The notes beneath the pieces were generated by a model that did no database searches, was not told the origin of the DNA, and worked only from the letters and a program-made list of their open reading frames with translations. This document shows positions 1 to 64,000 of a stretch of DNA of 64,000 nt, piece after piece; position 1 is the first letter of the stretch; every line of letters begins with the position of its first letter. Origin of the DNA: Firmicutes bacterium AM31-12AC (GTDB lineage: Bacteria > Bacillota > Clostridia > Lachnospirales > Lachnospiraceae); assembly GCA_003480425.1 (NCBI GenBank), contig QUJA01000013.1, forward strand, positions 1 to 64,000. The letters are read 5' to 3'. A program made the position numbers and the translations under genes.

Positions 1-66
1 TTTTTGCTTACACAAAAAGAGCCACTAAACCCCGTCCCTAAATGGTTCCCCGTTCCTGTTTGACTC

Positions 67-576
67 TCAACCTAATTTTTTTATCAAAAATTTCTGTAAT
101 GCATCTACACCAATTCCGACATAGACAACACCTGCAATCATTGCTACACCAATCTGAATCGGGAGTGTTCCAATCTCACTCACTTTCAACGGTCCCATAA
201 TCGTAAGTCCGATTGCCCATCCACACAGCCAGGATGGTGTAAAAATGTATTTCGGAACATTTTCACCGATGAGAACTGCGAGTCCTCCTAAAATAAACAA
301 TGTACAATATAATTCTACATCTGGATTGAATTGTAATGTTTCCATAATCCATACTGCCAGCACTGCCCACACATCTCCACATAGAAATCCTGCTGCTATT
401 TTAAATGCATCGGAACGCTTATTTCCATTTGCCACATATAAACCTGCACAAATGAGGGCTACTGCTCCTGTTGTCACTCCGATATATGTACTTAATACCG
501 CCCATATTGGCGGCATAAATGCGATGCCAAATGCTAATGTCCCGATACGAATTCGTTTTTCTTTTTTTGCGTCCAT
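67..576 (-). CDS. DUF1097 family membrane protein
   Basis: A 169-residue, very hydrophobic protein with about five to six membrane segments (from residue ~14 AFGIAFMPPIWAVLS to ~150 VAMIAGVVYVGIGVDAL). The length and Gly/Ala-rich helices match the DUF1097 (YcdZ-like) inner-membrane family, whose function is not established. I chose the ATG at 576: GGGAG lies 6 nt upstream, inside the stop region of the kinase gene, so the two are translationally coupled. As the last gene of the thiolase/phosphotransacylase/kinase operon it could move a carboxylate product or substrate; that is inference from position only. Confidence 0.75.
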   Translation of the reverse strand: MDAKKEKRIRIGTLAFGIAFMPPIWAVLSTYIGVTTGAVALICAGLYVANGNKRSDAFKIAAGFLCGDVWAVLAVWIMETLQFNPDVELYCTLFILGGLAVLIGENVPKYIFTPSWLCGWAIGLTIMGPLKVSEIGTLPIQIGVAMIAGVVYVGIGVDALQKFLIKKLG

Positions 577-579
577 CAA

Positions 580-1692
580 TTACTCCCAATCAAATCCGTC
601 CCATACTTTTTTACCAGTATAAACTTTTAAATTTTCTTCTCCATTTAATACGCGGATTGCTCCGGCTGCCATAGCTTCCATTTCAAATTCTCCCGGATAT
701 GCCGTGACCGGTGCGATAAATGAGCAGGCTTCTGTAATCTGAGCAACAAGATCTTCATTGTAGACCATTCCTCCGCCAAGAAGGATTCCATCTACTTCCC
801 CATGCAATACTGCTGCCATAGAACCGATGCATTTCTCAATCTGATAAATCATTGTATTCCAAAGCATTTCTGCATATTTATCACCATTTTTAGCACGGAC
901 AGTTAATTCCAATGCATCAGAAATACCTGCGTGACTTACAAATCCACCTGTTCTTGTGCAAAGCTTTTTCACATCTGCAATATCCAGATTATTTTCTTTC
1001 ATATAGCTTAATAAATTTGCAACAGAAATGCTTCCACAGCGGGTTGGTGCCATTGGACCTTCTCCCCCGACAATATCATATCCGTCTATCATTTTTCCTT
1101 TGCGGTGAGCAGATACGGAAATACCTCCTCCAATATGACATACAACATAATTGCATTCCTCATACTTCTTATTCATCACATTTTTACTATGACGGATTGC
1201 GGTTTCTTTTAAATTCAATGCGTGCAAATGTATAATACGGTTCACACCCTTTATACCTGTCATTCTGGCAAGATCCTGCAGCTCATCTACGTCCGGTGGA
1301 TTCACTACCATTGCCTTTGCACCATACTGCTCTGCAAATTCTCTTGCAAGCTGCGGTCCAAGACCTGCCGGATGAATCACGCCATTAGCGCTGTTTTTTG
1401 CATGGTCAAGCATCAAATCTGTCACTTCATATGTGCCGCCTTCCATTGCGAGCAGTCCGCCCCCTCGTCCGACAAATACATCCACATCATCCAATCTTAC
1501 ACCAGCCTCATTTAAAAGCTGTAAAATGGTGTCGCGACGATATGGTAACTGTTCCGGAAGAGACTGAAACTTATCCAGTTCTTTCGCATCATGGGATACA
1601 TTTTTTGAGAACAAACAATTCTCACCTTCAAACAATGCAATCTTTGTAGATGTAGATCCAGGATTGATTGTCAACACTTTATATTCACTCAT
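580..1692 (-). CDS. buk: butyrate kinase family carboxylate kinase
   Basis: A 370-residue acetate/butyrate kinase of the ASKHA fold. The N-terminus has the phosphate-binding TINPGSTSTKIALF motif; further on are GRGG (~residue 75), HIGGGISVSAHRKGKMID (~residue 187) and ILLGGGMVYN (~residue 305), all in butyrate-kinase rather than acetate-kinase form. The family converts acyl-phosphate plus ADP to carboxylate plus ATP, with butyrate, isobutyrate or similar as the acyl group. It follows the phosphotransacylase gene, separated by a hairpin, and makes the usual Ptb-Buk pair. The true acyl group here is unknown because the operon also has thiolase, DUF35 and carrier-protein genes instead of the standard butyryl-CoA genes. 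Confidence 0.9.
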   Translation of the reverse strand: MSEYKVLTINPGSTSTKIALFEGENCLFSKNVSHDAKELDKFQSLPEQLPYRRDTILQLLNEAGVRLDDVDVFVGRGGGLLAMEGGTYEVTDLMLDHAKNSANGVIHPAGLGPQLAREFAEQYGAKAMVVNPPDVDELQDLARMTGIKGVNRIIHLHALNLKETAIRHSKNVMNKKYEECNYVVCHIGGGISVSAHRKGKMIDGYDIVGGEGPMAPTRCGSISVANLLSYMKENNLDIADVKKLCTRTGGFVSHAGISDALELTVRAKNGDKYAEMLWNTMIYQIEKCIGSMAAVLHGEVDGILLGGGMVYNEDLVAQITEACSFIAPVTAYPGEFEMEAMAAGAIRVLNGEENLKVYTGKKVWDGFDWE

Positions 1693-1716
1693 AACATTTC
1701 TCCATCTAGTAATTAC

Positions 1717-1736
1717 GGGCGCATGTTACTGCGCCC
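1717..1736 (-). promoter_or_regulatory. GC-rich hairpin between pta and buk
   Basis: A perfect 7-bp stem GGGCGCA / TGCGCCC with a 6-nt loop sits in the 113-nt gap between the two genes. There is no run of T after it on the minus strand, so it is not a standard terminator. It could stabilise or process the mRNA between the two cistrons. Confidence 0.5.
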
Positions 1737-1805
1737 GCATTACATTTATATATTTAGTAGCGATTTTGGTTTATTTGTTTATTTGCATTCTTCTGCAATC
1801 AATGA

Positions 1806-2813
1806 TTATTTTGTTTTGCTTCCTGCTGCACGAGCTGCACTGATAATAATATTACCTTTAATTTCAGATACCGGGGCCCCTCTTGAGCAATCACAAACCA
1901 CACTGTTGAATCCCTGAAGCATTGGTCCATAAGCATTTGCATGTCCAAACTGCTGAATCAATTTTACTCCAACATTACCTACATTTAAATCAGGCCAGAT
2001 TACAACATTTGCCTTTCCGGCAACTTTGCTTTCTCTTGTAACTTTTTTTGCTGCTACAGCCGGTGAAATTGCTGCATCAAACTGAAATTCTCCATCAATT
2101 GCAAGATCCGGACGAAGCTCATTTGCGATTTTTACTGCCTCTACAACTTTGTCGATCAATTCTCCCTGACCACTTCCAAGTGTAGAATAACTTACCATCG
2201 CACATCTTGGCTCCCAGTCTAGCAATGCCTTTACAGTATCACATGCTGAGATTGCAATACTTGCAAGCTGTTCTGCATTTGGATTTGTACATACTGCACT
2301 GTCTCCGACTGCAAGCAAACTGCCTTCGCTTCCTTCAAATCCAGGAATATCACAAAGTCCGATACTTGAAATTGTGCTGATTCCCGGCTGCAGTCCAATA
2401 ATCATCTGTCCTGCTAAAAGTACATCTCCTGTTGTATTATCAATTCCTGCAAATGTTACCTCTGCCTCACCAACTGCCTGCATTACCATTGCATAATATA
2501 ATGGGTTCTGCATACGGCGGCCAAGTGCTTTTTCTTTCAAAAGTGTTTCAGGCTTTGCAACATAGTCTGCAATCAGTTTATTTTTGTATTCTTCTTCCTG
2601 AATATCCACAATCTTGAAAACATCTGTCTCATATCCGCGCTCTTTGCACAGTTCTGTGATTTTCTGCGCATCGCCTACAAGAATTGGAATGATATATCCT
2701 TCTTTTCCTGTCTCATAAGCAGCCTGCATCATTTTCTCGTTTTCAGCCTCCGGAAAGGCAACGCGCTGTGGATCTTCTTTTGCTTTTGCATAAATCTGAT
2801 CTAATACGCTCAT
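1806..2813 (-). CDS. pta: phosphate acyltransferase (Pta/Ptb family)
   Basis: A 335-residue PTA_PTB family enzyme. It carries VAFPEAENEKMMQAA near the N-terminus, the GxxxxT/S-type stretch around AGIDNTTGDVLLAG (~residue 120), CTNPNAEQLASIAI (~residue 175), MVSYSTLGSG (~residue 206) and the C-terminal NVGNVGVKLIQQFG ... GPMLQGF. The family exchanges acyl-CoA and phosphate to give acyl-phosphate plus CoA. By sequence it is nearer phosphate acetyltransferase than phosphate butyryltransferase, but the specificity cannot be fixed by reading. The start has GGAGGAG at good spacing. Its partner is the downstream kinase, so acyl-CoA made by the upstream thiolase would be turned into ATP. Confidence 0.88.
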   Translation of the reverse strand: MSVLDQIYAKAKEDPQRVAFPEAENEKMMQAAYETGKEGYIIPILVGDAQKITELCKERGYETDVFKIVDIQEEEYKNKLIADYVAKPETLLKEKALGRRMQNPLYYAMVMQAVGEAEVTFAGIDNTTGDVLLAGQMIIGLQPGISTISSIGLCDIPGFEGSEGSLLAVGDSAVCTNPNAEQLASIAISACDTVKALLDWEPRCAMVSYSTLGSGQGELIDKVVEAVKIANELRPDLAIDGEFQFDAAISPAVAAKKVTRESKVAGKANVVIWPDLNVGNVGVKLIQQFGHANAYGPMLQGFNSVVCDCSRGAPVSEIKGNIIISAARAAGSKTK

Positions 2814-2928
2814 TTTTCTCCTCCAAAAGTAATTTATTTACATTTTGTATTGTAAGAAATACATTTTCAAAACAACAGCACACATTTACAAAATGTGTCT
2901 GCTTTTGTTCTTTAAATTGTAAAATAAT

Positions 2929-3168
2929 TTACATTTCTTCCTCGATTAAATCAACAAGATCTGAGATTGTATTACATGCACTTGCATCAGCTAACATCAA
3001 AGCCACATCTAATTCATTTTCAATTTCCGAAACTAATGCTACCATCTGTACAGATGCTCCGCCTAAATCCTCTTTAAATGATGTTTTTTCTGAAAGCTCT
3101 GCTACATCTTTCTTGTATGACATTGCTACCATATTTAATACCTGTTCTAAAATTTCCTGTCTTGACAT
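2929..3168 (-). CDS. acyl carrier protein-like protein
   Basis: A 79-residue acidic, helical protein of PP-binding (acyl carrier) type. The 4'-phosphopantetheine attachment region reads EDLGGASVQMVALVSEIE, so the usual DSL triplet is ASV; the serine is kept. I prefer the start MSRQEIL at 3168, because AAGGAG lies 9 nt before it and overlaps the stop of the DUF35 gene. An upstream in-frame ATG at 3192 would place that same AAGGAG inside the coding sequence. A dedicated carrier protein beside a thiolase and DUF35 protein implies that the substrate, or an intermediate, is tethered as a thioester. Confidence 0.82.
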   Translation of the reverse strand: MSRQEILEQVLNMVAMSYKKDVAELSEKTSFKEDLGGASVQMVALVSEIENELDVALMLADASACNTISDLVDLIEEEM

Positions 3169-3181
3169 TGTTTTGTTCTCC

Positions 3182-3595
3182 TTATTCTTCATCTAAATCA
3201 AATACTACTGTTTTCACTCCATTATCACGTTCCACAATTGCTGCATGAACATTTACCGGAAGCTTCGCTTCCAGCTCTGCTCTGTTCTTTCTGCTGACTC
3301 CGCGAACAACTGCATTCAATCTTGTTCCTTCTTCAATTTCTACTTCTCCATAACAGAATTTACCTAATTTTTTATATTCCGGTTTTGTAGAAAGTGCTGC
3401 CGGTAATACGATGGAATGTAATTTTGCTTTTCCACTGATTTCATACCACTCTGTTTCATAATTTCCACAATTATTACATGCATATACAGGTGGGAATTCT
3501 ACATGTCCGCACTTTGGACACTTACGACCTAAAATTTTTCCCTCTTCAAGGCCTAAATAAAATTTCTCTACGACTTTCTCCAATTTGATAGCCAT
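3182..3595 (-). CDS. Zn-ribbon/OB-fold DUF35 protein
   Basis: A 137-residue protein with an N-terminal rubredoxin-like zinc ribbon (GRKCPKCGHVEFPPVYACNN ending CGNYE, two CxxC pairs around residues 24-43) followed by an OB-fold typical of DUF35 (YGEVEIEEGTRLNAVVRGV). DUF35 proteins partner thiolase-fold enzymes, for example in the PhlACB acetyltransferase and in archaeal thiolase/HMG-CoA synthase complexes, where they help channel acyl-CoA. It lies directly downstream of the thiolase gene, so formation of a complex with it is a sound inference. Confidence 0.88.
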   Translation of the reverse strand: MAIKLEKVVEKFYLGLEEGKILGRKCPKCGHVEFPPVYACNNCGNYETEWYEISGKAKLHSIVLPAALSTKPEYKKLGKFCYGEVEIEEGTRLNAVVRGVSRKNRAELEAKLPVNVHAAIVERDNGVKTVVFDLDEE

Positions 3596-3613
3596 GGTAC
3601 TTCCTCCTCTTTA

Positions 3614-4935
3614 TTAGTCCATTGTACGAATCACGATTGCTGCCACATTCTGTGCTCCGCCATATCCACGAAGCATTGCTGTCTTAGGCACTTTCTTAAC
3701 CTCACGTTCTCCACACTCATTCCACATCTGTTTACAAGCTTCGTACATATCAGCCAGACCAGATGCAGCATGCGCATGTCCAAATGATGTTCTTCCACCA
3801 TTTGTATTGATTGGTTTATCACCATCCCATGCTGTACGTCCATCACAGATATATTTCCATCCTTCTCCGTATGGAAGATATCCGGCAATTTCTGCTGATA
3901 CCAAATGAGAAGTGATAATAAAGTCATTTGCAAAGAAAATATCCAGATCATCTCCTGACAATCCTGTTGCTTCGTATACCTGACGAACAGCTTCCTCTGT
4001 TGCAGCAACTTCAAAATGTGGTGTTGTTGCTTCACAAGCAGCACTTCCTATTCCAAGTACTTCGATTGGTTTATGTTTTAAATTCTTTGCGATTTCCGGA
4101 TCTTCTCTGTTGCACATACGATACAAGCAGCAGCTCCGTCACATTTTAACTCAACTCCGCCTGCACGAAGGAAATCTCCCATTTTCGGATTATATGGAGA
4201 ATTCATGTACTCATCTAATGTCATGCCTGCTTTTTCTGCCAGTTCTTCGTATGTTGTTCTTTCAATCGCAAGCGGGTTTGTAGAAGCATTTCTTCTATTA
4301 TTAATGCACATTGCATTCAATGTGTTATTCATATCCTCTGCTGAAATACCTCTTGTACGGACATACCATTCAGCCGCATCGTCATAGATTAATTCCTGTC
4401 CGGCCATAAGTTGTCTTGTATATGTACGGTCATACAACCATGATGTTGTTTTCAAAAATTTATCCATTGTCATCTTATCGCGTTTATATGGATGCTTTGG
4501 TGTTTCTACGCTGTCAGCCGGACTTGGTGTACTGTCACCAAACTCAACGGCACCCGTAAGTACACAGTCATATTTTCCTGATGCAATTGCATTTACAGCC
4601 TGCTCGATTGCAAGATAACCTGTACAGCATGCTTCTGAGTGATGGATAGAACCTTTTCCTTTCATACCAAACCAGTTTGAAATCTGCACGTTTGGTGTTA
4701 AATAGTTTGAACCATTCAGAGGACTTGCCTGTCCATGGAAATAAAAATCTACATCCTGTGGATTTACTCCTGCATCTTCCATTGCCTTCAATGCTGCATA
4801 TCCAAACATTTCACCTTCTGTCAGTCCGTCTGTTTCTGGATTATCTACTGTATACATAAATGGAGTACATCCAACACCGATAATAGAAACGCTTCTCTGG
4901 TATTTTCCCAATTTCGTCTGATTCATTGTTTTCAT
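3614..4935 (-). pseudogene. thiolase (SCP2/PhlC-like), frameshifted
   Basis: This is one thiolase gene split by a frame change at about 4110-4122. The first part (4935 down to ~4115, about 280 codons) holds the nucleophilic cysteine region HHSEACCTGYLAIEQAV. The second part holds NTNGGRTSFGHAHAASGLADM, the catalytic His region, and the C-terminal GYGGAQNVAAIVI. Reading through ...ACIVCATE then EDPEIAKNLKHKPIEV requires one extra base in the GAGAAGATC stretch. Together the parts give about 440 residues, the normal length for the class. Both halves are otherwise well preserved, so either the break is recent or the sequence has lost a base. No slippery heptamer was seen that would suggest programmed frameshifting. 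In the operon it would cleave or condense acyl chains with the DUF35 partner. Confidence 0.82.
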
Positions 4936-5122
4936 CCTTTCTTATGAACATTTTCCTGCGTAAGAACATAGACATCTGTTTTTTGTATCATCATCCAACG
5001 CCAAGTCTCGCGGCTGCTCGACTTGAATTTTGTTCTTTACGATTCTTGCTTAATTATATATAATGATTTTAATGATTTCATCGTGTCACAGCATGATATT
5101 ATACGGATTAATTTTGATTTTT

Positions 5123-5138
5123 TTGTGCGAACGCACAA
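5123..5138. promoter_or_regulatory. inverted repeat, possible operator for the PucR-type gene
   Basis: TTGTGCG-AA-CGCACAA, 7-bp arms, lies 25 bp before the regulator start in the 228-bp intergenic region shared with the divergent thiolase operon. The position suits autoregulation. No experimental match is known to me. Confidence 0.4.
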
Positions 5139-5163
5139 TGGATTTTTTCATAAAGGAGTATAT

Positions 5164-6711
5164 ATGGAATATCAGATTTTTATGTCGAAACTAAAAGAAA
5201 AGGGGTATCAACCGCAAATATTCGGGCATTCTGACAATGTCTGTGATATGATCAATGTTCGAATTTTTGACCCGATGCGCCCACATTTTGAATCTTCAAG
5301 TCTGTATCTGACTTCTACAAACACAATGCCCGCAGCCAATACGAATGCTGAATTTACTTTGATGTGTTTTGGAGAACGTTTAGATTTCTCCGTATATGAG
5401 CAAAGTTGCTTCACTATTTTATATTTTGGCACCTCCTTCTCGCAGGCTGCACTTTTTAATACTGCTATGGAATTATTAACAGAAATCCAACAGATCACTA
5501 CAGGTATGCATCTCCTATTAAATGCCTCTTTTTCCGGAAAAGGACTTCAATATCTGGTAGACACTGCTTCAAGAATATTTGGTAATCCAATCTATGTTGT
5601 TGATTTACAAAATAAATATCTGGCCATCTCTGCCGGTATTGTTCCGGATAATGATTTCTTTCGTGAAGAAAGCAAATCTGGTTATATTAGTAAACAAGGA
5701 ATTGCTTCTATCCGCGCTAATCATCTGGATGAAATGGTTCGAAAATATAATCACCCTTATTACTATACAAGCGAACTTGTTCACACCGGTATGCTTGTAG
5801 ATGCGATCCACATACAAAATATTGAAGTAGGTCATGTCATGATGCTGGAATCTGAACATCCTTTTGAAGACTACGTTCCTGATTTCTTCCATCGTTTTTG
5901 TAAACTGGTATCACTCGAACTTCAGAAAGATCCTGCTTACACAAGAAACAAAGGGGTTATGTACTCTTATTTTCTTGTAGATTTACTTCGCAACCCACAG
6001 AATAATATTGAAAATCTCAAGGAACGTCTGGAGGTACTCGGCTATAATCTTAAAAGTTCTTTCTATATTATAGCCATACCACCATCTGCACAAAGTTCCT
6101 CTCATTTGCAGTTAGAAGTGATTTTGGAGCATTTGAAACGCATTTTTTCTGGAAGTATTTATGTCATCTATGAAGACACGATTGTATTTCTAATTAATAA
6201 AAACTTATATCAGGGCTTCAGTGAATATGAACTTTCGCAACTAAAAGAATATCTCTCTGCTAATAATTTAAAAGCCGGAATCAGTAACTTCTATCAGAAT
6301 CTGGAAGATACTTCTCGTTTCTATCAACAGGCGATTGATGCGATCAATCTTGGTCTGAAGTTAAACACTTCCAATCCGCTTTGTTATTATAGTGATTATT
6401 ATGTTTATAAAATGTTGGAAATATTTGAAAAAGAAGATACGGAAATCCGATTTTTAATCCATCCGGGATTGATGAACCTCTATTTATATGACCAGGAAAA
6501 AGGGACTGATTTTTTAAATACGCTTCAAGAATACTTGAAAAACCCGGGACAGTCTTCGCTTGTCGCCAAGAATCTTCATGTACATAAGAATACGTTACTG
6601 TACCGGATGGGAAAGATTAAGGAATTGATTGGAAGTGACCTGACACAGGGGGATGATTATATGAATATGAATCTGTCGTTGATGATTATGAAGTATCTGA
6701 ATATGTTGTAA
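5164..6711 (+). CDS. PucR/CdaR-type transcriptional regulator
   Basis: A 515-residue regulator. The C-terminal ~60 residues form the PucR-type helix-turn-helix (SLVAKNLHVHKNTLLYRMGK, then IKELIGSDL), and the middle carries the GGDEF-like PucR linker region (SSFYIIAIPPSAQ ... QAIDAINLGLKL). The N-terminal ~200 residues are a sensory region with a FGNPIYVVDLQNKYLAIS element. I chose ATG 5164 over the longer frame from 5023 because AAAGGAG lies 7 nt before it. Members usually activate catabolic operons in response to a small-molecule substrate. Being divergent from the thiolase operon, it is its likely activator. Confidence 0.85.
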   Translation: MEYQIFMSKLKEKGYQPQIFGHSDNVCDMINVRIFDPMRPHFESSSLYLTSTNTMPAANTNAEFTLMCFGERLDFSVYEQSCFTILYFGTSFSQAALFNTAMELLTEIQQITTGMHLLLNASFSGKGLQYLVDTASRIFGNPIYVVDLQNKYLAISAGIVPDNDFFREESKSGYISKQGIASIRANHLDEMVRKYNHPYYYTSELVHTGMLVDAIHIQNIEVGHVMMLESEHPFEDYVPDFFHRFCKLVSLELQKDPAYTRNKGVMYSYFLVDLLRNPQNNIENLKERLEVLGYNLKSSFYIIAIPPSAQSSSHLQLEVILEHLKRIFSGSIYVIYEDTIVFLINKNLYQGFSEYELSQLKEYLSANNLKAGISNFYQNLEDTSRFYQQAIDAINLGLKLNTSNPLCYYSDYYVYKMLEIFEKEDTEIRFLIHPGLMNLYLYDQEKGTDFLNTLQEYLKNPGQSSLVAKNLHVHKNTLLYRMGKIKELIGSDLTQGDDYMNMNLSLMIMKYLNML

Positions 6712-6714
6712 GTT

Positions 6715-7219
6715 TTGCTATTTAGTTCATGACAACCCCAAGCAAGAAAAGACTATGCACTCCTGCTCAGCTTCGTCGGGCAAGCCCGACTCCAATTCGC
6801 TGGATTGCATAGTCTTTTTCTTGCTTTGTGGTGTATCGTGATTGAAATAGGTGGAGCGATGAAGAATTTACTTTTCTGGTATCTGATGTATCTATATTCT
6901 CGGTTTATTTGCTTGTGCAGATGCTTTTTTGGCAACTGATGTATCTGCAAGGCTTGATATTCGCTGTTACAGATGCTATTTTCTTGACCAATGTATCTGC
7001 AACTTGCTTTTCTTTGAGCTTGCAGATACTTTTCAGCCTGCCCGTCATGTATAAATTGCATCTACATCTTGCCTTTTCTGGGATTTAAAGATACTCCCTT
7101 CGCAAATTTTGCATCTACATCCCACATTTTTGATAACATGAGGATGCTTCTCATCAAAATTTTGCATCTTCAATCCCCTAAAATCCGCTATCGCAGATAT
7201 CATCGCTCAATATCCTTTG
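6715..7219. repeat. tandem repeat unit 1 (~505 bp, hairpin-rich)
   Basis: The unit begins TTGCTATTTAGTTCA and is repeated, imperfectly, 505 bp downstream. Both copies contain the same order of parts: a long stem-loop, a GATGAA/GATTTACTTTTCTG block, then a series of short inverted motifs in which CAGATGC pairs with a GTATCTG 20-25 nt later. Open frames here give Lys/Arg/Cys/His-rich peptides that track the repeat structure, so I do not call them genes. Confidence 0.85.
6740..6826. terminator. long stem-loop after the PucR-type gene
   Basis: AAGCAAGAAAAGACTATGCA pairs with TGCATAGTC plus a T-rich arm ending CTTGCTT, a stem of about 20 bp. Inside is a second hairpin, GTCGGGC-AA-GCCCGAC. A-run and T-run flank it on both strands, so it can stop transcription in either direction. 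Confidence 0.7.
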
Positions 7220-7700
7220 TTGCTATTTAGTTCACAACTGCCCCAAGCAAGAAAAAGACTATGCACTCCTGCTCAGCTTCGTCGGGCAAGCCCGACTCCA
7301 ATTCGCTGGATTGCATAGTCTTTTTCTTGCTTTGCGGTGTGCCGTAATTGAAATAGGTAAAGTGATGAAAGATTTACTTTTCTGGGATCTGATGTATCTA
7401 TATCCTCGGTTTATTCGCTGCCGCAGATGCTTTTTTAACAACTGATGTATCTGCACTGCCTTGATATTCATTGTCGCAGATGCTCTTTTTTAGACCGATG
7501 TATCTGCAACTTGCTCTTCTTTGGACTTGCAGATGCTTTTCAGTCTGCCTGACATGTATAATTGCATCTACATCTTGCTTTTTCTGGGATTTAAAGATAC
7601 TTCCTTCGCAAATTTTGCATCTACATCTCACGTTTTCGATAACGTGAGGATGCTTCTCATTGAAATTCTGCATCCTCAACCTGCACTTTCTAGACCTTGC
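7220..7700. repeat. tandem repeat unit 2
   Basis: Second copy of the 505-bp unit, starting with the same TTGCTATTTAGTTCA. Similarity to unit 1 fades after about 7690, in the GCATCCTCAACC stretch. Differences from unit 1 are scattered point changes, many of them keeping the hairpins paired. Confidence 0.85.
7245..7332. terminator. long stem-loop, second copy
   Basis: Same element as at 6740-6826, with five A instead of four in the left arm, which makes the stem AAGCAAGAAAAAGACTATGC perfectly complementary to the right arm. The inner GTCGGGC hairpin is unchanged. Confidence 0.7.
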
Positions 7701-7812
7701 GGATATTCCCCAGTAAAGCACTGCTCTTTAATTCATTGGATTTGCGATAACGCACTGAGAAAAAATATTGGATATGAATTTCTGTGAATACAAAGGAAGC
7801 GATTGGAAATAC

Positions 7813-7917
7813 TAAAAGGCCAGAATTTTACGTTAGAGCTTAGAAACTTGCTGTTTGAGGGCACAGCTCGAATTGCTGGTTTCTAAGCTCTGCTTTTAGT
7901 AATAATTCTGACCTTTA
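7813..7917. repeat. intergenic nested inverted repeat
   Basis: Outer arms AAAAGGCCAGAATT and AATTCTGACCTTT enclose inner arms GAGCTTAGAAAC and GTTTCTAAGCTC around a ~35-nt loop. The nesting of two stems and the absence of coding potential suggest a structured RNA or a small non-autonomous element. Confidence 0.55.
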
Positions 7918-7989
7918 TGTGTCTCCCGCTCATGGAATCTGAGCAAGAATTCTTATATCAATTTTTTGTAAGGAACGTATTGCCACCTA

Positions 7990-8005
7990 ATGAACTAAAT
8001 AGCAA
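7990..8005. repeat. inverted copy of the repeat-unit start
   Basis: ATGAACTAAATAGCAA is the exact reverse complement of the first 16 bp of unit 1 (6715-6730) and overlaps the stop codon of the dipeptidase gene. The two copies bracket a 1.29-kb gene-free block. Confidence 0.6.
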
Positions 8006-9347
8006 GCAAATTCTTAATTGCCTCCATATAAATCAGCACAGTTTCCTCCATCTCAGAAACAAGAATAAATTCATCCGCACCATGAATACGATAATCCATA
8101 CCAACCTTCTCCGGTCCAAATGCAATTATATTTTTTAATGATTTTGCATAAGTTCCACCGCCGATTACCATTGGTTCATTCTCTGTATCTCCAGTCACAT
8201 CTACATATGCTTTATATAAAGCATTTACAAGTGGTGATTCTCTTGGATAAAATAATGGATCTCCGATTTCTAATATCTCAATACGTCCATTTTCGTCTTC
8301 TAATTTGTCTTCGCACATTTTACGGACATCTTCTGCCTTCAATGTCACCGGTACTCGGATATCAATTGTGCATGAAATAACACTATCTTCTGTCTTAACT
8401 ATTCCATTACAAAATGTCAAATCACCATACTGATCTGCTATTTTCAGTCCTACACCTGCGCCATCACACGCAGTACCGATATGCGTATTATAGAACTTCA
8501 CAAAGTCATCTTCAAAACCTGCTTTTTCAAGACACTCACATGTCACACCTGCTGCATTTACTCCAAGAGTTGGGGTACTTGCATGTGCCGGTACTCCTTT
8601 TGCATAAATGCTGATTTCTCCGTTTTCTTCTGTCAATTTATATTCCTGAAGTTTTGTTTCAGCAAATGTTTTCTCAAGTTTATCTTTCAGACCGGCTTCA
8701 CTTGGAATCACTGTTGTACATGTATCACATACAGCATTTGAAACAAATCCACCATTCATGGAAATGATTTTTGTATTTTTAGAATACGCCATCATAGCCA
8801 TGTGTCCTTTTTCACCATGGATACATGGATAGCTTGCATCCGGAGTAAATCCACAGGATAATTCTTCTGCGACCTCATTATAGTGCTCCATACATTTTGA
8901 TCCATTTTCTTCATTACATCCCATAATGAGACGGACACGTTTATTCATTTTAATTCCAGAATCACGCAACAATTTCATTGCATAAAGTGCCTCTATAACC
9001 GGACCTTTGTCATCTGTTGTTCCACGTCCATATACATAATCTCCATCTCTTGTAAGCTTAAATGGATCATAATTCCAGTCTCCACCTACCGGAACAATAT
9101 CAAGATGTCCTGCGATTCCGATGATTTCTTCGCCCTCTCCCATCTCTGCATATCCACAATAATTGTCCAGATTTACTGTTTTAAATCCAAGCTCTTCCGC
9201 AATCTTAAGCCCTTCTTCCAGAGCTTTTGCAGGTCCCTCGCCAAATGGTTTTCCTTCCTCTGGTGTCCCCAGCTGAGAATCAATTGCTACCAATCTCCCC
9301 ATATTTTCCAACATTTCTTCTGTCAATGCATGAATTTTTTCTTTCAT
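7995..9347 (-). CDS. M20 family dipeptidase (PepV-like)
   Basis: A 450-residue zinc peptidase. Metal and catalytic motifs are visible: GIAGHLDIVPVGGDW (His ligand, with the catalytic Asp two residues on), GRGTTDDKGPVIEAL (bridging Asp), MGCNEENGSKCMEHY (catalytic Glu and Glu ligand), and a C-terminal IHGADEF with the last His ligand. This pattern is the PepV/Sapep dipeptidase type, cytoplasmic, releasing amino acids from dipeptides, often beta-Ala or D-Ala containing. I chose ATG 9347, preceded by AAAGGAAT; the longer frame to 9419 adds a low-complexity leader with no ribosome site. The stop codon lies inside the inverted repeat copy at 7990-8005. Confidence 0.88.
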   Translation of the reverse strand: MKEKIHALTEEMLENMGRLVAIDSQLGTPEEGKPFGEGPAKALEEGLKIAEELGFKTVNLDNYCGYAEMGEGEEIIGIAGHLDIVPVGGDWNYDPFKLTRDGDYVYGRGTTDDKGPVIEALYAMKLLRDSGIKMNKRVRLIMGCNEENGSKCMEHYNEVAEELSCGFTPDASYPCIHGEKGHMAMMAYSKNTKIISMNGGFVSNAVCDTCTTVIPSEAGLKDKLEKTFAETKLQEYKLTEENGEISIYAKGVPAHASTPTLGVNAAGVTCECLEKAGFEDDFVKFYNTHIGTACDGAGVGLKIADQYGDLTFCNGIVKTEDSVISCTIDIRVPVTLKAEDVRKMCEDKLEDENGRIEILEIGDPLFYPRESPLVNALYKAYVDVTGDTENEPMVIGGGTYAKSLKNIIAFGPEKVGMDYRIHGADEFILVSEMEETVLIYMEAIKNLLAI

Positions 9348-9465
9348 TTCTCTATTCCTTTCTACTTGTATTTTCCCCTTTGAATTGCAAATATTTTTTA
9401 TTATAACAAATATCCACATGCTTTACAATTTCCGGCAACATTTTCAACACAAATCCATTATTTTT

Positions 9466-10069
9466 CTACTCATTTCCTATCTCGAAAATCATAATTCGTT
9501 CACGTTTATTGTTTCCTTCAAACAAATCCATACACTCGATCTCGTCAACAAATGTCAATTCATCTACGTCATCAGATACGCAATATACTCATCTGACGGA
9601 TAGTAGAAAAACAACAACATTTGTCTTGGTTCTGCATAATATGATTGAACAATTCGAGCTATTACATTTCTCAATATTTCTATTGAAAATGGATTGAAGA
9701 AAAACATCCTGTCTTCTTGTTTTTCTAATGAATATGTTTCTGCTTTTTGAAGTAAAAATTCGGTTCTTGAACCGGAAACGGCAGTGTCTTGATTATTGCA
9801 GGCATCTTTGTAAACCCGTTCATCATATTCTATTCCGACACTTTTACATCTTGTCTGATAAGATAAGAAAAAATCAACCCTGCCCTTTCCACAGCCATAA
9901 TCGATCACGCAATTATTTTTCTTGATATACCGCTGTTTGCCAGTCTCTCAAGCACACAATATGGCGTAGGTTCATACGGATAGCAATATTGGTCTGCTTT
10001 TGTATCATCTCTGCCACTTGTTTTTATTTTTAACAACTTATCCCAATTATACTCATTTACATTTGACAT
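9466..10069 (-). pseudogene. SAM-dependent methyltransferase, two frameshifts
   Basis: From ATG 10069 (AAAGGA upstream) the reading MSNVNEYNWDKLL runs to SGISRK at about 9922, where an A-run is one base short. The next frame carries the SAM-binding motif VIDYGCGKGRVDFFLS and an acidic GIEYDERVY, then FFFNPFSIEIL in the motif IV position. Near 9575 a second missing base shifts the frame again, after which DDVDELTFVDEIECMDLF continues to a stop at 9466. Adding one base at each point gives one ~201-residue class I methyltransferase. Substrate unknown. As given, the product would be truncated and inactive. Confidence 0.75.
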
Positions 10070-10122
10070 TTTTATTTATTTCCTTTCTGTGAAATAGAAA
10101 GGCTTTTGTATAAAGCAAAAAA

Positions 10123-10175
10123 AGACCTTACACTCTCTGCCTTTATCGTAAATATTATAGCATAGTGTAAAGTCT
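10123..10175. terminator. bidirectional terminator
   Basis: AGACCTTACACT pairs with AGTGTAAAGTCT, with A-run and T-run flanks. It separates the dnaJ-like gene (minus, ends 10206) from the methyltransferase pseudogene. Confidence 0.65.
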
Positions 10176-10205
10176 CTTTCTATTATCCGCGTGTACTATT
10201 TTTTA

Positions 10206-11249
10206 TCATGCACACGCTCTCTGATATTCTTTTAATTTTTCTTTTGCTTCTTGATTCAAATATTTCGGCACTTGAATTTCCACTGTGACATACTGATCTC
10301 CATGCACGGATGCATTTTTCATAGAAACAATTCCTTTTCCTCTTAATCGAATCTTGCTTCCTGACTGTGTTCCTTCTTTAATCTTGCACATCACATCGCC
10401 ATACAACGTGTGTACTCTTGCTTCGCCTCCGAATACTGCTGTTGTATATGGAATTTGTATCGTTGTATAAACATCCAAACCTTTTCGTTCATATCCCGGT
10501 TTATTGGCAGCTGTCACTTTCAAGAACAAATCTCCGGCTTCGCCGCCCTGAAATCCCGGCTGTCCTTTTCCTCGAAGCCGTACACTTTTTCCGGTATCAA
10601 TACCGGCCGGAATGTGTACTTTTAACGACTGACTGCTTCCATTTGATGGATTTTGTAATGTAATTATCTTATCACAGCCAAATGCTGCCTCATCAAATCC
10701 TACTGTTACATCTGCGTGAATATCGGAACCTTTTTGTGGTGCATTTTGATAATATTGCCCGCCAAAGCCTTTGCTTCCGCCACTTCCAAAGCCTTTGAAA
10801 CCACCGGTACTTCCGCTTCTAAAACTGCCAAAACCTTTGCCGCTTTCATCACCATGGAAGATATTTCCAAACATATCATCAAAAATGTCTCCCATGTCAC
10901 TGCTGTTGAAATGATATTCGTGATAAGCGCCATTCGCATCTTGATATGCTCCGCTGTAAGAGCCGCCAAAACCAGAACCATAATTTCCTGCATTACCTTG
11001 ATATGCTCCATTTGGTGCACTTCCGTCAAATGCTGCATGACCAAACTGATCATACATTTTTTTCTTTTCTTCGTCACTTAATACATTGTATGCTTCTGTA
11101 ACTTCTTTGAATTTCTGTTCTGCTTCTTTATTTCCCGCATTCGTATCAGGATGATATTTTTTTGCAAGCTTCCTATAAGCTTTCTTGATCTCTGAGGCAC
11201 TTGCACTTCTACTAACCCCTAATACATCATAATAATCCCTCTTTGCCAT
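10206..11249 (-). CDS. DnaJ-class co-chaperone (CbpA-like, no zinc finger)
   Basis: A 347-residue type II Hsp40. The J-domain occupies residues 1-70 with the HPD motif ([10 protein letters not shown]). A long Gly/Phe/Tyr-rich linker follows at ~75-170 ([36 protein letters not shown]). The C-terminal substrate-binding domains start at [18 protein letters not shown]. The CxxCxGxG zinc-finger repeats of true DnaJ are absent. It stimulates DnaK ATPase and presents clients. The start has AGGAGG 8 nt upstream. It lies downstream of hsp20 in the same direction, across a hairpin terminator, so read-through from the CIRCE-controlled promoter may set its level. Confidence 0.9.
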
Positions 11250-11345
11250 TCATATCACCTCCTGATATTTTTTCAAAGCATTGCTTTAACAGCATCTATC
11301 AACTTATTTCAAATCAACAACACGTAAAATTTTTCTCTTATTTAG

Positions 11346-11381
11346 AAAAAGCTCCCCAGGACTTCCCAGGGAGCTCTTTTT
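11346..11381 (-). terminator. terminator between hsp20 and the dnaJ-like gene
   Basis: AAAAAGCTCCC and GGGAGCTCTTTTT form the stem, with an inner CAGG/CCTG-type pairing. On the minus strand it follows the hsp20 stop at once and has a T-run, so it should reduce expression of the next gene. Confidence 0.75.
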
Positions 11382-11384
11382 ATC

Positions 11385-11843
11385 CTATCCCTCAATGGTT
11401 ATAAAGTGGTTCGCTTCCACTTCTTTCTTCTCCTCTTTCTTCGGGATATCGAGTGTCAAAATACCATTCTCAAATTTTCCATGAATGTCATTCTCTGTAA
11501 CGCCTTCGCCTACATAGAATGTACGGCTTGTGCTTCCTGAATAACGTTCCTGTCTGAGATATTTTCCTTTCTTCTCGTTATCGTCTTTTTCAAGACCTTT
11601 CTCTGCACTGATAGTCAAATAACCATCTTTCAATTCTACCTGAACCTGATCTTTCTTGAATCCTGGTAAATCTACTACCAATTCATATCCATCATCATGT
11701 TCCTTAATATCTGTTTTCATTACATGTGCTGCATGTTTTCCATACAACTTTTTCTCTACATCCGGGAATGAAAAATTCATCCAGTTATCCCAATCGTTCC
11801 AATCATTTAAAAAGCTTTCTCCAAAAATACTAGGTCTTAACAT
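11385..11843 (-). CDS. hsp20: Hsp20/alpha-crystallin small heat shock protein
   Basis: A 152-residue small heat shock protein. A short aromatic N-terminal arm (FLNDWNDWDNWMNF) precedes the alpha-crystallin domain (residues ~42-140) with YELVVDLPGFKKDQVQVEL and the closing GILTLDIPKKEEKK, close to the family's A-x-x-x-n-G-v-L signature. It acts as an ATP-independent holdase. GGAGAG lies 7 nt before the ATG. Expression is set by the promoter and CIRCE element about 125-165 bp upstream. Confidence 0.93.
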   Translation of the reverse strand: MLRPSIFGESFLNDWNDWDNWMNFSFPDVEKKLYGKHAAHVMKTDIKEHDDGYELVVDLPGFKKDQVQVELKDGYLTISAEKGLEKDDNEKKGKYLRQERYSGSTSRTFYVGEGVTENDIHGKFENGILTLDIPKKEEKKEVEANHFITIEG

Positions 11844-11967
11844 AAGTCATCTCTCCTTTTTTTGAATCCATATATGTTAGCACTTTTGATTATCAAAAAT
11901 GTTGTGTTCTTGAACTTTCAGATCTGAGGCTTTCTCTTTTATTTCCCTCTTCCTTTGTTCTAGTTGT

Positions 11968-11996
11968 ACTATAGCACCTATTATTAGCACTGTCAA
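11968..11996 (-). promoter_or_regulatory. sigma-A promoter of hsp20
   Basis: On the minus strand TTGACA (11991-11996) and TATAGT (11968-11973) are separated by exactly 17 bp, a near-consensus vegetative promoter. The -35 box lies inside the CIRCE palindrome. Confidence 0.85.
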
Positions 11997-12010
11997 GAGG
12001 TGAGTGCTAA
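11984..12010. promoter_or_regulatory. CIRCE operator (HrcA site)
   Basis: TTAGCACTG-N9-GAGTGCTAA matches the CIRCE consensus TTAGCACTC-N9-GAGTGCTAA with a single change. It covers the -35 box of the hsp20 promoter, so HrcA bound here would block RNA polymerase until heat stress. Confidence 0.9.
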
Positions 12011-12011
12011 T

Positions 12012-12256
12012 TTTTTTGTGAAGATTTTGTGAACGCTGCAAGCCATGCTCATGTCTGTATATGGTTTGACTATGGAGTTCTGAATGATTTTCTGAAAGAA
12101 CGGGTGGTTCGAATGGATGAACTAAAATCCGGTGTGATTACCGAAGATGAGTATTTTGAATAGAAAATCAACTGGCCACAGACCTGTGATGATTGCGGAA
12201 AACATGAGCCTAAGATGCAATGGCGTTCTGCAAATACAGAACTTAGCGACACTTAA
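12012..12256 (+). pseudogene. decayed mobile-element small gene
   Basis: A frame read from just after CIRCE to a TAA at 12256 gives ...FDYGVLNDFLKERVVRMDEL, then ITEDEYFE, a TAG, and on to KINWPQTCDDCGKHEPKMQW. The stop falls where TGG (Trp) would fit. There is no start codon or ribosome site at the left. It resembles small proteins carried by Firmicutes conjugative elements, but I cannot name the family with certainty. Confidence 0.4.
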
Positions 12257-12278
12257 ATATATTCTATATTCTAAAGGA

Positions 12279-12322
12279 AAAAGCACTGAAAACCGTAAAT
12301 ACACGATTTTCAATGCTTTTCT
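12279..12322 (-). terminator. terminator at the 3' end of the BREX operon
   Basis: AAAAGCACTGAAAACCGT pairs with ACGATTTTCAATGCTTTT (two G-U type pairs), followed on the minus strand by a T-run. It lies 20 bp past the stop of the AAA+ gene. Confidence 0.75.
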
Positions 12323-12342
12323 TGTTATACCCCATACCGACC

Positions 12343-13473
12343 TTATTTCGATATTATAAATTTTTCGGTCAATTTTTCAAAAATAGCGTTTTCCATTTTT
12401 CCTTTCAAAATTCTGATATTATCATAACGCTCCGCATTTTTTATAAACCACTCCTGAATATCAGTATTCTGAATAAACTCTCTCTCATCTTCCTGTAATG
12501 TCTTAAATATAGAAGAATACCAGTTGTTTATTATTATCTGCTTTTGCTCAACATTCAAATCAGCATATTCTATACAACCTCCAATACGAGAAAACATTGC
12601 TGGTCCAAGAGCTTTCTTAATCTCTGCCTCACTTCCAAAATTACACGTTAAAAGAAATACAGCTTGCCCAAGATCAATATCATAATTTGTATCTACATAT
12701 CTTCCTTCATCAAACAGCTCATAAAAGGCGTTGTAAAATGCAGGGTTAACTTTATCAAATTCGTCGATTAAAATTACATTTGACTCTCTACCTACCATAT
12801 CACGTGCAAAACTACTTTTTGAATGCTCTGCTCCAAAAACATAATTAAAAGCTTCTTCTGTCTGCATCATTGAAAACTGAATTCTTAGTAGATTACCACC
12901 TAATGATTTACTAATGCTCTTTGCACTTTCTGTTTTTCCAACACCTGATGGTCCATATAACATAAGCACAACCGGCTTTCCATGTGTTCCTGTTGTCAAT
13001 CTATACATTCCACTTAAAATTTGTTTTTTACACTTATCCTGCCCCAAAACATCATTATCGAGATTTTGATAAATTGTTTTTAATACTGTTCTTGTTAACT
13101 CAACATAGCTACTACTTTTATTTTCTATATCTCCATCAAGCGCTGATTGTATTGATTCAAGAACTCGTCTTGGAGGATTCTGAACATAAAGAACACCTAT
13201 CTGATAATTCAAAGTCACAATATTCATAAAATTAGATAATACATGCGGCATAACAGAACCATAGTCATCTGCTCCGACAATGCAATTATCCACGTATAAA
13301 TCTTTTTGTAAAGCAGCTTCCCCAACACCAGATTCGTTAGGACGTAATCTAGCGTTATAATGCTGTATTAATTCCATAAAAGGTATCGTAATCTCATCCT
13401 CAGGAAGATTATCTGCTAAATATTGTTCAAAATCTCTTTTTGAGCCAGTAAAAACAACAACTTGATTAATCAA
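12343..13473 (-). CDS. Clp-type AAA+ ATPase, BREX-associated
   Basis: About 376 residues with one AAA_2 (ClpA/B second-domain-like) module: Walker A GPSGVGKTESAKS, Walker B VILIDEFDKV, sensor-1 FLLTCNFGS, and an arginine-finger-like MFSRIGGCIEY. The N-terminal ~150 residues match no family I recognise. The likely start is the TTG at 13473, behind GGGGGTGG and overlapping the DUF6414 stop; a longer frame to 13509 lacks a ribosome site. It lacks the ClpP-binding loop region of ClpX/ClpC as far as I can see, so it is more likely a remodeller than part of a protease. It is the last gene of the BREX transcript and coupled to the DUF6414-like gene, so the two probably work as a pair. Function unknown. 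Confidence 0.8.
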   Translation of the reverse strand: MINQVVVFTGSKRDFEQYLADNLPEDEITIPFMELIQHYNARLRPNESGVGEAALQKDLYVDNCIVGADDYGSVMPHVLSNFMNIVTLNYQIGVLYVQNPPRRVLESIQSALDGDIENKSSSYVELTRTVLKTIYQNLDNDVLGQDKCKKQILSGMYRLTTGTHGKPVVLMLYGPSGVGKTESAKSISKSLGGNLLRIQFSMMQTEEAFNYVFGAEHSKSSFARDMVGRESNVILIDEFDKVNPAFYNAFYELFDEGRYVDTNYDIDLGQAVFLLTCNFGSEAEIKKALGPAMFSRIGGCIEYADLNVEQKQIIINNWYSSIFKTLQEDEREFIQNTDIQEWFIKNAERYDNIRILKGKMENAIFEKLTEKFIISK

Positions 13474-14287
13474 CTGCTTCCACCCCCGCAAGTAATACAT
13501 CAAACACATCTAAAAGTTTCTGCGAAGCGGTATTATCTTCCACTTCGTTGCTCTCTTCATATGATGGATTATCTTTTGGAATTATTGATACATCCATCTC
13601 CAATTCCTTACTTACATCTAGCATATCAAGAGAAGTTCTACCTACTTTTATTGCATAAATGCTTAAATTCATTTTGAGCAAATCACTAATTGTATACCCG
13701 TTCTTAAACGAATTGATATTAAATCTCAATATAACCTTGCTTTTCCCCTTTGTTCCTACAAATTCATAGTATCCTTTTGCATTCTTTAAAGCATTTTCCA
13801 GTTTATCAATCGCAATATTAAATTCTCCAGCTGGAATAGATGAACCTGTTTTTAGCATGGACAAATATGGTGATACCATAACCATATATGAGAGAGAATC
13901 TTTTTCTGCTGAAATTATGTAACCATCAAATCTCTTTATAGCACCTCTGGCTGTTTTTGACGCAGACTTTTTTGCAGAATCATCATCTACAATTTGTAAA
14001 AAATCTGTAAGAATGGTATTCTTCATAATATTTTTTACCATTTTATTGCGATTCAAAGCTAACCCTGCCGAAATTTCTCCATTAGCAGATGCTTCCCATC
14101 CTATAAGTGCTTTAAAAATTCCACCAATCCCAGCTTTAGCAGTAGCACCTACTTCTTGTTTCTCATTTGCCTCACTTGATTTAAGCAATTCAGTTGTTGT
14201 TTCAAGGCTTCCACCTGCAACGATCTGAACATAGTCTGTAACCGAATCCTCATCAAAATAAACAATTTTACAAATCTTATTTGCCAT
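13466..14287 (-). CDS. DUF6414-like protein, partner of the AAA+ ATPase
   Basis: A 273-residue soluble protein that begins KICKIVYFDEDSVTDYVQIV and continues with a Gly/Ala-rich segment (AKAGIGGIFKALIGWEASAN) that could contact membrane. A central YIISAEKDSLSYMVMVSPYL and a C-terminal acidic tail follow. The N-terminus matches what I remember of DUF6414; the assignment is from memory and moderate. No catalytic motif is visible. The gene starts 1 nt after the brxL stop (GGGGGT ribosome site) and overlaps the AAA+ gene, so it is part of the BREX transcript. It may act as sensor or adaptor for the ATPase. Confidence 0.65.
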   Translation of the reverse strand: MANKICKIVYFDEDSVTDYVQIVAGGSLETTTELLKSSEANEKQEVGATAKAGIGGIFKALIGWEASANGEISAGLALNRNKMVKNIMKNTILTDFLQIVDDDSAKKSASKTARGAIKRFDGYIISAEKDSLSYMVMVSPYLSMLKTGSSIPAGEFNIAIDKLENALKNAKGYYEFVGTKGKSKVILRFNINSFKNGYTISDLLKMNLSIYAIKVGRTSLDMLDVSKELEMDVSIIPKDNPSYEESNEVEDNTASQKLLDVFDVLLAGVEAVD

Positions 14288-14288
14288 A

Positions 14289-16406
14289 TTACTCTACCCC
14301 CAACGCCTTAAACACTGCATCTTCCGCACTCTGATAAGGAATCAACTGAAATGCACTCATCAGATCAGCCGGAACACTTGCGAAATCAACAAATGAGGTA
14401 CTCGGAATCAGCACCTTCTTTGCGCCGCTATCCAGACACACCTGAAGTGTATTGGCAAGTTCATCCACCTTTATCATTGTGCCACTAATTGTTATATCTC
14501 CCAACACTGCCAAGTTGCTGACAACAGGCTTTCCAAGGGCAATCGAACAAAGTGCAATCAATGTTGGAAGTGCCAATTTGTCTGTCATACCGATACCCTG
14601 CAAATCCTGATAATTGATGATGTAATCCTTGGTCGATGTGCTGATAGAGCCACTGATCCGATTGCCGTTGGCTTTCAGATAATTAAATGCCGTGTTCACC
14701 GCTTCCTTGCATTTAGAATCACTGCCTAAGCCAGTTCGTTCAATTTTGCCATTGCCTGGAAGCATCTGACTTTCCAAACGGAATACACCAATCATGCCAC
14801 TTTTTCCTCTGGATACGGTATAAACCTGTCCCGGATTACACATCCCATCCGGTATCAGCTTACCGCCACCCTGTTCTGGTACGGAAACATAATGTTCTGA
14901 CATATCTTCTAGATCTATATAAGAGAAGTTTACATCATAAAATTCCATACCGCCCAGTTTCTTCAATTGCTCCTTGACACGGCGACGCATTTCCAATGCA
15001 ATCTGAATAATTTCTTCCAGTTCTTCTTTGGTAAACTCACCATTTGGGTACATCAACTTCAGATAACCGTCTATCATACGACGAACCGCAATTGTATCAC
15101 GCTGATTCAGATTTCTCCCCAAGCGGAAGTAGTGATCAAGTGCATCTCCATACTGCTCCTTGCGAAGCTCTCGGATGAACTCTGCCAAATAGTCACTGAT
15201 AAAACCGTAATCATCGGTAAAATGCTCCGGTCTGAACTTCGGTATCTCCCATCCTGGAAGATAACAATGCATACGATCAAGAAATGCTGTATCTGTTCCC
15301 ATTTCCTGCGGGAAAGGTGCAAACAGACTGGACGTTTTCAACAGCACGTCCACACTCTGATTGATATTTCCCACAAATACCATGGACGCAGTAGCAGCTT
15401 TTTCTTCTTTGCCACGGGCAAAAGAGCCGGATGCCATGTAATCCTTCATAATCTGAATGCCATCTTTATCTTTAAACTTGATACCAGCCACTTCATCAAA
15501 GGCTACACAGTCCCATAAGCCGACCAGTCCGACCGTTTTGCGTCCCATATTGTAAAACAAGTTTGCAACCGTCGTCTGTCCACCGGAAATTAAAATACTG
15601 TTCGGTGAAATCTCTTTGTAAAGATGAGATTTACCGGTACTTCTCGGTCCCAGCTCACAAAGATTAAAGTTGTTTTCAACTAATGGAATCATGCGGGTCA
15701 GGAGCAACCATTTCTCACGGTATGTAAATTCATCTGGCTCCATGCCGATAGAACGAAGAAGAATATCCAGCCATTCATCTTTCGTAAAAGCTTTTCGCCC
15801 CTGCTTTAGTTCATCAATATCAATGTGCGGCATCTGGATTGGTGTCAGCTTACGGATACTGATTGGAGAAATATCTTTCTGCTTTTTCTGTTTGGAACGA
15901 AGCGGATTTCCATCAATGTCCTCAATACCAAAATTATTGTCGCCTTCAACCTCATAATCCAGCTGAACAATACACCAAATACCGCCACAGAGCAGGCGAT
16001 CAAATTTTTCCGGATATTCGTCGGCAATTGGTACATTACCAACGCCCAAATTAGAAAACTCTGCAAAAAAGCAATCCTTTTTCATATCCAGTCGAACAGT
16101 CACCATATCAATGATCGTGTAACTACCTTTTTTACGCAGCTGAGACAGAATCTTCTGTGATTCATCCGGGCGCACAAAGTTGTCAGCAAGAATACGCTTC
16201 ACATTCTGTACGCCTTTCTCTATAACCGTCTCATCATCTGAACTGCAATACTGTCCCAACAAGAACTCAAGAACATACACTGGGACATTCGCCCCTTCTT
16301 TAATTTTCTTTGTCAGGTCTTTCCGAACAATCTTACCGTCAAAGTTCTGACGGAGCTTGTTCTTTATTTCTTCACGGGTACTTTCACCCTCTGCAAATTG
16401 CTCCAT
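14289..16406 (-). CDS. brxL: BrxL, BREX AAA+/Lon-like effector
   Basis: About 705 residues. The AAA+ core holds Walker A LGPRSTGKSHLYKEI and Walker B CVAFDEVAG. The C-terminus is a Lon-like fold (ALPTLIALCSIALGKPVVSN, then AVLGDITISGTMIKVDELAN). At the places of the Lon catalytic Ser and Lys I read Thr and Ala, in line with BrxL being a DNA-acting MCM-like ring rather than a protease. The start MEQFAEG at 16406 is chosen because AGGAGG sits 8 nt upstream; the ATG at 16427 overlaps the pglZ stop (TAATG) but lacks its own site. In type 1 BREX, BrxL is needed for phage exclusion, not for host methylation. Confidence 0.93.
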   Translation of the reverse strand: MEQFAEGESTREEIKNKLRQNFDGKIVRKDLTKKIKEGANVPVYVLEFLLGQYCSSDDETVIEKGVQNVKRILADNFVRPDESQKILSQLRKKGSYTIIDMVTVRLDMKKDCFFAEFSNLGVGNVPIADEYPEKFDRLLCGGIWCIVQLDYEVEGDNNFGIEDIDGNPLRSKQKKQKDISPISIRKLTPIQMPHIDIDELKQGRKAFTKDEWLDILLRSIGMEPDEFTYREKWLLLTRMIPLVENNFNLCELGPRSTGKSHLYKEISPNSILISGGQTTVANLFYNMGRKTVGLVGLWDCVAFDEVAGIKFKDKDGIQIMKDYMASGSFARGKEEKAATASMVFVGNINQSVDVLLKTSSLFAPFPQEMGTDTAFLDRMHCYLPGWEIPKFRPEHFTDDYGFISDYLAEFIRELRKEQYGDALDHYFRLGRNLNQRDTIAVRRMIDGYLKLMYPNGEFTKEELEEIIQIALEMRRRVKEQLKKLGGMEFYDVNFSYIDLEDMSEHYVSVPEQGGGKLIPDGMCNPGQVYTVSRGKSGMIGVFRLESQMLPGNGKIERTGLGSDSKCKEAVNTAFNYLKANGNRISGSISTSTKDYIINYQDLQGIGMTDKLALPTLIALCSIALGKPVVSNLAVLGDITISGTMIKVDELANTLQVCLDSGAKKVLIPSTSFVDFASVPADLMSAFQLIPYQSAEDAVFKALGVE

Positions 16407-16426
16407 CTTTCTCTCCTCCTGCGGCA

Positions 16427-19114
16427 TTAACTAAAAAAATCAAACTCGTCCACCGCAAAGGCAATGTCAATCTGAAATGGCTCCCGCTGTGGCATCTGTA
16501 ATCCCTGTTCATCTGCAATTACCAGATAATAAGTAGCTGTATTGCTGTATTTCAGAGATTTCAAATTAAACTGACAACGGAAAGTTCTTTCTGCACCATT
16601 ATCGCTGGTCTTATCTGCAATAATCTTCTGAATATCACTAATCTGTTTGCCGTCCTCATCTGTAAAATAAACTTGATAGGTTGCTGCTTCACGATTTGTA
16701 CTGACCGCATCTTTTTGATAGAAGTTCAACGAAAAAATCATATTGCTGATTTTACGGTTTGCAGACAGTAAATTGACCGTTACCGGCTTAGTATCATATT
16801 TCTGCTTATTTCGCTTATATTCCATAGAATCGTTGCGGAGATAATGATACTCAATCACTGGAACAACCATTTCCTGCAAGCTGATACCACCATGCACAAA
16901 ATTCATTCCGCCACCATTCATTTTGATACGAATACTTTCTCTCGGTGCAAATCCATCGAATTCCGTATTTCCGCCCAAGAATTTTACAGGCATCAAGTAA
17001 TCTGGTTGCACACCCTTCTGCATAATTGCATATCTTCTGCCATACTCTGCACATCGCCTGATACTTTCTTTTTTTGTAATGTCAGAGTTTGTTACATCCA
17101 CGTCAAAAAATCCTCTTTTATCTACTTTGTCCTCTTCCTTCAAAGGACTGTATGTATAAAGAAATCCATGGTCTGCCGTAATTAGAATATTCGTTCCGCC
17201 AAATTCATTTACAATGATACGCACGAGGTTCTTCAATTCTGAAATCGCCTTGTCACACGCAGCAAAAACAGCAGTATCCGAAGTGTGGCTGGCTTCATCT
17301 ATGGTATCGTGGTAAATATAGACCACATCCATACCTTTTACTAAAGCACTTCTTTCCGCTCGTTTCATAGCAATGATGTCATTGTACTTTAAAGCCACGC
17401 TTGCCGAATCTTCTGTTTTCAGAACCTTATCCCTATAAGTACTTGCCGTAGACTGTCCATCTGCCAAAACCGTCAAAATATCGTTCCGAACCTCTACTGT
17501 CAGTTCTTTGTGCGGCAACAAAGCTGCCATACCAAACTTTGTAGTAGAAGGGAAGATACTCTGCATACTACTGATAGAAACCTTACTTTGCGTTTCTCGC
17601 TGAAGCTGATCTGCCATCGTAGCTGCCACTTCATAACGCATGGCATCTGAGATAATTACAAATACTTTCGTATCCGAGGTTTGGATACGGGAACGGTAAA
17701 AATCCTCCTGTTGTGGTACTTCCAGAACTTTACCGTAAGTTGCCAGTTCATCCGCACATACATCCGACCAGTTGTTGCCCAACTCACCTAAGAACCAATG
17801 ATTATAGAGTCCTTCCACTTTATCGACAACGTGCTTAAATAGATCATCCAGCAGAATATTGGAAGTCTCCAAACTCTTTTGAAAACTAAGATGGAACAAA
17901 CGGTAATAAGTGTCCATCTGATAGTAACTCTCTGTATATTCTTTCCAGATACTTTTCGCTTCTGCGGTATGGAATCCGGCAGAATGTTCCTTAAAGAAAC
18001 TTTGCATATTCGCCACTTGTAAGATACCGTCATAAAAATTCTCAAATGGCTCATACCATACACAAGTTCTCCGTTTTTCAACGGTATTCGTAATGGTATC
18101 CACATCAATGATATGGTCACTGATCTCTGTCATTAGCTTTGTCAGAATTACTTCGTTAATACACGGAAAGCACTCTGTTCCTACCAAATCTTCTACTGTC
18201 AGCTTTTCAAAACGCTGATACAGACGAGCTTCATCCTCAACATAACGTGCCACATCATATAATTGCGGAATGTCCCGGCCCAGGCCGCCCTCTCTTCCAG
18301 CTTCGCTGGAATTCACCTTGTCACTATGAAGCCATTCAGAAATAAAATCATAGCAATATGCCTGATGGGATATGGAAATAAAACTGTCCAGTCCCGCAAG
18401 ATATTCCTGCCGCATGGTACGGGTCGCTGCAGTTAAAAGCAGATGAATTGCCAACTGCCCAAGATCTGGTTCTTCCTCTACAAATCCACTTCCCTGACGA
18501 ACCATCGCCCAAAAAGCTGCGTCTGCATGATATTTTACAAAATCCTGATAAACCGTATTATTATTCAAATCCAGTCCCGCCCGGAACACACTACGGAGAA
18601 TCATATTAGGCTGTGCATCTTTCAATCCACAGATTGCCGCCATGACAGCCATGTGTAACTGTGCCGGTGTTTCCGGAACTTTATTCTGTGTGCTGACTTT
18701 CAATCGGCGGTCTTTCGCATTGAAATAAGCACGATAATTTTTAACCTGTTTCCTCATTGCCGGATTTGATATAAGTCCCATCTCATCCATCCAGATAGAA
18801 ATCAGATCTGCCCGGAACTCCTCACTGTAAAGCTCCACATCCAGAAGCCAGTTATCATCCGGGCGGTTATATGCTAATGGACTGTAAACCAGATAGTTTG
18901 TGGTCAGATCGTCCACCGAAAGCAGTTTCTTCACAGAAAACGCATTATTGCCAGTCAGAGCAATCACCTTTGCATTGTCCAGAACCACTTCGTCCAGCTT
19001 ATCCTCAAATTCCTTATCTTCGTCATACCAGAAGATGATACGACGCTGATAAAACTCCGGCAGAGGTGCAACAAACCTGCGGTTTAAGTCCTGTATTACT
19101 TTGTCTGTATCCAT
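16427..19114 (-). CDS. pglZ: PglZ, BREX-1 phosphatase-fold protein
   Basis: An 895-residue type-A PglZ. The alkaline-phosphatase superfamily core shows metal-site elements VIISDAMRYEVAA (~residue 475), YIYHDTIDEASH (~residue 600) and ILITADHGFLYT (~residue 645). The N-terminal part is the PglZ-specific helical region. PglZ is a core BREX protein required for methylation and defence. It starts 6 nt after the AlbA_2 ATPase gene and ends overlapping the brxL frame. Confidence 0.93.
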   Translation of the reverse strand: MDTDKVIQDLNRRFVAPLPEFYQRRIIFWYDEDKEFEDKLDEVVLDNAKVIALTGNNAFSVKKLLSVDDLTTNYLVYSPLAYNRPDDNWLLDVELYSEEFRADLISIWMDEMGLISNPAMRKQVKNYRAYFNAKDRRLKVSTQNKVPETPAQLHMAVMAAICGLKDAQPNMILRSVFRAGLDLNNNTVYQDFVKYHADAAFWAMVRQGSGFVEEEPDLGQLAIHLLLTAATRTMRQEYLAGLDSFISISHQAYCYDFISEWLHSDKVNSSEAGREGGLGRDIPQLYDVARYVEDEARLYQRFEKLTVEDLVGTECFPCINEVILTKLMTEISDHIIDVDTITNTVEKRRTCVWYEPFENFYDGILQVANMQSFFKEHSAGFHTAEAKSIWKEYTESYYQMDTYYRLFHLSFQKSLETSNILLDDLFKHVVDKVEGLYNHWFLGELGNNWSDVCADELATYGKVLEVPQQEDFYRSRIQTSDTKVFVIISDAMRYEVAATMADQLQRETQSKVSISSMQSIFPSTTKFGMAALLPHKELTVEVRNDILTVLADGQSTASTYRDKVLKTEDSASVALKYNDIIAMKRAERSALVKGMDVVYIYHDTIDEASHTSDTAVFAACDKAISELKNLVRIIVNEFGGTNILITADHGFLYTYSPLKEEDKVDKRGFFDVDVTNSDITKKESIRRCAEYGRRYAIMQKGVQPDYLMPVKFLGGNTEFDGFAPRESIRIKMNGGGMNFVHGGISLQEMVVPVIEYHYLRNDSMEYKRNKQKYDTKPVTVNLLSANRKISNMIFSLNFYQKDAVSTNREAATYQVYFTDEDGKQISDIQKIIADKTSDNGAERTFRCQFNLKSLKYSNTATYYLVIADEQGLQMPQREPFQIDIAFAVDEFDFFS

Positions 19115-19120
19115 GCCGCA

Positions 19121-20575
19121 TTATCTCCCTTCCGTATTTTTTACATAAATTGTACTTCTTGAAGCACCTTCTTTTCTCAACCAGCCGTTTTCAACCATTT
19201 TAACCAATATTTCTCTGGTTCTACGCTGTTTGATGCCAAGAAGTTTCATCGCCTGTGCCGTTGTAATGCCGGCATTTTCCGATACATACTTATAAATTTG
19301 CTGTTCCTGTTCATTTGCCGGCACTTTATCGGCGGTTTCCCGGCGGTTTAACGGCGGTTTAACGGCGGTATCGAGGTCATTGAGGTCAGCAGTGCCGTCA
19401 ACCTGACCTCGATAAATATTGATACGCAAATCAACTTCGCCGCCAATGAACTCCGGCTCCCGCAGTCCGGCAGCTTTTACTTTATCAATAATTCTCGGAA
19501 TACCGCTTCCCCAATGCTCGATCAGGTTCATATAAGCAAACGCATGGGCGAGGGCTTCATTTCTGATTTTGGAATAGCCTTCTTTCATACGCTCCATAGT
19601 TTGTCCCATCGGCAGCTTTCCTGGAGAAGTAATTTCCAATCGGTTGTCATATACGGCAACCTGTATCGTACCATGATCCAGATAACTACGATGTACCATA
19701 GCATTGATAATCAACTCACGAATGGCATCCGGTGGAATCTCATAAATATCCTGCCGATAAATTCCCACAATGGTCGCACCCAGATGAATATTTCTCAGAA
19801 CAAACTGAAATGCTTCATCTATCTGCTCCCAAAGCGGACCGGTATATTCTCTACGGTCAACAAATACTGCTTTCGTTGTACCTTTGAACACACCACATTG
19901 CGTTGCAACATGAAGTCCACCGTTGCCTGTCAAAATAGCAAAAGCATTGGACGGATAATCCTTTCCATCACGTTCAATCAAAACACCCCAGGAACGCAGC
20001 TGCTGTCTTCCCACATCTTTAATCGCTGCTTTCTGTTCCTCTGTACGGGCATTTTTAACAGCCTGCTCTTTCATAGCTTTACAAAGGACATCAATATCTT
20101 TATCTGTAACATTTAACCCAGTACATAAAGCCTGATCGTAGTAACGATTACTGCCCTCAAACAACAATTCTTTTATCATATACTCGTCGGCAAGGCGGGT
20201 AGTTCCGGCAACCCGGACATATACACCGCCATCTCTGCCAAGAGTTTTGATATAATAGGGGCGCTGTCTACCCTCAGAAACCTCTACCACAATGACAGTC
20301 TTACCATCAACCGTCTGTAACGTAATATCCGGGATAATTGCCGGTTCACAGCTGTCTGATACAGCATTTGCAATGGCATCCATTTTCTTGAACACATCTT
20401 CTTTGTCAAAGCCGACAACCTCTCTGGTTTTATCGGTAATTCCGAAAATGATTTTTCCTCCGGTTCCATTTGCAAAGGCAACCACAGACTTCATATATTT
20501 GATACTTTTATCCGGCAGGTTCTCTTTGAACTCCACATTCTTCGATTCTCCTGTAAGAATTTCTTCTATGGTCAT
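19121..20575 (-). CDS. AlbA_2 (Schlafen-type) GHKL-like ATP-binding protein
   Basis: About 484 residues in three parts. Residues ~1-130 are an AlbA_2/Schlafen-like domain (ESKNVEFKENLPDKSIKYMK; FANGTGGKIIFGI). Residues ~270-390 are an HATPase_c_4 (GHKL-like) region with the N-box ELIINAMVHRSYLDHG and EHWGSGIPRI. After a linker there is a C-terminal winged helix (ITTAQAMKLLGIKQRRTREI). Proteins of this make-up occur often inside BREX and other defence loci and are usually considered accessory regulators or nucleic-acid binders. The linker is encoded by an 11-bp tandem repeat (19331-19374). GAGGTG precedes the start. Confidence 0.88.
   Translation of the reverse strand: MTIEEILTGESKNVEFKENLPDKSIKYMKSVVAFANGTGGKIIFGITDKTREVVGFDKEDVFKKMDAIANAVSDSCEPAIIPDITLQTVDGKTVIVVEVSEGRQRPYYIKTLGRDGGVYVRVAGTTRLADEYMIKELLFEGSNRYYDQALCTGLNVTDKDIDVLCKAMKEQAVKNARTEEQKAAIKDVGRQQLRSWGVLIERDGKDYPSNAFAILTGNGGLHVATQCGVFKGTTKAVFVDRREYTGPLWEQIDEAFQFVLRNIHLGATIVGIYRQDIYEIPPDAIRELIINAMVHRSYLDHGTIQVAVYDNRLEITSPGKLPMGQTMERMKEGYSKIRNEALAHAFAYMNLIEHWGSGIPRIIDKVKAAGLREPEFIGGEVDLRINIYRGQVDGTADLNDLDTAVKPPLNRRETADKVPANEQEQQIYKYVSENAGITTAQAMKLLGIKQRRTREILVKMVENGWLRKEGASRSTIYVKNTEGR
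19331..19374. repeat. 11-bp tandem repeat in the AlbA_2 ATPase linker
   Basis: Four adjacent 11-bp units read GGCGGTTTCCC, GGCGGTTTAAC, GGCGGTTTAAC and GGCGGTATCGA. Because 11 is not a multiple of 3, gain or loss of one unit would shift the frame before the C-terminal winged helix. A 10-bp inverted repeat (ATCGAGGTCA / TGACCTCGAT) follows directly. Confidence 0.8.
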
Positions 20576-20618
20576 CATAACACCTCGCTCTCTTTGACAG
20601 TCCCAACCACCATATTTT

Positions 20619-21521
20619 TTACTTGATTGATGAAGATATTGCGCTCAATGCTTTGTTTAAGGCATCCTCATCCGCTTGCCGTTTTCTTAAGCTTTCCCAC
20701 ATACCAAGTATCTGATAAATACATTCTTTCACAATAGGAAAATACTTTCGACATTCCTCTTCACTTAGCTCATGAATACCTTTGCTCAGAATCCCATAAA
20801 TAGTTGTATTTTTTATGAGTACCTCTGGTAGATACCCCTCTAACATCTTAATTCGTTCAGCTACCCTTGCCTGTTCAAATTTCTCATCATTAACCCTATC
20901 TCCCGCATTTACTTTTGCCTGATAAATAAGCCTTTCAAGAATTCGTCTTAAATAAACATATGAACCCGCACCAACACCACTTGCAAACAGTCCTATAGCT
21001 GTTCCAAGCTCTTTACGGTCTTCCTTAGAAATCACATGCTTATAAGCATCTAATTCTGGAAATGTCATGTCTGCAACAGATGGATACTGCCCAATTTTTG
21101 TCATTGAATTATCTGTTGTCAGAACAATATAATCCAAATGATGCTTCTCGTCCATTGAACAAATATATTCCAATTTCATTAATCTCGTTGTATCAGCTAT
21201 TTGCCAATTTATCCATTTCCATTCTTCAGCAAAACTCTTTTCTTGTTTGGCTTTGGTTCTAAATATCATATTTTGAAGTGACTCTATTTCCTCACCAAGA
21301 GATGCACACCTAATCTCTTCATCCCCATCTAGACTCGTTTCAAAATAATACACAATAGGCTTCATGTAAAAAACACGCTCTTGCTTGCACTCTTTGCAAT
21401 AAGCACTAATTTTAACATTTCCTTTAAGCAACTCAATTAAGTCAGCAATATTATCTTCACAAATTTCTTTAGAATCATATAATCCCGCAGTTTGTAAAAA
21501 CGTAGTAAATATATTGTCCAT
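20619..21521 (-). CDS. 300-aa hypothetical BREX-associated protein
   Basis: Family not recognised. Residues ~36-45 carry a CxxC pair (AYCKECKQER), and further on YICSMDEKHH places a Cys and two His that could complete a zinc site. A small Gly/Ala-rich hydrophobic helix (TAIGLFASGVGAGSYVYLRR) lies at ~175-195, and the C-terminal third is helical and charged. AAGGAGGG precedes the ATG. It sits between pglX and the AlbA_2 ATPase, in the same transcript, and is not a BREX core gene. Role in sensing or in a separate defence step is open. Confidence 0.75.
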   Translation of the reverse strand: MDNIFTTFLQTAGLYDSKEICEDNIADLIELLKGNVKISAYCKECKQERVFYMKPIVYYFETSLDGDEEIRCASLGEEIESLQNMIFRTKAKQEKSFAEEWKWINWQIADTTRLMKLEYICSMDEKHHLDYIVLTTDNSMTKIGQYPSVADMTFPELDAYKHVISKEDRKELGTAIGLFASGVGAGSYVYLRRILERLIYQAKVNAGDRVNDEKFEQARVAERIKMLEGYLPEVLIKNTTIYGILSKGIHELSEEECRKYFPIVKECIYQILGMWESLRKRQADEDALNKALSAISSSIK

Positions 21522-21536
21522 TTACGCACTCCCTCC

Positions 21537-24500
21537 TTATTTTATTTTAGCCAGAACATCCTGGAAAATTGCATAATTCTTCTTCACGCCATCGTCCAGA
21601 TCAATAGAAATCATCTGGTCAGCAAGGTGATGAATCTTTTCCTCGTAGACTCTGATTTCAGTATCCTGTGCCTGTAAGGTAGTCCGCTTTTTGTTCAGCT
21701 TCACACGCTCACCAGTGGAAGCGTTGGCAATGCGCTGTTCCAGATCGGCAATGGCAGTGCGATAACGAGCCTGCTGCTCATGCACATAATCGGTACGAAT
21801 GCGAGCAATGGTGTCCGGCTGATAGCGGTGCATATAAATCAGAGCCTTAAAGCCGTTCTTTTTTCCACTGTCAAACAGCCAGTAGATCGGGCGTTTCTGA
21901 TAAATCTTGCAATGGTCAGAGTAGAAATCACTCAGGAAGTAATTCCGAATCACGTCCTTCGGCTGACCTTTACCGCCCAGTGCATCAGCAATGAATTTCA
22001 GGTTTTCGTCTAAGGTATCTGTACCATAAACTGCTTCCACAAATTCTACAAATCGTCCAACAATATCATCCGTAAAATATTCATCGTCACAGATAGGGAT
22101 AATATTATCTTCATCCGGCATAAAATGCGTTTGCTTATAAAATTCAATCACATCTGGTTTACCATCACATAACCACGCTGCATCCTCATAAGTATTATAA
22201 TTCCATTTTCCACCTGCATAAACAAGTCCCTCTCTATAAATAGAGTAACGACCAAACATACAGCCAACCGCATAGGAAATGAAAGAACGAATATCTCTGC
22301 CGAGATCAGCCTTGCGGACAGTAACATCCTTATTCTCAACCTCCGGTGTTAGCTCATCCTGCAAACCATAAATATCAATGAAAATACGGTTCAATTCTTC
22401 CTCGTTGGCTTTCAGCTGATTGAAACGCTCGTCACATTCCGCCTGCCACTGGTCAAAGGCTTCGGCAATGGTAGGAACTTTGCGGAGTAACGGGTGATGT
22501 CGGAAATCCCATGAAGTTTCAAAAGAATCCCAGTCAGCTTTAGATAATTCCATGCAGTTTTTTACCTTATCAGTAATAATACTATTATCTATACAATTTT
22601 TATATGGCAACCTACTAACTGTTCCCGGATTACAATCAAGTGTAGGTGAAAGAATCTTTAAAATTGTAGATACAATCGGAGAATTCAAATAACCTAATAT
22701 CTGAAGTAATTCCTCGTGAGAAACTTGTTTCTGTGCAAAGCAAGTCGGTCCCTTAATGTCAAAAATAGATTCGTTTGAGGTAAATCTAAACATTGGTGTT
22801 CCAGATGCAATAGATGACCATGTTGCACCTTCAACGAAATAGAACTCGCTATTCCAACATTCACTATTTTTCTTTTCAATTTCTCCCAACTCTAATCTAT
22901 GTTTTTTGAAAGCCTTTATATCAAAACCGTTATTTTCCCAATCAACAACAAGGTCTAAATTTCCGTACCATTTACGTTGACTCCCACCTTTATTGTAGGA
23001 AAACCACTTGGTTCCATTGTTAAAATGATCCGTATTTATGTTTGATACTTCATGCCAATACCTCAAAAACAAATCATTATTTCCAGTCTGCATTCCTGCA
23101 CGGCAAATAAAACGATCTTTTATGGTACTATGTGAAAATAGTGGAAGCATTGTTCTTGGTAACCAGTATGATAACGGTGCGCCTTCAATCTCATAAGTTT
23201 CTGCTAAACTTGCGTTATAAATATTTTTATTTTCTAACAAAACACATTCTTTAGCATCATTATCTTCTATATTGTCTACTTTACAGTAAGCAGCTTGATA
23301 TTCATCGAGAATACCTTTACGCATTACGAATGTGCTGGTTTTTACAACCTCACCACTTAATTCTTCAAATACTCTTGAACCAAGATGTACCATATTCAAA
23401 TAATACATAGAAGAATATATTGTATTTCTTAATTGACCACTTCTCGTCAGACTCATCCAACCAAGTTGTGCAATCATTCCTAAAAGTCCACTTATTTTAC
23501 AGAATTCTCGACAGCGTAAAATAAATACCGTATATAAATCATTACGACCATCATCGTAATATTTTTTAACATAAGAAAACAATTTCTTACTCATTCCACT
23601 ACTTGCCATATATGGCGGATTTGTCACAACCACATCATATTTTTGTGCCAGTGCTTCTGCCACCTGTACCAACGGCAGTAATTCTCTCAATGCCGTTTCA
23701 CGGGACATGTTTATATCTTCCGTAATCTCTGCGAAACGGGCATACAAAGCTGACCAATCCTGCGGTGTTACAGTCAGAATAGAACCATATTCCTTTGCAT
23801 CAAGCAGTTCTCTGATGATGGTATCCATACCCGCTGTGAGCTTCATATCGCCATTACAGAAATAGTCCACCGCAAATTTATCTATATGGTTGCTCTCCAC
23901 AATTGCATATACATGGGGCTGAATACCACGGCTAAAGAAGCGACGGTCATACTGACGGGCTTTCATCATTACCGCAAAGTAAGCCAGCTGTGCTGCACGG
24001 TCATCAATATCCAGACCGTAAAGATTGTTCTCCACAATGCTCGCCACAGCTTCACGGGTGGTATATCCGTAGGATTCATAAATCTTCATCAGCACATCAA
24101 ACATATACGCAAGAATATGACCGGAACCGGAACATGGATCAATAACTTTCAGCTGATCCGGTGTCAGTGCGGCGTATTCTTTGCGAATCTCTGCCAGCTG
24201 TGCCTGCACTTCCGGCTCCTGCTCGGCTTCTTCCAGATAGTAATGCCATTTGGTATCTTCCGGGTCACGGTTTCCGGCAGCATAGGCAGACTGTTCTTCC
24301 TCGGTAGGAAGAAGCTGCTCTTTCACTTCCGGATGTCCCTCCAGCCATAAACGACCAAGACTGTTCTCTACCATGTAGCGAACAATCCAGTCTGGTGTGA
24401 AAAGCTGAGTTGCTGCAGGGATGTTTTCTTTTGTGATTTTCACATTCTTTTTCAGTGCTGCAAAAACATCGTCCTTTTTCTCACTGTTATAATACTGATA

Positions 24501-25118
24501 CAACCAACCGATAATCTGGACAGCATCCTTCCAATCATCCTCCGGTATCAGCTCGATCATCTGCTGAATGACACTGCCTTCACGGAGCAGATTGTCTGGC
24601 AGAAGAAGCTCAGTGTAATCTGCAATCTTCTGGAACATTCCCGGCAGAATCTTATTCAGAGCATTACACTGCACGATCAGCAAATATTTATATAGTTCTT
24701 CGGTCTTTTCGGCTTCTTTCAGCGCATAGACCTTTTCCATATCCAATCCATCCAAATCCAGATGAATGGCTTCGGTTATAATCTGCGGCTTAAAGTTGTT
24801 TTCCTCGTCCGTGAATACACGCACATGGGAAGGAATGTAGCCGTTGACTTCCATAAATCGTAGAGCAGAGAAGCGGTTGAACCAAGTGTAGGCAACCTCC
24901 TCCATGACCTGTTTATATCCTTTATCGTTAATCTCGGCAATCAAAGCCTGACGCTGTTTCTTTTCATCGGCAGTAAGGACTTTACCGCCAACGCTGTCCG
25001 CATTAGCATCCTCAATGTTGTCCTCTGTGATACCGTATTCCACACCTTTTAGTGAAACACGGGCGATCAGCTCTGTTCTTGCCCAGATAGCAAATTTTTT
25101 AATCGCATTCTTATCCAT
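21537..25118 (-). CDS. pglX: PglX, BREX-1 adenine-specific DNA methyltransferase
   Basis: About 1193 residues, full family length. SAM-binding motif I is VIDPCSGSGHILAYMFD (~residue 330); catalytic motif IV is VVTNPPYMASSG (~residue 515), the NPPY form of N6-adenine methyltransferases. A long C-terminal target-recognition half follows. It marks host DNA at a non-palindromic site and also takes part in phage exclusion. I chose ATG 25118 because GGAG lies 7 nt before it, giving an 8-nt overlap with the upstream gene. No homopolymer tract suggesting phase variation was seen. Confidence 0.95.
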   Translation of the reverse strand: MDKNAIKKFAIWARTELIARVSLKGVEYGITEDNIEDANADSVGGKVLTADEKKQRQALIAEINDKGYKQVMEEVAYTWFNRFSALRFMEVNGYIPSHVRVFTDEENNFKPQIITEAIHLDLDGLDMEKVYALKEAEKTEELYKYLLIVQCNALNKILPGMFQKIADYTELLLPDNLLREGSVIQQMIELIPEDDWKDAVQIIGWLYQYYNSEKKDDVFAALKKNVKITKENIPAATQLFTPDWIVRYMVENSLGRLWLEGHPEVKEQLLPTEEEQSAYAAGNRDPEDTKWHYYLEEAEQEPEVQAQLAEIRKEYAALTPDQLKVIDPCSGSGHILAYMFDVLMKIYESYGYTTREAVASIVENNLYGLDIDDRAAQLAYFAVMMKARQYDRRFFSRGIQPHVYAIVESNHIDKFAVDYFCNGDMKLTAGMDTIIRELLDAKEYGSILTVTPQDWSALYARFAEITEDINMSRETALRELLPLVQVAEALAQKYDVVVTNPPYMASSGMSKKLFSYVKKYYDDGRNDLYTVFILRCREFCKISGLLGMIAQLGWMSLTRSGQLRNTIYSSMYYLNMVHLGSRVFEELSGEVVKTSTFVMRKGILDEYQAAYCKVDNIEDNDAKECVLLENKNIYNASLAETYEIEGAPLSYWLPRTMLPLFSHSTIKDRFICRAGMQTGNNDLFLRYWHEVSNINTDHFNNGTKWFSYNKGGSQRKWYGNLDLVVDWENNGFDIKAFKKHRLELGEIEKKNSECWNSEFYFVEGATWSSIASGTPMFRFTSNESIFDIKGPTCFAQKQVSHEELLQILGYLNSPIVSTILKILSPTLDCNPGTVSRLPYKNCIDNSIITDKVKNCMELSKADWDSFETSWDFRHHPLLRKVPTIAEAFDQWQAECDERFNQLKANEEELNRIFIDIYGLQDELTPEVENKDVTVRKADLGRDIRSFISYAVGCMFGRYSIYREGLVYAGGKWNYNTYEDAAWLCDGKPDVIEFYKQTHFMPDEDNIIPICDDEYFTDDIVGRFVEFVEAVYGTDTLDENLKFIADALGGKGQPKDVIRNYFLSDFYSDHCKIYQKRPIYWLFDSGKKNGFKALIYMHRYQPDTIARIRTDYVHEQQARYRTAIADLEQRIANASTGERVKLNKKRTTLQAQDTEIRVYEEKIHHLADQMISIDLDDGVKKNYAIFQDVLAKIK

Positions 25119-25731
25119 AATTTTCTCCATCTTCTATTCGAACAGACAATTTCTTAATACCTTTATCAATATTCTCCATTGATTTTCTCAAATTATCAAC
25201 ACTATTCTTAAACTCATCCACTTCTGAAATATAGTTTAAAAATCCACTGTACTCTGAAAAATCGATTGCAATTTTTTCAATATAAGATTTGTTTTTCCCA
25301 TACTTACAATATTCGTAACCAATCCTTACTGTTTTTTCTTCAAAATCGTTTATGATATTAAAAACATTTGTATCAAATGAAATAACCCATTTCTGATTTG
25401 GAAAAATCACAATACTCGTCGATTCTTTCTTTTTTAATCGTTCCTGCGTTTTCGTTTGCAACTGTTTGGTAAAAGTTTCATTAAACGTCAAACTTTTAAC
25501 TTCCAATGGAACAGTGCCAACATTTCTCAAAACAATGCACGCCAACGTTGAGCGAACAAGTTCAAACGATATTTGCATATAAGGGCGATTTTTCTCACTT
25601 CGTTCCTTGAGCAAAAAGAAAATTGTAACCCATGAAGCAATTAGTGCTAATATTGAAATTGCACTATCCCAAGGAAAAGCTGAATTTTGCTGTTCAACTG
25701 CAATAACCAGTCTTTCAAGTAATTCTTCCAT
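25111..25731 (-). CDS. membrane-anchored hypothetical protein between brxC and pglX
   Basis: A 206-residue protein of unrecognised family. One membrane helix (~residues 23-41, SAISILALIASWVTIFFLLK) is followed by charged residues (ERSEKNRP), then a beta-rich soluble domain (~50-160: ISFELVRSTLACIVLRNVGT; STSIVIFPNQKWVISFDT) and a C-terminal amphipathic helix (FKNSVDNLRKSMENIDKGIK). The soluble part is predicted to be cytoplasmic because the helix is followed by positive residues. Its end overlaps the pglX start, so pglX translation is coupled to it. It is not part of the known BREX core. Confidence 0.78.
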   Translation of the reverse strand: MEELLERLVIAVEQQNSAFPWDSAISILALIASWVTIFFLLKERSEKNRPYMQISFELVRSTLACIVLRNVGTVPLEVKSLTFNETFTKQLQTKTQERLKKKESTSIVIFPNQKWVISFDTNVFNIINDFEEKTVRIGYEYCKYGKNKSYIEKIAIDFSEYSGFLNYISEVDEFKNSVDNLRKSMENIDKGIKKLSVRIEDGENYG

Positions 25732-25742
25732 AGGTACACTCC

Positions 25743-28700
25743 TTAGTTCAGCTTGATTTCATCGCAATTTTTCAACAACTGTTTCAGCTGAAAACGAATC
25801 TTCTCTACATAATCATCAATGTCCGCATCCGTCTGTAAAGTCTTTGCCTGGAATACAACCTGTCGGTTATAGGCACGGACAACCTTTTTCTTTGCCGGAG
25901 CAGCTTCTTTCCCCGGCTGTGTTGGCTGTACTGGCGGCTTCGGTGCAGGCGGAGCCAGAACAGACTCGATATTGCTGACGGTATCATCCTTATACTGGCA
26001 CATCGGCAGGAACATAGCATCCAAAAGAGCAAGGCTCTTTAATTCTGCGATTTTCTCCTTACACTGACTGAAATATTTGTCTGATTTTTCAATCAGATGG
26101 GATGCTTTGGAATCGCCGTTTGCGGCAGTGTGGGTTGCTTCCATACACTGACGGACCGTTTCCAGAACCTCGGCACGTTTTTCTTCCAGCATCTTGTCAT
26201 GGGCGGTACGAACCGTATCCATCAACAGATTCAGTTCACGAATCCGGTTATAGTTGAACTTGCTTCCGATCTGAACCATCGTAATCAAACGAATGGTATT
26301 CAGTGCCTTATGTGCTTCCTCATTTTCTGCAATTCGGTCAAGATCGTCGTGCAGAGATTTTTCAAACTGCACTGCCTGGTCGAATACTGTTACCTGGGTC
26401 TTGAAAAAGTTTTCAATGCCATTGCTCATGGCTTCTTTGTTATCAAAGAGAGCATCCTCTTTGTTCAGCACACGCTCAATTAGGGCAATGTTGTCTTTCT
26501 TCTGGGAAAGTACATCATCCATCAGCTGAATAGCAGTCTGTACCAACGCACGATCCGGGTATTTATGTCCGTCATAACGAGCATCCAGAGAAGCATAGTA
26601 ATCACGCTGTTCACTGAATTTCTCAGTCACAAAGCGAATCAGACCATCTTCATCATCCGGTACATCCATAACATCGAAATAATCCCGGAGCATTGATTTC
26701 ACATCACGCATCATCGTTGCGGAAATGGTTTTACGCTTACTGATAGAGGTCTTACCGATCTCACTCTTTTTGCGGAGCATATCCGGTAGTTTCGGGTCAT
26801 CCGGCTGAATGGTATTGCCTGCGTACTTGATGGTTACTTTCTGGGAATAAATCAGCTGTGCCGCAACCGCAGCAATGTCGATTTCTTTCCAGCCATACGG
26901 AATCGCACTGTATTTGCTTTGCACATCTGCCATAGAAGTCGGCAGCTTTTTCGCATCCTGCATTTCCAGATATTCTTCCATAGCAGAAGCAGCATCACGG
27001 TTCGGTTCCATGCCCGGAAGTGCTGTTACCGCACCTGTCAGAATCGCAATAATATCTGCGTCACTGCCTGCATTATCTGTAATCAGGTCGAGCTTGCTAT
27101 ATACATGAGCAACCAGATATTCAAGAGACTGGTCAATCTTGTTCTTGGCATTTCCGGCTTTGATTTCCAAATGCTCACCATCTACATAGAACTGCGCCCC
27201 TTCAATGGCATTTTGCAATTCGGTCATAGCACTCAACTCATATTTTCCGGCTTCGTCCTGCTGATCGCTGATGATTTTCTGCACACTCTTAGGAAGCTGG
27301 CTTACATTTCTCTGTTTTACATACTTACGAATCTTCATGGCAGATTCCAGAGATTCATAATAAGGCGTATCAGCCAGAACCACGATTGCTTCATTACCTT
27401 TAGACTCTGCCATCAGACGGTAATCTGTTTTTTCAATGGCATCAGTAGCAACGGTCAGGAAACGCAGACGCATACCACCTGTTGCCACTCCAACTGTAAT
27501 GCCGTCCACCATCTGATCGAAAGCAAAGTCATATTTTCCATAACGGAACTTCTTGGTTGTGAAAATATCACCGTAAACCATCTGAGCAATACGCTCTACG
27601 ATAGAAGCGGTATCCACATTGGTATCTCTTATTTCACGCTGAATATCCTGTTCTTCGTCAGTCAGGAAGTTATAAGTGTCACCGGTTCTACCGATATAGT
27701 TCTGGCTCATCAGACGGTCAAGGCATCCTCGGACAGCTTCACGCATGATAATCTTATCCACACGAATATCGTCTGCCATAAGAATTACGATATTGTCCAA
27801 ATTGGAAGGAATATCATCAATATATCGAATCAAGTACAAAAGTTTCAGTACATCTACATCCTGCTGTTCAATGCCGTCCCCGTTGTCAGCAGCTTTCTGG
27901 CAACGCTCAATTACACGACGAATCGAACCATCCAGGAAAGTATGTACAGTATCATAAAAACGGAAGAACGGAACAAGTGCATATTCATCCTTCTCCTGAA
28001 TTTTCTGTGCAGCTTCCTGGAAACCGGACAGCATGGAACGCTCACCACCAGACAGGTGCTTACCGGAATTTCCATGTTTCCGGATTTCAGCAAATACCTT
28101 CTGCATGATGATAAACTGATACGGCACGAACGGGAAGTTCTCGGTAAATTCCCTTGGGCCGGAATGACCTTTAATATCCAGAATGGAACCGCTAAAGCTG
28201 AACAGGTTACGAAGAACAGAATCATTCTGCTCATAAACAGCTTCCAGATTTTTAGCTGCTTCTGGTTTCTTTTTCAGAATACGTTTCTGGATGACTTCAT
28301 CCACAGAGGAAGATGATAAACTCAGTCTTGTCTTAAAACGAGCCTGAATACGGGAGAACTCATCGGCACGAACTTTGATGATTTCATCAATGGCTTCCTG
28401 TCCGGTGCAGATCACCCAAATCTTTCCTTCACACTCACTTCCGATTTTTTCTGTCAAAGACTGGAGGTTCAAAAGCATATCTGTGTCTGTGCCGACATAC
28501 TGACCAACTTCGTCGATCATAAACAGCAGACGGAAGTTCGCTGGTTTAGTATCCACATAGGCTTTCATATCTTCCACAAGCTGAGCAATAGATATTTCTG
28601 TTGCAGTTTTATCATTGAACCACGCCTTGGCATCGTCCTCACTCATATCTAAAACTTCCATTAGTGTCGGGATGATGAACTTGCCATTGAAAGCAAAGGC

Positions 28701-29291
28701 ACGGCGCATTTCAAGCCAGGGCTTGCCTTTCTTTTCTTCAAAAACTCTGCGGAACTCCTCGGTTTTTCCCTGCTGGTCGATATAACGCTCCATCATGGCA
28801 ACTTTCAGATTTTCACCATAAAATCCCAGATGGTTATAGAACATCTTGGCAAAAACACGAAGTACAGCAGTCTTGTCTTTATTGCTGAAGCCTTCAATAT
28901 CAATGTTGAAAAGAATGGTTTCCGTCTGCCCCTTCGTGGCACGGTCGATCAGCATAAAAGTTGCCGGATCATCCTCAAATTTTTTACGAAAACGTTCCAC
29001 ACTGCGAATGCCTTTTACCTCTTTATTTTCCAAAAGATAGGAAAGCATTTTCAAGAAGTGAGATTTACCACTTCCAAAGAAACCAGAAATCCAAACACCC
29101 ATATCGGCTGTCGGCTGGTCAAAAGCATCACCGTAATAATTGAAGAACGTAATGAAGTGTTTCTTCAATTCTCTGGTAATGACATATTCATTTAACTCCT
29201 GCTCGATTACATCATCAGCAGCCTGATCTACTTTAATTACACCATTGATTTTGCGGTTAATGTCATCCGCAAACATATCTCGAATCATCAT
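25743..29291 (-). CDS. brxC: BrxC, BREX P-loop ATPase
   Basis: An 1182-residue BrxC/PglY-type ATPase. Walker A is WISGFFGSGKSHFLKML (~residue 68); a Walker-B-like LLFMIDEVGQYVG is at ~255. Large helical C-terminal regions end in a Pro/Ala-rich linker (APPAPKPPVQPTQPGKEAAP) and a basic tail domain. GGGGGAT is 8 nt before the ATG. BrxC is essential for methylation and defence in characterised BREX systems. Gaps to brxB (13 nt) and to the next gene (11 nt) show a tight operon. Confidence 0.95.
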   Translation of the reverse strand: MMIRDMFADDINRKINGVIKVDQAADDVIEQELNEYVITRELKKHFITFFNYYGDAFDQPTADMGVWISGFFGSGKSHFLKMLSYLLENKEVKGIRSVERFRKKFEDDPATFMLIDRATKGQTETILFNIDIEGFSNKDKTAVLRVFAKMFYNHLGFYGENLKVAMMERYIDQQGKTEEFRRVFEEKKGKPWLEMRRAFAFNGKFIIPTLMEVLDMSEDDAKAWFNDKTATEISIAQLVEDMKAYVDTKPANFRLLFMIDEVGQYVGTDTDMLLNLQSLTEKIGSECEGKIWVICTGQEAIDEIIKVRADEFSRIQARFKTRLSLSSSSVDEVIQKRILKKKPEAAKNLEAVYEQNDSVLRNLFSFSGSILDIKGHSGPREFTENFPFVPYQFIIMQKVFAEIRKHGNSGKHLSGGERSMLSGFQEAAQKIQEKDEYALVPFFRFYDTVHTFLDGSIRRVIERCQKAADNGDGIEQQDVDVLKLLYLIRYIDDIPSNLDNIVILMADDIRVDKIIMREAVRGCLDRLMSQNYIGRTGDTYNFLTDEEQDIQREIRDTNVDTASIVERIAQMVYGDIFTTKKFRYGKYDFAFDQMVDGITVGVATGGMRLRFLTVATDAIEKTDYRLMAESKGNEAIVVLADTPYYESLESAMKIRKYVKQRNVSQLPKSVQKIISDQQDEAGKYELSAMTELQNAIEGAQFYVDGEHLEIKAGNAKNKIDQSLEYLVAHVYSKLDLITDNAGSDADIIAILTGAVTALPGMEPNRDAASAMEEYLEMQDAKKLPTSMADVQSKYSAIPYGWKEIDIAAVAAQLIYSQKVTIKYAGNTIQPDDPKLPDMLRKKSEIGKTSISKRKTISATMMRDVKSMLRDYFDVMDVPDDEDGLIRFVTEKFSEQRDYYASLDARYDGHKYPDRALVQTAIQLMDDVLSQKKDNIALIERVLNKEDALFDNKEAMSNGIENFFKTQVTVFDQAVQFEKSLHDDLDRIAENEEAHKALNTIRLITMVQIGSKFNYNRIRELNLLMDTVRTAHDKMLEEKRAEVLETVRQCMEATHTAANGDSKASHLIEKSDKYFSQCKEKIAELKSLALLDAMFLPMCQYKDDTVSNIESVLAPPAPKPPVQPTQPGKEAAPAKKKVVRAYNRQVVFQAKTLQTDADIDDYVEKIRFQLKQLLKNCDEIKLN

Positions 29292-29304
29292 GGCTTTATC
29301 CCCC

Positions 29305-29865
29305 TTAATCTATGACATTGAATGCCCGATAATAATCATTTGGTGTCAAACGATTGAACAGTTTTACATGACGACCATCAAACTCACCCGGATACATAAC
29401 CAAAATCGGAACATCAGAAAAATACGGTTGCAAGGCTTCCAGTAACGTATGGATTCTCATAAATGGGAACACCTCGCCCACACCTGTCAGCATCAGCACA
29501 TCACCCGGTTCGTGTGGCTCATACTGGATTTTATCAATGAACTCTCCATTGCCGATTGCGGAATTCAGCTGCTCCAGAAGATAAGCACTCCCGTCAGCTT
29601 CTTCCATATCTGGAATTGCATCTGTGATGTCCATATCATCGCAGATAGAGAGAAATGTTTTATATAAATTACAAACAATCAAATGGCAATCTAAGGACTG
29701 ATCAGTTTCCAGCTGATTCACAAAATGGCGGACAACCATTTCATTCTCCGGCTCATAGCAGAAGATTCTGATATTCACCTCATTGCTGAGTCCCTTGCCT
29801 TCCAGAAACTCTGATTCCTGGATCAATGCCCGAACTTTGTCCAGGCGCTCTTTTATTTCATTCAT
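29305..29865 (-). CDS. brxB: BrxB (DUF1788)
   Basis: A 186-residue DUF1788 protein, with VFPFMRIHTLLEALQPYFSD and the typical C-terminal VLMYPGEFDGRHVKLFNRL. I chose ATG 29865 (MNEIKERL) because AGGAGG precedes it; the longer frame to 29889 overlaps brxA with no ribosome site. It is a small BREX core protein of unclear biochemistry, required in tested systems. Confidence 0.93.
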   Translation of the reverse strand: MNEIKERLDKVRALIQESEFLEGKGLSNEVNIRIFCYEPENEMVVRHFVNQLETDQSLDCHLIVCNLYKTFLSICDDMDITDAIPDMEEADGSAYLLEQLNSAIGNGEFIDKIQYEPHEPGDVLMLTGVGEVFPFMRIHTLLEALQPYFSDVPILVMYPGEFDGRHVKLFNRLTPNDYYRAFNVID

Positions 29866-29876
29866 CGGGTTACCTC

Positions 29877-30481
29877 CTACACAAAGCAATTAAACGCCGG
29901 CAGTATTGTCATATCGCCATTGCTTCTGATGGCATTTTCCAAAACAGGATGCAGCCATACTGGATTCAAATGATCTGCCTTGAGATTATCGAGATATTCT
30001 GTTTCGACAAGCACTCTGGCAATAATCTGTTTTAACTTTGTTATTGTACTATCGCTCCAGGAAGCCACGGTATCATTCTGCTCCTGCAAGCGCATAAAAA
30101 ATGTATTCAAATCAATCTTACCAAAAGACGTGTCCCTTAATCTGTACTTCTCGCCAATGACGGTCAACATAAATTCCCAGACCAGTCGGCTTTGCTTCAT
30201 TAACGCATACAGACAAATCTGTTTTGCTACATCAGTTGGTTGTGACGCAATCGCAGAAACCAGAGAATCATCTTCCAGAGCATGAAGCCGTTTGATGCAG
30301 CTTTCGCCATGCGTGTAATAGATTTTTCCGTTGGATACTGGAAAAGATTCTGCTCTACAATTTCTTTAACAATCGCATCATTTGAATTTCCTTCTGCCAT
30401 TAGCTTTGCGGTAGAACGCATCTCGTAGAAAAGGAACGGTTCTCTGGTCAAAGACGCAATATAAGGATAAGAATGATCCAT
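29877..30481 (-). pseudogene. brxA: BrxA (DUF1819), frameshifted
   Basis: The start MDHSYPYIASLTREPFLFYE follows GGAGGT. After RMAKA, near 30310, the frame breaks. Adding one base in GAAAGC-TGC gives CIKRLHALEDDSLVSAIASQ and joins smoothly to QPTDVAKQICLYALMKQSRL and the rest, ending AFNCFV. The repaired product is ~201 residues, the normal BrxA length. BrxA is a small DNA-binding BREX protein. As given, the cell would make only ~84 residues plus possibly a re-initiated C-terminal piece from the ATG at 30200. Confidence 0.85.
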
Positions 30482-30495
30482 GCTACCGTACCTCC

Positions 30496-30714
30496 TTACT
30501 GTTCCTCTTTTTTATCAGGAACAAATTCCATGATATCTCCCACATCACAATTCAAAGCAGAACATATCTTTGACAGAATCTCTGTACTTACATTTTCATC
30601 TTTTGATAATCGAGACATCGTTGTTGTACTAACTCCTGTCATTGCACGCAAATCTTTCTTCATCATTTCTTTATCAATTAACAATTTCCACAATTTCTTG
30701 TAACTAACTGCCAT
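30496..30714 (-). CDS. XRE-type HTH regulator of the BREX operon
   Basis: A 72-residue Cro/C1-type (HTH_26-like) repressor: MAVSYKKLWKLLIDKEMMKK, then LRAMTGVSTTTMSRLSKDE as the helix-turn-helix, and SALNCDVGDIMEF, which closes the domain. GAGGTG precedes the ATG. It is the first gene of the BREX transcript, 15 nt before brxA, and probably controls it. Confidence 0.88.
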   Translation of the reverse strand: MAVSYKKLWKLLIDKEMMKKDLRAMTGVSTTTMSRLSKDENVSTEILSKICSALNCDVGDIMEFVPDKKEEQ

Positions 30715-30766
30715 TTTTTCACCTCAATCTTATTTGCTTGAAATATCTGTTCACATGGTATTTATC

Positions 30767-30795
30767 ATCATATCACAAAAATGCGTTTCAAACAA
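30767..30795 (-). promoter_or_regulatory. likely promoter of the BREX operon
   Basis: Minus strand: TTGTTT (30790-30795), a 17-bp spacer, then TATGAT (30767-30772) with an upstream TG that makes an extended -10. It lies about 50 bp before the XRE start codon. Confidence 0.45.
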
Positions 30796-30844
30796 TCTAA
30801 TCCATCAAAAATCATAATTTAATTCTGAAATATCGAATTTAAAA

Positions 30845-31414
30845 TCACAAGAAACACATCTTAACAAGACAAGCTGAAAGTACAAATGCCACTATATATC
30901 CAATTCCACAGAAAAATTTTATCTCGTTTATTTTCTCTGATTGCAATTTTATTCTTTTTTTCAGTTTTTGCACTTCCTTCTCAGCCATCTTTCTATTCTG
31001 TTCCGCCTGATGCTTTAATGACCGTAATTGTTTTTCTGCTTCTTTTTGTTTTCTATATGCCTCATTCTGGAAGTCTTCTTTCTGTGTAGCTACCCAGGTA
31101 AGGGGAAGTCCGGCAGCGATATGTACCGTTGCCCGGTTCATACCTTTCCCATCCAGTTCCCTTGCAATAGCTGCCAGTGTCAGCACATAATAGTCCTCGT
31201 CCTGCGTTTTCTCTGCACAGAACTCCTTGTGTTCCTCTCCGATCTGGTAATACATGTCATTGTAAACAAGAAGATTATTCTGGAAGATTGGCTCCTTGTC
31301 ATATCTGGCTACACCGGATGGAAAGCATCTGGTGGCTGTTTTCATGTTTCCATACCCATGATCAATCCCAATCACCACAATTGTTTCATTATTGTTATTT
31401 TTCATCATTCTCAT
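30845..31414 (-). CDS. ParM-like N-terminus fused to coiled coil and membrane anchor
   Basis: About 189 residues. The first ~105 match the N-terminal half of ParM/StbA-type actin-like plasmid segregation proteins (VVIGIDHGYGNMKTATRCFP; VHIAAGLPLTWVATQKEDF). Where subdomain 2 should continue, the sequence changes to a coiled coil (AYRKQKEAEKQLRSLKHQAE, then EVQKLKKRIKLQSEKINEIK) and a C-terminal membrane helix (FFCGIGYIVAFVLSACLVKM). The second actin half, with its nucleotide-binding loops, is missing, so polymerisation is unlikely. It looks like a deletion fusion of two mobile-element genes, or a deliberate chimera. I place the start at 31414 on GAGGT spacing. Confidence 0.65.
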   Translation of the reverse strand: MRMMKNNNNETIVVIGIDHGYGNMKTATRCFPSGVARYDKEPIFQNNLLVYNDMYYQIGEEHKEFCAEKTQDEDYYVLTLAAIARELDGKGMNRATVHIAAGLPLTWVATQKEDFQNEAYRKQKEAEKQLRSLKHQAEQNRKMAEKEVQKLKKRIKLQSEKINEIKFFCGIGYIVAFVLSACLVKMCFL

Positions 31415-31420
31415 AATCAT

Positions 31421-31665
31421 ACCTCATTCTTTCTTTTCTTATCCAATCCTATTAATACTTACGTGAATTGATAAGATAGATATTTTATTTACTAGTTCTT
31501 TAATAATTCATATTTAATAACATGGATTATTAATAGCAACGGTTTGTCCAGTATGGGATTTACCATATCTGGTTTTCCTATTTTCTGATGTCCGGAGATA
31601 GAAATTTCCTATGACCTGATTGTCCAAAATTGGACTATCCACACTTAGGCACTTCTCTGCTCCAC
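31421..31665. other. AT-rich gap with decayed coding traces
   Basis: No intact gene. Minus-strand reading gives short pieces such as MVNPILDKPLLLII and SPILDNQ, which resemble the repeated linker found after the winged-helix domain of replication-initiator-like proteins. It is probably the decayed 3' part of the gene at 31666-31980. Confidence 0.35.
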
Positions 31666-31980
31666 TTAATCATTTTCTTCTCCTAATGGAACTTCCCGGA
31701 TAATATATTCGGTATCGCCATAAAAGCCATACTCATTACGCAATCTATGACGTTCCACATATCCATGATGCTCTAATTCCTTAATTGCAGAACGAACAGA
31801 ATCAATCCCATCTCTGCTCAATGTTGCCAGTCCTTGCATATTGTAATTCCAGTCATCTGGCAAACTTAACATCAGCGATAATAGACCTTTCGCTTTCAAT
31901 GTCAGATTCTTATTCTTGAAATGGTGATTACTCATTACCGTAAAATTCTTAGTTCTCTCTACACGAAAAATCTGTGCCAT
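31666..31980 (-). CDS. replication-initiator-like winged-helix protein (short)
   Basis: About 104 residues: MAQIFRVERTKNFTVMSNHH, then LTLKAKGLLSLMLSLPDDWN and an HTH/winged helix IDSVRSAIKELEHHGYVERH. This is the N-terminal domain common to RepA-like or helix-turn-helix proteins on Firmicutes plasmids and conjugative elements. Full members are longer, so this copy seems truncated. I took the start at 31980; a longer frame reaches 32016. Confidence 0.7.
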   Translation of the reverse strand: MAQIFRVERTKNFTVMSNHHFKNKNLTLKAKGLLSLMLSLPDDWNYNMQGLATLSRDGIDSVRSAIKELEHHGYVERHRLRNEYGFYGDTEYIIREVPLGEEND

Positions 31981-32001
31981 GCTCCCCACTTCCTTTCCAG
32001 A

Positions 32002-32041
32002 CAGAAAAAGACGCAAGCCATATTCTTATGACTCACGCCTT
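32002..32041 (-). terminator. terminator-like hairpin after the ORF6N gene
   Basis: On the minus strand AGGCGTGAGTCAT pairs imperfectly with ATGGCTTGCGTCTT, followed by a T-run, 18 nt after the ORF6N stop. Confidence 0.5.
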
Positions 32042-32059
32042 TCTGCATAACTTACTTTT

Positions 32060-33016
32060 CTATTCTTCTGTTTCCAATTCCAATCTCTGTAAAATATCTC
32101 TTACAATACCTGCATCTTCAATCAGATTAATACCAAAACATTTTTTACCTGCATCCTTCAAAGACGCACCCACATGATATGCTTTCGTTTTATCAAGAAT
32201 TAAAAAACGATCATGAAATGCTCTTGTGTACTTCACATCCAGTTTAGGATACTGTGCATTAAAGTTATCTACATCTGTTTGAGATAATTTTGTCCGTTGC
32301 TGTGTATAAACTGTCACCGCCACATTTTCTTTCTTCTTTGACAAAATATTTAATGTTCCTACATCCACATATCCATCTACCAGAACAATTTCCATTTCTG
32401 CTTTCTGAATCAGTCCTATCAATAAGCTGAATGCATCATATATCTGACCATCAAAAAATATCTTTTGATTAGACTCCTCATGATCTGATATGTACTCAAA
32501 AATCTGCTCCAGTTTTTCATCTGTCTTTTTCTGATATTCCAGTTGTTTTAGCTCAACGTTACTAATCCTTTCAAACAAAAGTGCATTGTTGGCTATAAAC
32601 CGTCGCATTTCTACAAATGCACGCATAATACCTATACTTACATTAATTGCCACCTCGCTATGCAATACACTTGCAAGCATGGATATTCCCTGCTCTGTAA
32701 ATACATACGGTAATGTACGTCTGCCACCATAACCATTTTCTGTTCCACTGCCATTTGAGGTGCCAAATTGGCATTTCAAGTTTTCATATTCATCTTTTGT
32801 AAGCTGAAATCGAAAATCTTCTGGAAATCTGGCAATATTTCTTTTAACGGCTCTGTTTAACGCTCCCGTTTCTACCTGATAAAGCATTGCCAGATCACTA
32901 TCCACCATGACTTGTTTGTTTCTTACTACATAAATCAGATTTTCAACGTCCGGTGGCATGATTTCAACTATTTGTGTTTCCACTGGTTCCATTTCTCTTA
33001 CTTTCTGATCCGCCAT
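32060..33016 (-). CDS. ORF6N-domain protein with PLD-like C-terminus
   Basis: About 318 residues. The N-terminal ~130 residues are an ORF6N (KilA-N-related) DNA-binding domain: LIYVVRNKQVMVDSDLAMLY, RFPEDFRFQLTKDE, GGRRTLPYVFTEQGISML. A coiled linker leads to a C-terminal part with IEIVLVDGYVD-type strands and AFHDRFLILDKTKAYHVGAS, a single HxK-like element (here HDR) of the phospholipase D fold; a nuclease role is uncertain. GAGGAG supports the start at 33016. A 31-bp palindrome lies directly upstream, and a close match to it is inside this coding sequence. Confidence 0.82.
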   Translation of the reverse strand: MADQKVREMEPVETQIVEIMPPDVENLIYVVRNKQVMVDSDLAMLYQVETGALNRAVKRNIARFPEDFRFQLTKDEYENLKCQFGTSNGSGTENGYGGRRTLPYVFTEQGISMLASVLHSEVAINVSIGIMRAFVEMRRFIANNALLFERISNVELKQLEYQKKTDEKLEQIFEYISDHEESNQKIFFDGQIYDAFSLLIGLIQKAEMEIVLVDGYVDVGTLNILSKKKENVAVTVYTQQRTKLSQTDVDNFNAQYPKLDVKYTRAFHDRFLILDKTKAYHVGASLKDAGKKCFGINLIEDAGIVRDILQRLELETEE

Positions 33017-33030
33017 TCCATCTCCTCTAT

Positions 33031-33061
33031 AACTTGAAATGCCAAACTGGCATTTCAAGTT
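33031..33061. promoter_or_regulatory. 31-bp palindrome upstream of the ORF6N gene
   Basis: AACTTGAAATGCCA-AAC-TGGCATTTCAAGTT: two perfect 14-bp arms around 3 bp, 15 bp before the start codon. A 22-bp stretch at 32761-32782 inside the gene matches its right part with one mismatch. Likely an operator, possibly for the ORF6N protein itself. Confidence 0.6.
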
Positions 33062-33158
33062 ACTTTACCGCACAATCATTTCTTATGAGTTCCCAAAATC
33101 CATGTTCCCATTTTACCCTATTTTTCTCATTCTGCCTACTGCTATTTTTCATACAATA

Positions 33159-33183
33159 ATGAGGTCGCAATCCACGACCTCAT
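33159..33183 (-). terminator. stem-loop after the gene remnant
   Basis: ATGAGGTCG and CGACCTCAT form a perfect 9-bp stem with a 7-nt loop. Only a weak T-rich stretch follows on the minus strand. Confidence 0.5.
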
Positions 33184-33192
33184 CACCTTCAT

Positions 33193-33426
33193 TTAAACAT
33201 AAATCAATTCCTTGAGAATAATCTCTTCTGCAATTGCTTTGTGTTGATTAGCAGCTCTTACCCAGGCAATCTGATCTTTCTCTTTATCCGGCAATGGTTC
33301 TTTTTCTTCTAACTGTTTCAAAATGGCTTCTTCTCGTCCTCATCATCTTTCGCATAAGATTCTGACCATAATCTGTCTCTGCGCACCCTCTTGAGCCTGC
33401 GCCCATACAGTTAACCATTTAGCCAT
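33193..33426 (-). pseudogene. remnant gene downstream of GH2
   Basis: It starts at an ATG overlapping the GH2 stop (TAATG) and reads MAKWLTVWAQAQEGAQRQIM to two TGA stops, after which the same frame continues with REEAILKQLEEKEPLPDKEK and EIILKELIYV. I do not recognise the family. Either it is decayed, or only a ~27-residue peptide is made. Confidence 0.4.
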
Positions 33427-35798
33427 TATTTTTCTCGTTTTACCTGAATATTTATTGTCTGCTCTGATATTCTATCTGCACTTACTGAAACATGAATTTC
33501 TCCCTCTTCATAACCAGTTCGTACAGCTATTAATGCTCTACCGCGATATGTTGTGTAGATACCTGAAATGAAACTGTTCTCTGTATTAGGTACAGCTGAA
33601 CCAAATCCCTGAAGAGTTCCTGCTCCGGATATCCGTACATTTATTTCTGTATCTGCATTCATTTTTAAGATTCCATTTTCTCCTACTAAGCTCAACTCGA
33701 TAAAGCAAAGATCCTGCCCATTTGGCCTAAGCTGCATTTTATCAGCCTCTAATTTTAGAGTTGTGTTTCCAGTAGCTGACTGCAACGCTGTTCTGCCAAT
33801 TTCCTTACCGGTTGCATCCAAATTAACTGCTTCGATTTTTCCAGGAATGTATTTCACATTTTTGAATATTGCCTTTCCTTCCTTTACTTTCTTTTTACCA
33901 AGACTTCTTCCATTTAAAATTAGTTCAGCACTGACTCCAGAAGCATATATAGTTATGTTGGTCTTGTTTCCGTCACAGTCTTCCCATGACCAACTTTCAA
34001 CGCAATCTGTATTGCGCCACATAGACATTGCTCTGGTATACTCAGGGAACTGCATCGGGTCAACTCCGATTGCTGGTTCATCTTGTAATCCCCAAATAAT
34101 TTTATTCCATGCTACTTCAGCCTGTGGAGTTCCGCAGATATCAATTACACCGCTTCCAGAGATAATCGGAAGTCCCTTATATGCATTTTCCTTTGTTTTC
34201 TTATGTACATAACGTATAGTTCCGAGACCTGTCTCTCCTAAGTAATCCCATCCAGTCCACATAAAATCACCTATTAAATTAGGGATAGATTTCACTAATT
34301 TCCAGTTACCATACAGTGTTTTAGGCAATGTTTCTGAACCCACAAAGCATTTATCCGGTCTTGTCTTGCTCTCCTTCTGATATCTGGAAGTAGCATAATT
34401 ATATCCAGCAATATCTAATATTGGAGAAAGTGAATCACAAACACTATCCGCAGCTTTTGACGAAGCCATTTTGTCAATCAGTCCTCCCATTTTATTCATA
34501 AGCACATTGTAAAAAGCACTAGTCGGCATAGAATCCATGCTCTGACTGCCATTCTTATTATCGCTATCAGAATAAAGACCTTTACCTTTTTTAGCCATTC
34601 CTGCAAGAAGCAAGTTCACCCCACAGGTAACAGGTCTGGTTTCATCGAACTCTCTGACATAATTTGCAATTTCATTACAAAGCTCCTGTCCTTTAACTGT
34701 ACCGAGTTCAGAAATTTCGTTTCCGATTGAATACATAATCACTGATGGATGATTATAATCCGTCTGGATCATAGATTCCACGTCCTGCTTCCACCATTTC
34801 AGGAAGTTCTCATTTGCCTGATCATATGGGTTCTTATGCACGAGCCAGTAATCCCAAGTCTCGTCCATTACATATATTCCAAGCTCGTCACACGCCTCGA
34901 GCAAATGTGAAGAAATCGGGTTATGAGAGCTTCGAATGGCATTAAATCCAGCTTCTTTCAGTATTTTGGCACGGCGATACTCTGCATCCCTGAAACTGCA
35001 TGCTCCAAGAATACCGTTATCATGGTGAACGCATGCTCCACGGAGTAAAGTATTTTTACCATTTACAAAGAATCCATTACCATTCCATGCAAGCGTTCGA
35101 ATTCCAAATCGCTTCATTACAGAGTCCAATAACTTTCCTGATTCAATTAACTCTACCTTGCATGAATAAAGAAAAGGGCTCTCCTCATCCCATGTTTTTG
35201 CATTAGGAATTTTCAAGGTTACATCATTACCATCTCCCTCAGCTACTACTACGTCATCTTCATATACCAATACATGTACACTACCTGTTCCATGCATTTC
35301 TGTTTTAATATGTACACTATCATTATTGGTTGTGGAAATTCTGACGCCATCCGGTAAAATATACGATTCTCCTGCTGTAAAAAGGCTTATATTCCTATAT
35401 ATTCCGGCACCAGAATAATATCTGGTATTCGGTGTATCTGCGTTATCCGCAATTATTTCAATTTCATTTTCTCCAGAATGAAGATGCTCGCTAAGTGATA
35501 TGTAATATGCTGCATATCCATATGGTCTCTCATCTATCATTTCACCATTTAATAGAATTTTTGAGTTCTGATAGATGCCCTCACAGTACATAATCACATT
35601 CTTATTTTCTTCATCATGGTTGAATTTCTTCTTATATGAATATTTTCCTCCATCGAAATAGGCACATGCTCCACCCGATGGATTTGATTTATCCCTGTTT
35701 TCCATAATCATGGCATCATGAGGAAGATTTACGATCTGCACCTCAGCACTTTTGTCGCTGTGAAATTCCCAGTCTCTATTAAAGTCTCTAATTTTCAT
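33426..35798 (-). CDS. GH2 family glycosidase (beta-galactosidase-like)
   Basis: About 790 residues with GH2 layout: jelly-roll N-domain (INLP-type VNLPHDAMIMENRD; GIYQNSKILLNGEMIDERPY), Ig-like domain, TIM barrel with acid/base Glu in VIMYSIGNEISELG (~residue 410), and nucleophile Glu in KCFVGSETLPKTLYGNW. A C-terminal beta domain (NGQDLCFIELSLVGENGIL) follows. No signal peptide, so it acts in the cytoplasm. The start is the ATG at 35798, behind GGAGGAG; the frame opens four codons earlier at a TTG. It is divergent from an AraC regulator that likely induces it. The NxK signature of glucuronidases is not seen, so galactosidase or a related activity is more likely. Confidence 0.87.
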   Translation of the reverse strand: MKIRDFNRDWEFHSDKSAEVQIVNLPHDAMIMENRDKSNPSGGACAYFDGGKYSYKKKFNHDEENKNVIMYCEGIYQNSKILLNGEMIDERPYGYAAYYISLSEHLHSGENEIEIIADNADTPNTRYYSGAGIYRNISLFTAGESYILPDGVRISTTNNDSVHIKTEMHGTGSVHVLVYEDDVVVAEGDGNDVTLKIPNAKTWDEESPFLYSCKVELIESGKLLDSVMKRFGIRTLAWNGNGFFVNGKNTLLRGACVHHDNGILGACSFRDAEYRRAKILKEAGFNAIRSSHNPISSHLLEACDELGIYVMDETWDYWLVHKNPYDQANENFLKWWKQDVESMIQTDYNHPSVIMYSIGNEISELGTVKGQELCNEIANYVREFDETRPVTCGVNLLLAGMAKKGKGLYSDSDNKNGSQSMDSMPTSAFYNVLMNKMGGLIDKMASSKAADSVCDSLSPILDIAGYNYATSRYQKESKTRPDKCFVGSETLPKTLYGNWKLVKSIPNLIGDFMWTGWDYLGETGLGTIRYVHKKTKENAYKGLPIISGSGVIDICGTPQAEVAWNKIIWGLQDEPAIGVDPMQFPEYTRAMSMWRNTDCVESWSWEDCDGNKTNITIYASGVSAELILNGRSLGKKKVKEGKAIFKNVKYIPGKIEAVNLDATGKEIGRTALQSATGNTTLKLEADKMQLRPNGQDLCFIELSLVGENGILKMNADTEINVRISGAGTLQGFGSAVPNTENSFISGIYTTYRGRALIAVRTGYEEGEIHVSVSADRISEQTINIQVKREK

Positions 35799-35955
35799 TT
35801 GCTCCTCCAAACTGTTTTTTCATTTAATTGTAAGTTACAATATATATTTTCAATGTTTCCTATTGTGTTTTATTATAAATGATGTATAATTTAAAAGATA
35901 CGTCATAATCAAGCATAAATTCATATTTTACAACATATTCAATAATGGAGGTATT

Positions 35956-37047
35956 ATGTTTTCTATTTTAGATACCAATACGTCACAAAACCACTATTTT
36001 GGAATGTCTTCTGGGATATTAAACCAGCTTCCATTTAACGAAATAATTAAAAGCATACCTGAGCAGCATCATCTGGATGGCCCTTTTAATCTATACTTTT
36101 CAACTCATCATCCTGATTCATCGGAGACTGCACTCATCATTATGCAATCATCCCCCATACAAAATATGTATGTAACACTGAATGCAAGAGAAATGGACAT
36201 ACAATCTCGTATGTCCACATTACACCGTCACGACTTTTACGAATTAATGTTTGTAATAGACGGTGATATTTACCAGAATATAGAAAATCTTCGACATTAC
36301 TATCCTCAAGGCAGCTGCTGTCTTATGAATAAAAATGTCTTTCATCAAGAAGAATACGGCGGTTATCATCGAATTGCCTTTTTACAATTCTCTGAAGAAT
36401 ACCTGTTACAGTTGATGGAAGCCCCTCGATATTTCACTAAAAAAGAAAATATCAAATCCAATCTATTCAATGATTTTCTTAATATCAATCATAAAAAGAA
36501 TTATTTTTCAGATAAGAATTATATAGATTTTATTCCATTGGAAACACCCATGTGGATTGATCAGAACATTCATGACCGATTTGAAAAAATATTATGGGAA
36601 ATCCAGTCACCTTCTATGGGATCTACCTTTCGCATAAATGCAATGATGCTCGAGCTTATCAGCTTGCTTTTTGATAATAAACATTATCACAATACGCCCT
36701 TACACTTTACCTCTAGTGCCGAGCAGGAGCTTTTTGATTCTATTACCAGATTTCTTGTGCAGCATAATGGCCGTGTGAGCCGCAAAGAATTAGAGACACA
36801 TTTCCACTATTCTGGAGATTATCTATATAAGATTACTCAAAAATTCACCGGGCTTTCGCTATTTGATTATGGTATGAAATTCTGCATGCAGAAAGCGTGC
36901 GATTTACTCATCACAACCGCCATGCCGATTGCAGATATTTGCCAGCAGCTTAGTTTTAGTAATCAAACCTATTTCTTCAAGAAATTCAAGGAATACCATG
37001 GGATGAGTCCGGCAAAGTATAGGAAGTTGAACCGATTGCAAAATTAA
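35956..37047 (+). CDS. AraC family transcriptional regulator
   Basis: A 363-residue protein with an N-terminal cupin-like sensor (LHRHDFYELMFVIDGDIYQN; HYYPQGSCCLMNKNVFHQ) and a C-terminal pair of HTH motifs (SRKELETHFHYSGDYLYKIT; MPIADICQQLSFSNQTYFFK, then KFKEYHGMSPAKYRK). GGAGGT precedes the ATG. It is divergent from the GH2 gene and is its probable activator. Confidence 0.92.
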   Translation: MFSILDTNTSQNHYFGMSSGILNQLPFNEIIKSIPEQHHLDGPFNLYFSTHHPDSSETALIIMQSSPIQNMYVTLNAREMDIQSRMSTLHRHDFYELMFVIDGDIYQNIENLRHYYPQGSCCLMNKNVFHQEEYGGYHRIAFLQFSEEYLLQLMEAPRYFTKKENIKSNLFNDFLNINHKKNYFSDKNYIDFIPLETPMWIDQNIHDRFEKILWEIQSPSMGSTFRINAMMLELISLLFDNKHYHNTPLHFTSSAEQELFDSITRFLVQHNGRVSRKELETHFHYSGDYLYKITQKFTGLSLFDYGMKFCMQKACDLLITTAMPIADICQQLSFSNQTYFFKKFKEYHGMSPAKYRKLNRLQN

Positions 37048-37061
37048 TTACATTGATCGAA

Positions 37062-37106
37062 TAAAGTAAAGACCATGGAAGAAAATCTCCATGGCTCTTA
37101 CTTTAT
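37062..37106. terminator. bidirectional terminator
   Basis: TAAAGTAAAGACCATGG and CCATGGCTCTTACTTTA form a long stem between the convergent AraC gene and the esterase remnant, whose stop codon lies within it. Confidence 0.75.
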
Positions 37107-37812
37107 TGTATAAACTTTCGTATCACTTCATATCGTTTCTCAAAAACTCTTTTTACAAGAGGACTCTTTAAATCTGCATCAAATCCATGATAAGAGCCTG
37201 AGATTACATTTAAATCTACGTCTACTCCGGCATTTTTTAACTTATTGGCATAAGCAATTGCCTCATCCCGTAAAGTATCAAATTGCTGTGGTTCTATATA
37301 AGCAGGCGGCAAATCATGTAACTCATTTTTCATAGGAATGGTATAGGTTTCCTTTTCAACACCACGGCTTAAATAAATACGCCACATTTGCTCATTGGAA
37401 TTTTTACTCCATGCAGCATCTTTATACTTCTCCATCGATTCATATTTTCCTCTTTCATTGTCACATACCGGATAAATAAGCATCTGACCACATAACGGAT
37501 AATGATTTCTGTCACGATTTAACAGCGCAATACCGGCAGCAAGACAACCACCAGCACTGTCCCCATACAGGAATACACGATTTTTGTCTACTTTTTCGGG
37601 GTAAACTCGTAAAAAGTAATACTTTTTTAATCAAAAGATTGACAGGTATCTTTTCTGACTTTTGCTATTTTGCTCTTATATGATGAGACCTGCTTACTGA
37701 AAAAACCGGCAACTTTTGCCAGACTGCCGTCTCTTACTTTTTCTTCCAGATTTATATTGCTAAAACTTATGGTTTTTCTCAATTCTTTACTATAAGGATA
37801 TTTCGACTTCAT
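37103..37812 (-). pseudogene. alpha/beta-hydrolase (esterase) with internal deletion
   Basis: The 5' part (MKSKYPYSKELRKTISFSNI ..., start 37812 with GGAG) ends at a stop after KVRKDTCQSFD (37627). The 3' part, in another frame, begins around LRVYPEKVDKNRVFLYGDSA with the intact GDSAGG nucleophile elbow and runs through MLIYPV and SGSYHGFD (catalytic His) to 37103. The stretch with the HGGG oxyanion motif is missing, so a deletion rather than a point mutation broke it. The family is Abhydrolase_3 (acetyl esterase-like). It overlaps the end of the GH78 gene; the pair may once have removed acetyl and rhamnosyl groups together. Confidence 0.75.
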
Positions 37813-40492
37813 ATCTATATTCTCCACTTCCTACATCATGAACAGTACCATCCGGCAATTCGATAGTTGCAACTGTATTACATGGAACTACCGTGTGCAA
37901 TGAAAAAATATTTTTCTTCTCAGATTTTGTTATATTCCATTCACAGACTACTGTACCCTGCTCCGTTCTGTAACTTCTACTGCTGGAACTAATCTTTCCA
38001 TCTAGCTTCGGTGCAATACGAAAGTGTTTAAAACCGGCACCCTTTGTATCAATACCTCCTACTGTACGGAAGATCCAGTCTGCAACAGCACCAAATGCAT
38101 AGTGATTAAAGCTTAAGTTACCGGGATTTCCGTCATCATCATAGCCATTGCAGTTTTCCCATATCGTTGTACCGCCCGCATCTACCTCGTATAACCAGGA
38201 AGGCTTTTTTGACTGCCACAGCAGCGTATAAGCGAGATCTATTCGTCCGATTTTGCATAGTGCATCAAGCAGATACGGTGTGGTCAGAAATCCTGTATCC
38301 ATACACATATCGTTATTCTCAATAGACTTTACAAGATTTCCAGCAAAAGTCTCTTTATGTTCTTCCGGAACCAGATTGAAATAAATTGGGAGTACATATG
38401 CTCCCATCAGATTCGAAGGCATAGAACCATCTTCTTTTATAACACCTTTTTGAATGGCTTCCTTCATGTGGTCCGCAATATCCTGATATTTTTTCATGTC
38501 AGACAAATATAAAATGTTGTCATCGGTCTCTTCAGAAAGAATTTCAGCAATCTTCGCAAAGGTATGAACCGAATTCCATCCAAAAATCGGAGCAGTGTAG
38601 CAGGAACTCATACTCATAATATTTTTCAGGTTTTTCATATCCAGACCATTTTTGCTCTGACTTGGAATCAACCATTCTCCATAGTGATAACCGGTATCCC
38701 AGAGATATTTCTCAATATCATCAGGAATGGTACTGTCTTTGGGTTTATTGGATGCTGCCTGAAGAATTATGTAGTCACACCAGCGTCTCACACAGTAATA
38801 CTGTTGTCTCAGGATATCTGTATTTCCTGTAATCTCATACATAGAATACGGAACAATCACAGCAGCATCCCCCCAGCCGGAAGAAGTTCCTGAACCTTTT
38901 ACCCCGTACATCATACTCATCAGTTTGCCCATGGAAGGATAATTTCCATCCTGCGGAACTACCATGGGAATAATCCCATACTCATCCTGATCACATTCCA
39001 TATTGTACAGCCAACGAGTAAAGAAAGCGGTGCAGTCTTCGTTCAGAAGAGCTGTTCTGGAATAAACAAGCATATCTCCTGTCCATCCTGCTTTTTCCCG
39101 CTGTGGGCAGTCTGTCGGCACAGAAAGCATATTAGCGCATTGAGACCATCTGATATTTTCGTAGAGACGATTCAGACGTTCATCTGATGTCTTAAAAGTA
39201 CCGAGATTTTCCTTTTTTGTTGATACGACACATGCCGTAAACTCTTCTGCTTTCGGCTCAATTCCGGTAACACGCACATAGCGGAAACCATGGTATGTAA
39301 AATGAGGTTCATAAGTGGCTGAAGTTCCATCACAGACATAAACCTCCTTCTGGTCAACGCCTTTTCCCACGCCGCCGGCTCCCTGAATATTGTTAAAGAA
39401 ATTTCCCTGCTTGTCCAGTATCTCACAATGTTCTAAGGTAATCTGTGTTCCCTTTGGAGCATTTACCTTCATACGGACAAATCCTGCAATATTCTGTCCA
39501 AAATCCAGAATCCATTCTCCTTTCGGACTTTTCGTCAGCCGGGAAACAGGAAGTTCATTCACGATCATGACGGGCTCTCCAATCTGAGAAACCAGACTCT
39601 CATATCCATAATTTGCTTCCATGCAGGAAATCCATCCGGAATCCATAAAGTCTGCACAATTCCAGTTTTTTATCTGCTTATTCGCATCATAATATTCTCC
39701 TGCATACAAATCTGCAGACAGAACGGGACCGTTGGAACATTTCACATCCTCATCAGAGATAATCATATCCATTGAACCATCCGGGTAAGTAATTTCCAAC
39801 TGAAAGAGTACTGCATGTGCATAGTCCATTTTTTTCATATTGGGCAATGACTGAGGACATAAATACCATCCATCCCCCACATGCATGCCAATGGCATTCG
39901 ACCCTTCTGTCAATTGCTCTGTCACATCATAAGTCTGGTAGCACAGATATTTCTCATAAACGGTATGTTCCGGAGCCAGAAGACGGGAATCTGCCCGGCT
40001 TCCATTCAGATATAATTCATAAGCACCATGACAGGTAGCATACAGACGGGCTTTCACAGGTTTATCTTTCAGTGCAAATTGTTTACGGAAAAGAGTGGCA
40101 GGCTGTTGTTTCCCAAATCCTGGCTTTCCTTTTTTTCTTTTTCCAGGAGCCTTCACCCATTTTGCAGACCAGTCACTTTCTGATAAGAAACCTGTCTCAA
40201 AAGAAGATGTGGCAGTCGCAGTATTTCCGTGATTATCCAAAACATGCACAGTCCATAGATACCTCATTTTACTCTGTAATTTTGCTCCTTTATACGGAAT
40301 ATAGGCATTGCGACTGCTTTCAACAACCCCCGAGTCATATATGCAGTTCCCCACAGAATCCTTTATTGTGAGCTGATAAGACTCCTGCACGGTATTCGGA
40401 ATATCACTTTCCATCATCCAGGAAAAATATGGCACAACATCGATAGCGAGAGGTTTTTCCATGTGAAGCACTTTCAGATTTTTAACTAACAT
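37790..40492 (-). CDS. GH78 alpha-L-rhamnosidase
   Basis: A 900-residue intracellular GH78. N-terminal beta domains (RARLYATCHGAYELYLNGS-type; LLAPEHTVYEKYLCYQTYDV) lead to ILDFGQNIAGFVRMKV (~residue 325) and the (alpha/alpha)6 barrel with SVPTDCPQREKAGWTGDMLV (~residue 455), the family's catalytic stretch, and WLYEVDAGGTTIWENCNG. It removes terminal alpha-L-rhamnose from plant glycans or flavonoid glycosides. AAAGGAGG precedes the start. It is divergent from an AraC gene. Confidence 0.92.
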   Translation of the reverse strand: MLVKNLKVLHMEKPLAIDVVPYFSWMMESDIPNTVQESYQLTIKDSVGNCIYDSGVVESSRNAYIPYKGAKLQSKMRYLWTVHVLDNHGNTATATSSFETGFLSESDWSAKWVKAPGKRKKGKPGFGKQQPATLFRKQFALKDKPVKARLYATCHGAYELYLNGSRADSRLLAPEHTVYEKYLCYQTYDVTEQLTEGSNAIGMHVGDGWYLCPQSLPNMKKMDYAHAVLFQLEITYPDGSMDMIISDEDVKCSNGPVLSADLYAGEYYDANKQIKNWNCADFMDSGWISCMEANYGYESLVSQIGEPVMIVNELPVSRLTKSPKGEWILDFGQNIAGFVRMKVNAPKGTQITLEHCEILDKQGNFFNNIQGAGGVGKGVDQKEVYVCDGTSATYEPHFTYHGFRYVRVTGIEPKAEEFTACVVSTKKENLGTFKTSDERLNRLYENIRWSQCANMLSVPTDCPQREKAGWTGDMLVYSRTALLNEDCTAFFTRWLYNMECDQDEYGIIPMVVPQDGNYPSMGKLMSMMYGVKGSGTSSGWGDAAVIVPYSMYEITGNTDILRQQYYCVRRWCDYIILQAASNKPKDSTIPDDIEKYLWDTGYHYGEWLIPSQSKNGLDMKNLKNIMSMSSCYTAPIFGWNSVHTFAKIAEILSEETDDNILYLSDMKKYQDIADHMKEAIQKGVIKEDGSMPSNLMGAYVLPIYFNLVPEEHKETFAGNLVKSIENNDMCMDTGFLTTPYLLDALCKIGRIDLAYTLLWQSKKPSWLYEVDAGGTTIWENCNGYDDDGNPGNLSFNHYAFGAVADWIFRTVGGIDTKGAGFKHFRIAPKLDGKISSSSRSYRTEQGTVVCEWNITKSEKKNIFSLHTVVPCNTVATIELPDGTVHDVGSGEYRYEVEISL

Positions 40493-40605
40493 TTTAGCAT
40501 CCTCCTTTTATTATTTGCTTCATTATAGTATAATTTATACATTGATTTTAGATATTTTATTGCTGTATAACTATTGAAAATTGCTGTTTTAAAGGAGGAG
40601 CATAT

Positions 40606-41568
40606 ATGTTTGAACATATTTATTTCTTTACTCATCAGACAGATGGAGAAAATCAGGATGTGCTGAAAGATGAAGCTTATCAGAAAATGGTGAAAATGCA
40701 CCATCTTCCTTCGGCAAAAGACACATCATTCTGTATTGATGGAAAATCCCGTTATCTTCTGCAGCATCCACTGTCCCTGGAAAAGCAAAAATACTTAATG
40801 TATCTACAGTCTTTTTCTTATATGGACACTGGAGCTTCTTACTATACGAAACGCAGTAATTACCCATCCATTCTGCTACTGTATACCTATGAGGGAATAG
40901 GGGAACTGATTTACAGGGGACAGCGTTATACATTGCGAAAAGGAGACGGTTTTGTCATCGACTGCAGAGAAGCACAATTCTACAAAACCATGGGCAATCA
41001 CTGGTGCCATTCTGATCTGCACTTTTGGGGAGGTCAATCTGCGCTTTTTTACAACGAAAATTTTGCAAATAAACCACCTGTATTTCACTGCACACAGCAA
41101 AAATCTTTTCAAACACAATTAGAGAAGATTCTGAGAATGCAAAACGAACCGGTGATCAATCGTGATTTTTATATTTCTTTTGAATTGGAGAAAATGCTCT
41201 TTTATATTTTAGAATGCCTGAAAGAATTTCATAATACTGAAGAAATACCTGATACGATCAGTCTTCTTCAAAATTACCTGGAACATCATTTTGCGCAGGA
41301 TATTACGTTAGAAGCCATGGCAGGTTTTACAGGAATCAGTAAATATCATTTATGCAGGCAATTCAAGAAATATACAGGCTTTTCTCCCAGAGAATATCTC
41401 ATACATCTGCGGTTGCTTCAGGCACAGATGTTATTGCAGTCTACGGAAATTCCCTGTTATAAAATCGGGATTATGGTGGGATTTGCAAATGAAGCAAATT
41501 TTATTCAGCATTTTAAAAAAGCATTTGATATGACCCCCGGAGAATACCGGAATACGATAAAAAATTGA
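40606..41568 (+). CDS. AraC family transcriptional regulator
   Basis: A 320-residue protein with a cupin sensor (YEGIGELIYRGQRYTLRKGD) and C-terminal HTH pair (ITLEAMAGFTGISKYHLCRQ; GIMVGFANEANFIQHFKKAF, then MTPGEYR). AAAGGAGGAG precedes the ATG. It is divergent from the GH78 gene across 113 bp and is its likely regulator. Confidence 0.92.
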   Translation: MFEHIYFFTHQTDGENQDVLKDEAYQKMVKMHHLPSAKDTSFCIDGKSRYLLQHPLSLEKQKYLMYLQSFSYMDTGASYYTKRSNYPSILLLYTYEGIGELIYRGQRYTLRKGDGFVIDCREAQFYKTMGNHWCHSDLHFWGGQSALFYNENFANKPPVFHCTQQKSFQTQLEKILRMQNEPVINRDFYISFELEKMLFYILECLKEFHNTEEIPDTISLLQNYLEHHFAQDITLEAMAGFTGISKYHLCRQFKKYTGFSPREYLIHLRLLQAQMLLQSTEIPCYKIGIMVGFANEANFIQHFKKAFDMTPGEYRNTIKN

Positions 41569-41629
41569 ATAGAGCTTATAAAATCACATCCCCCCTCATT
41601 TCACATATTACCTATGAACCAGTATCCCT

Positions 41630-42658
41630 CTACCTCTGCACTCTTCCACTTCCATCACTGTTCATAAGTGCCAGTACTTCTTTTTCCGTCGTATAATTGA
41701 TGTCCCCAGGCATCGTATGTTTAATCGCAGATGCTGCAATGGCAAATTCCAGTGCATCCGGAATACTCATTTTAGAAAGATATCCATGTAGAAATCCTGC
41801 TGCGAAGGAATCACCTCCGCCTACGCGGTCAACAATATGAAGTGGATACGAACTTCCTGTATAGAGTCCTTCTTCGCTGCATACTGCTGCTGATAATGTA
41901 TTATCAGAAGCACTGATACTTTTTCTCAATGTCGTGATCAGGCACTTCAACTGATATTTTTCCAACACTTTTTTCATATTTTCTTCATTTACACAGATAC
42001 TATAATCTCCGTCAATCAGATCCACTCCCGGAACTGAATATCCGAGACATTTTGCTGCATCTCTTGCATTTCCAAAACAGATGTCTACATACTTCATCAT
42101 TTCTGCAAGAGATTTCTGCTTTCCTTCAATATCTTCTGTCCAAAGTCTCGCTCTGTAATTCAAATCAAAAGATGTCGTAACTCCATACTTTTTTGCTTTT
42201 TTCAAAGCTTCTAGTGTAAGTAACGATGTATCCTTACTAAGGACCGGGGTGATTCCTGATACATGAAATAAATCTGCATTTTTAAATACGCTTTCAAAAT
42301 TAAATTCTTCTGCCTTTGCCTCTGTAATCGCAGAATCCTGTCTGTCATATATGACGCTTGACGGACGGACAGATGCTCCGTTTTCAAGAAAATAAATTCC
42401 CAGACGCTTTCCTCCTCGAGCAATCTGTGAGCAATCTACGCCGACTTTCTGCAGCTGTCCAATTGCAGCATCACCAAGCGGATGATCTGGAAGTTTGGAA
42501 AGAAATACAGCCTGATGGCCAAATTGCGCAAGTGATGCTGCGACATTTGCCTCTGCACCTCCATAACAGACATCAAATAACTGTGCCTGTCCAAATCTCT
42601 GATTTCCGGGAGGAGAAAGTCTCAACATGATTTCTCCAAGTGTAACAACCTTTGCCAT
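41630..42658 (-). CDS. kdgK: 2-keto-3-deoxygluconate kinase (PfkB family)
   Basis: A 342-residue PfkB sugar kinase. GGAEANVAASLAQFGHQAVF is the N-terminal signature; VDRVGGGDSFAAGFLHGYL (~residue 290) carries the catalytic Asp. It phosphorylates KDG to KDPG. It lies 11 nt after the aldolase gene, the last step-pair of the hexuronate operon. Confidence 0.9.
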   Translation of the reverse strand: MAKVVTLGEIMLRLSPPGNQRFGQAQLFDVCYGGAEANVAASLAQFGHQAVFLSKLPDHPLGDAAIGQLQKVGVDCSQIARGGKRLGIYFLENGASVRPSSVIYDRQDSAITEAKAEEFNFESVFKNADLFHVSGITPVLSKDTSLLTLEALKKAKKYGVTTSFDLNYRARLWTEDIEGKQKSLAEMMKYVDICFGNARDAAKCLGYSVPGVDLIDGDYSICVNEENMKKVLEKYQLKCLITTLRKSISASDNTLSAAVCSEEGLYTGSSYPLHIVDRVGGGDSFAAGFLHGYLSKMSIPDALEFAIAASAIKHTMPGDINYTTEKEVLALMNSDGSGRVQR

Positions 42659-42669
42659 GATTTCTCCTC

Positions 42670-43317
42670 CTATTTTAATTTCTTCCTTGCCTCTGAAACG
42701 AGTTCTACCGCTTCACGGACCAGTTTTTCAATTTCATCATATTTTCCTTCACATATCAGATCCTTTTTCACCATCCAGCTTCCGCCGCATGCAAGAATTG
42801 CCGGACACTCTAAATAACTACTTACATTCTTTGGATTGATCCCTCCTGTCGGCATGAATCTTATATTAGAATACGGAGCTGAAATTGCTTTAATATAATT
42901 CAGTCCACCTGCCGGTTCTGCCGGGAAAAATTTCACAACACTAAGCCCAAACTCCATAGCCACTTCTACATCACTTGGTGTAGAACATCCGGGAATGATT
43001 GGAATTCCTCGTTTCACACAATAATCTACGACTGTAGGATTTAATCCCGGGCTGACAATGAATTTTGCTCCCGCTTCAACTGCTCTGTTTACCTGATCTG
43101 TTGTAAGTACAGTTCCGGCACCAACAAGCATCTGAGGATATTTTTCTGACATCACACGGATAGCCTCTTCTGCTGCTTGTGTTCTGAATGTAACTTCAGC
43201 ACATGGAATTCCACCATCACACAAAGCTTTCGCAAGCGGAGCAGCATCTTCGGCCTGGTCCAGAACAACAACCGGTATAATTCCTGTTTCTTTAATTTTT
43301 GAATAAATATTCTCCAT
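42670..43317 (-). CDS. eda: KDPG/KHG aldolase
   Basis: A 215-residue class I aldolase. CAEVTFRTQAAEEAI carries the Glu base, MLVGAGTVLT follows, the Schiff-base Lys is in LSVVKFFPAEPAGGLNYIKA, and FMPTGGINPKNVSSYL binds phosphate. It splits KDPG into pyruvate and glyceraldehyde-3-phosphate. Confidence 0.93.
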   Translation of the reverse strand: MENIYSKIKETGIIPVVVLDQAEDAAPLAKALCDGGIPCAEVTFRTQAAEEAIRVMSEKYPQMLVGAGTVLTTDQVNRAVEAGAKFIVSPGLNPTVVDYCVKRGIPIIPGCSTPSDVEVAMEFGLSVVKFFPAEPAGGLNYIKAISAPYSNIRFMPTGGINPKNVSSYLECPAILACGGSWMVKKDLICEGKYDEIEKLVREAVELVSEARKKLK

Positions 43318-43347
43318 CTTCTATAATCTCCTCTATCTATATACAAC

Positions 43348-43376
43348 AGCCGGCAGAATTACTTATCCTGCCGGCT
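43348..43376 (-). promoter_or_regulatory. hairpin between uxaC and eda
   Basis: AGCCGGCAG and CTGCCGGCT form a perfect 9-bp stem with an 11-nt loop. No T-run follows on the minus strand, so it may tune mRNA stability or act as a weak terminator inside the operon. Confidence 0.5.
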
Positions 43377-43387
43377 TCATTTATAAG

Positions 43388-44797
43388 TTAAAATCGGAAA
43401 TACATTTCTGCATTATCATGGCAGACTCTCTTAATCATCTGTTTCAGATATTCCATATCTTTTGGATATTCACCATTTTCTACCCATGAACCGATCTTGT
43501 TGCATAGAATTCTCCGAAAGTATTCATGTCTTGGAAATGACAGAAAGCTTCTGGAATCGGTAAGCATTCCTATAAAGTTTGCAATCATTCCGGTATCTGC
43601 CAGTGCATCCATCTGATCTTCCATACCACGCTTATGATCGCAGAACCACCAGGCTGTTCCTAGCTGTACTTTTCCGCGGATTCCATCAGAATTGCTTTGA
43701 TAATTTCCTGCCATAGCGGCAAGCATCGGACCATCTTTCGGATTCAGATAATACAGGATTGTTCTCGGAAGACTATCTGTAACATCCATAGAATCCAGCA
43801 GCCCTGCAAGTTGCGGTGCATAGTTGAAATCATTCAGGCTGTCACACCCGATATCTGCACCCAGTTTTTCATATAATCTTGTAGAAGTATTCCGCAGCGC
43901 ACCAATATGAAGCTGCATTGCAAGAGATCGCTCTGCATACATCTGACCAAGATTCTTTAAAACAAAACCTCGAAATGCAGCTGCTTCATTATTTGTGATT
44001 GGAGTATTGCCTAATGCCTTCGTATAAATGTATGCTACTCCCTCAAGTGTCGTATCCGGACGATAGAAATCCTTTTCCAGACTATGATCCGTTACATGAC
44101 ATCCTTTTTCCACGAAATAATCCAGTCTTTTCTCAAGGGCCTCAAACAGTCCGTGCAATGTTGTAATATCAGTTTTTGCAACTTCCCCAAGATGTGTAAT
44201 ATAGTTTGAAAATCCTGGATTTTCAATATCCAGTACAGAGCCCGGGCGAAATGTCGGGAGCACTTTAAATCCAAGTGTCTCGTCCTGTGCCAAAAGCTTA
44301 TGATATTTCAGATCATCCGCCGGATCATCTGTTGTGCAAAGCACTTCTACATTCTGCATCCGAAGAAGATTTCTAACGGAATGATCCGGTCTTTGCAACT
44401 GTTCTTTTCCAATCTGCCAGATTTTCTCTGCTGTAGCCGGTGAAAGTGTTTCATCAATATTAAAATATCTTTTCATTTCCAAATGTGTCCAGTGATATAG
44501 TGGATTTCCTATACTGTTCTGCACAGTCTCTGCCCATGAAAGAAACTTTTCATAAGGATCTCCATCTCCCGTAACTAATTTTTCTGGTACACCATTGGCA
44601 CGCATCCCTCGCCATTTATAATGATCTCCACCGAGCCATACCTGTGTCAGATTCTCGTAACACTGGTCTTCATAGATTTCTTTTGGACTCAGATGGTTAT
44701 GAAAATCAATGATTGGCATAGTCTCTGCTGCATTGTGATAAAGCTCCTTTGCTGTCTCATTCGTCAGTAAGAAGTCGTCATGAATAAATGATTTCAT
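43388..44797 (-). CDS. uxaC: glucuronate isomerase
   Basis: About 469 residues. MPIIDFHNHLSPKEIYED, near the N-terminus, is the metal-binding motif of the family; GNPLYHWTHLEMKRYF and the C-terminal RRILCNKIGSWVENGEYP are typical. It converts D-glucuronate to D-fructuronate (and galacturonate to tagaturonate). The start at 44797 follows GGAGG. Confidence 0.95.
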   Translation of the reverse strand: MKSFIHDDFLLTNETAKELYHNAAETMPIIDFHNHLSPKEIYEDQCYENLTQVWLGGDHYKWRGMRANGVPEKLVTGDGDPYEKFLSWAETVQNSIGNPLYHWTHLEMKRYFNIDETLSPATAEKIWQIGKEQLQRPDHSVRNLLRMQNVEVLCTTDDPADDLKYHKLLAQDETLGFKVLPTFRPGSVLDIENPGFSNYITHLGEVAKTDITTLHGLFEALEKRLDYFVEKGCHVTDHSLEKDFYRPDTTLEGVAYIYTKALGNTPITNNEAAAFRGFVLKNLGQMYAERSLAMQLHIGALRNTSTRLYEKLGADIGCDSLNDFNYAPQLAGLLDSMDVTDSLPRTILYYLNPKDGPMLAAMAGNYQSNSDGIRGKVQLGTAWWFCDHKRGMEDQMDALADTGMIANFIGMLTDSRSFLSFPRHEYFRRILCNKIGSWVENGEYPKDMEYLKQMIKRVCHDNAEMYFRF

Positions 44798-44811
44798 TAA
44801 AGAGCCTCCAT

Positions 44812-46431
44812 TTATTTTTCCCATACATATTTTTTCAAAGTTTCTCTGACTGCACCAGTTCCCTGTAGCATCTCTTCAAAATAACCACATACCTTTTCTG
44901 CAAGCCCTACTTCGTAAAGGTCCACACCAAAGATCTTCTTGTCCTTCAAAATCGGACGGATTATTTCTTCTATCTCAGCAGTTTCACCAAGCTGTATCTT
45001 AGAAAATACCGGGCTCAGGCTCTGCAACATCGGATCCGGACTAAGTTCGAATGCATTTCCATTATCATCCACAGCAAGCAGATAGCGAAGCCATCCCGCA
45101 AACACAAGTGGAATCAGCTTCAAGTCTGAAGTTTTCAACTCTTCTGATTTTTCATATGCTTTGATTGTCTCACCAAAACGGATGGAAAGTTTTTGTGAAG
45201 TATCTGTCGCAATTCGCTGTGGTGTATCCGGCATAAATGGATTTGGAATTCGAATTTTTAAAACTGTATCAATAAAATCCTTTGGGTTAATAATCTTAGG
45301 ATCTGTCACAACCGGAAGCCCTTCTTTGTATCCGATTACTTCAACCAGTTGTCTAAGATCTTCATCTTTCATCTCATCGGCAATAAGCTGGAAATCCAGC
45401 AGACATCCAAATACTGCAAGAGCAGTGTGAAGTGGATTTAAGCAGGTACATACTTTCATACGCTCAACTTTATCTACTGTCTCACGATCTGTAAAAATCA
45501 GTCCGCCCTTTTCAAGTGCAGGTCTTCCATTCGGAAATGCATCTTCAATTACGAGATACTCACATTCTTCTGCATTCACGAACGGTGCAACATAAGTGTT
45601 TTTTGAAGTGATAATCGGAGCCACTTCTTCCACACCATCGTTCTGAAGTACTTCTTCCACAGAGGCATTTGGACGTGGTGTGATCTTATCAATCATAGAC
45701 CATGGAAAAGATACTTCCTTTGGATTGGAAACATATTCCACAAATTCCTGTGAAACAGACTTGTTAGAAGCCCATCCCCTTGCAAATGTGAGGATGGCAG
45801 TACTCAGCTTGTCTCCATTATGAGAACAGTTGTCAGTACTTACAAATGCGATTGGTTTTCTTCCGTTTTCAAAACGTGTATAGAGAAGAGACGCTACTTT
45901 TCCCATGTAGCTGCATGGTTTTTCCGGTCCATTCTCAATATCTTTCTTTACATCCGGAACAGCCTCTCCATGTCTGTCAGTCACACTGTAACCTTTTTCT
46001 GTAATAGTAAATGTTGCCATCTGAAGGGAATCGGAAGCAAAGATTTCTTTTAGTCTTCCAAAAGCGTTTTCATTTTCACTGTCCAGTGCAAGAGACTCAA
46101 CGACACTTCCCGTTACACTCTTTTCCATTGTTCCATCTGCTTTTAAAGTTACAAGGATAGAATAATCGTCATGCGGATGGTTCATCTTCTCAATAATCTC
46201 ATAATCATATCCTTCTGCCACAATAAGTCCGCGCTCAAGCGCACCTGCATCCAACAAGTTCTGGACTACGTTTGCATGGAATGCGCGGAAAATATTTCCT
46301 GCACCAAAATGTATCCAGAACGGATTTTTCTTTGTAGCATCTGCAACCTTTTCACGATTGTATTTAGGAAGCTGATAACCTTTCTCTTCCCATAAAGCAT
46401 GATCTTTAAGACCTTCCTTATACAACTTCAT
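44812..46431 (-). CDS. uxuB: fructuronate reductase (mannonate oxidoreductase)
   Basis: About 539 residues of the mannitol dehydrogenase/UxuB family: WIHFGAGNIFRAFHANVVQN, a Rossmann-type NAD motif, and VERMKVCTCLNPLHTALAVF, where the catalytic Lys region lies. It reduces D-fructuronate to D-mannonate. The start at 46431 is behind AGGAGG; the frame further upstream runs through the uxuA end. The tail of uxuA overlaps it by a few codons. Confidence 0.93.
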   Translation of the reverse strand: MKLYKEGLKDHALWEEKGYQLPKYNREKVADATKKNPFWIHFGAGNIFRAFHANVVQNLLDAGALERGLIVAEGYDYEIIEKMNHPHDDYSILVTLKADGTMEKSVTGSVVESLALDSENENAFGRLKEIFASDSLQMATFTITEKGYSVTDRHGEAVPDVKKDIENGPEKPCSYMGKVASLLYTRFENGRKPIAFVSTDNCSHNGDKLSTAILTFARGWASNKSVSQEFVEYVSNPKEVSFPWSMIDKITPRPNASVEEVLQNDGVEEVAPIITSKNTYVAPFVNAEECEYLVIEDAFPNGRPALEKGGLIFTDRETVDKVERMKVCTCLNPLHTALAVFGCLLDFQLIADEMKDEDLRQLVEVIGYKEGLPVVTDPKIINPKDFIDTVLKIRIPNPFMPDTPQRIATDTSQKLSIRFGETIKAYEKSEELKTSDLKLIPLVFAGWLRYLLAVDDNGNAFELSPDPMLQSLSPVFSKIQLGETAEIEEIIRPILKDKKIFGVDLYEVGLAEKVCGYFEEMLQGTGAVRETLKKYVWEK

Positions 46432-47500
46432 GCCTTTTCTCCTCCTTTGTGATTGCTTCCCACAACCCATTAAGATAAGTTGCCCCGAGTGCACGGTCAT
46501 ATAGACCATATCCTGGCATTGCCTTTTCTCCCCAGATCATTCTTCCGTGATCCGGGCGGATCGGTCCGTCAAATCCGATATCATAGAGTGCTTTCATGAT
46601 CTCAAACATATCGAAGGAGCCATCTGATGAGAGATGTGCAGCTTCTTCAAAATTCGTCGGTGTATGGAACTTCAGATTACGCACATGCGCAAAGTGAATT
46701 CTTCCCTTTAAGGAACGAATCATATCCGGAAGATTATTTTCACGATTTGTTCCATAAGAACCTGAACAGAATGTAACACCATTGTGCGGATTGTCAACCA
46801 TATGCATCATACGAAGAATATTTTCCTTGTTAATAATGATACGAGGCAGTCCGAACACACTCCATGCAGGATCATCCGGATGGATTGCCATGTAAATATC
46901 ATATTTATTACATACAGGCATGATACGCTCAAGAAAATACTTCAGATTTTCAAAGAGCTTTTCATCGTCAATATCTTTATACATTGCAAACAGTTCTTTG
47001 ATATGTTCCATACGCTCTGGCTCCCAGCCCGGCATCACTGTGCCATTCATATCGGAAGCAATCGAGCCAAACATGTCTTCTGGATTCAGTGCATCAACAG
47101 CTTCCTGTGTATAAGCGAGAACTGTTGATCCATCCGGTCGCTTACGGGCAAGCTCTGTTCTCGTCCAGTCAAAAACAGGCATGAAATTATAACATACCAG
47201 ATGGATATCCTCTTTTCCAAGATTCTCCAGTGTCTCAATATAGTTGTCAATATATTTATCTCTGTCTGCACTTCCTGTCTTGATTGCATCATGTACATTC
47301 ACACTCTCAATACCTGAAATATGGAGTCCTGCCGCTTCTACTTCATCTTTCAATGCACGAATACGTTCCCTGCTCCATACCTCTCCCGGATCTGTGTCAT
47401 ACAATGTTGTGATAACTCCTGTCACTCCCGGTATCTGACGAATCTGCTCCAATGTAACAGTATCAAATTTTGATCCATACCATCTAAGGGTCATTTCCAT
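46418..47500 (-). CDS. uxuA: mannonate dehydratase
   Basis: About 360 residues. MEMTLRWYGSKFDTVTLEQI is the family start; GSYGTNRENNLPDMI, GRIHFAHVRNLK and GPIRPDHGRMIWGE carry metal-binding residues. It dehydrates D-mannonate to 2-keto-3-deoxygluconate, the substrate of kdgK. I chose ATG 47500, 10 nt after AAAGGAT. Confidence 0.95.
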   Translation of the reverse strand: MEMTLRWYGSKFDTVTLEQIRQIPGVTGVITTLYDTDPGEVWSRERIRALKDEVEAAGLHISGIESVNVHDAIKTGSADRDKYIDNYIETLENLGKEDIHLVCYNFMPVFDWTRTELARKRPDGSTVLAYTQEAVDALNPEDMFGSIASDMNGTVMPGWEPERMEHIKELFAMYKDIDDEKLFENLKYFLERIMPVCNKYDIYMAIHPDDPAWSVFGLPRIIINKENILRMMHMVDNPHNGVTFCSGSYGTNRENNLPDMIRSLKGRIHFAHVRNLKFHTPTNFEEAAHLSSDGSFDMFEIMKALYDIGFDGPIRPDHGRMIWGEKAMPGYGLYDRALGATYLNGLWEAITKEEKRHEVV

Positions 47501-47552
47501 AACTCTGATCATCCTTTCTATAATGCCTGCGGATTTCTCGCGGTCGCATCTG

Positions 47553-49760
47553 TTAGTTTTCTTTCTTAATTCCCTGCAAAATGCGGTTCACCTGTTTAAT
47601 GCTTTCATCGTCTGCACCCGATTGCTTGAGCAGACTTATGAGTGTCATGCGTCCCATCATTCTCTGCAGTCCCGGATTGTCTTTTACTGCATCTGCCACA
47701 TCTCCGCGGTCAGAAGCTCCTTTTGCCATCATTTCATCAATGATTGCACCTGCTTTTGGATTTGCTTTAATCTCTGCTAATTTATCATTGATTGAAAAAC
47801 ATTCCGGATCTAACTCATCTGCATCAAACCAGTTCGTAACCGGACTACGTTTTATAAAAATGTAATCTTGGTTTTCTTCTTCCACTTTTTTCACTGTAAT
47901 GCTGTCTGTACAAGAATCTGCAATTGCAGTAATCTTATGCTCACCTGAGATTGGCACATTGAATTTGAAAATTGTTTTTCCTGTCTGTGTCTCAAATTCT
48001 TTTCCATCTACAACCAATGTTATTTTGGACTGGTTGGAATATACTTTCACTTCCGTTACATCTTCTGTACGGTCTACATAGCGTTTTCCACATAAATGTA
48101 CGAATGGTTCTTTCTTATTCCATGCTGCTTTATACAGGTAAAATGCATCTTTTTTTGTCTTGCGGTCAATTGTCACAAGACCTTTCTGGTTTTCTCCATG
48201 TTTGCCGCCTTCATCTCTTCCATCTGCTGCAAAATCAAATAGATTCCATACATGTGTTGCCCATAACCACGGACGTTTTTCAATCATCTGAAGGATGTGT
48301 TCATGGTATACTGCCTGATAGCTTTCTGTATAATCGCCTTTCTCCGGTACCGCTGCCTGATACTGTGGATTCGCATCTGCACCATATTCAGAAAATCCAA
48401 TCACTCTGTCCGGATATTTTTCGTGATATTCATCAAAGAATTCATCGTTCTGCTCCAATTCTCCAAGATACCATCCGAAATACAAGTTATAACTATTGAT
48501 ATCCGGAATCTCCAGAATCGGGGAATCCGTCTCGAGCATAAATACATTTGCCATTGTAGTAAGACGCGTGCTGTCCAGTCTGTGACACAGATTATTCAAT
48601 AATCTGTGGTTTTCCAAAAGGTCATCATCTACCGCACTGGCAGCTGTGATTTCATTGGAAAGTCCCCAACAGATAATGGATGGATGATTGTAATTCTGTA
48701 CCACCAGTTCTTCCATCTGGGAAAGTGTATTTGCACGTCCATTTTTCATGTGCATTGTAATATACGGTATCTCTGCCCATACAATCAGTCCATTTTCATC
48801 GCACAGATCATAAAATTCTTGTGCGTGCTGGTAATGCGCCAAACGAAGTGTTGTGGCTCCGATTTCTTTTATGATTTCCATATCCTTTTTGTGATGTTCA
48901 ATCGTAAGTGCATTTCCAACCCCTTTGAAATCCTGATGTCTGGAAACACCACGAAGCAGATAAGGATGTCCATTTAAAAAGAAACCTTTCTGTGGATCTA
49001 TATAATATTTGCGACATCCAAAACGAGTGCTAACGATGTCTCCATTTTCCATAAATGCTTTTGCGGTATAGAGATATGGATCATCCACTCCATCCCAGAG
49101 ATGTACATTTTCAATCACAAATTCTGCCTTTGCACGTCCATCTTCTAACGAAGCATTTATTTTCTCCTGATTTACTTCAAAGGTAACCATATCTGCGTCA
49201 CCACATACCCAGGCCTCAACTGTCACAACAGCTTTCTTTTCTTCCAAATTAACAACCGGTGTTACTTTGATCCCCTGTGAACCGCAGTAAGCAAGCTCAA
49301 AATGTGTTTCCGGAACAATGATTAAATTTACATCACGGTAGAGTCCACCATAAAATGTAAAGTCTGCTGTCTGAGGATATACTGTCGTATTGTTCGAGTT
49401 ATCAACAGAAACAACCAGTGTATTCTCTTCTTCCAGTCTTTCTGTGATTTCTACACGAAACGTAGAATATCCGCCTTCATGACGGGATATTTTTTCTCCA
49501 TTCAGATAAATTTCTGCTGTCATTGCAGCTCCACAAAATTCGAGATAAGCTTTATCTGTTTCATTCTTTTCCGGTTTTGCAAATTTTTTAACATACCAGC
49601 ATGTTCCACGATGATAATCATTTCCGCCATCCTGTCCGTCAACCGCATTCCAGGTATGTGGGAGAGCAATGCTCTCCCCTTCTCCCTTTGCTGCTTCCAC
49701 TTCGTCAGCCGCATTTTTTATAAATTTCCAATTATCATTAAATGATACGATATTTCTCAT
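47553..49760 (-). CDS. GH2 glycosidase, candidate beta-glucuronidase
   Basis: A 735-residue cytoplasmic GH2. The N-domain has LPHTWNAVDGQDGGNDYHRG; the barrel carries acid/base Glu in CWGLSNEITAAS and nucleophile Glu in VIGFSEYGADANPQYQA. Further on, GENQKGLVTIDRKTKKDAFY contains an Asn-x-Lys that matches the carboxylate-contacting NxK of gut glucuronidases, although some GH2 galactosidases also have it. The ~100-residue C-terminal tail (NPKAGAIIDEMMAKGASDRG) is typical of Lachnospiraceae GH2 enzymes. Its place between the symporter and uxuA argues for hexuronide hydrolysis feeding glucuronate into the same operon. Confidence 0.87.
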   Translation of the reverse strand: MRNIVSFNDNWKFIKNAADEVEAAKGEGESIALPHTWNAVDGQDGGNDYHRGTCWYVKKFAKPEKNETDKAYLEFCGAAMTAEIYLNGEKISRHEGGYSTFRVEITERLEEENTLVVSVDNSNNTTVYPQTADFTFYGGLYRDVNLIIVPETHFELAYCGSQGIKVTPVVNLEEKKAVVTVEAWVCGDADMVTFEVNQEKINASLEDGRAKAEFVIENVHLWDGVDDPYLYTAKAFMENGDIVSTRFGCRKYYIDPQKGFFLNGHPYLLRGVSRHQDFKGVGNALTIEHHKKDMEIIKEIGATTLRLAHYQHAQEFYDLCDENGLIVWAEIPYITMHMKNGRANTLSQMEELVVQNYNHPSIICWGLSNEITAASAVDDDLLENHRLLNNLCHRLDSTRLTTMANVFMLETDSPILEIPDINSYNLYFGWYLGELEQNDEFFDEYHEKYPDRVIGFSEYGADANPQYQAAVPEKGDYTESYQAVYHEHILQMIEKRPWLWATHVWNLFDFAADGRDEGGKHGENQKGLVTIDRKTKKDAFYLYKAAWNKKEPFVHLCGKRYVDRTEDVTEVKVYSNQSKITLVVDGKEFETQTGKTIFKFNVPISGEHKITAIADSCTDSITVKKVEEENQDYIFIKRSPVTNWFDADELDPECFSINDKLAEIKANPKAGAIIDEMMAKGASDRGDVADAVKDNPGLQRMMGRMTLISLLKQSGADDESIKQVNRILQGIKKEN

Positions 49761-49765
49761 ATTTT

Positions 49766-51240
49766 CTAATTCCCTTCTGTCTTTGCCGCATTCTTTTTAT
49801 TTTCAATACGCTTCTGTACAGCAATCATTTCTTCTTTGCCGAGCTTACAGAACTTCATAGCGATTAGTGTACAAATCCATCCTAAGATTGGAAGTCCAAA
49901 TGTGATGAACATTGTCAGCCATAAAATCTGCGGTGTACAGGTTTCTCCCGGCTGTGGCATTGTCTCCGTATAACCAATCACAGCAACTGCCCCCGCTGCA
50001 ATCAATGCGCTGACAGAAGAAATAATTTTGTCCAGGAAACTATAAACACCTGTGACAACTGCTGGAATATAACGACCGCTGCGGTCAAGCTCATAGTCGA
50101 TGATATCTGACATAAACGATGTATTTGCTGTTGAAACACACATCATTGCGCCATTTTTACAGAATGTAAGTAAAACATAAACAATCGTCATGGCGCCCAT
50201 CTGTGCAATCTTACTTGGGTCGATTGCTACAAAGAACAGAAACATCACAACAGATACACCAACGCTGATTTTTGTCCATGTAACGATTGTTCTCTGGCTT
50301 CCAACCTTTCCGGCATACTTTGCGCCTACTGCTGCAAAGATGATAGATGGAACCATTCCTATTACTGTAAGAATAGAAGAAAGTCCCATATTGCCAATTA
50401 TAATACCGTAGAGCATTGTTGTGATAACTGCCTGTGTTGCTGTCTGCTGTGCCAGCTTATCAGAAGCTGCGGATACAATATAGCACTGAAGTGGACGATT
50501 ATCCTTCAATACTTCAATCATATCTTTTACTTTCAGTGGTTCTTTCTTTTCCTGAAGACCAACAAAATTTTCTGGTTTGTCATATTCTGAAACTGCGATG
50601 CATACAAGAATTACTCCGATTCCTGCAATTACAAGACAAAGCTTACATGCTGCTGCCAGAAATTCAAGATTATATGTTCCACCGAATTTTGGAAGTAGAA
50701 CTGCATTTAATACAATACTTAAAATCATCGGTGTCATATAGTTCACAATTGTTGTCCATACACCTACTGTCGGGCGCTGCTTCGGATCGTTTGTAAGAAG
50801 CGGCGGGATTGTCTGTGCTGTCATATTTGCCAATGTGTAACCAATAACATAAAATACATACAGAATGACAAATACTGCAACTCCAAATCCTTTTCCTGCT
50901 GTCCAGTCATACATTGCCAGAAGTGCAATTGCCTCAATAATAAAACCACTGATTAACAGAATACGGATTTTTCCGTATTTCGTATTTACTCTGTCATATA
51001 CAAATGCCAGCATCGGATCTGTAATCGCATCCAGGATACGTGTACTTGTCAGTATTACTCCGACTGCTACTGTAGCAATTCCGAATCCAACGCTTGCTGC
51101 ATAGCTTGCCATACCGATTAACTGGTAGATTCCCATTCCTACCAGACCATTGCAGGCATACAAAAGAATCTGCCATAATTTGCGCGTCTATACTGAACGC
51201 CATCGATCTCACTCTGTGTTCGTTTTTTTGTTTTCGCCAT
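49766..51240 (-). pseudogene. GPH-family sugar:cation symporter, N-terminal frameshift
   Basis: From ATG 51240 (GGGAGAG upstream) the reading MAKTKKRTQSEIDGVQYRRA is a classic GPH/MFS start. Near 51178 one A is missing from GCAAATTATGG; restoring it gives KLWQILLYACNGLVGMGIYQ and the whole 12-helix protein to ...EMIAVQKRIENKK. The family includes uptake systems for glucuronides, melibiose and xylosides. The first gene of the hexuronate operon, it should import the hexuronide cleaved by the GH2. If the break is real, a shortened protein starting later would lack the first cytoplasmic segment. Confidence 0.82.
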
Positions 51241-51446
51241 AATTTTTCTCTCCCTTGTCCTCCATACATCTATTCGTTCTTTGATGTGTTTTCTTCATGA
51301 TGTTACTATAGAATAATTTTGTATATTATGCTGTTCACAAATTCACAAAGATGTTCTGTAATTCATGCATATTTCATAATAGTATGAATTTCAAAACATT
51401 TTACCAAAAAATTGAACATTGAAGGTACTTTCCTAATATAGAAAAA

Positions 51447-51490
51447 GCAAATGAAACAGACACATCCTAATGATGTGCTGTTTCATTTGC
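51447..51490 (-). terminator. terminator of the AraC gene
   Basis: GCAAATGAAACAG and CTGTTTCATTTGC form a 13-bp stem, with an inner CACATC/GATGTG stem; on the minus strand a T-run follows. The AraC stop codon is inside the right arm. Confidence 0.85.
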
Positions 51491-52688
51491 GGTATATTTT
51501 CCGATATTCTGTTGGAGACATTCCTGTCATTTTCTGGAAACAGGTATAGAAATAGCTTCTCGTACTAAATGCAAGTTCATCACTGATTCCCTGAATCGTC
51601 TTTTCTGTACTGGACAGAAGGCTTTTTGCCCTCTCAATCTTATTCTTCTGAACATATTCCTTCACACTATTGCCAATTTCTTTTTTAAACTTATGTGAAA
51701 AATAATATTCTGTATATCCTGTATTATTTGCGAGATCTGCAATCGAAATTTCTTCTGTCAGATGATTCTTTATATATTCACACGCATTTCTCATCAAATT
51801 AGAAACAGACGGATTATTCTTCATTTCCTGTACACGACTAACATAATCATCCAACATCTCTGAACATAATCTGTTCGTATCTGCCATTGATTTGCAGCAC
51901 TCAATTTTCTTGGCATAATAGTCATTCAGATCATACGCAATATCTGGAGACAACCCTCCATAAATACATGATCTGGAACATAAAGTTAGTAAAACAAGAC
52001 AATTATTCTTGTGGCTACGGAGTGCATCTCCAATATTCGCCTTTACACCATGGCTTAAGGTATATGATTTTTGAAGCACTTCTTTGTACTTCAGATTTCC
52101 ATCTGCCAGCATCTGGCAGAAAAGCTGTTCATTCGCCCATATTCCGGCATGAGAAGTACTTTTTACAGCAACTTTCTCTTGTCCGGATGGATTGTTTGAC
52201 AAAAAAACGACCTCATTCATTGCAATCCTCTGTTGATTCAGACAATAATGAAGCATTACTGCATACTGTATCACAATATTAGAAGGGACTGTCGGAATTT
52301 TTTCAAAAATTGACAGTATTGCAATACGCAGTTTTACAGACAATTCATAAGAATCCAGTTTTTTCTGGAGAAGCAGATGATCATTCTGTCCACAAAAAAC
52401 CGGACCGACTATGTGGATTCTGACCGGATTTCCATTTTCCAGTTGAAACCCGGCAATCCACATAAGACTGGCATCTGTTTCCAGCACAACTGGAACATAT
52501 TTTTTTTCAGACAAATGTTGGAAGAGCAAGTCTTTAAAATTCACAAACTCAAAGAAATCGCAGGAAAACAAAGCATTCTCCCAATCTGTTTCCAACAGAT
52601 TAAAATCCAGATCAAAGCTCCAATGATGCAGTTCATAATTGCAATTAATCAATTCCAGAAAGAAAGAAATCTTATCCTTTGTCTCCAT
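51483..52688 (-). CDS. AraC family transcriptional regulator
   Basis: About 401 residues, longer than most AraC proteins. The N-terminal ~150 residues form a ligand domain (LHHWSFDLDFNLLETDWENA; SLMWIAGFQLENGNPVRIHI). The C-terminus holds the HTH pair (SIADLANNTGYTEYYFSHKF; ISDELAFSTRSYFYTCFQKM, then TGMSPTEYRKIY). AAAGGAG supports ATG 52688. It lies downstream of a small gene and the GH1 gene on the same strand, so it may be autogenously expressed with them. Confidence 0.9.
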   Translation of the reverse strand: METKDKISFFLELINCNYELHHWSFDLDFNLLETDWENALFSCDFFEFVNFKDLLFQHLSEKKYVPVVLETDASLMWIAGFQLENGNPVRIHIVGPVFCGQNDHLLLQKKLDSYELSVKLRIAILSIFEKIPTVPSNIVIQYAVMLHYCLNQQRIAMNEVVFLSNNPSGQEKVAVKSTSHAGIWANEQLFCQMLADGNLKYKEVLQKSYTLSHGVKANIGDALRSHKNNCLVLLTLCSRSCIYGGLSPDIAYDLNDYYAKKIECCKSMADTNRLCSEMLDDYVSRVQEMKNNPSVSNLMRNACEYIKNHLTEEISIADLANNTGYTEYYFSHKFKKEIGNSVKEYVQKNKIERAKSLLSSTEKTIQGISDELAFSTRSYFYTCFQKMTGMSPTEYRKIYRK

Positions 52689-52707
52689 ACTACTTTTCTC
52701 CTTTGTA

Positions 52708-52947
52708 TTATTCAAAATATGGTGCAAGAAGTTTTCTGTCATTATCGCAATTACAGCGTATAACTGCACCTTCCAATAATTCTGGCTGGTTGCAGACAGA
52801 ATATAAGATAAACCGGCTCAGAGAAGATTTCAATGCAAGTTTATCTCCTTCTGTCGACTCAAAAAGCACCTCCTGTTCACACTTTGTCACATCTTCCAGA
52901 AATGTTTTCAGATTAATTGTATTTTTAAATGGAAACACATATTCCAT
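52708..52947 (-). CDS. small conserved-looking protein, unknown family
   Basis: A 79-residue protein from ATG 52947 (AGGGAGG 9 nt upstream): MEYVFPFKNTINLKTFLEDV, then KLALKSSLSRFILYSVCNQP and CNCDNDRKLLAPYFE. It looks like a compact alpha/beta domain in the PTS HPr size range, without an HPr phospho-His. The tight spacing to GH1 (17 nt) and AraC (19 nt) suggests one transcript. Function not recognised. Confidence 0.7.
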   Translation of the reverse strand: MEYVFPFKNTINLKTFLEDVTKCEQEVLFESTEGDKLALKSSLSRFILYSVCNQPELLEGAVIRCNCDNDRKLLAPYFE

Positions 52948-52964
52948 AAAATGCCCTCCCTTAT

Positions 52965-54269
52965 CTACCTGAAAGATCCAAGATATGTAAGACTCTTTTT
53001 CGGTATTCTTGTCTGTGTAGAACGGTCCACTGCAATAAGACCAAATGTCATAGAATATCCTTTCTGCCACTCAAAATTATCCAGCAAACTCCAATGAAAG
53101 TACCCTTTTACCGGAATGCCATCCTGAATACAGTTTTGAACACCCTCAAGTGCTTTTTCGATAAACGCAACTCGTCTGCTGTCATCATCTGTCGCAATTC
53201 CATTCTCTGTCACAAGCAGCGTTCCTTTAAAATTCTCTGCAACCTTGCGGATTACATGTTCAAGTGCTTCCGGATAAACTTCATAGTTCATCTGGGTAAG
53301 TTCAGCTCCTTCCGGAGAAGGCATTCCACCTTCCGGTCCAAATAAAGAACGGGTATAATTCTGTACTCCAAGAAAATCATCATTCTGAATATATGGAAGA
53401 TAATGTGTGAATTCATTTTCCCATTCTTCTTCAGCAAAAGGCTCTCCTCCTGCCTGGACAACCTGCATATCATGAAGACTTAAAGTAAGTCCCACCTGAA
53501 TCTGCGGTGCCAGTTCTCTAATTACTTCTTTTGCAGCCTGATGTGCTTTCATGACAAGAATATCACTCTCCACAGAACGCACTGAAGTAAAATTGGCAAC
53601 TTTTTCTACGCCAAATACTTTTTTATTTTCTTCTGCTGCTTCCTTCTGCTCCTCCATCATTTTCTGTAAATTAATACCAACCTGAACTGTACCATCTGCA
53701 TCATCTTTGCCGGCAGTTTCCTGCGCTTTTGCCATCTGTGCCATCATCTGGCGTTTATAGCGTTCGGCAATTGCTGTAATCTGCAGTCCCATATTTGCTT
53801 CGTTGATTGTGCAAATATAATTAATCTCATCTCCCAGTTTTTCAATCACATAGCGTGTATAACGTGCAAAATCATCAATTGTAGTTTCTGCTTCCCAGCC
53901 ACCTTTACTAATCAGCCATATCGGGCTTGAAAAATGATGCAATGTAACAACCGGCTCTACCCCATATTTTCTACAACATCTGATTACGCTGCGGTAATGT
54001 TCAACTGCCTCTTTGCTGAAAACACCTTCTTCCGGCTCAATCCTCGCCCATTCCAGTGAGAAACGATAAGCATTCAATCCCGCCTCTGCCATTAATTTAA
54101 TATCTTCTTCGTAACGATTGTAATGATCCACTGCATCCAGAGAAGGCTCTACATAACTTGTATGTTCCATATGTTCCATTGCCCAGCAGTCACTATTTGT
54201 GTTGTTTCCCTCTACCTGGTGTGCTGCTGTCGATGCCCCGAGTAAAAATTCTTTTGGAAAATGTGTCAT
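52965..54269 (-). CDS. GH1 family glycosidase (beta-glucosidase-like)
   Basis: A 434-residue GH1 TIM barrel. The signature FLLGASTAAHQVEGNNTNSD leads; acid/base Glu is in CTINEANMGLQ; the nucleophile Glu is in LLVTENGIATDDD; YFHWSLLDNFEWQKGY closes the barrel. Between barrel strands 4 and 5 there is a Lys/Glu/Met-rich insertion (~residues 180-235: RQMMAQMAKAQETAGKDDAD). Cytoplasmic; substrate may be a free or phosphorylated beta-glucoside. Confidence 0.92.
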   Translation of the reverse strand: MTHFPKEFLLGASTAAHQVEGNNTNSDCWAMEHMEHTSYVEPSLDAVDHYNRYEEDIKLMAEAGLNAYRFSLEWARIEPEEGVFSKEAVEHYRSVIRCCRKYGVEPVVTLHHFSSPIWLISKGGWEAETTIDDFARYTRYVIEKLGDEINYICTINEANMGLQITAIAERYKRQMMAQMAKAQETAGKDDADGTVQVGINLQKMMEEQKEAAEENKKVFGVEKVANFTSVRSVESDILVMKAHQAAKEVIRELAPQIQVGLTLSLHDMQVVQAGGEPFAEEEWENEFTHYLPYIQNDDFLGVQNYTRSLFGPEGGMPSPEGAELTQMNYEVYPEALEHVIRKVAENFKGTLLVTENGIATDDDSRRVAFIEKALEGVQNCIQDGIPVKGYFHWSLLDNFEWQKGYSMTFGLIAVDRSTQTRIPKKSLTYLGSFR

Positions 54270-54516
54270 TTAAATATCCTCCTTAATTCTTTATTATTTC
54301 ACATGTCGCATGAATGACAACAATGTATATTCTGTATAATTTTCATATTCATAATAAATCTTTTTTCTACTTCTTGTGTTAAATAATTAAGGATGATGTT
54401 CGTTTTTTCGTTAAATACAGTCTGTATAACGAATTATAATACATTTACACGAAATTAAGAACACAAAATCATAAAATTTGTTGTATTCTTAATAAAAATA
54501 GGAAAGAAGGATTAAG

Positions 54517-55377
54517 ATGGCAATAAGAGCAGTACAACAGATTATGCTTGGAAGCGTGACAAAAAACGAAAAAGAAACACTAGAAACATTAAACCGAATA
54601 AAAAAAGCCGGCTATGATGGGATTGAGTTGAACGGATTTATGATCCGGCCCACTTCATTTCTGGTTCGTATAATGACAAAGATGGCCGGAATGCCTGTCG
54701 GAAAAGGTGGCAATTACGACTGGGCTTCCCTTGTAAAACAAGCAGGGCTTCAGGTTGTCAGTGTCCATGAAGATCTTGGAACTATTCAGCGTGAATCTGA
54801 CACTGTGATTACCGAAGCAAAAAATTTCGGTACTGACAAAGTTGTTATCACAGGAATGTACCGCTTTGATTATTCAGACAAAAACACTGTATTAAAACTT
54901 GCGCGTGATTTAAATGAAGCCGGTAAAACGCTTAAACAATCTGGAATCCACCTGCTTTATCACAATCATAACTGTGAATTTCGTAAAGTGGAGTCTGAGA
55001 AAACAGCCTATGACCTTCTGTTCGAAAATACAGATCCCGATCTGGTCGGATTCGAGTTTGATTCCTACTGGCCTACAGAAGCCGGCATATCTGCCATTTC
55101 ACTTATGAAAAAATTAGGTAGCCGCATGAAATTATACCATATTAATGATCGTGGAACGAGACTGGAAGGAGCATCCATGACACCAATTTTAAAATCTGAC
55201 AGTATGGAACTTGGCTATGGTAATATGAATTTGAAAGAGCTTGTAACACAGGCGTTGCGTGTAAATGTGGATGCCATTATTCTTGAGAGTCATAAAAACT
55301 GGATTGATAAATCTCCTTTAAGATCTTTGGAAGTCAGTTCTGAATTTATGAACCGTGAAATACAAGGACTTTCCTAA
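54517..55377 (+). CDS. sugar phosphate isomerase/epimerase-like TIM barrel
   Basis: A 286-residue AP-endonuclease-2/xylose isomerase-like barrel. GYDGIELNGF, VVSVHEDLGT, LLYHNHNCEF (His and Glu), GFEFDSYWPTEAG, LYHINDRG and AIILESH are at metal-ligand positions. GAAGG lies before the ATG. It is divergent from GH1, with 247 bp of AT-rich DNA between. Substrate unknown; members act on keto-sugars, inositols and polyols. Confidence 0.85.
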   Translation: MAIRAVQQIMLGSVTKNEKETLETLNRIKKAGYDGIELNGFMIRPTSFLVRIMTKMAGMPVGKGGNYDWASLVKQAGLQVVSVHEDLGTIQRESDTVITEAKNFGTDKVVITGMYRFDYSDKNTVLKLARDLNEAGKTLKQSGIHLLYHNHNCEFRKVESEKTAYDLLFENTDPDLVGFEFDSYWPTEAGISAISLMKKLGSRMKLYHINDRGTRLEGASMTPILKSDSMELGYGNMNLKELVTQALRVNVDAIILESHKNWIDKSPLRSLEVSSEFMNREIQGLS

Positions 55378-55380
55378 TAT

Positions 55381-55434
55381 AAAAAAAGCTGGTGCTTCAA
55401 ACGTTTTTTACGTTGAACGCACCGGCTTCTTTTC
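55381..55434. terminator. bidirectional terminator
   Basis: AAAAAAAGCTGGTGCTTCAA pairs with TTGAACGCACCGGCTTCTTT (a few G-U pairs), between two convergent genes, with A and T runs on both sides. Confidence 0.8.
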
Positions 55435-55439
55435 TTTTA

Positions 55440-56243
55440 TTACTCACGAATCTCAGGATGTTTCCATGTTGATACATTCATGTGACCTGCCGATAATGCT
55501 CCGTCTACAGGAATGGCTGCTCCTGTGATATAACGTGACAAATCACTTGCAAGGAAAAGTGCCAGATATCCACATTCTTCTGGGTTTCCAATCCGTCCTG
55601 CCGGACAGTCCTTTGCAAAAAATGCCATTGCCTGCTCCGGAGCATTTCCAAAGATAGACGTCTTCGTATATCCAGGACAGATTGCATTTACAGTAATTCC
55701 ATATGGGGCATAGTCGAGTGCTGCTGCTTTCGTCATGCCAACAACTCCATGCTTTGTTGCTGTATAAAGAGCCTGTCCTCGCTGTGGGATAAGACCTGCA
55801 ATGGATGCCACATTGATTAGAAATCCACCCTGACTGTGGGATTTAAAGATTGCTTCTGCCGCATATTTCATTCCGGCGAATACACCTTTACTATTGAGTT
55901 CAAAGATTTTGTCATACTCTTCCATCTCATATTCATGCAATGGACGGCCTCCTTGCCCGATTCCTGCATTATTCACAATTCCATCCAGCTTTCCATAATG
56001 CTCTACTGTTCTATCAATCAAATTTCTAACCTGACTGTTCTCACTGCAGTCCGTCTGTACAAATATTGCATCTCCACCATTCGCACAGATTTTATCTGCT
56101 ACTGCCTGTCCCTGTTCTATATTTATATCTGCACAGACTACTTTCATTCTATTTTCTCCGAAAATCTTTGCAACTGCCTCCCCAATTCCGCTGCCCGCTC
56201 CTGTAACAATTGCTACTTTTCCATTTACACTTGAAAAATCCAT
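55440..56243 (-). CDS. short-chain dehydrogenase/reductase
   Basis: A 267-residue classical SDR. AIVTGAGSGIGEAVAKIFGE is the cofactor motif; NNAGIGQGG follows; catalytic Ser/Tyr/Lys are in NVASIAGLIPQRGQALYTAT and the KHG after it; ICPGYTKTSIF and PVDGALSAGH close the fold. NAD(P)-dependent oxidoreductase of a sugar, polyol or steroid; the substrate cannot be read. Confidence 0.88.
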   Translation of the reverse strand: MDFSSVNGKVAIVTGAGSGIGEAVAKIFGENRMKVVCADINIEQGQAVADKICANGGDAIFVQTDCSENSQVRNLIDRTVEHYGKLDGIVNNAGIGQGGRPLHEYEMEEYDKIFELNSKGVFAGMKYAAEAIFKSHSQGGFLINVASIAGLIPQRGQALYTATKHGVVGMTKAAALDYAPYGITVNAICPGYTKTSIFGNAPEQAMAFFAKDCPAGRIGNPEECGYLALFLASDLSRYITGAAIPVDGALSAGHMNVSTWKHPEIRE

Positions 56244-56357
56244 CTTTCTTCTTTCCTTCCTTTATTCTGTGGATTACTGCTTTTTGTTTCTGTAATCCAT
56301 CACCTGTTTTCTGATAATAGAATAAGAGATGTATATAAACTCAACATAAACTTTTGC

Positions 56358-57383
56358 TTATAAATATACAAAAAATGATGTTCCTTTTCCTGCTCTGCTC
56401 TCCACACGTATAGAACCGCCTGACAATTTGACAATTCTTTTTACAATGGACAATCCAAGTCCAAAGCCCGATGTTTCATGCGAGTCATCCCCCTGATAAT
56501 AACGTTCAAAAATATGACTCACTATATCATCATCCATTCCCTGTCCCTCATCTTTTACTTCAATCCAGATGCCTTCTTCTGTCTTTCTTCCATTAATAAA
56601 TACCGTTGTATGTTCCGATGAATACTTTCTGGCATTGTCTAGCAGATTCGTCCAGACTTCATCCAGTAACTCTTCGTTTCCGAAATACCATATCTCTGGA
56701 AGATTCACTTCCAGACTGATGTATTTTGTTTCAAAAGCCGGCAACTGCAGAATTGCACAATTCCTTATCTGGGAATCCAGCCGATATTTTTCTTTCTTCT
56801 GAATTAGCTCCATATTTTCAAGTTTGGAAAGTAACAGGGTATTCTGGGATAATTGGGATAAACGCCCTGCTTCTTTTGCCATAATATTCAGATATTCTTT
56901 TTCCTCTTTTTTTGGGAGCTCATTTACTGCCAAATATTCTGCCATTCCTTTTACAGAGTTAATCGGTGTCTTAAATTCATGGGAAAAATCTTTCATAAAC
57001 TGCTTCTGCTGCTCATCTGCATTTTTCAGTTCTTTTACCATGCGATTAAAGTTTTCATAAATTGCTTTATACTCACCTGAATACTTTAATGATAATTCTA
57101 CATCCAGATTTCCTTTTGCGACCTCATCCAGTCCATTGATCAGTTTTTCCATTCTCCGATACAACATAGCAGAAACAACAGCAAGAACAACGCCACACAG
57201 ATTTCCCATGGTCTGATAGATTGCAACGCTCCATACTAAAAAATTGTCACTTTTTATATCAAAATAATAATAACGTATAGCTACCATGACCAGATAGGAT
57301 GCAACTGCAAAAACATTGACGATAATCCCCAGTCCGACAGCCCAGCGAATTGTACCGATCCGCCTTCTTCCTTCACTTACCAT
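56358..57383 (-). CDS. sensor histidine kinase
   Basis: A 341-residue membrane kinase with two helices (~16-38 AVGLGIIVNVFAVASYLVMV; ~52-72) and almost no extracytoplasmic loop. A HAMP linker follows. H-box is KDFSHEFKTPINSVKGMAEY, N-box ELLDEVWTNLLDNARKYS, G-boxes EVKDEGQGMDDD and SGFGLGLSIVKRIV. The short loop suggests it senses a membrane or intramembrane signal. Its start overlaps the end of the regulator gene by 11 bp. Confidence 0.9.
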   Translation of the reverse strand: MVSEGRRRIGTIRWAVGLGIIVNVFAVASYLVMVAIRYYYFDIKSDNFLVWSVAIYQTMGNLCGVVLAVVSAMLYRRMEKLINGLDEVAKGNLDVELSLKYSGEYKAIYENFNRMVKELKNADEQQKQFMKDFSHEFKTPINSVKGMAEYLAVNELPKKEEKEYLNIMAKEAGRLSQLSQNTLLLSKLENMELIQKKEKYRLDSQIRNCAILQLPAFETKYISLEVNLPEIWYFGNEELLDEVWTNLLDNARKYSSEHTTVFINGRKTEEGIWIEVKDEGQGMDDDIVSHIFERYYQGDDSHETSGFGLGLSIVKRIVKLSGGSIRVESRAGKGTSFFVYL

Positions 57384-58050
57384 ATCTTATTTCTCCTCGA
57401 TACCCAAGTCCACGTACTGTAACAATTTCAAATTCCTGATAAGAAGCAAACCGCTTCCGCAGACGGTTGATATGCGTTCTTACAGTTGTTTCATCAGAAT
57501 CTGTTTCATATCCCCAAATGTCATCCAGCAATTGTGTTGTAGTAAATACTTTCTTTGGATAGGACAGAAGTTTAAATAACAAATCAAATTCTTTTTTGGG
57601 AAGTGTGATACGTTCTTCCCCACAGCTTACTGTATTGTCATCTTCGCTTATTATCAAATCGCCAATTGTAATTTTCTTTTCCAGATGAATCTGTGATCTT
57701 CTCAGAAGTGCACGTACTCTCCACTGAAGTTCTTCGTAATGCACAGGTTTTGTCATATAATCATCAATACCGATTGCGAATCCATTCTTCTTATCTTCCC
57801 ATTCTTTTTTTGCTGTCAGCATGAGAATCGGAGTTGTTTTATTCATCAGCCGAAATTGTTTTACAAATTCATATCCGTCCATCTTCGGCATCATCACATC
57901 TGCAATGACCAGATCTGCTTTCTGATGTTCCAGCTTCTCCAGTGCTTCTACTCCATTGGATGCCTCCACTACATTGTATTCATTTTTCAAATGTAATTTT
58001 GTAACCAACCTTGTACTGTAATCATCTTCAATCACTAACACGGTAATCAT
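57373..58050 (-). CDS. OmpR-family response regulator
   Basis: A 225-residue regulator. The receiver has VLVIEDDYSTRLV and phospho-Asp in LVIADVMMPKMDGYEFVKQF; TPILMLTAKK gives the switch Thr and the conserved Lys. The winged helix is TLPKKEFDLLFKLLSYPKKV ... TTVRTHINRLRKRF. It is paired with the overlapping histidine kinase. Target genes unknown; a fair candidate is the neighbouring GH78/GH43 block. Confidence 0.92.
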   Translation of the reverse strand: MITVLVIEDDYSTRLVTKLHLKNEYNVVEASNGVEALEKLEHQKADLVIADVMMPKMDGYEFVKQFRLMNKTTPILMLTAKKEWEDKKNGFAIGIDDYMTKPVHYEELQWRVRALLRRSQIHLEKKITIGDLIISEDDNTVSCGEERITLPKKEFDLLFKLLSYPKKVFTTTQLLDDIWGYETDSDETTVRTHINRLRKRFASYQEFEIVTVRGLGYRGEIRYGK

Positions 58051-58074
58051 AATTCCTAACCCCTTATTAAAAAT

Positions 58075-58109
58075 GTAGCCTGATACCAGATATTTCTGAT
58101 ACCAGGCTA
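58075..58109 (-). terminator. terminator of the GH43-GH78 operon
   Basis: TAGCCTGATACCAGA and TCTGATACCAGGCTA form a 15-bp stem with two mismatches, followed on the minus strand by CATTTTTAA. Confidence 0.7.
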
Positions 58110-58159
58110 TATTTCTTGTTACACGACCTGTTTTGCTCTTTCTTTCAAATGTTTTTTTG

Positions 58160-58357
58160 TCAGAAAGCCGACACGATGGTATCTAAAATCCTGCGTGTAC
58201 ACCGCTGAAGTTCATTCAACGTCAGCGGATATTCCACTTTGCCTTCTTTTGCATTGACAGATTTCACAATATCATCTACATCATTCTGTGAACCTGGCAT
58301 AATCAGGTCATTTCCTGCCTTGATGCAGCCTGCAGAACTGGAATTTCTGTTCATCAC
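58160..58357 (-). pseudogene. GH3 beta-glucosidase C-terminal fragment
   Basis: Sixty-five codons: AGCIKAGNDLIMPGSQNDVD, then EGKVEYPLTLNELQRCTRRI. That is the last stretch of a GH3 enzyme, which normally runs over 700 residues. It opens at a GTG overlapping the GH78 stop (GTGATG), so it could be translated by coupling, but it has no catalytic part. Confidence 0.7.
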
Positions 58358-60888
58358 AGTTTATAGCTTCCTGCTGTCAAGATCCTTTTTCTTCCATCCG
58401 GCAGTGTAACTTCTGCCTCTGTATTGGACGGAATCTCAATTTCATATATTGGTTTATCATTCTCATATTTCCATCCACTGACAATTCTTCCCACTGGTGA
58501 TTGATAACTTGCTTTTGCATATCCCAGTTGTGGATTCGGCTGTGGTGTTATACTGATTTTTCCTTCATTTAGAGAAATCCCACAAACTCCGGAGAAAAGC
58601 CAGCCAGTCACAGCACCGTAAGAATAATGGTTCAATGATTCCTTCACTTCTCCTTTTTCATTGATTCCGTCCCAGGTTTCCCAGATTGTCGTAGCCCCCT
58701 TTTTCACTGCATATAACCAGCCAGGCTTCGTGTCCTGCAAAAGCAGTCTGTACGCTGTTTCTATATATCCATACTGCGCCAATACCGGACAAAGGGATGG
58801 TGTTGATAAGAATCCGGTATTCAAATGATAATCATTTTTTACTACCAGTGCATTCAGTTCCTCTGCTGCCTGCTTTTTCTCTTCTTCTGTCAGAAGGTTA
58901 AAAGAGATTGCACGTACATATTCTGCTTGTCTGTCAGAACTGATTTTTCCATCCTTCAGAGCAATATGCCGGAATGCTTTCTTTGCCATTTGCGCTGTTT
59001 TTCTATATGCGGAAGCATCTTCCTTTTTTCCAAGAATAGATGCAATCTCTGAAAGCATTTCTCCAGATTTTGCGAAATACGCAGTTGCCACTTTTCCCTG
59101 TGGAGTACGCATTGCATTCGTACTTTCCACATCCGGCTCGCACCACTCACCATAATCAATTCCTGTCTCGATCGTGTATCTGCGGTATGGATTTCTCTTT
59201 AACAGCTTCATTGGATTCTTCGGCTTCTGCTTTGCACGTTCTTCAAGAAAGTGATACCACTTTTGCATCATCTCATAGTTTTCTTCAAGAATTCTCTTAT
59301 CCTGATATCTCTTATAAAGGACATACGGAACAATAATACATGCATCTCCCCATCCGACAGAACCAGCCAACAATTTTGAAAAGAAACTTGGATTATTATT
59401 CTTCGGTGCAATATTCGCTACCTTTCCATCCTCATACTGGTTAATTCTACATTCATCCAGCCATTTACGGATTACCGGATAACAGTCTTCAAGATAAATT
59501 CCTGTATCCGCAAATACACCCATGTCTCCTGTCCAGGCTGCGCGCTCTCTTGTTGGACAGTCTGTCGGTGCATCACAGAAATTAGACTTCTGACTCCAGA
59601 TACTGTTCTTAACTAACTGATTGACATCTTCATTGGAACAGGTAAATGTTCCAAGCTGTTCCATCTTTGAATATACCGCAATGGAAGTGAATTTGGCATC
59701 GGACAAATTAATCTCTGTTTCAACCAGTGCATAACGGAATCCCCATATTGTAAATTTGGATTTGTAATGATTTTCTCCTTCTTTACAAGTATAAACAACC
59801 TGCTGTTTTGTTCCACCTTCTTTATGACGTTTTCTATCCTGAAAATTTTCTGTCGTGAAATTTCCATTTTCATCTAAAGTTTCTCCGTGTGTCAGGACAA
59901 TTTTATCACCTGCATGGGCATTTACTGTAAATTCAATATAACCCGCAAGATTCTGTCCATAATCAATCACGATTTCACCATTTGGTGTTTTTATAATCTT
60001 TCCTTCAAAATGCTCACACTCTACGATTGGTACGCAGTTTGAACATACAAAATTTTCCACGCCAAAGTCTTCCACTTTCACTTCATGATAATCATCTGGC
60101 TCTTCCATCGTGGCATCGATTACTTCTCCCTGCTGCATATCATTTTCCCGGATTGGTCCAGACTGAGAAGCCTTCCAGCTCTCATCCGAGATACATACTG
60201 GCTTTCCGTCAACTTCGAGCTGGAAATAAAGTGCAATATCTTCTCCATACAGATTTCTGTCTCCATCAACACCTGAACAACTACGGTACCAGCCATCTCC
60301 CAGAATCACCTGCACTTCGTTTTCTCCTTCGTGTACCAGTCCAGATACATCGTAAGTCTGATATGCCAACCTTTTATCATAAGTATAGGTACCCGGTGCC
60401 AGCACAAAATTTCCTACTCTTTTTCCATTGATTGAAGCTTCATATAACCCATGACAAGTAATGTAAAGTCTTGCTCTACCTGCTTTTTCAAGGAAAAATG
60501 AAGTTTTCAGATAGCTTGCCGGCTTGTGCACTTTCGGATCACAGACCAGTTCCGGATTGATCCATTTTGCCACAAACTGATTTTTTTCAAGAATTCCCAG
60601 CTCAAAGACTCCTTCCTTACTCCATTCTCCTTCTTTTCCGTTTTCGTCCCAAAGACGTACTTTCCAGGAAATGTTCTGTCTGCTTTCTGCTTCTTTCCCG
60701 AATGTAGTATGCATCTCATCTGACTCTTTTTTCCCACTGTTCCAAACCACTTTTCCATCAGATACTGCCTCAATCTCATAAGCTGTCTGCTTTTTTCCCT
60801 CTTCACAGTTCCAGGAAAGATATGGCGTCCGGATATCAATTCCGATTGGATCTACTAAATGTTCTGTTCTTAAATTTACTGCTTTCAT
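58354..60888 (-). CDS. GH78 alpha-L-rhamnosidase
   Basis: An 844-residue GH78, diverged from the other copy in this window. The beta domains include RARLYITCHGLYEASINGKR and VIDYGQNLAGYIEF; the catalytic barrel has DAPTDCPTRERAAWTGDMGV and WLYAVKKGATTIWETWDG; the end is SNTEAEVTLPDGRKRILTAG. It is cytoplasmic, as no signal peptide is visible. It follows GH43 by 19 nt, so the two act on the same glycan, plausibly a rhamnose- and arabinose-containing pectin side chain. Confidence 0.92.
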   Translation of the reverse strand: MKAVNLRTEHLVDPIGIDIRTPYLSWNCEEGKKQTAYEIEAVSDGKVVWNSGKKESDEMHTTFGKEAESRQNISWKVRLWDENGKEGEWSKEGVFELGILEKNQFVAKWINPELVCDPKVHKPASYLKTSFFLEKAGRARLYITCHGLYEASINGKRVGNFVLAPGTYTYDKRLAYQTYDVSGLVHEGENEVQVILGDGWYRSCSGVDGDRNLYGEDIALYFQLEVDGKPVCISDESWKASQSGPIRENDMQQGEVIDATMEEPDDYHEVKVEDFGVENFVCSNCVPIVECEHFEGKIIKTPNGEIVIDYGQNLAGYIEFTVNAHAGDKIVLTHGETLDENGNFTTENFQDRKRHKEGGTKQQVVYTCKEGENHYKSKFTIWGFRYALVETEINLSDAKFTSIAVYSKMEQLGTFTCSNEDVNQLVKNSIWSQKSNFCDAPTDCPTRERAAWTGDMGVFADTGIYLEDCYPVIRKWLDECRINQYEDGKVANIAPKNNNPSFFSKLLAGSVGWGDACIIVPYVLYKRYQDKRILEENYEMMQKWYHFLEERAKQKPKNPMKLLKRNPYRRYTIETGIDYGEWCEPDVESTNAMRTPQGKVATAYFAKSGEMLSEIASILGKKEDASAYRKTAQMAKKAFRHIALKDGKISSDRQAEYVRAISFNLLTEEEKKQAAEELNALVVKNDYHLNTGFLSTPSLCPVLAQYGYIETAYRLLLQDTKPGWLYAVKKGATTIWETWDGINEKGEVKESLNHYSYGAVTGWLFSGVCGISLNEGKISITPQPNPQLGYAKASYQSPVGRIVSGWKYENDKPIYEIEIPSNTEAEVTLPDGRKRILTAGSYKL

Positions 60889-60907
60889 CTATACTTCTAA
60901 TGCTCCT

Positions 60908-62746
60908 TTACAGTCTGACGACCTGTCCTTTTGTAATTCCATTTTCATTGTAAGAATCTACTCGCACAAAATACTCCTGTGCTTTCACAAGTGCCCCGAT
61001 TCTTTTCTTTATCACATGATTCTTTTTTGCCTGTACATCTTCTGTATCACGGTAAATCTGATAACTGTGATACAGTTTATTCTCTTCATGTCCCCAGAGA
61101 ATATTATAACCAATGGCATCCTTCTTTCCTTCAATCGTAAGAAGAAGATCCAGCCGGTCTTCACTTCTTTTCGCTGTGAACTCCGGTACCTCTGCTTTTT
61201 CTCCATTCCCCAGACCAAATACACGTACCCCGGAAATGCATGGTGCCACATCATATGGAATCTCAAGGATTGTAAGACGCAGGAAACGTACCTGGATTCC
61301 ATTTTCCCTAACAATAAAATCATGTGGAAGATCTGTCACTGCCTCTGATTTATCCTCAATTGTAAAATATTCAATTCCATCTGTTGAGCCTTCAAACTTC
61401 CATCTTGTACACAACTCTCGCTCTTCAATATATCTCGGCTGTGTAACAGAGCCCTGTATTTTTCCCGGTGAAGCAATCGGAAGATCATCATCTGCAAAAT
61501 TAATCTGAACGGCTCTTACGTCCATTACCTGCTCCAGATCCACCTCAAGCCACTGTCCGCTTTCTGCTGTCTTTGCCCTCCACCAGGTCTGAGAATCCTC
61601 ATCTACTGTTTTCTCTGCGCCCTTTCCCTCTTCGTTGGAAGAACATTTCACAGGTTTCGCATAACTAAGGAGATACCAGTCCGGCTCTTTCCACGGATCA
61701 TTGTATCCCTCTGCTACAGCTCTTGGCCAGTCTCCATAATTCTGATTGCAGAACAATTCCCCATCTGCATCAAAGCCGGCCGGCCAGATACCTACACGCC
61801 GCTCAAACTGGTGGTTTACACTGATTCTCATCGTTGAAGTGTGCCAGAGATTTCCTTCTTTATCCCACATAGTTGAACCATGTCCTGCTCCCGGCATAAA
61901 TCCACCCGGATGATAGGAAAACGGATTATTCTTTGCAAGTTCAAATGGGCCAAGCGGTGAATCTGACATATAGACACCATCTGCATAGACATTATACTCA
62001 GCCCCCGGACATGCATACTGAAGGTAATATTTTCCATTCTGCTTATCCATCCACGCTCCTTCAATAAATGCTCTTCTTGTAAACATTCCCCGAATCTGTG
62101 GAATCATCTGTTTTGGTATCTGATCTACGGTAATTCCGTTCTGCTTCACAAATTCTTGGAACATCATCTCCACTTCTTCCTCGCTTTTCGGAAATTCACA
62201 ATGATCCACGCCCATCCGTTCATAACCTCTTTCATAGGCATTACCAGATAAAAGGTCAATCCGTTCTGTCTTTGGAACCATCGTAACCGGATCCAGCTCG
62301 ACACCCCAGACCGATGTAATATTAGAACATCCCCAATAAAAATATACTCTTCCGTCTTCATCAAAGAATAAATTCGGATCCCAGAAATCAAACGTTCCTG
62401 GAATTTCCTCATATGGTCCGTTTATAATATCTTTTGTTCTGTAATAATTACAGTTTTCTCCTTTTTTGGATGCACAGAAATAGACATAATCTCCACATAC
62501 CCTTGCATCCGGTGCATAATCATAAAGAGGCAGATTATCCGGTAATCTGTAAGACTCCCAGTTCACCATATCCTCTGATACCCATACGCTAAGATTCATT
62601 GACGCGAAGATATAATATTTTCCCTGAAATAAAATCATAGAAGGATCCGCCGCTTCCCTGTCAATTTGTAATTTCCCGTGGGAGCGTGGATCCATATTGA
62701 ATTGATAGCGATACGGAACGTTAATTGGATTACAATAATATTTCAT
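60908..62746 (-). CDS. GH43-like glycosidase with discoidin-like domain
   Basis: A 612-residue protein. A five-bladed beta-propeller (residues ~30-330) carries catalytic Asp in REAADPSMILFQGKYYIFAS, Asp in YDYAPDARVCGDYVYF, and Glu in RRAFIEGAWMDKQNGKYYLQ. Residues ~375-500 form an F5/8-type (CBM32-like) domain (DEDSQTWWRAKTAESGQWLE). A fibronectin-III-like end follows. GH43 enzymes release arabinose, xylose or galactose. It is cytoplasmic as written. Confidence 0.85.
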   Translation of the reverse strand: MKYYCNPINVPYRYQFNMDPRSHGKLQIDREAADPSMILFQGKYYIFASMNLSVWVSEDMVNWESYRLPDNLPLYDYAPDARVCGDYVYFCASKKGENCNYYRTKDIINGPYEEIPGTFDFWDPNLFFDEDGRVYFYWGCSNITSVWGVELDPVTMVPKTERIDLLSGNAYERGYERMGVDHCEFPKSEEEVEMMFQEFVKQNGITVDQIPKQMIPQIRGMFTRRAFIEGAWMDKQNGKYYLQYACPGAEYNVYADGVYMSDSPLGPFELAKNNPFSYHPGGFMPGAGHGSTMWDKEGNLWHTSTMRISVNHQFERRVGIWPAGFDADGELFCNQNYGDWPRAVAEGYNDPWKEPDWYLLSYAKPVKCSSNEEGKGAEKTVDEDSQTWWRAKTAESGQWLEVDLEQVMDVRAVQINFADDDLPIASPGKIQGSVTQPRYIEERELCTRWKFEGSTDGIEYFTIEDKSEAVTDLPHDFIVRENGIQVRFLRLTILEIPYDVAPCISGVRVFGLGNGEKAEVPEFTAKRSEDRLDLLLTIEGKKDAIGYNILWGHEENKLYHSYQIYRDTEDVQAKKNHVIKKRIGALVKAQEYFVRVDSYNENGITKGQVVRL

Positions 62747-62941
62747 ATATGTTTCCTCCTGAAGAATAAAATTTCCGATAAGTAATCTTACTGTAATTGT
62801 AATTCTACTTTATCTTATTTCTTACTGCGTTCCGTTTTTCGCTAAGATGTTTATTTTTTTGTTAAATATTTTGTTGTATCAGTAATAATCATTTTTGAAC
62901 ATTTTTTTCTACGTCACTCTTTTTCCTCTTTCAGCACAATT

Positions 62942-64000
62942 TTACGACATTTCATAATAATGTGCGTAAATTCCGCCTTTTGCCAGCAGTTCTTCGTGTG
63001 TTCCACGCTCTGCGATTCCTGTATCAGCCACTACCAATATCTCATCTGCATTACGGACAGTTGATAATCTATGTGCGATCGTAATCGTGGTTCTATCTTT
63101 TGCCAGCTCATCCAGACTCTTTTGGATAAATCTCTCACTCTCGTTATCCAACGCACTGGTAGCCTCATCTAAAATTAAAATGGAAGGGTTCTTTAAAAAT
63201 ACTCTTGCAATCGAAATTCTCTGTTTCTGCCCTCCTGATAATCTTGTTCCACGTTCTCCTACAAAAGTTTCATAGCCATCCGGTAACTCCATAATAAAAT
63301 CATGGATATTCGCTCTCTTTGCTGCAGCTATGATTTCTTCCATCGACGCACCCGGCTTTCCATATGCAATGTTATCACGGATACTTCCGCAGAATAAGTA
63401 CACATCCTGCTGTACCAGACCTATCTGACTACGCAGACTCTTTAAAGTCAGTTCTCTTACATCTTTTCCATCAATTGTAATACGTCCGCCGGTCACATCA
63501 TAGAACCTCGGAAGCAGTGAACAGATTGTTGTCTTTCCACTTCCCGATGGTCCAACAAGCGCAATTGATTTTCCTGCCGGAATATCAATAGACACATCCG
63601 CAAGTACCAGTGTATCGTCATCACTATAATGAAAAGAAACGTCTTCATAACGTACATGTCCTTTTACATTCTCCAGCGGCTTTGCATCCTTAGCATCTAC
63701 AATCTCTGGTTCTGTCTCAACTACATCTAAGAATCTTCTAAATCCAGACAATCCTTTCTGCATCATCTCTGTTAACTCCACCAGAATCTGGATCGGACTG
63801 ATAAAGATTCCGATATATAAAGCATACATCGCAAGATCAGCAGCTTCCATCTGTCCATGTGCGATCAGCCATCCGCCAAATACAAGCGTCATCAGATACA
63901 TCAGTCCCTGGAAGAACAGGTTTCCACTCATAAAACTGCCCATACAACGATAATTGGCATCTTTTGAAATCAAAAATCCCTGATTACTCTTTTTAAACTT
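62942..64000 (-). CDS. ABC transporter, fused permease-ATPase (5' end off the window)
   Basis: The frame stays open to the right edge. What is seen is the last membrane helices (FQGLMYLMTLVFGGWLIAHG; AMYALYIGIFISPIQI) and the complete ATPase: Walker A ALVGPSGSGKTTICSLLPR, Q-loop QIGLVQQDVYLF, signature RLSGGQKQRISIAR, Walker B ILILDEATSALD, H-loop ITIAHRLSTV. This is the MsbA/BmrA multidrug-exporter type. The C-terminal end is the natural one. Confidence 0.93.
   Translation of the reverse strand, partial: KFKKSNQGFLISKDANYRCMGSFMSGNLFFQGLMYLMTLVFGGWLIAHGQMEAADLAMYALYIGIFISPIQILVELTEMMQKGLSGFRRFLDVVETEPEIVDAKDAKPLENVKGHVRYEDVSFHYSDDDTLVLADVSIDIPAGKSIALVGPSGSGKTTICSLLPRFYDVTGGRITIDGKDVRELTLKSLRSQIGLVQQDVYLFCGSIRDNIAYGKPGASMEEIIAAAKRANIHDFIMELPDGYETFVGERGTRLSGGQKQRISIARVFLKNPSILILDEATSALDNESERFIQKSLDELAKDRTTITIAHRLSTVRNADEILVVADTGIAERGTHEELLAKGGIYAHYYEMS

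What the first reader, a model, noticed from the sequence alone, without database searches (positions are those of the whole stretch)
12343..14287. DUF6414-like protein plus Clp-type AAA+ ATPase as an extra defence module on the BREX transcript
The two genes overlap, share the last part of the operon after brxL, and are not BREX core. An ATPase with a coupled companion protein with a Gly/Ala-rich hydrophobic stretch has the layout of sensor-effector immune modules. It may back up BREX or police its loss. I know of no described mechanism.
Basis: partly seen in the sequence, partly recalled or inferred. Interest (0 to 1): 0.72.

Follow-up and report, generated by a model that had tools for sequence, protein, structure and literature searches.

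The report
Dodola defence cassette in BREX operon
The two genes are a copy of the known two-gene anti-phage system Dodola, sitting as a swappable cassette at the very end of a BREX phage-defence operon, where close relatives carry other defence genes instead.

Summary
The pair is real and is Dodola: 13466-14287(-) is DolA (DUF6414; PADLOC DolA E=3.7e-79), 12343-13509(-) is DolB (PADLOC DolB E=1.9e-129). Dodola has been tested against phages by others; its mechanism is listed as unknown. New here is the setting. dolA starts 1 nt after the brxL stop, dolB starts 8 nt inside dolA, and a strong hairpin follows dolB. Relatives whose BrxL is 98-99% identical carry other modules in this place: an OLD-type ATPase plus UvrD-like helicase, a TrlF-family ATPase, or an unknown protein. 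DNA identity breaks at the brxL stop and, in two relatives, resumes at the hairpin. Dodola is thus one tenant of an exchangeable slot. In 18 of 54 loci with an upstream gene, an R-M or BREX gene was identified directly before it (types I, II, IIG, III, BREX). DolB is a Clp-D2-type AAA+ without the aromatic pore loop; DolA looks weakly OB-fold-like. A sensor/effector mechanism is inferred, not shown.

The parts
13466..14287 (-). dolA: DUF6414 protein, 273 aa; disordered Gly/Ala-rich segment (residues 37-80), acidic disordered linker (232-254), conserved C-terminal strand LDVFDVLLAGVE
   Evidence: PF19952 E=2.1e-43; DolA PDLC03837 E=3.7e-79
12343..13473 (-). dolB: N-terminal alpha/beta domain plus one Clp-D2-type AAA+ domain; likely start TTG at 13473 (376 aa), first ATG of the frame at 13509 (388 aa); 8-nt overlap with dolA
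   Evidence: (DolB PDLC03838 E=1.9e-129)
12278..12321 (-). terminator-like hairpin directly after dolB; right edge of the exchangeable cassette (shared flank begins about 12323)
   Evidence: -24.9 kcal/mol, z -8.6 against shuffles; the consensus scan did not flag it; same element in G959 and G943
14289..16427 (-). brxL; left edge of the cassette is its stop codon
   Evidence: (BrxL)
16427..19114 (-). pglZ (BREX-1 type A)
19121..20578 (-). Schlafen AlbA_2 + HATPase_c_4 protein, a second add-on between pglX and pglZ
20619..21521 (-). 300-aa protein with no family match, same region
21537..25130 (-). pglX, BREX-1 DNA methyltransferase
25743..29291 (-). brxC (name recalled from its place and sequence; not run against a family library)
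29305..29889 (-). brxB (name recalled; not run against a family library)
29877..30481 (-). brxA region (name recalled): reads as two pieces, 30227..30481 and 29877..30200, where two relatives have one 201-aa frame

Best explanation
The pair is a complete Dodola system (dolA-dolB) carried as an exchangeable cassette in the slot between the brxL stop codon and the terminator-like hairpin of a BREX-1 operon, so it is probably co-transcribed with BREX but functionally separate from it. Shown here: identity of both proteins, gene order, 8-nt overlap, cassette edges, replacement by other modules in close relatives of this BREX operon, and recurrence directly after R-M genes of other types. Inferred: the last BREX or R-M gene lends the cassette a promoter, and selection favours stacking a second, differently triggered defence on the same transcript. 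Mechanism (inferred, about 0.3): DolB forms a Clp-like ring that uses ATP to hold or switch its partner DolA rather than to thread proteins for degradation, because it lacks the aromatic pore loop and the segment with the ClpP contact. DolA, an OB-fold-like protein with a disordered Gly/Ala-rich loop, would be the nucleic-acid sensor or the effector released on infection.
Confidence: 0.75

Rival explanations
1. The pair is a working part of this BREX variant (a seventh BREX gene) and BREX defence or its control needs it.
For: Directly after brxL in the window, L001, L003, L007 and L013 with gaps of -8 to 5 nt; same strand, and no terminator-like site was flagged at the brxL-dolA junction.
Against: Of the 30 BrxL loci read from the bacterial family of G001 (27 with at least 1.4 kb after brxL), only one (L114, the same genome as L003) has dolA next to brxL; G001 itself, whose contig ends in brxL, has it too but is not among the 30. 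Close relatives of this BREX operon (aligned blocks 85-96% identical) have other genes there. Among the 28 loci, BrxL was found in 4. Published Dodola was active as a two-gene system.
Confidence: 0.07
2. The pair guards BREX or R-M: it is triggered when a phage inhibitor blocks restriction, as PARIS is by Ocr.
For: Recurrence directly after many kinds of R-M and BREX genes and inside a type III operon between mod and res (L018); the same BREX slot also takes an OLD-type module. The PARIS-Ocr link is as stated in PMC12839542.
Against: In 36 of 54 loci no R-M or BREX neighbour was identified directly upstream, and cloned Dodola protected against all tested streptococcal phages in one study.
Confidence: 0.2
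3. Chaperone or proteostasis module: DolB is a stress ATPase and DolA its client; the HSP20 and DnaJ genes next door (10206-11843) belong to it.
For: HSP20 (11385..11843) and a DnaJ-type protein (10206..11249) lie downstream; in L001 an HSP20-like gene follows too (65% to the window's).
Against: They lie more than 400 nt beyond the hairpin; G959 and G943 share the flank only from about 12323 to 12044; among the families listed for the two genes downstream of Dodola in the whole sample, HSP20 is in 2 of 103, probably the window and L001; DolB lacks the aromatic pore loop of unfoldases.
Confidence: 0.04
4. DolA is a membrane-inserting toxin through its Gly/Ala-rich stretch, kept in check by DolB.
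For: Small-residue, hydrophobic segment at residues 45-80, predicted disordered; a chromosomal Dodola caused a growth delay in S. thermophilus.
Against: The segment varies in length and composition across DolA homologues; no helix was predicted at residues 41-75. Hydrophobicity was judged by eye; no membrane predictor was run.
Confidence: 0.2

Closest known systems
Dodola (DolA + DolB), first tested against SPP1 in B. subtilis (Millman et al. 2022, recalled, not held; described as such in PMC11514479, passages read)
   Same: Both PADLOC models match over nearly full length; same order dolA-dolB, same domains
   Different: Here it lies 1 nt after brxL inside a BREX operon; the S. thermophilus copy in PMC11514479 was described as not directly next to other phage-resistance systems
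Auxiliary/backup effectors embedded in BREX operons (PMC12839542, NAR 2026: abstract, part 1 of 2 of section 35 and found passages read)
   Same: Extra defence modules on a BREX operon; a Schlafen type fused to a minimal histidine kinase, as described there, resembles the window's 19121-20578 protein
   Different: The held main text has no occurrence of Dodola, DUF6414 or Clp (supplements not read); a base-precise exchange slot after brxL was not in the parts I read
OLD-ATPase/helicase and TrlF modules in the same slot of sister BREX operons (G959, G943)
   Same: Occupy the identical place between the brxL stop and the hairpin
   Different: Unrelated proteins; 'Gabija-like' would be my reading of an OLD-type ATPase plus UvrD-like helicase, not a family-model result

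Membership tests
Dodola | DolA of the DUF6414 family | tested here: met
   PF19952 E=2.1e-43, residues 4-268; PADLOC DolA E=3.7e-79, residues 2-269
Dodola | DolB, ClpB-like ATPase of the PADLOC DolB model | tested here: met
   PADLOC DolB E=1.9e-129, residues 15-384
Dodola | dolA and dolB adjacent in this order | tested here: met
Dodola | protects against phage | not testable with these tools
   no experiment possible; shown for other Dodola copies by others
BREX core component | present in most BREX-1 operons of the group | tested here: not met
   dolA next to brxL in 1 of 30 BrxL loci read (27 with at least 1.4 kb after brxL) from the bacterial family of G001
Clp unfoldase (ClpA/B/C type) | Walker A, Walker B, sensor 1 and arginine-finger-type residues of a Clp D2 domain | tested here: met
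Clp unfoldase (ClpA/B/C type) | aromatic GYVG-type pore loop 1 | tested here: not met
   gap opposite ppgyv of ClpC in the profile alignment; motif name recalled
Clp unfoldase (ClpA/B/C type) | ClpP-contact loop after sensor 1 | tested here: not met
   ClpC 664-690 has no counterpart in the profile; location of the loop recalled
OB-fold nucleic-acid-binding protein (DolA) | five-stranded OB barrel | tested here: inconclusive

The most novel reading that the evidence does not exclude
BREX-1 operons of this bacterial family are a chassis with a standard cargo slot after brxL (and a second one between pglX and pglZ), into which complete, unrelated defence modules such as Dodola are swapped by recombination between the brxL end and the shared terminator flank; Dodola is a specialist tenant of such tail slots in modification-based defence operons of every type.
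Probability: 0.55. Interest if true: 0.68.

Novelty: new member of a known kind. Interest (0 to 1): 0.5.

Why it matters
The proteins themselves are a known but unexplained system. The setting gives a natural experiment: closely related BREX operons that differ by one cassette with sharp edges. It allows a direct test of whether cargo on a BREX transcript works with BREX, guards it, or only borrows its promoter, and it gives a simple rule (read the gene after brxL, or after the last R-M gene) for finding further defence modules. For Dodola it narrows the mechanism: an ATPase ring without the threading loop or the protease contact.

Tried and rejected
Tail-degron idea: the strongly conserved DolA C-terminus (LDVFDVLLAGVE) looked like a short docking motif for DolB; the model puts it as a confident strand (residues 258-270; block mean pLDDT 90 for residues 261-270) of DolA's own fold, so the idea is not supported. 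Structure relatives of DolA: sequence profile against the PDB gave only an E=0.026 match; Foldseek against PDB and viral models nothing below 0.001. Phage-borne Dodola: 3 loci in viral contigs (a scan by two peptide patterns, so a lower bound) and 1 phage record. Literature for a Dodola mechanism: the searches listed none; one search showed 40 of 104 papers; the library holds open-licence papers only; the founding paper is not held. A search for a described slot after brxL (12 of 3,527 loosely matching papers listed) returned nothing to the point; supplements could not be read. A larger Fisher figure (20/53) is not used because one of the five BREX loci (L001) has no counted upstream gene of 100 aa; a third figure in that call (16/52 against 1/52) is not used either, because the downstream genes were not all checked. 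Assignment of the AlwI-type genes to L005 and L006 is inferred from counts; only L079 was checked singly. GmrSD-like (Orf5/HEC-06) genes beside L002 and L087 were not counted as R-M on either side. Search hits dropped before counting: those that repeat loci, and L052, L053 and L067 (fragments or frames with stops).

Full report
What is there. Both genes named in the finding exist on the minus strand. The upstream one is a DUF6414 protein (PF19952, E=2.1e-43) and matches the PADLOC DolA model (E=3.7e-79); the downstream one matches the PADLOC DolB model (E=1.9e-129). Together they are a complete Dodola system. The genes before them are BREX-1: brxL 14289-16427, pglZ 16427-19114 and pglX 21537-25130. 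brxC, brxB and brxA further upstream are named from recall and sequence.

Operon fit. dolA starts 1 nt after the brxL stop. Relatives show that dolB starts inside the end of dolA, with an 8-nt overlap in 23 of the 36 loci where the start could be placed; in the window that start is a TTG at 13473. A hairpin with a U-rich tail follows dolB at about 12278-12321, -24.9 kcal/mol, z=-8.6 against shuffles on the operon strand; it is A+T-rich and the consensus terminator scan did not flag it. Consensus promoters in the region are no more frequent than in shuffles. Co-transcription with BREX is therefore likely but not shown.

What is known. Passages of PMC11514479 and PMC12322248 state that Dodola protects against SPP1 in B. 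subtilis, and against all tested streptococcal phages in the second study, that its mechanism is unknown, and that a chromosomal copy slowed growth. One search also reports a minimal impact for the group of systems, Dodola among them, in that study's assays. The 2024 paper's structure paragraph calls DolA Clp-like and gives DolB only weak matches to DNA/RNA-binding proteins, the reverse of the PADLOC assignment; I read this as swapped labels. PMC10924106 (passages) reports that R-M genes prefer to colocalise with Dodola genes outside defence islands.

Where else it occurs. Sources: 28 loci from genome contigs; family-model searches of whole genomes, 7 of 391, 11 of 398 and 16 of 397 genomes with a match; and 6 plasmid loci chosen from 17 plasmid records. 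From searches places were kept and their flanks fetched; the others repeat loci or are fragments (L052, L053, L067). With the window this made 59 loci. dolA and dolB lie together on one strand in 55 of 59. Exceptions: L026 (both broken), L027 (contig ends), L028 (29-residue remnant), L098 (distant DolB-like, no DolA detected). In L019 and L074 the dolB frame is shortened or split.

Neighbours. Of those 55 loci, 54 have a called gene upstream. In 18 of 54 the nearest one was identified as R-M or BREX: BrxL 5, AlwI-type endonuclease 3, MmeI-type IIG 3, type I subunits 2, type III methyltransferase 1, other type II parts 4 (endonucleases L017 and L025, Vsr L010, specificity subunit L076). Leaving out the window and its near-copy L001, it is 16 of 52. 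Of the other 36, 7 nearest genes were scanned singly (L002, L004, L009, L012, L020, L077, L090); the rest were covered only by pooled scans, annotation or motif, so some R-M genes may be missed. In L018 the pair sits between mod and res of a type III system. Control on the other side: of 19 same-strand genes within 100 nt downstream I tested 18, and only L018's matches an R-M model at E<=1e-10; others match defence candidates such as SduA (L005). A motif count treating both sides alike gives 15 of 53 loci upstream and 2 of 53 downstream, Fisher p=0.001; the motifs are short and the loci related, so this is only a guide. On the DolA tree the R-M labels are scattered: AlwI-type needs 3 changes for 3 rows, BREX 3 for 5, MmeI-type 2 for 3. 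BREX and MmeI rows are more clustered than most shuffles, so some inheritance is likely.

The slot. A search with BrxL in the bacterial family of G001 found 47 of 397 genomes, about a dozen of them by distant matches of 28-35% identity. Thirty loci with BrxL at 59% identity or more were read. 27 of these have at least 1.4 kb after brxL. In 16 of 27 an ORF of 150 aa or more starts within 70 nt of the stop, and these 16 fall into 13 groups without blastp similarity at E 1e-5 (counted). Dodola is in one of them (L114, the same genome as L003). The strongest case is four genomes with BrxL 98-99% identical to the window's (in G1009 split over two frames). In G959 and G943 the last 439 nt of brxL are 96-97% identical up to and including the stop, then identity drops to background, while the aligned BREX blocks are 85-96% identical, with unaligned stretches near 19117-19398 and within pglX. 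After the cassette the flank at 12044-12323 reappears at 80-87%. Between these edges the window has dolAB (1.95 kb), G959 has an OLD-type ATPase and a UvrD-like helicase (2.9 kb; 'OLD-type' by eye), and G943 has a TrlF-family ATPase. G841 has a 385-aa unknown there and G1009 a shortened copy of it; these two did not share the right flank.

A second slot. Between pglX and pglZ the window has a Schlafen-type protein and a 300-aa orphan; G1009 has different genes there. PMC12839542 (abstract, part 1 of section 35, found passages) describes Schlafen-type and other auxiliary effectors embedded in BREX operons. Its held main text contains no occurrence of Dodola, DUF6414 or Clp.

Verdict. A new member of a known kind (Dodola) in a notable setting. 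The identity is firm, the cassette nature is well supported in one BREX lineage and suggestive across the family, the link to R-M operons is common but not general, and the biochemical mechanism is open.

Noticed in passing
window 29877-30481: brxA reads as two pieces where relatives G959 and G943 have one 201-aa frame; either a real frameshift, which would bear on whether this BREX works, or an assembly error.
   Followed up: partly
window 19121-21521; L137 11511-13621: The stretch between pglX and pglZ is also variable: Schlafen-type protein plus a 300-aa orphan in the window, two other genes in G1009.
   Followed up: partly
L018 4817-9024: Dodola lies inside a type III R-M operon, between mod and res (res cut by the contig end), with gaps of 15 and -4 nt.
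   Followed up: yes
L028 near 10001; L011 9995-11933: The type I R-M neighbours in L011 and L028 begin alike, but Dodola is intact in L011 and only a 29-residue remnant remains in L028.
   Followed up: partly
window 12044-12250: Remnant of an HTH regulator gene next to the hairpin; the gene is open (189 aa) in L139 3180-3749.
   Followed up: partly
window 10206-11843: HSP20 and DnaJ-type genes downstream of the cassette; an HSP20-like gene also follows Dodola in L001.
   Followed up: no
L092 (G943 C32) and L134 (G943 C34): One genome, G943, carries Dodola after an MmeI-type gene and, elsewhere, a sister of the window's BREX operon with TrlF in the slot.
   Followed up: no
L073 6476-8849 (Enterococcus faecium plasmid): A TIR-domain gene ends 12 nt before dolA on a conjugative plasmid.
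   Followed up: no
L098 6326-7510: A distant DolB-like ATPase that keeps a GYVN pore-loop-like motif and has no DolA detected by profile.
   Followed up: no
L132 907-2477; L139 4642-5964: By eye, a MobC-like gene and a relaxase-like gene lie before the G959 BREX operon and a tyrosine-integrase-like gene after its cassette, so the island may be a mobilisable element.
   Followed up: no
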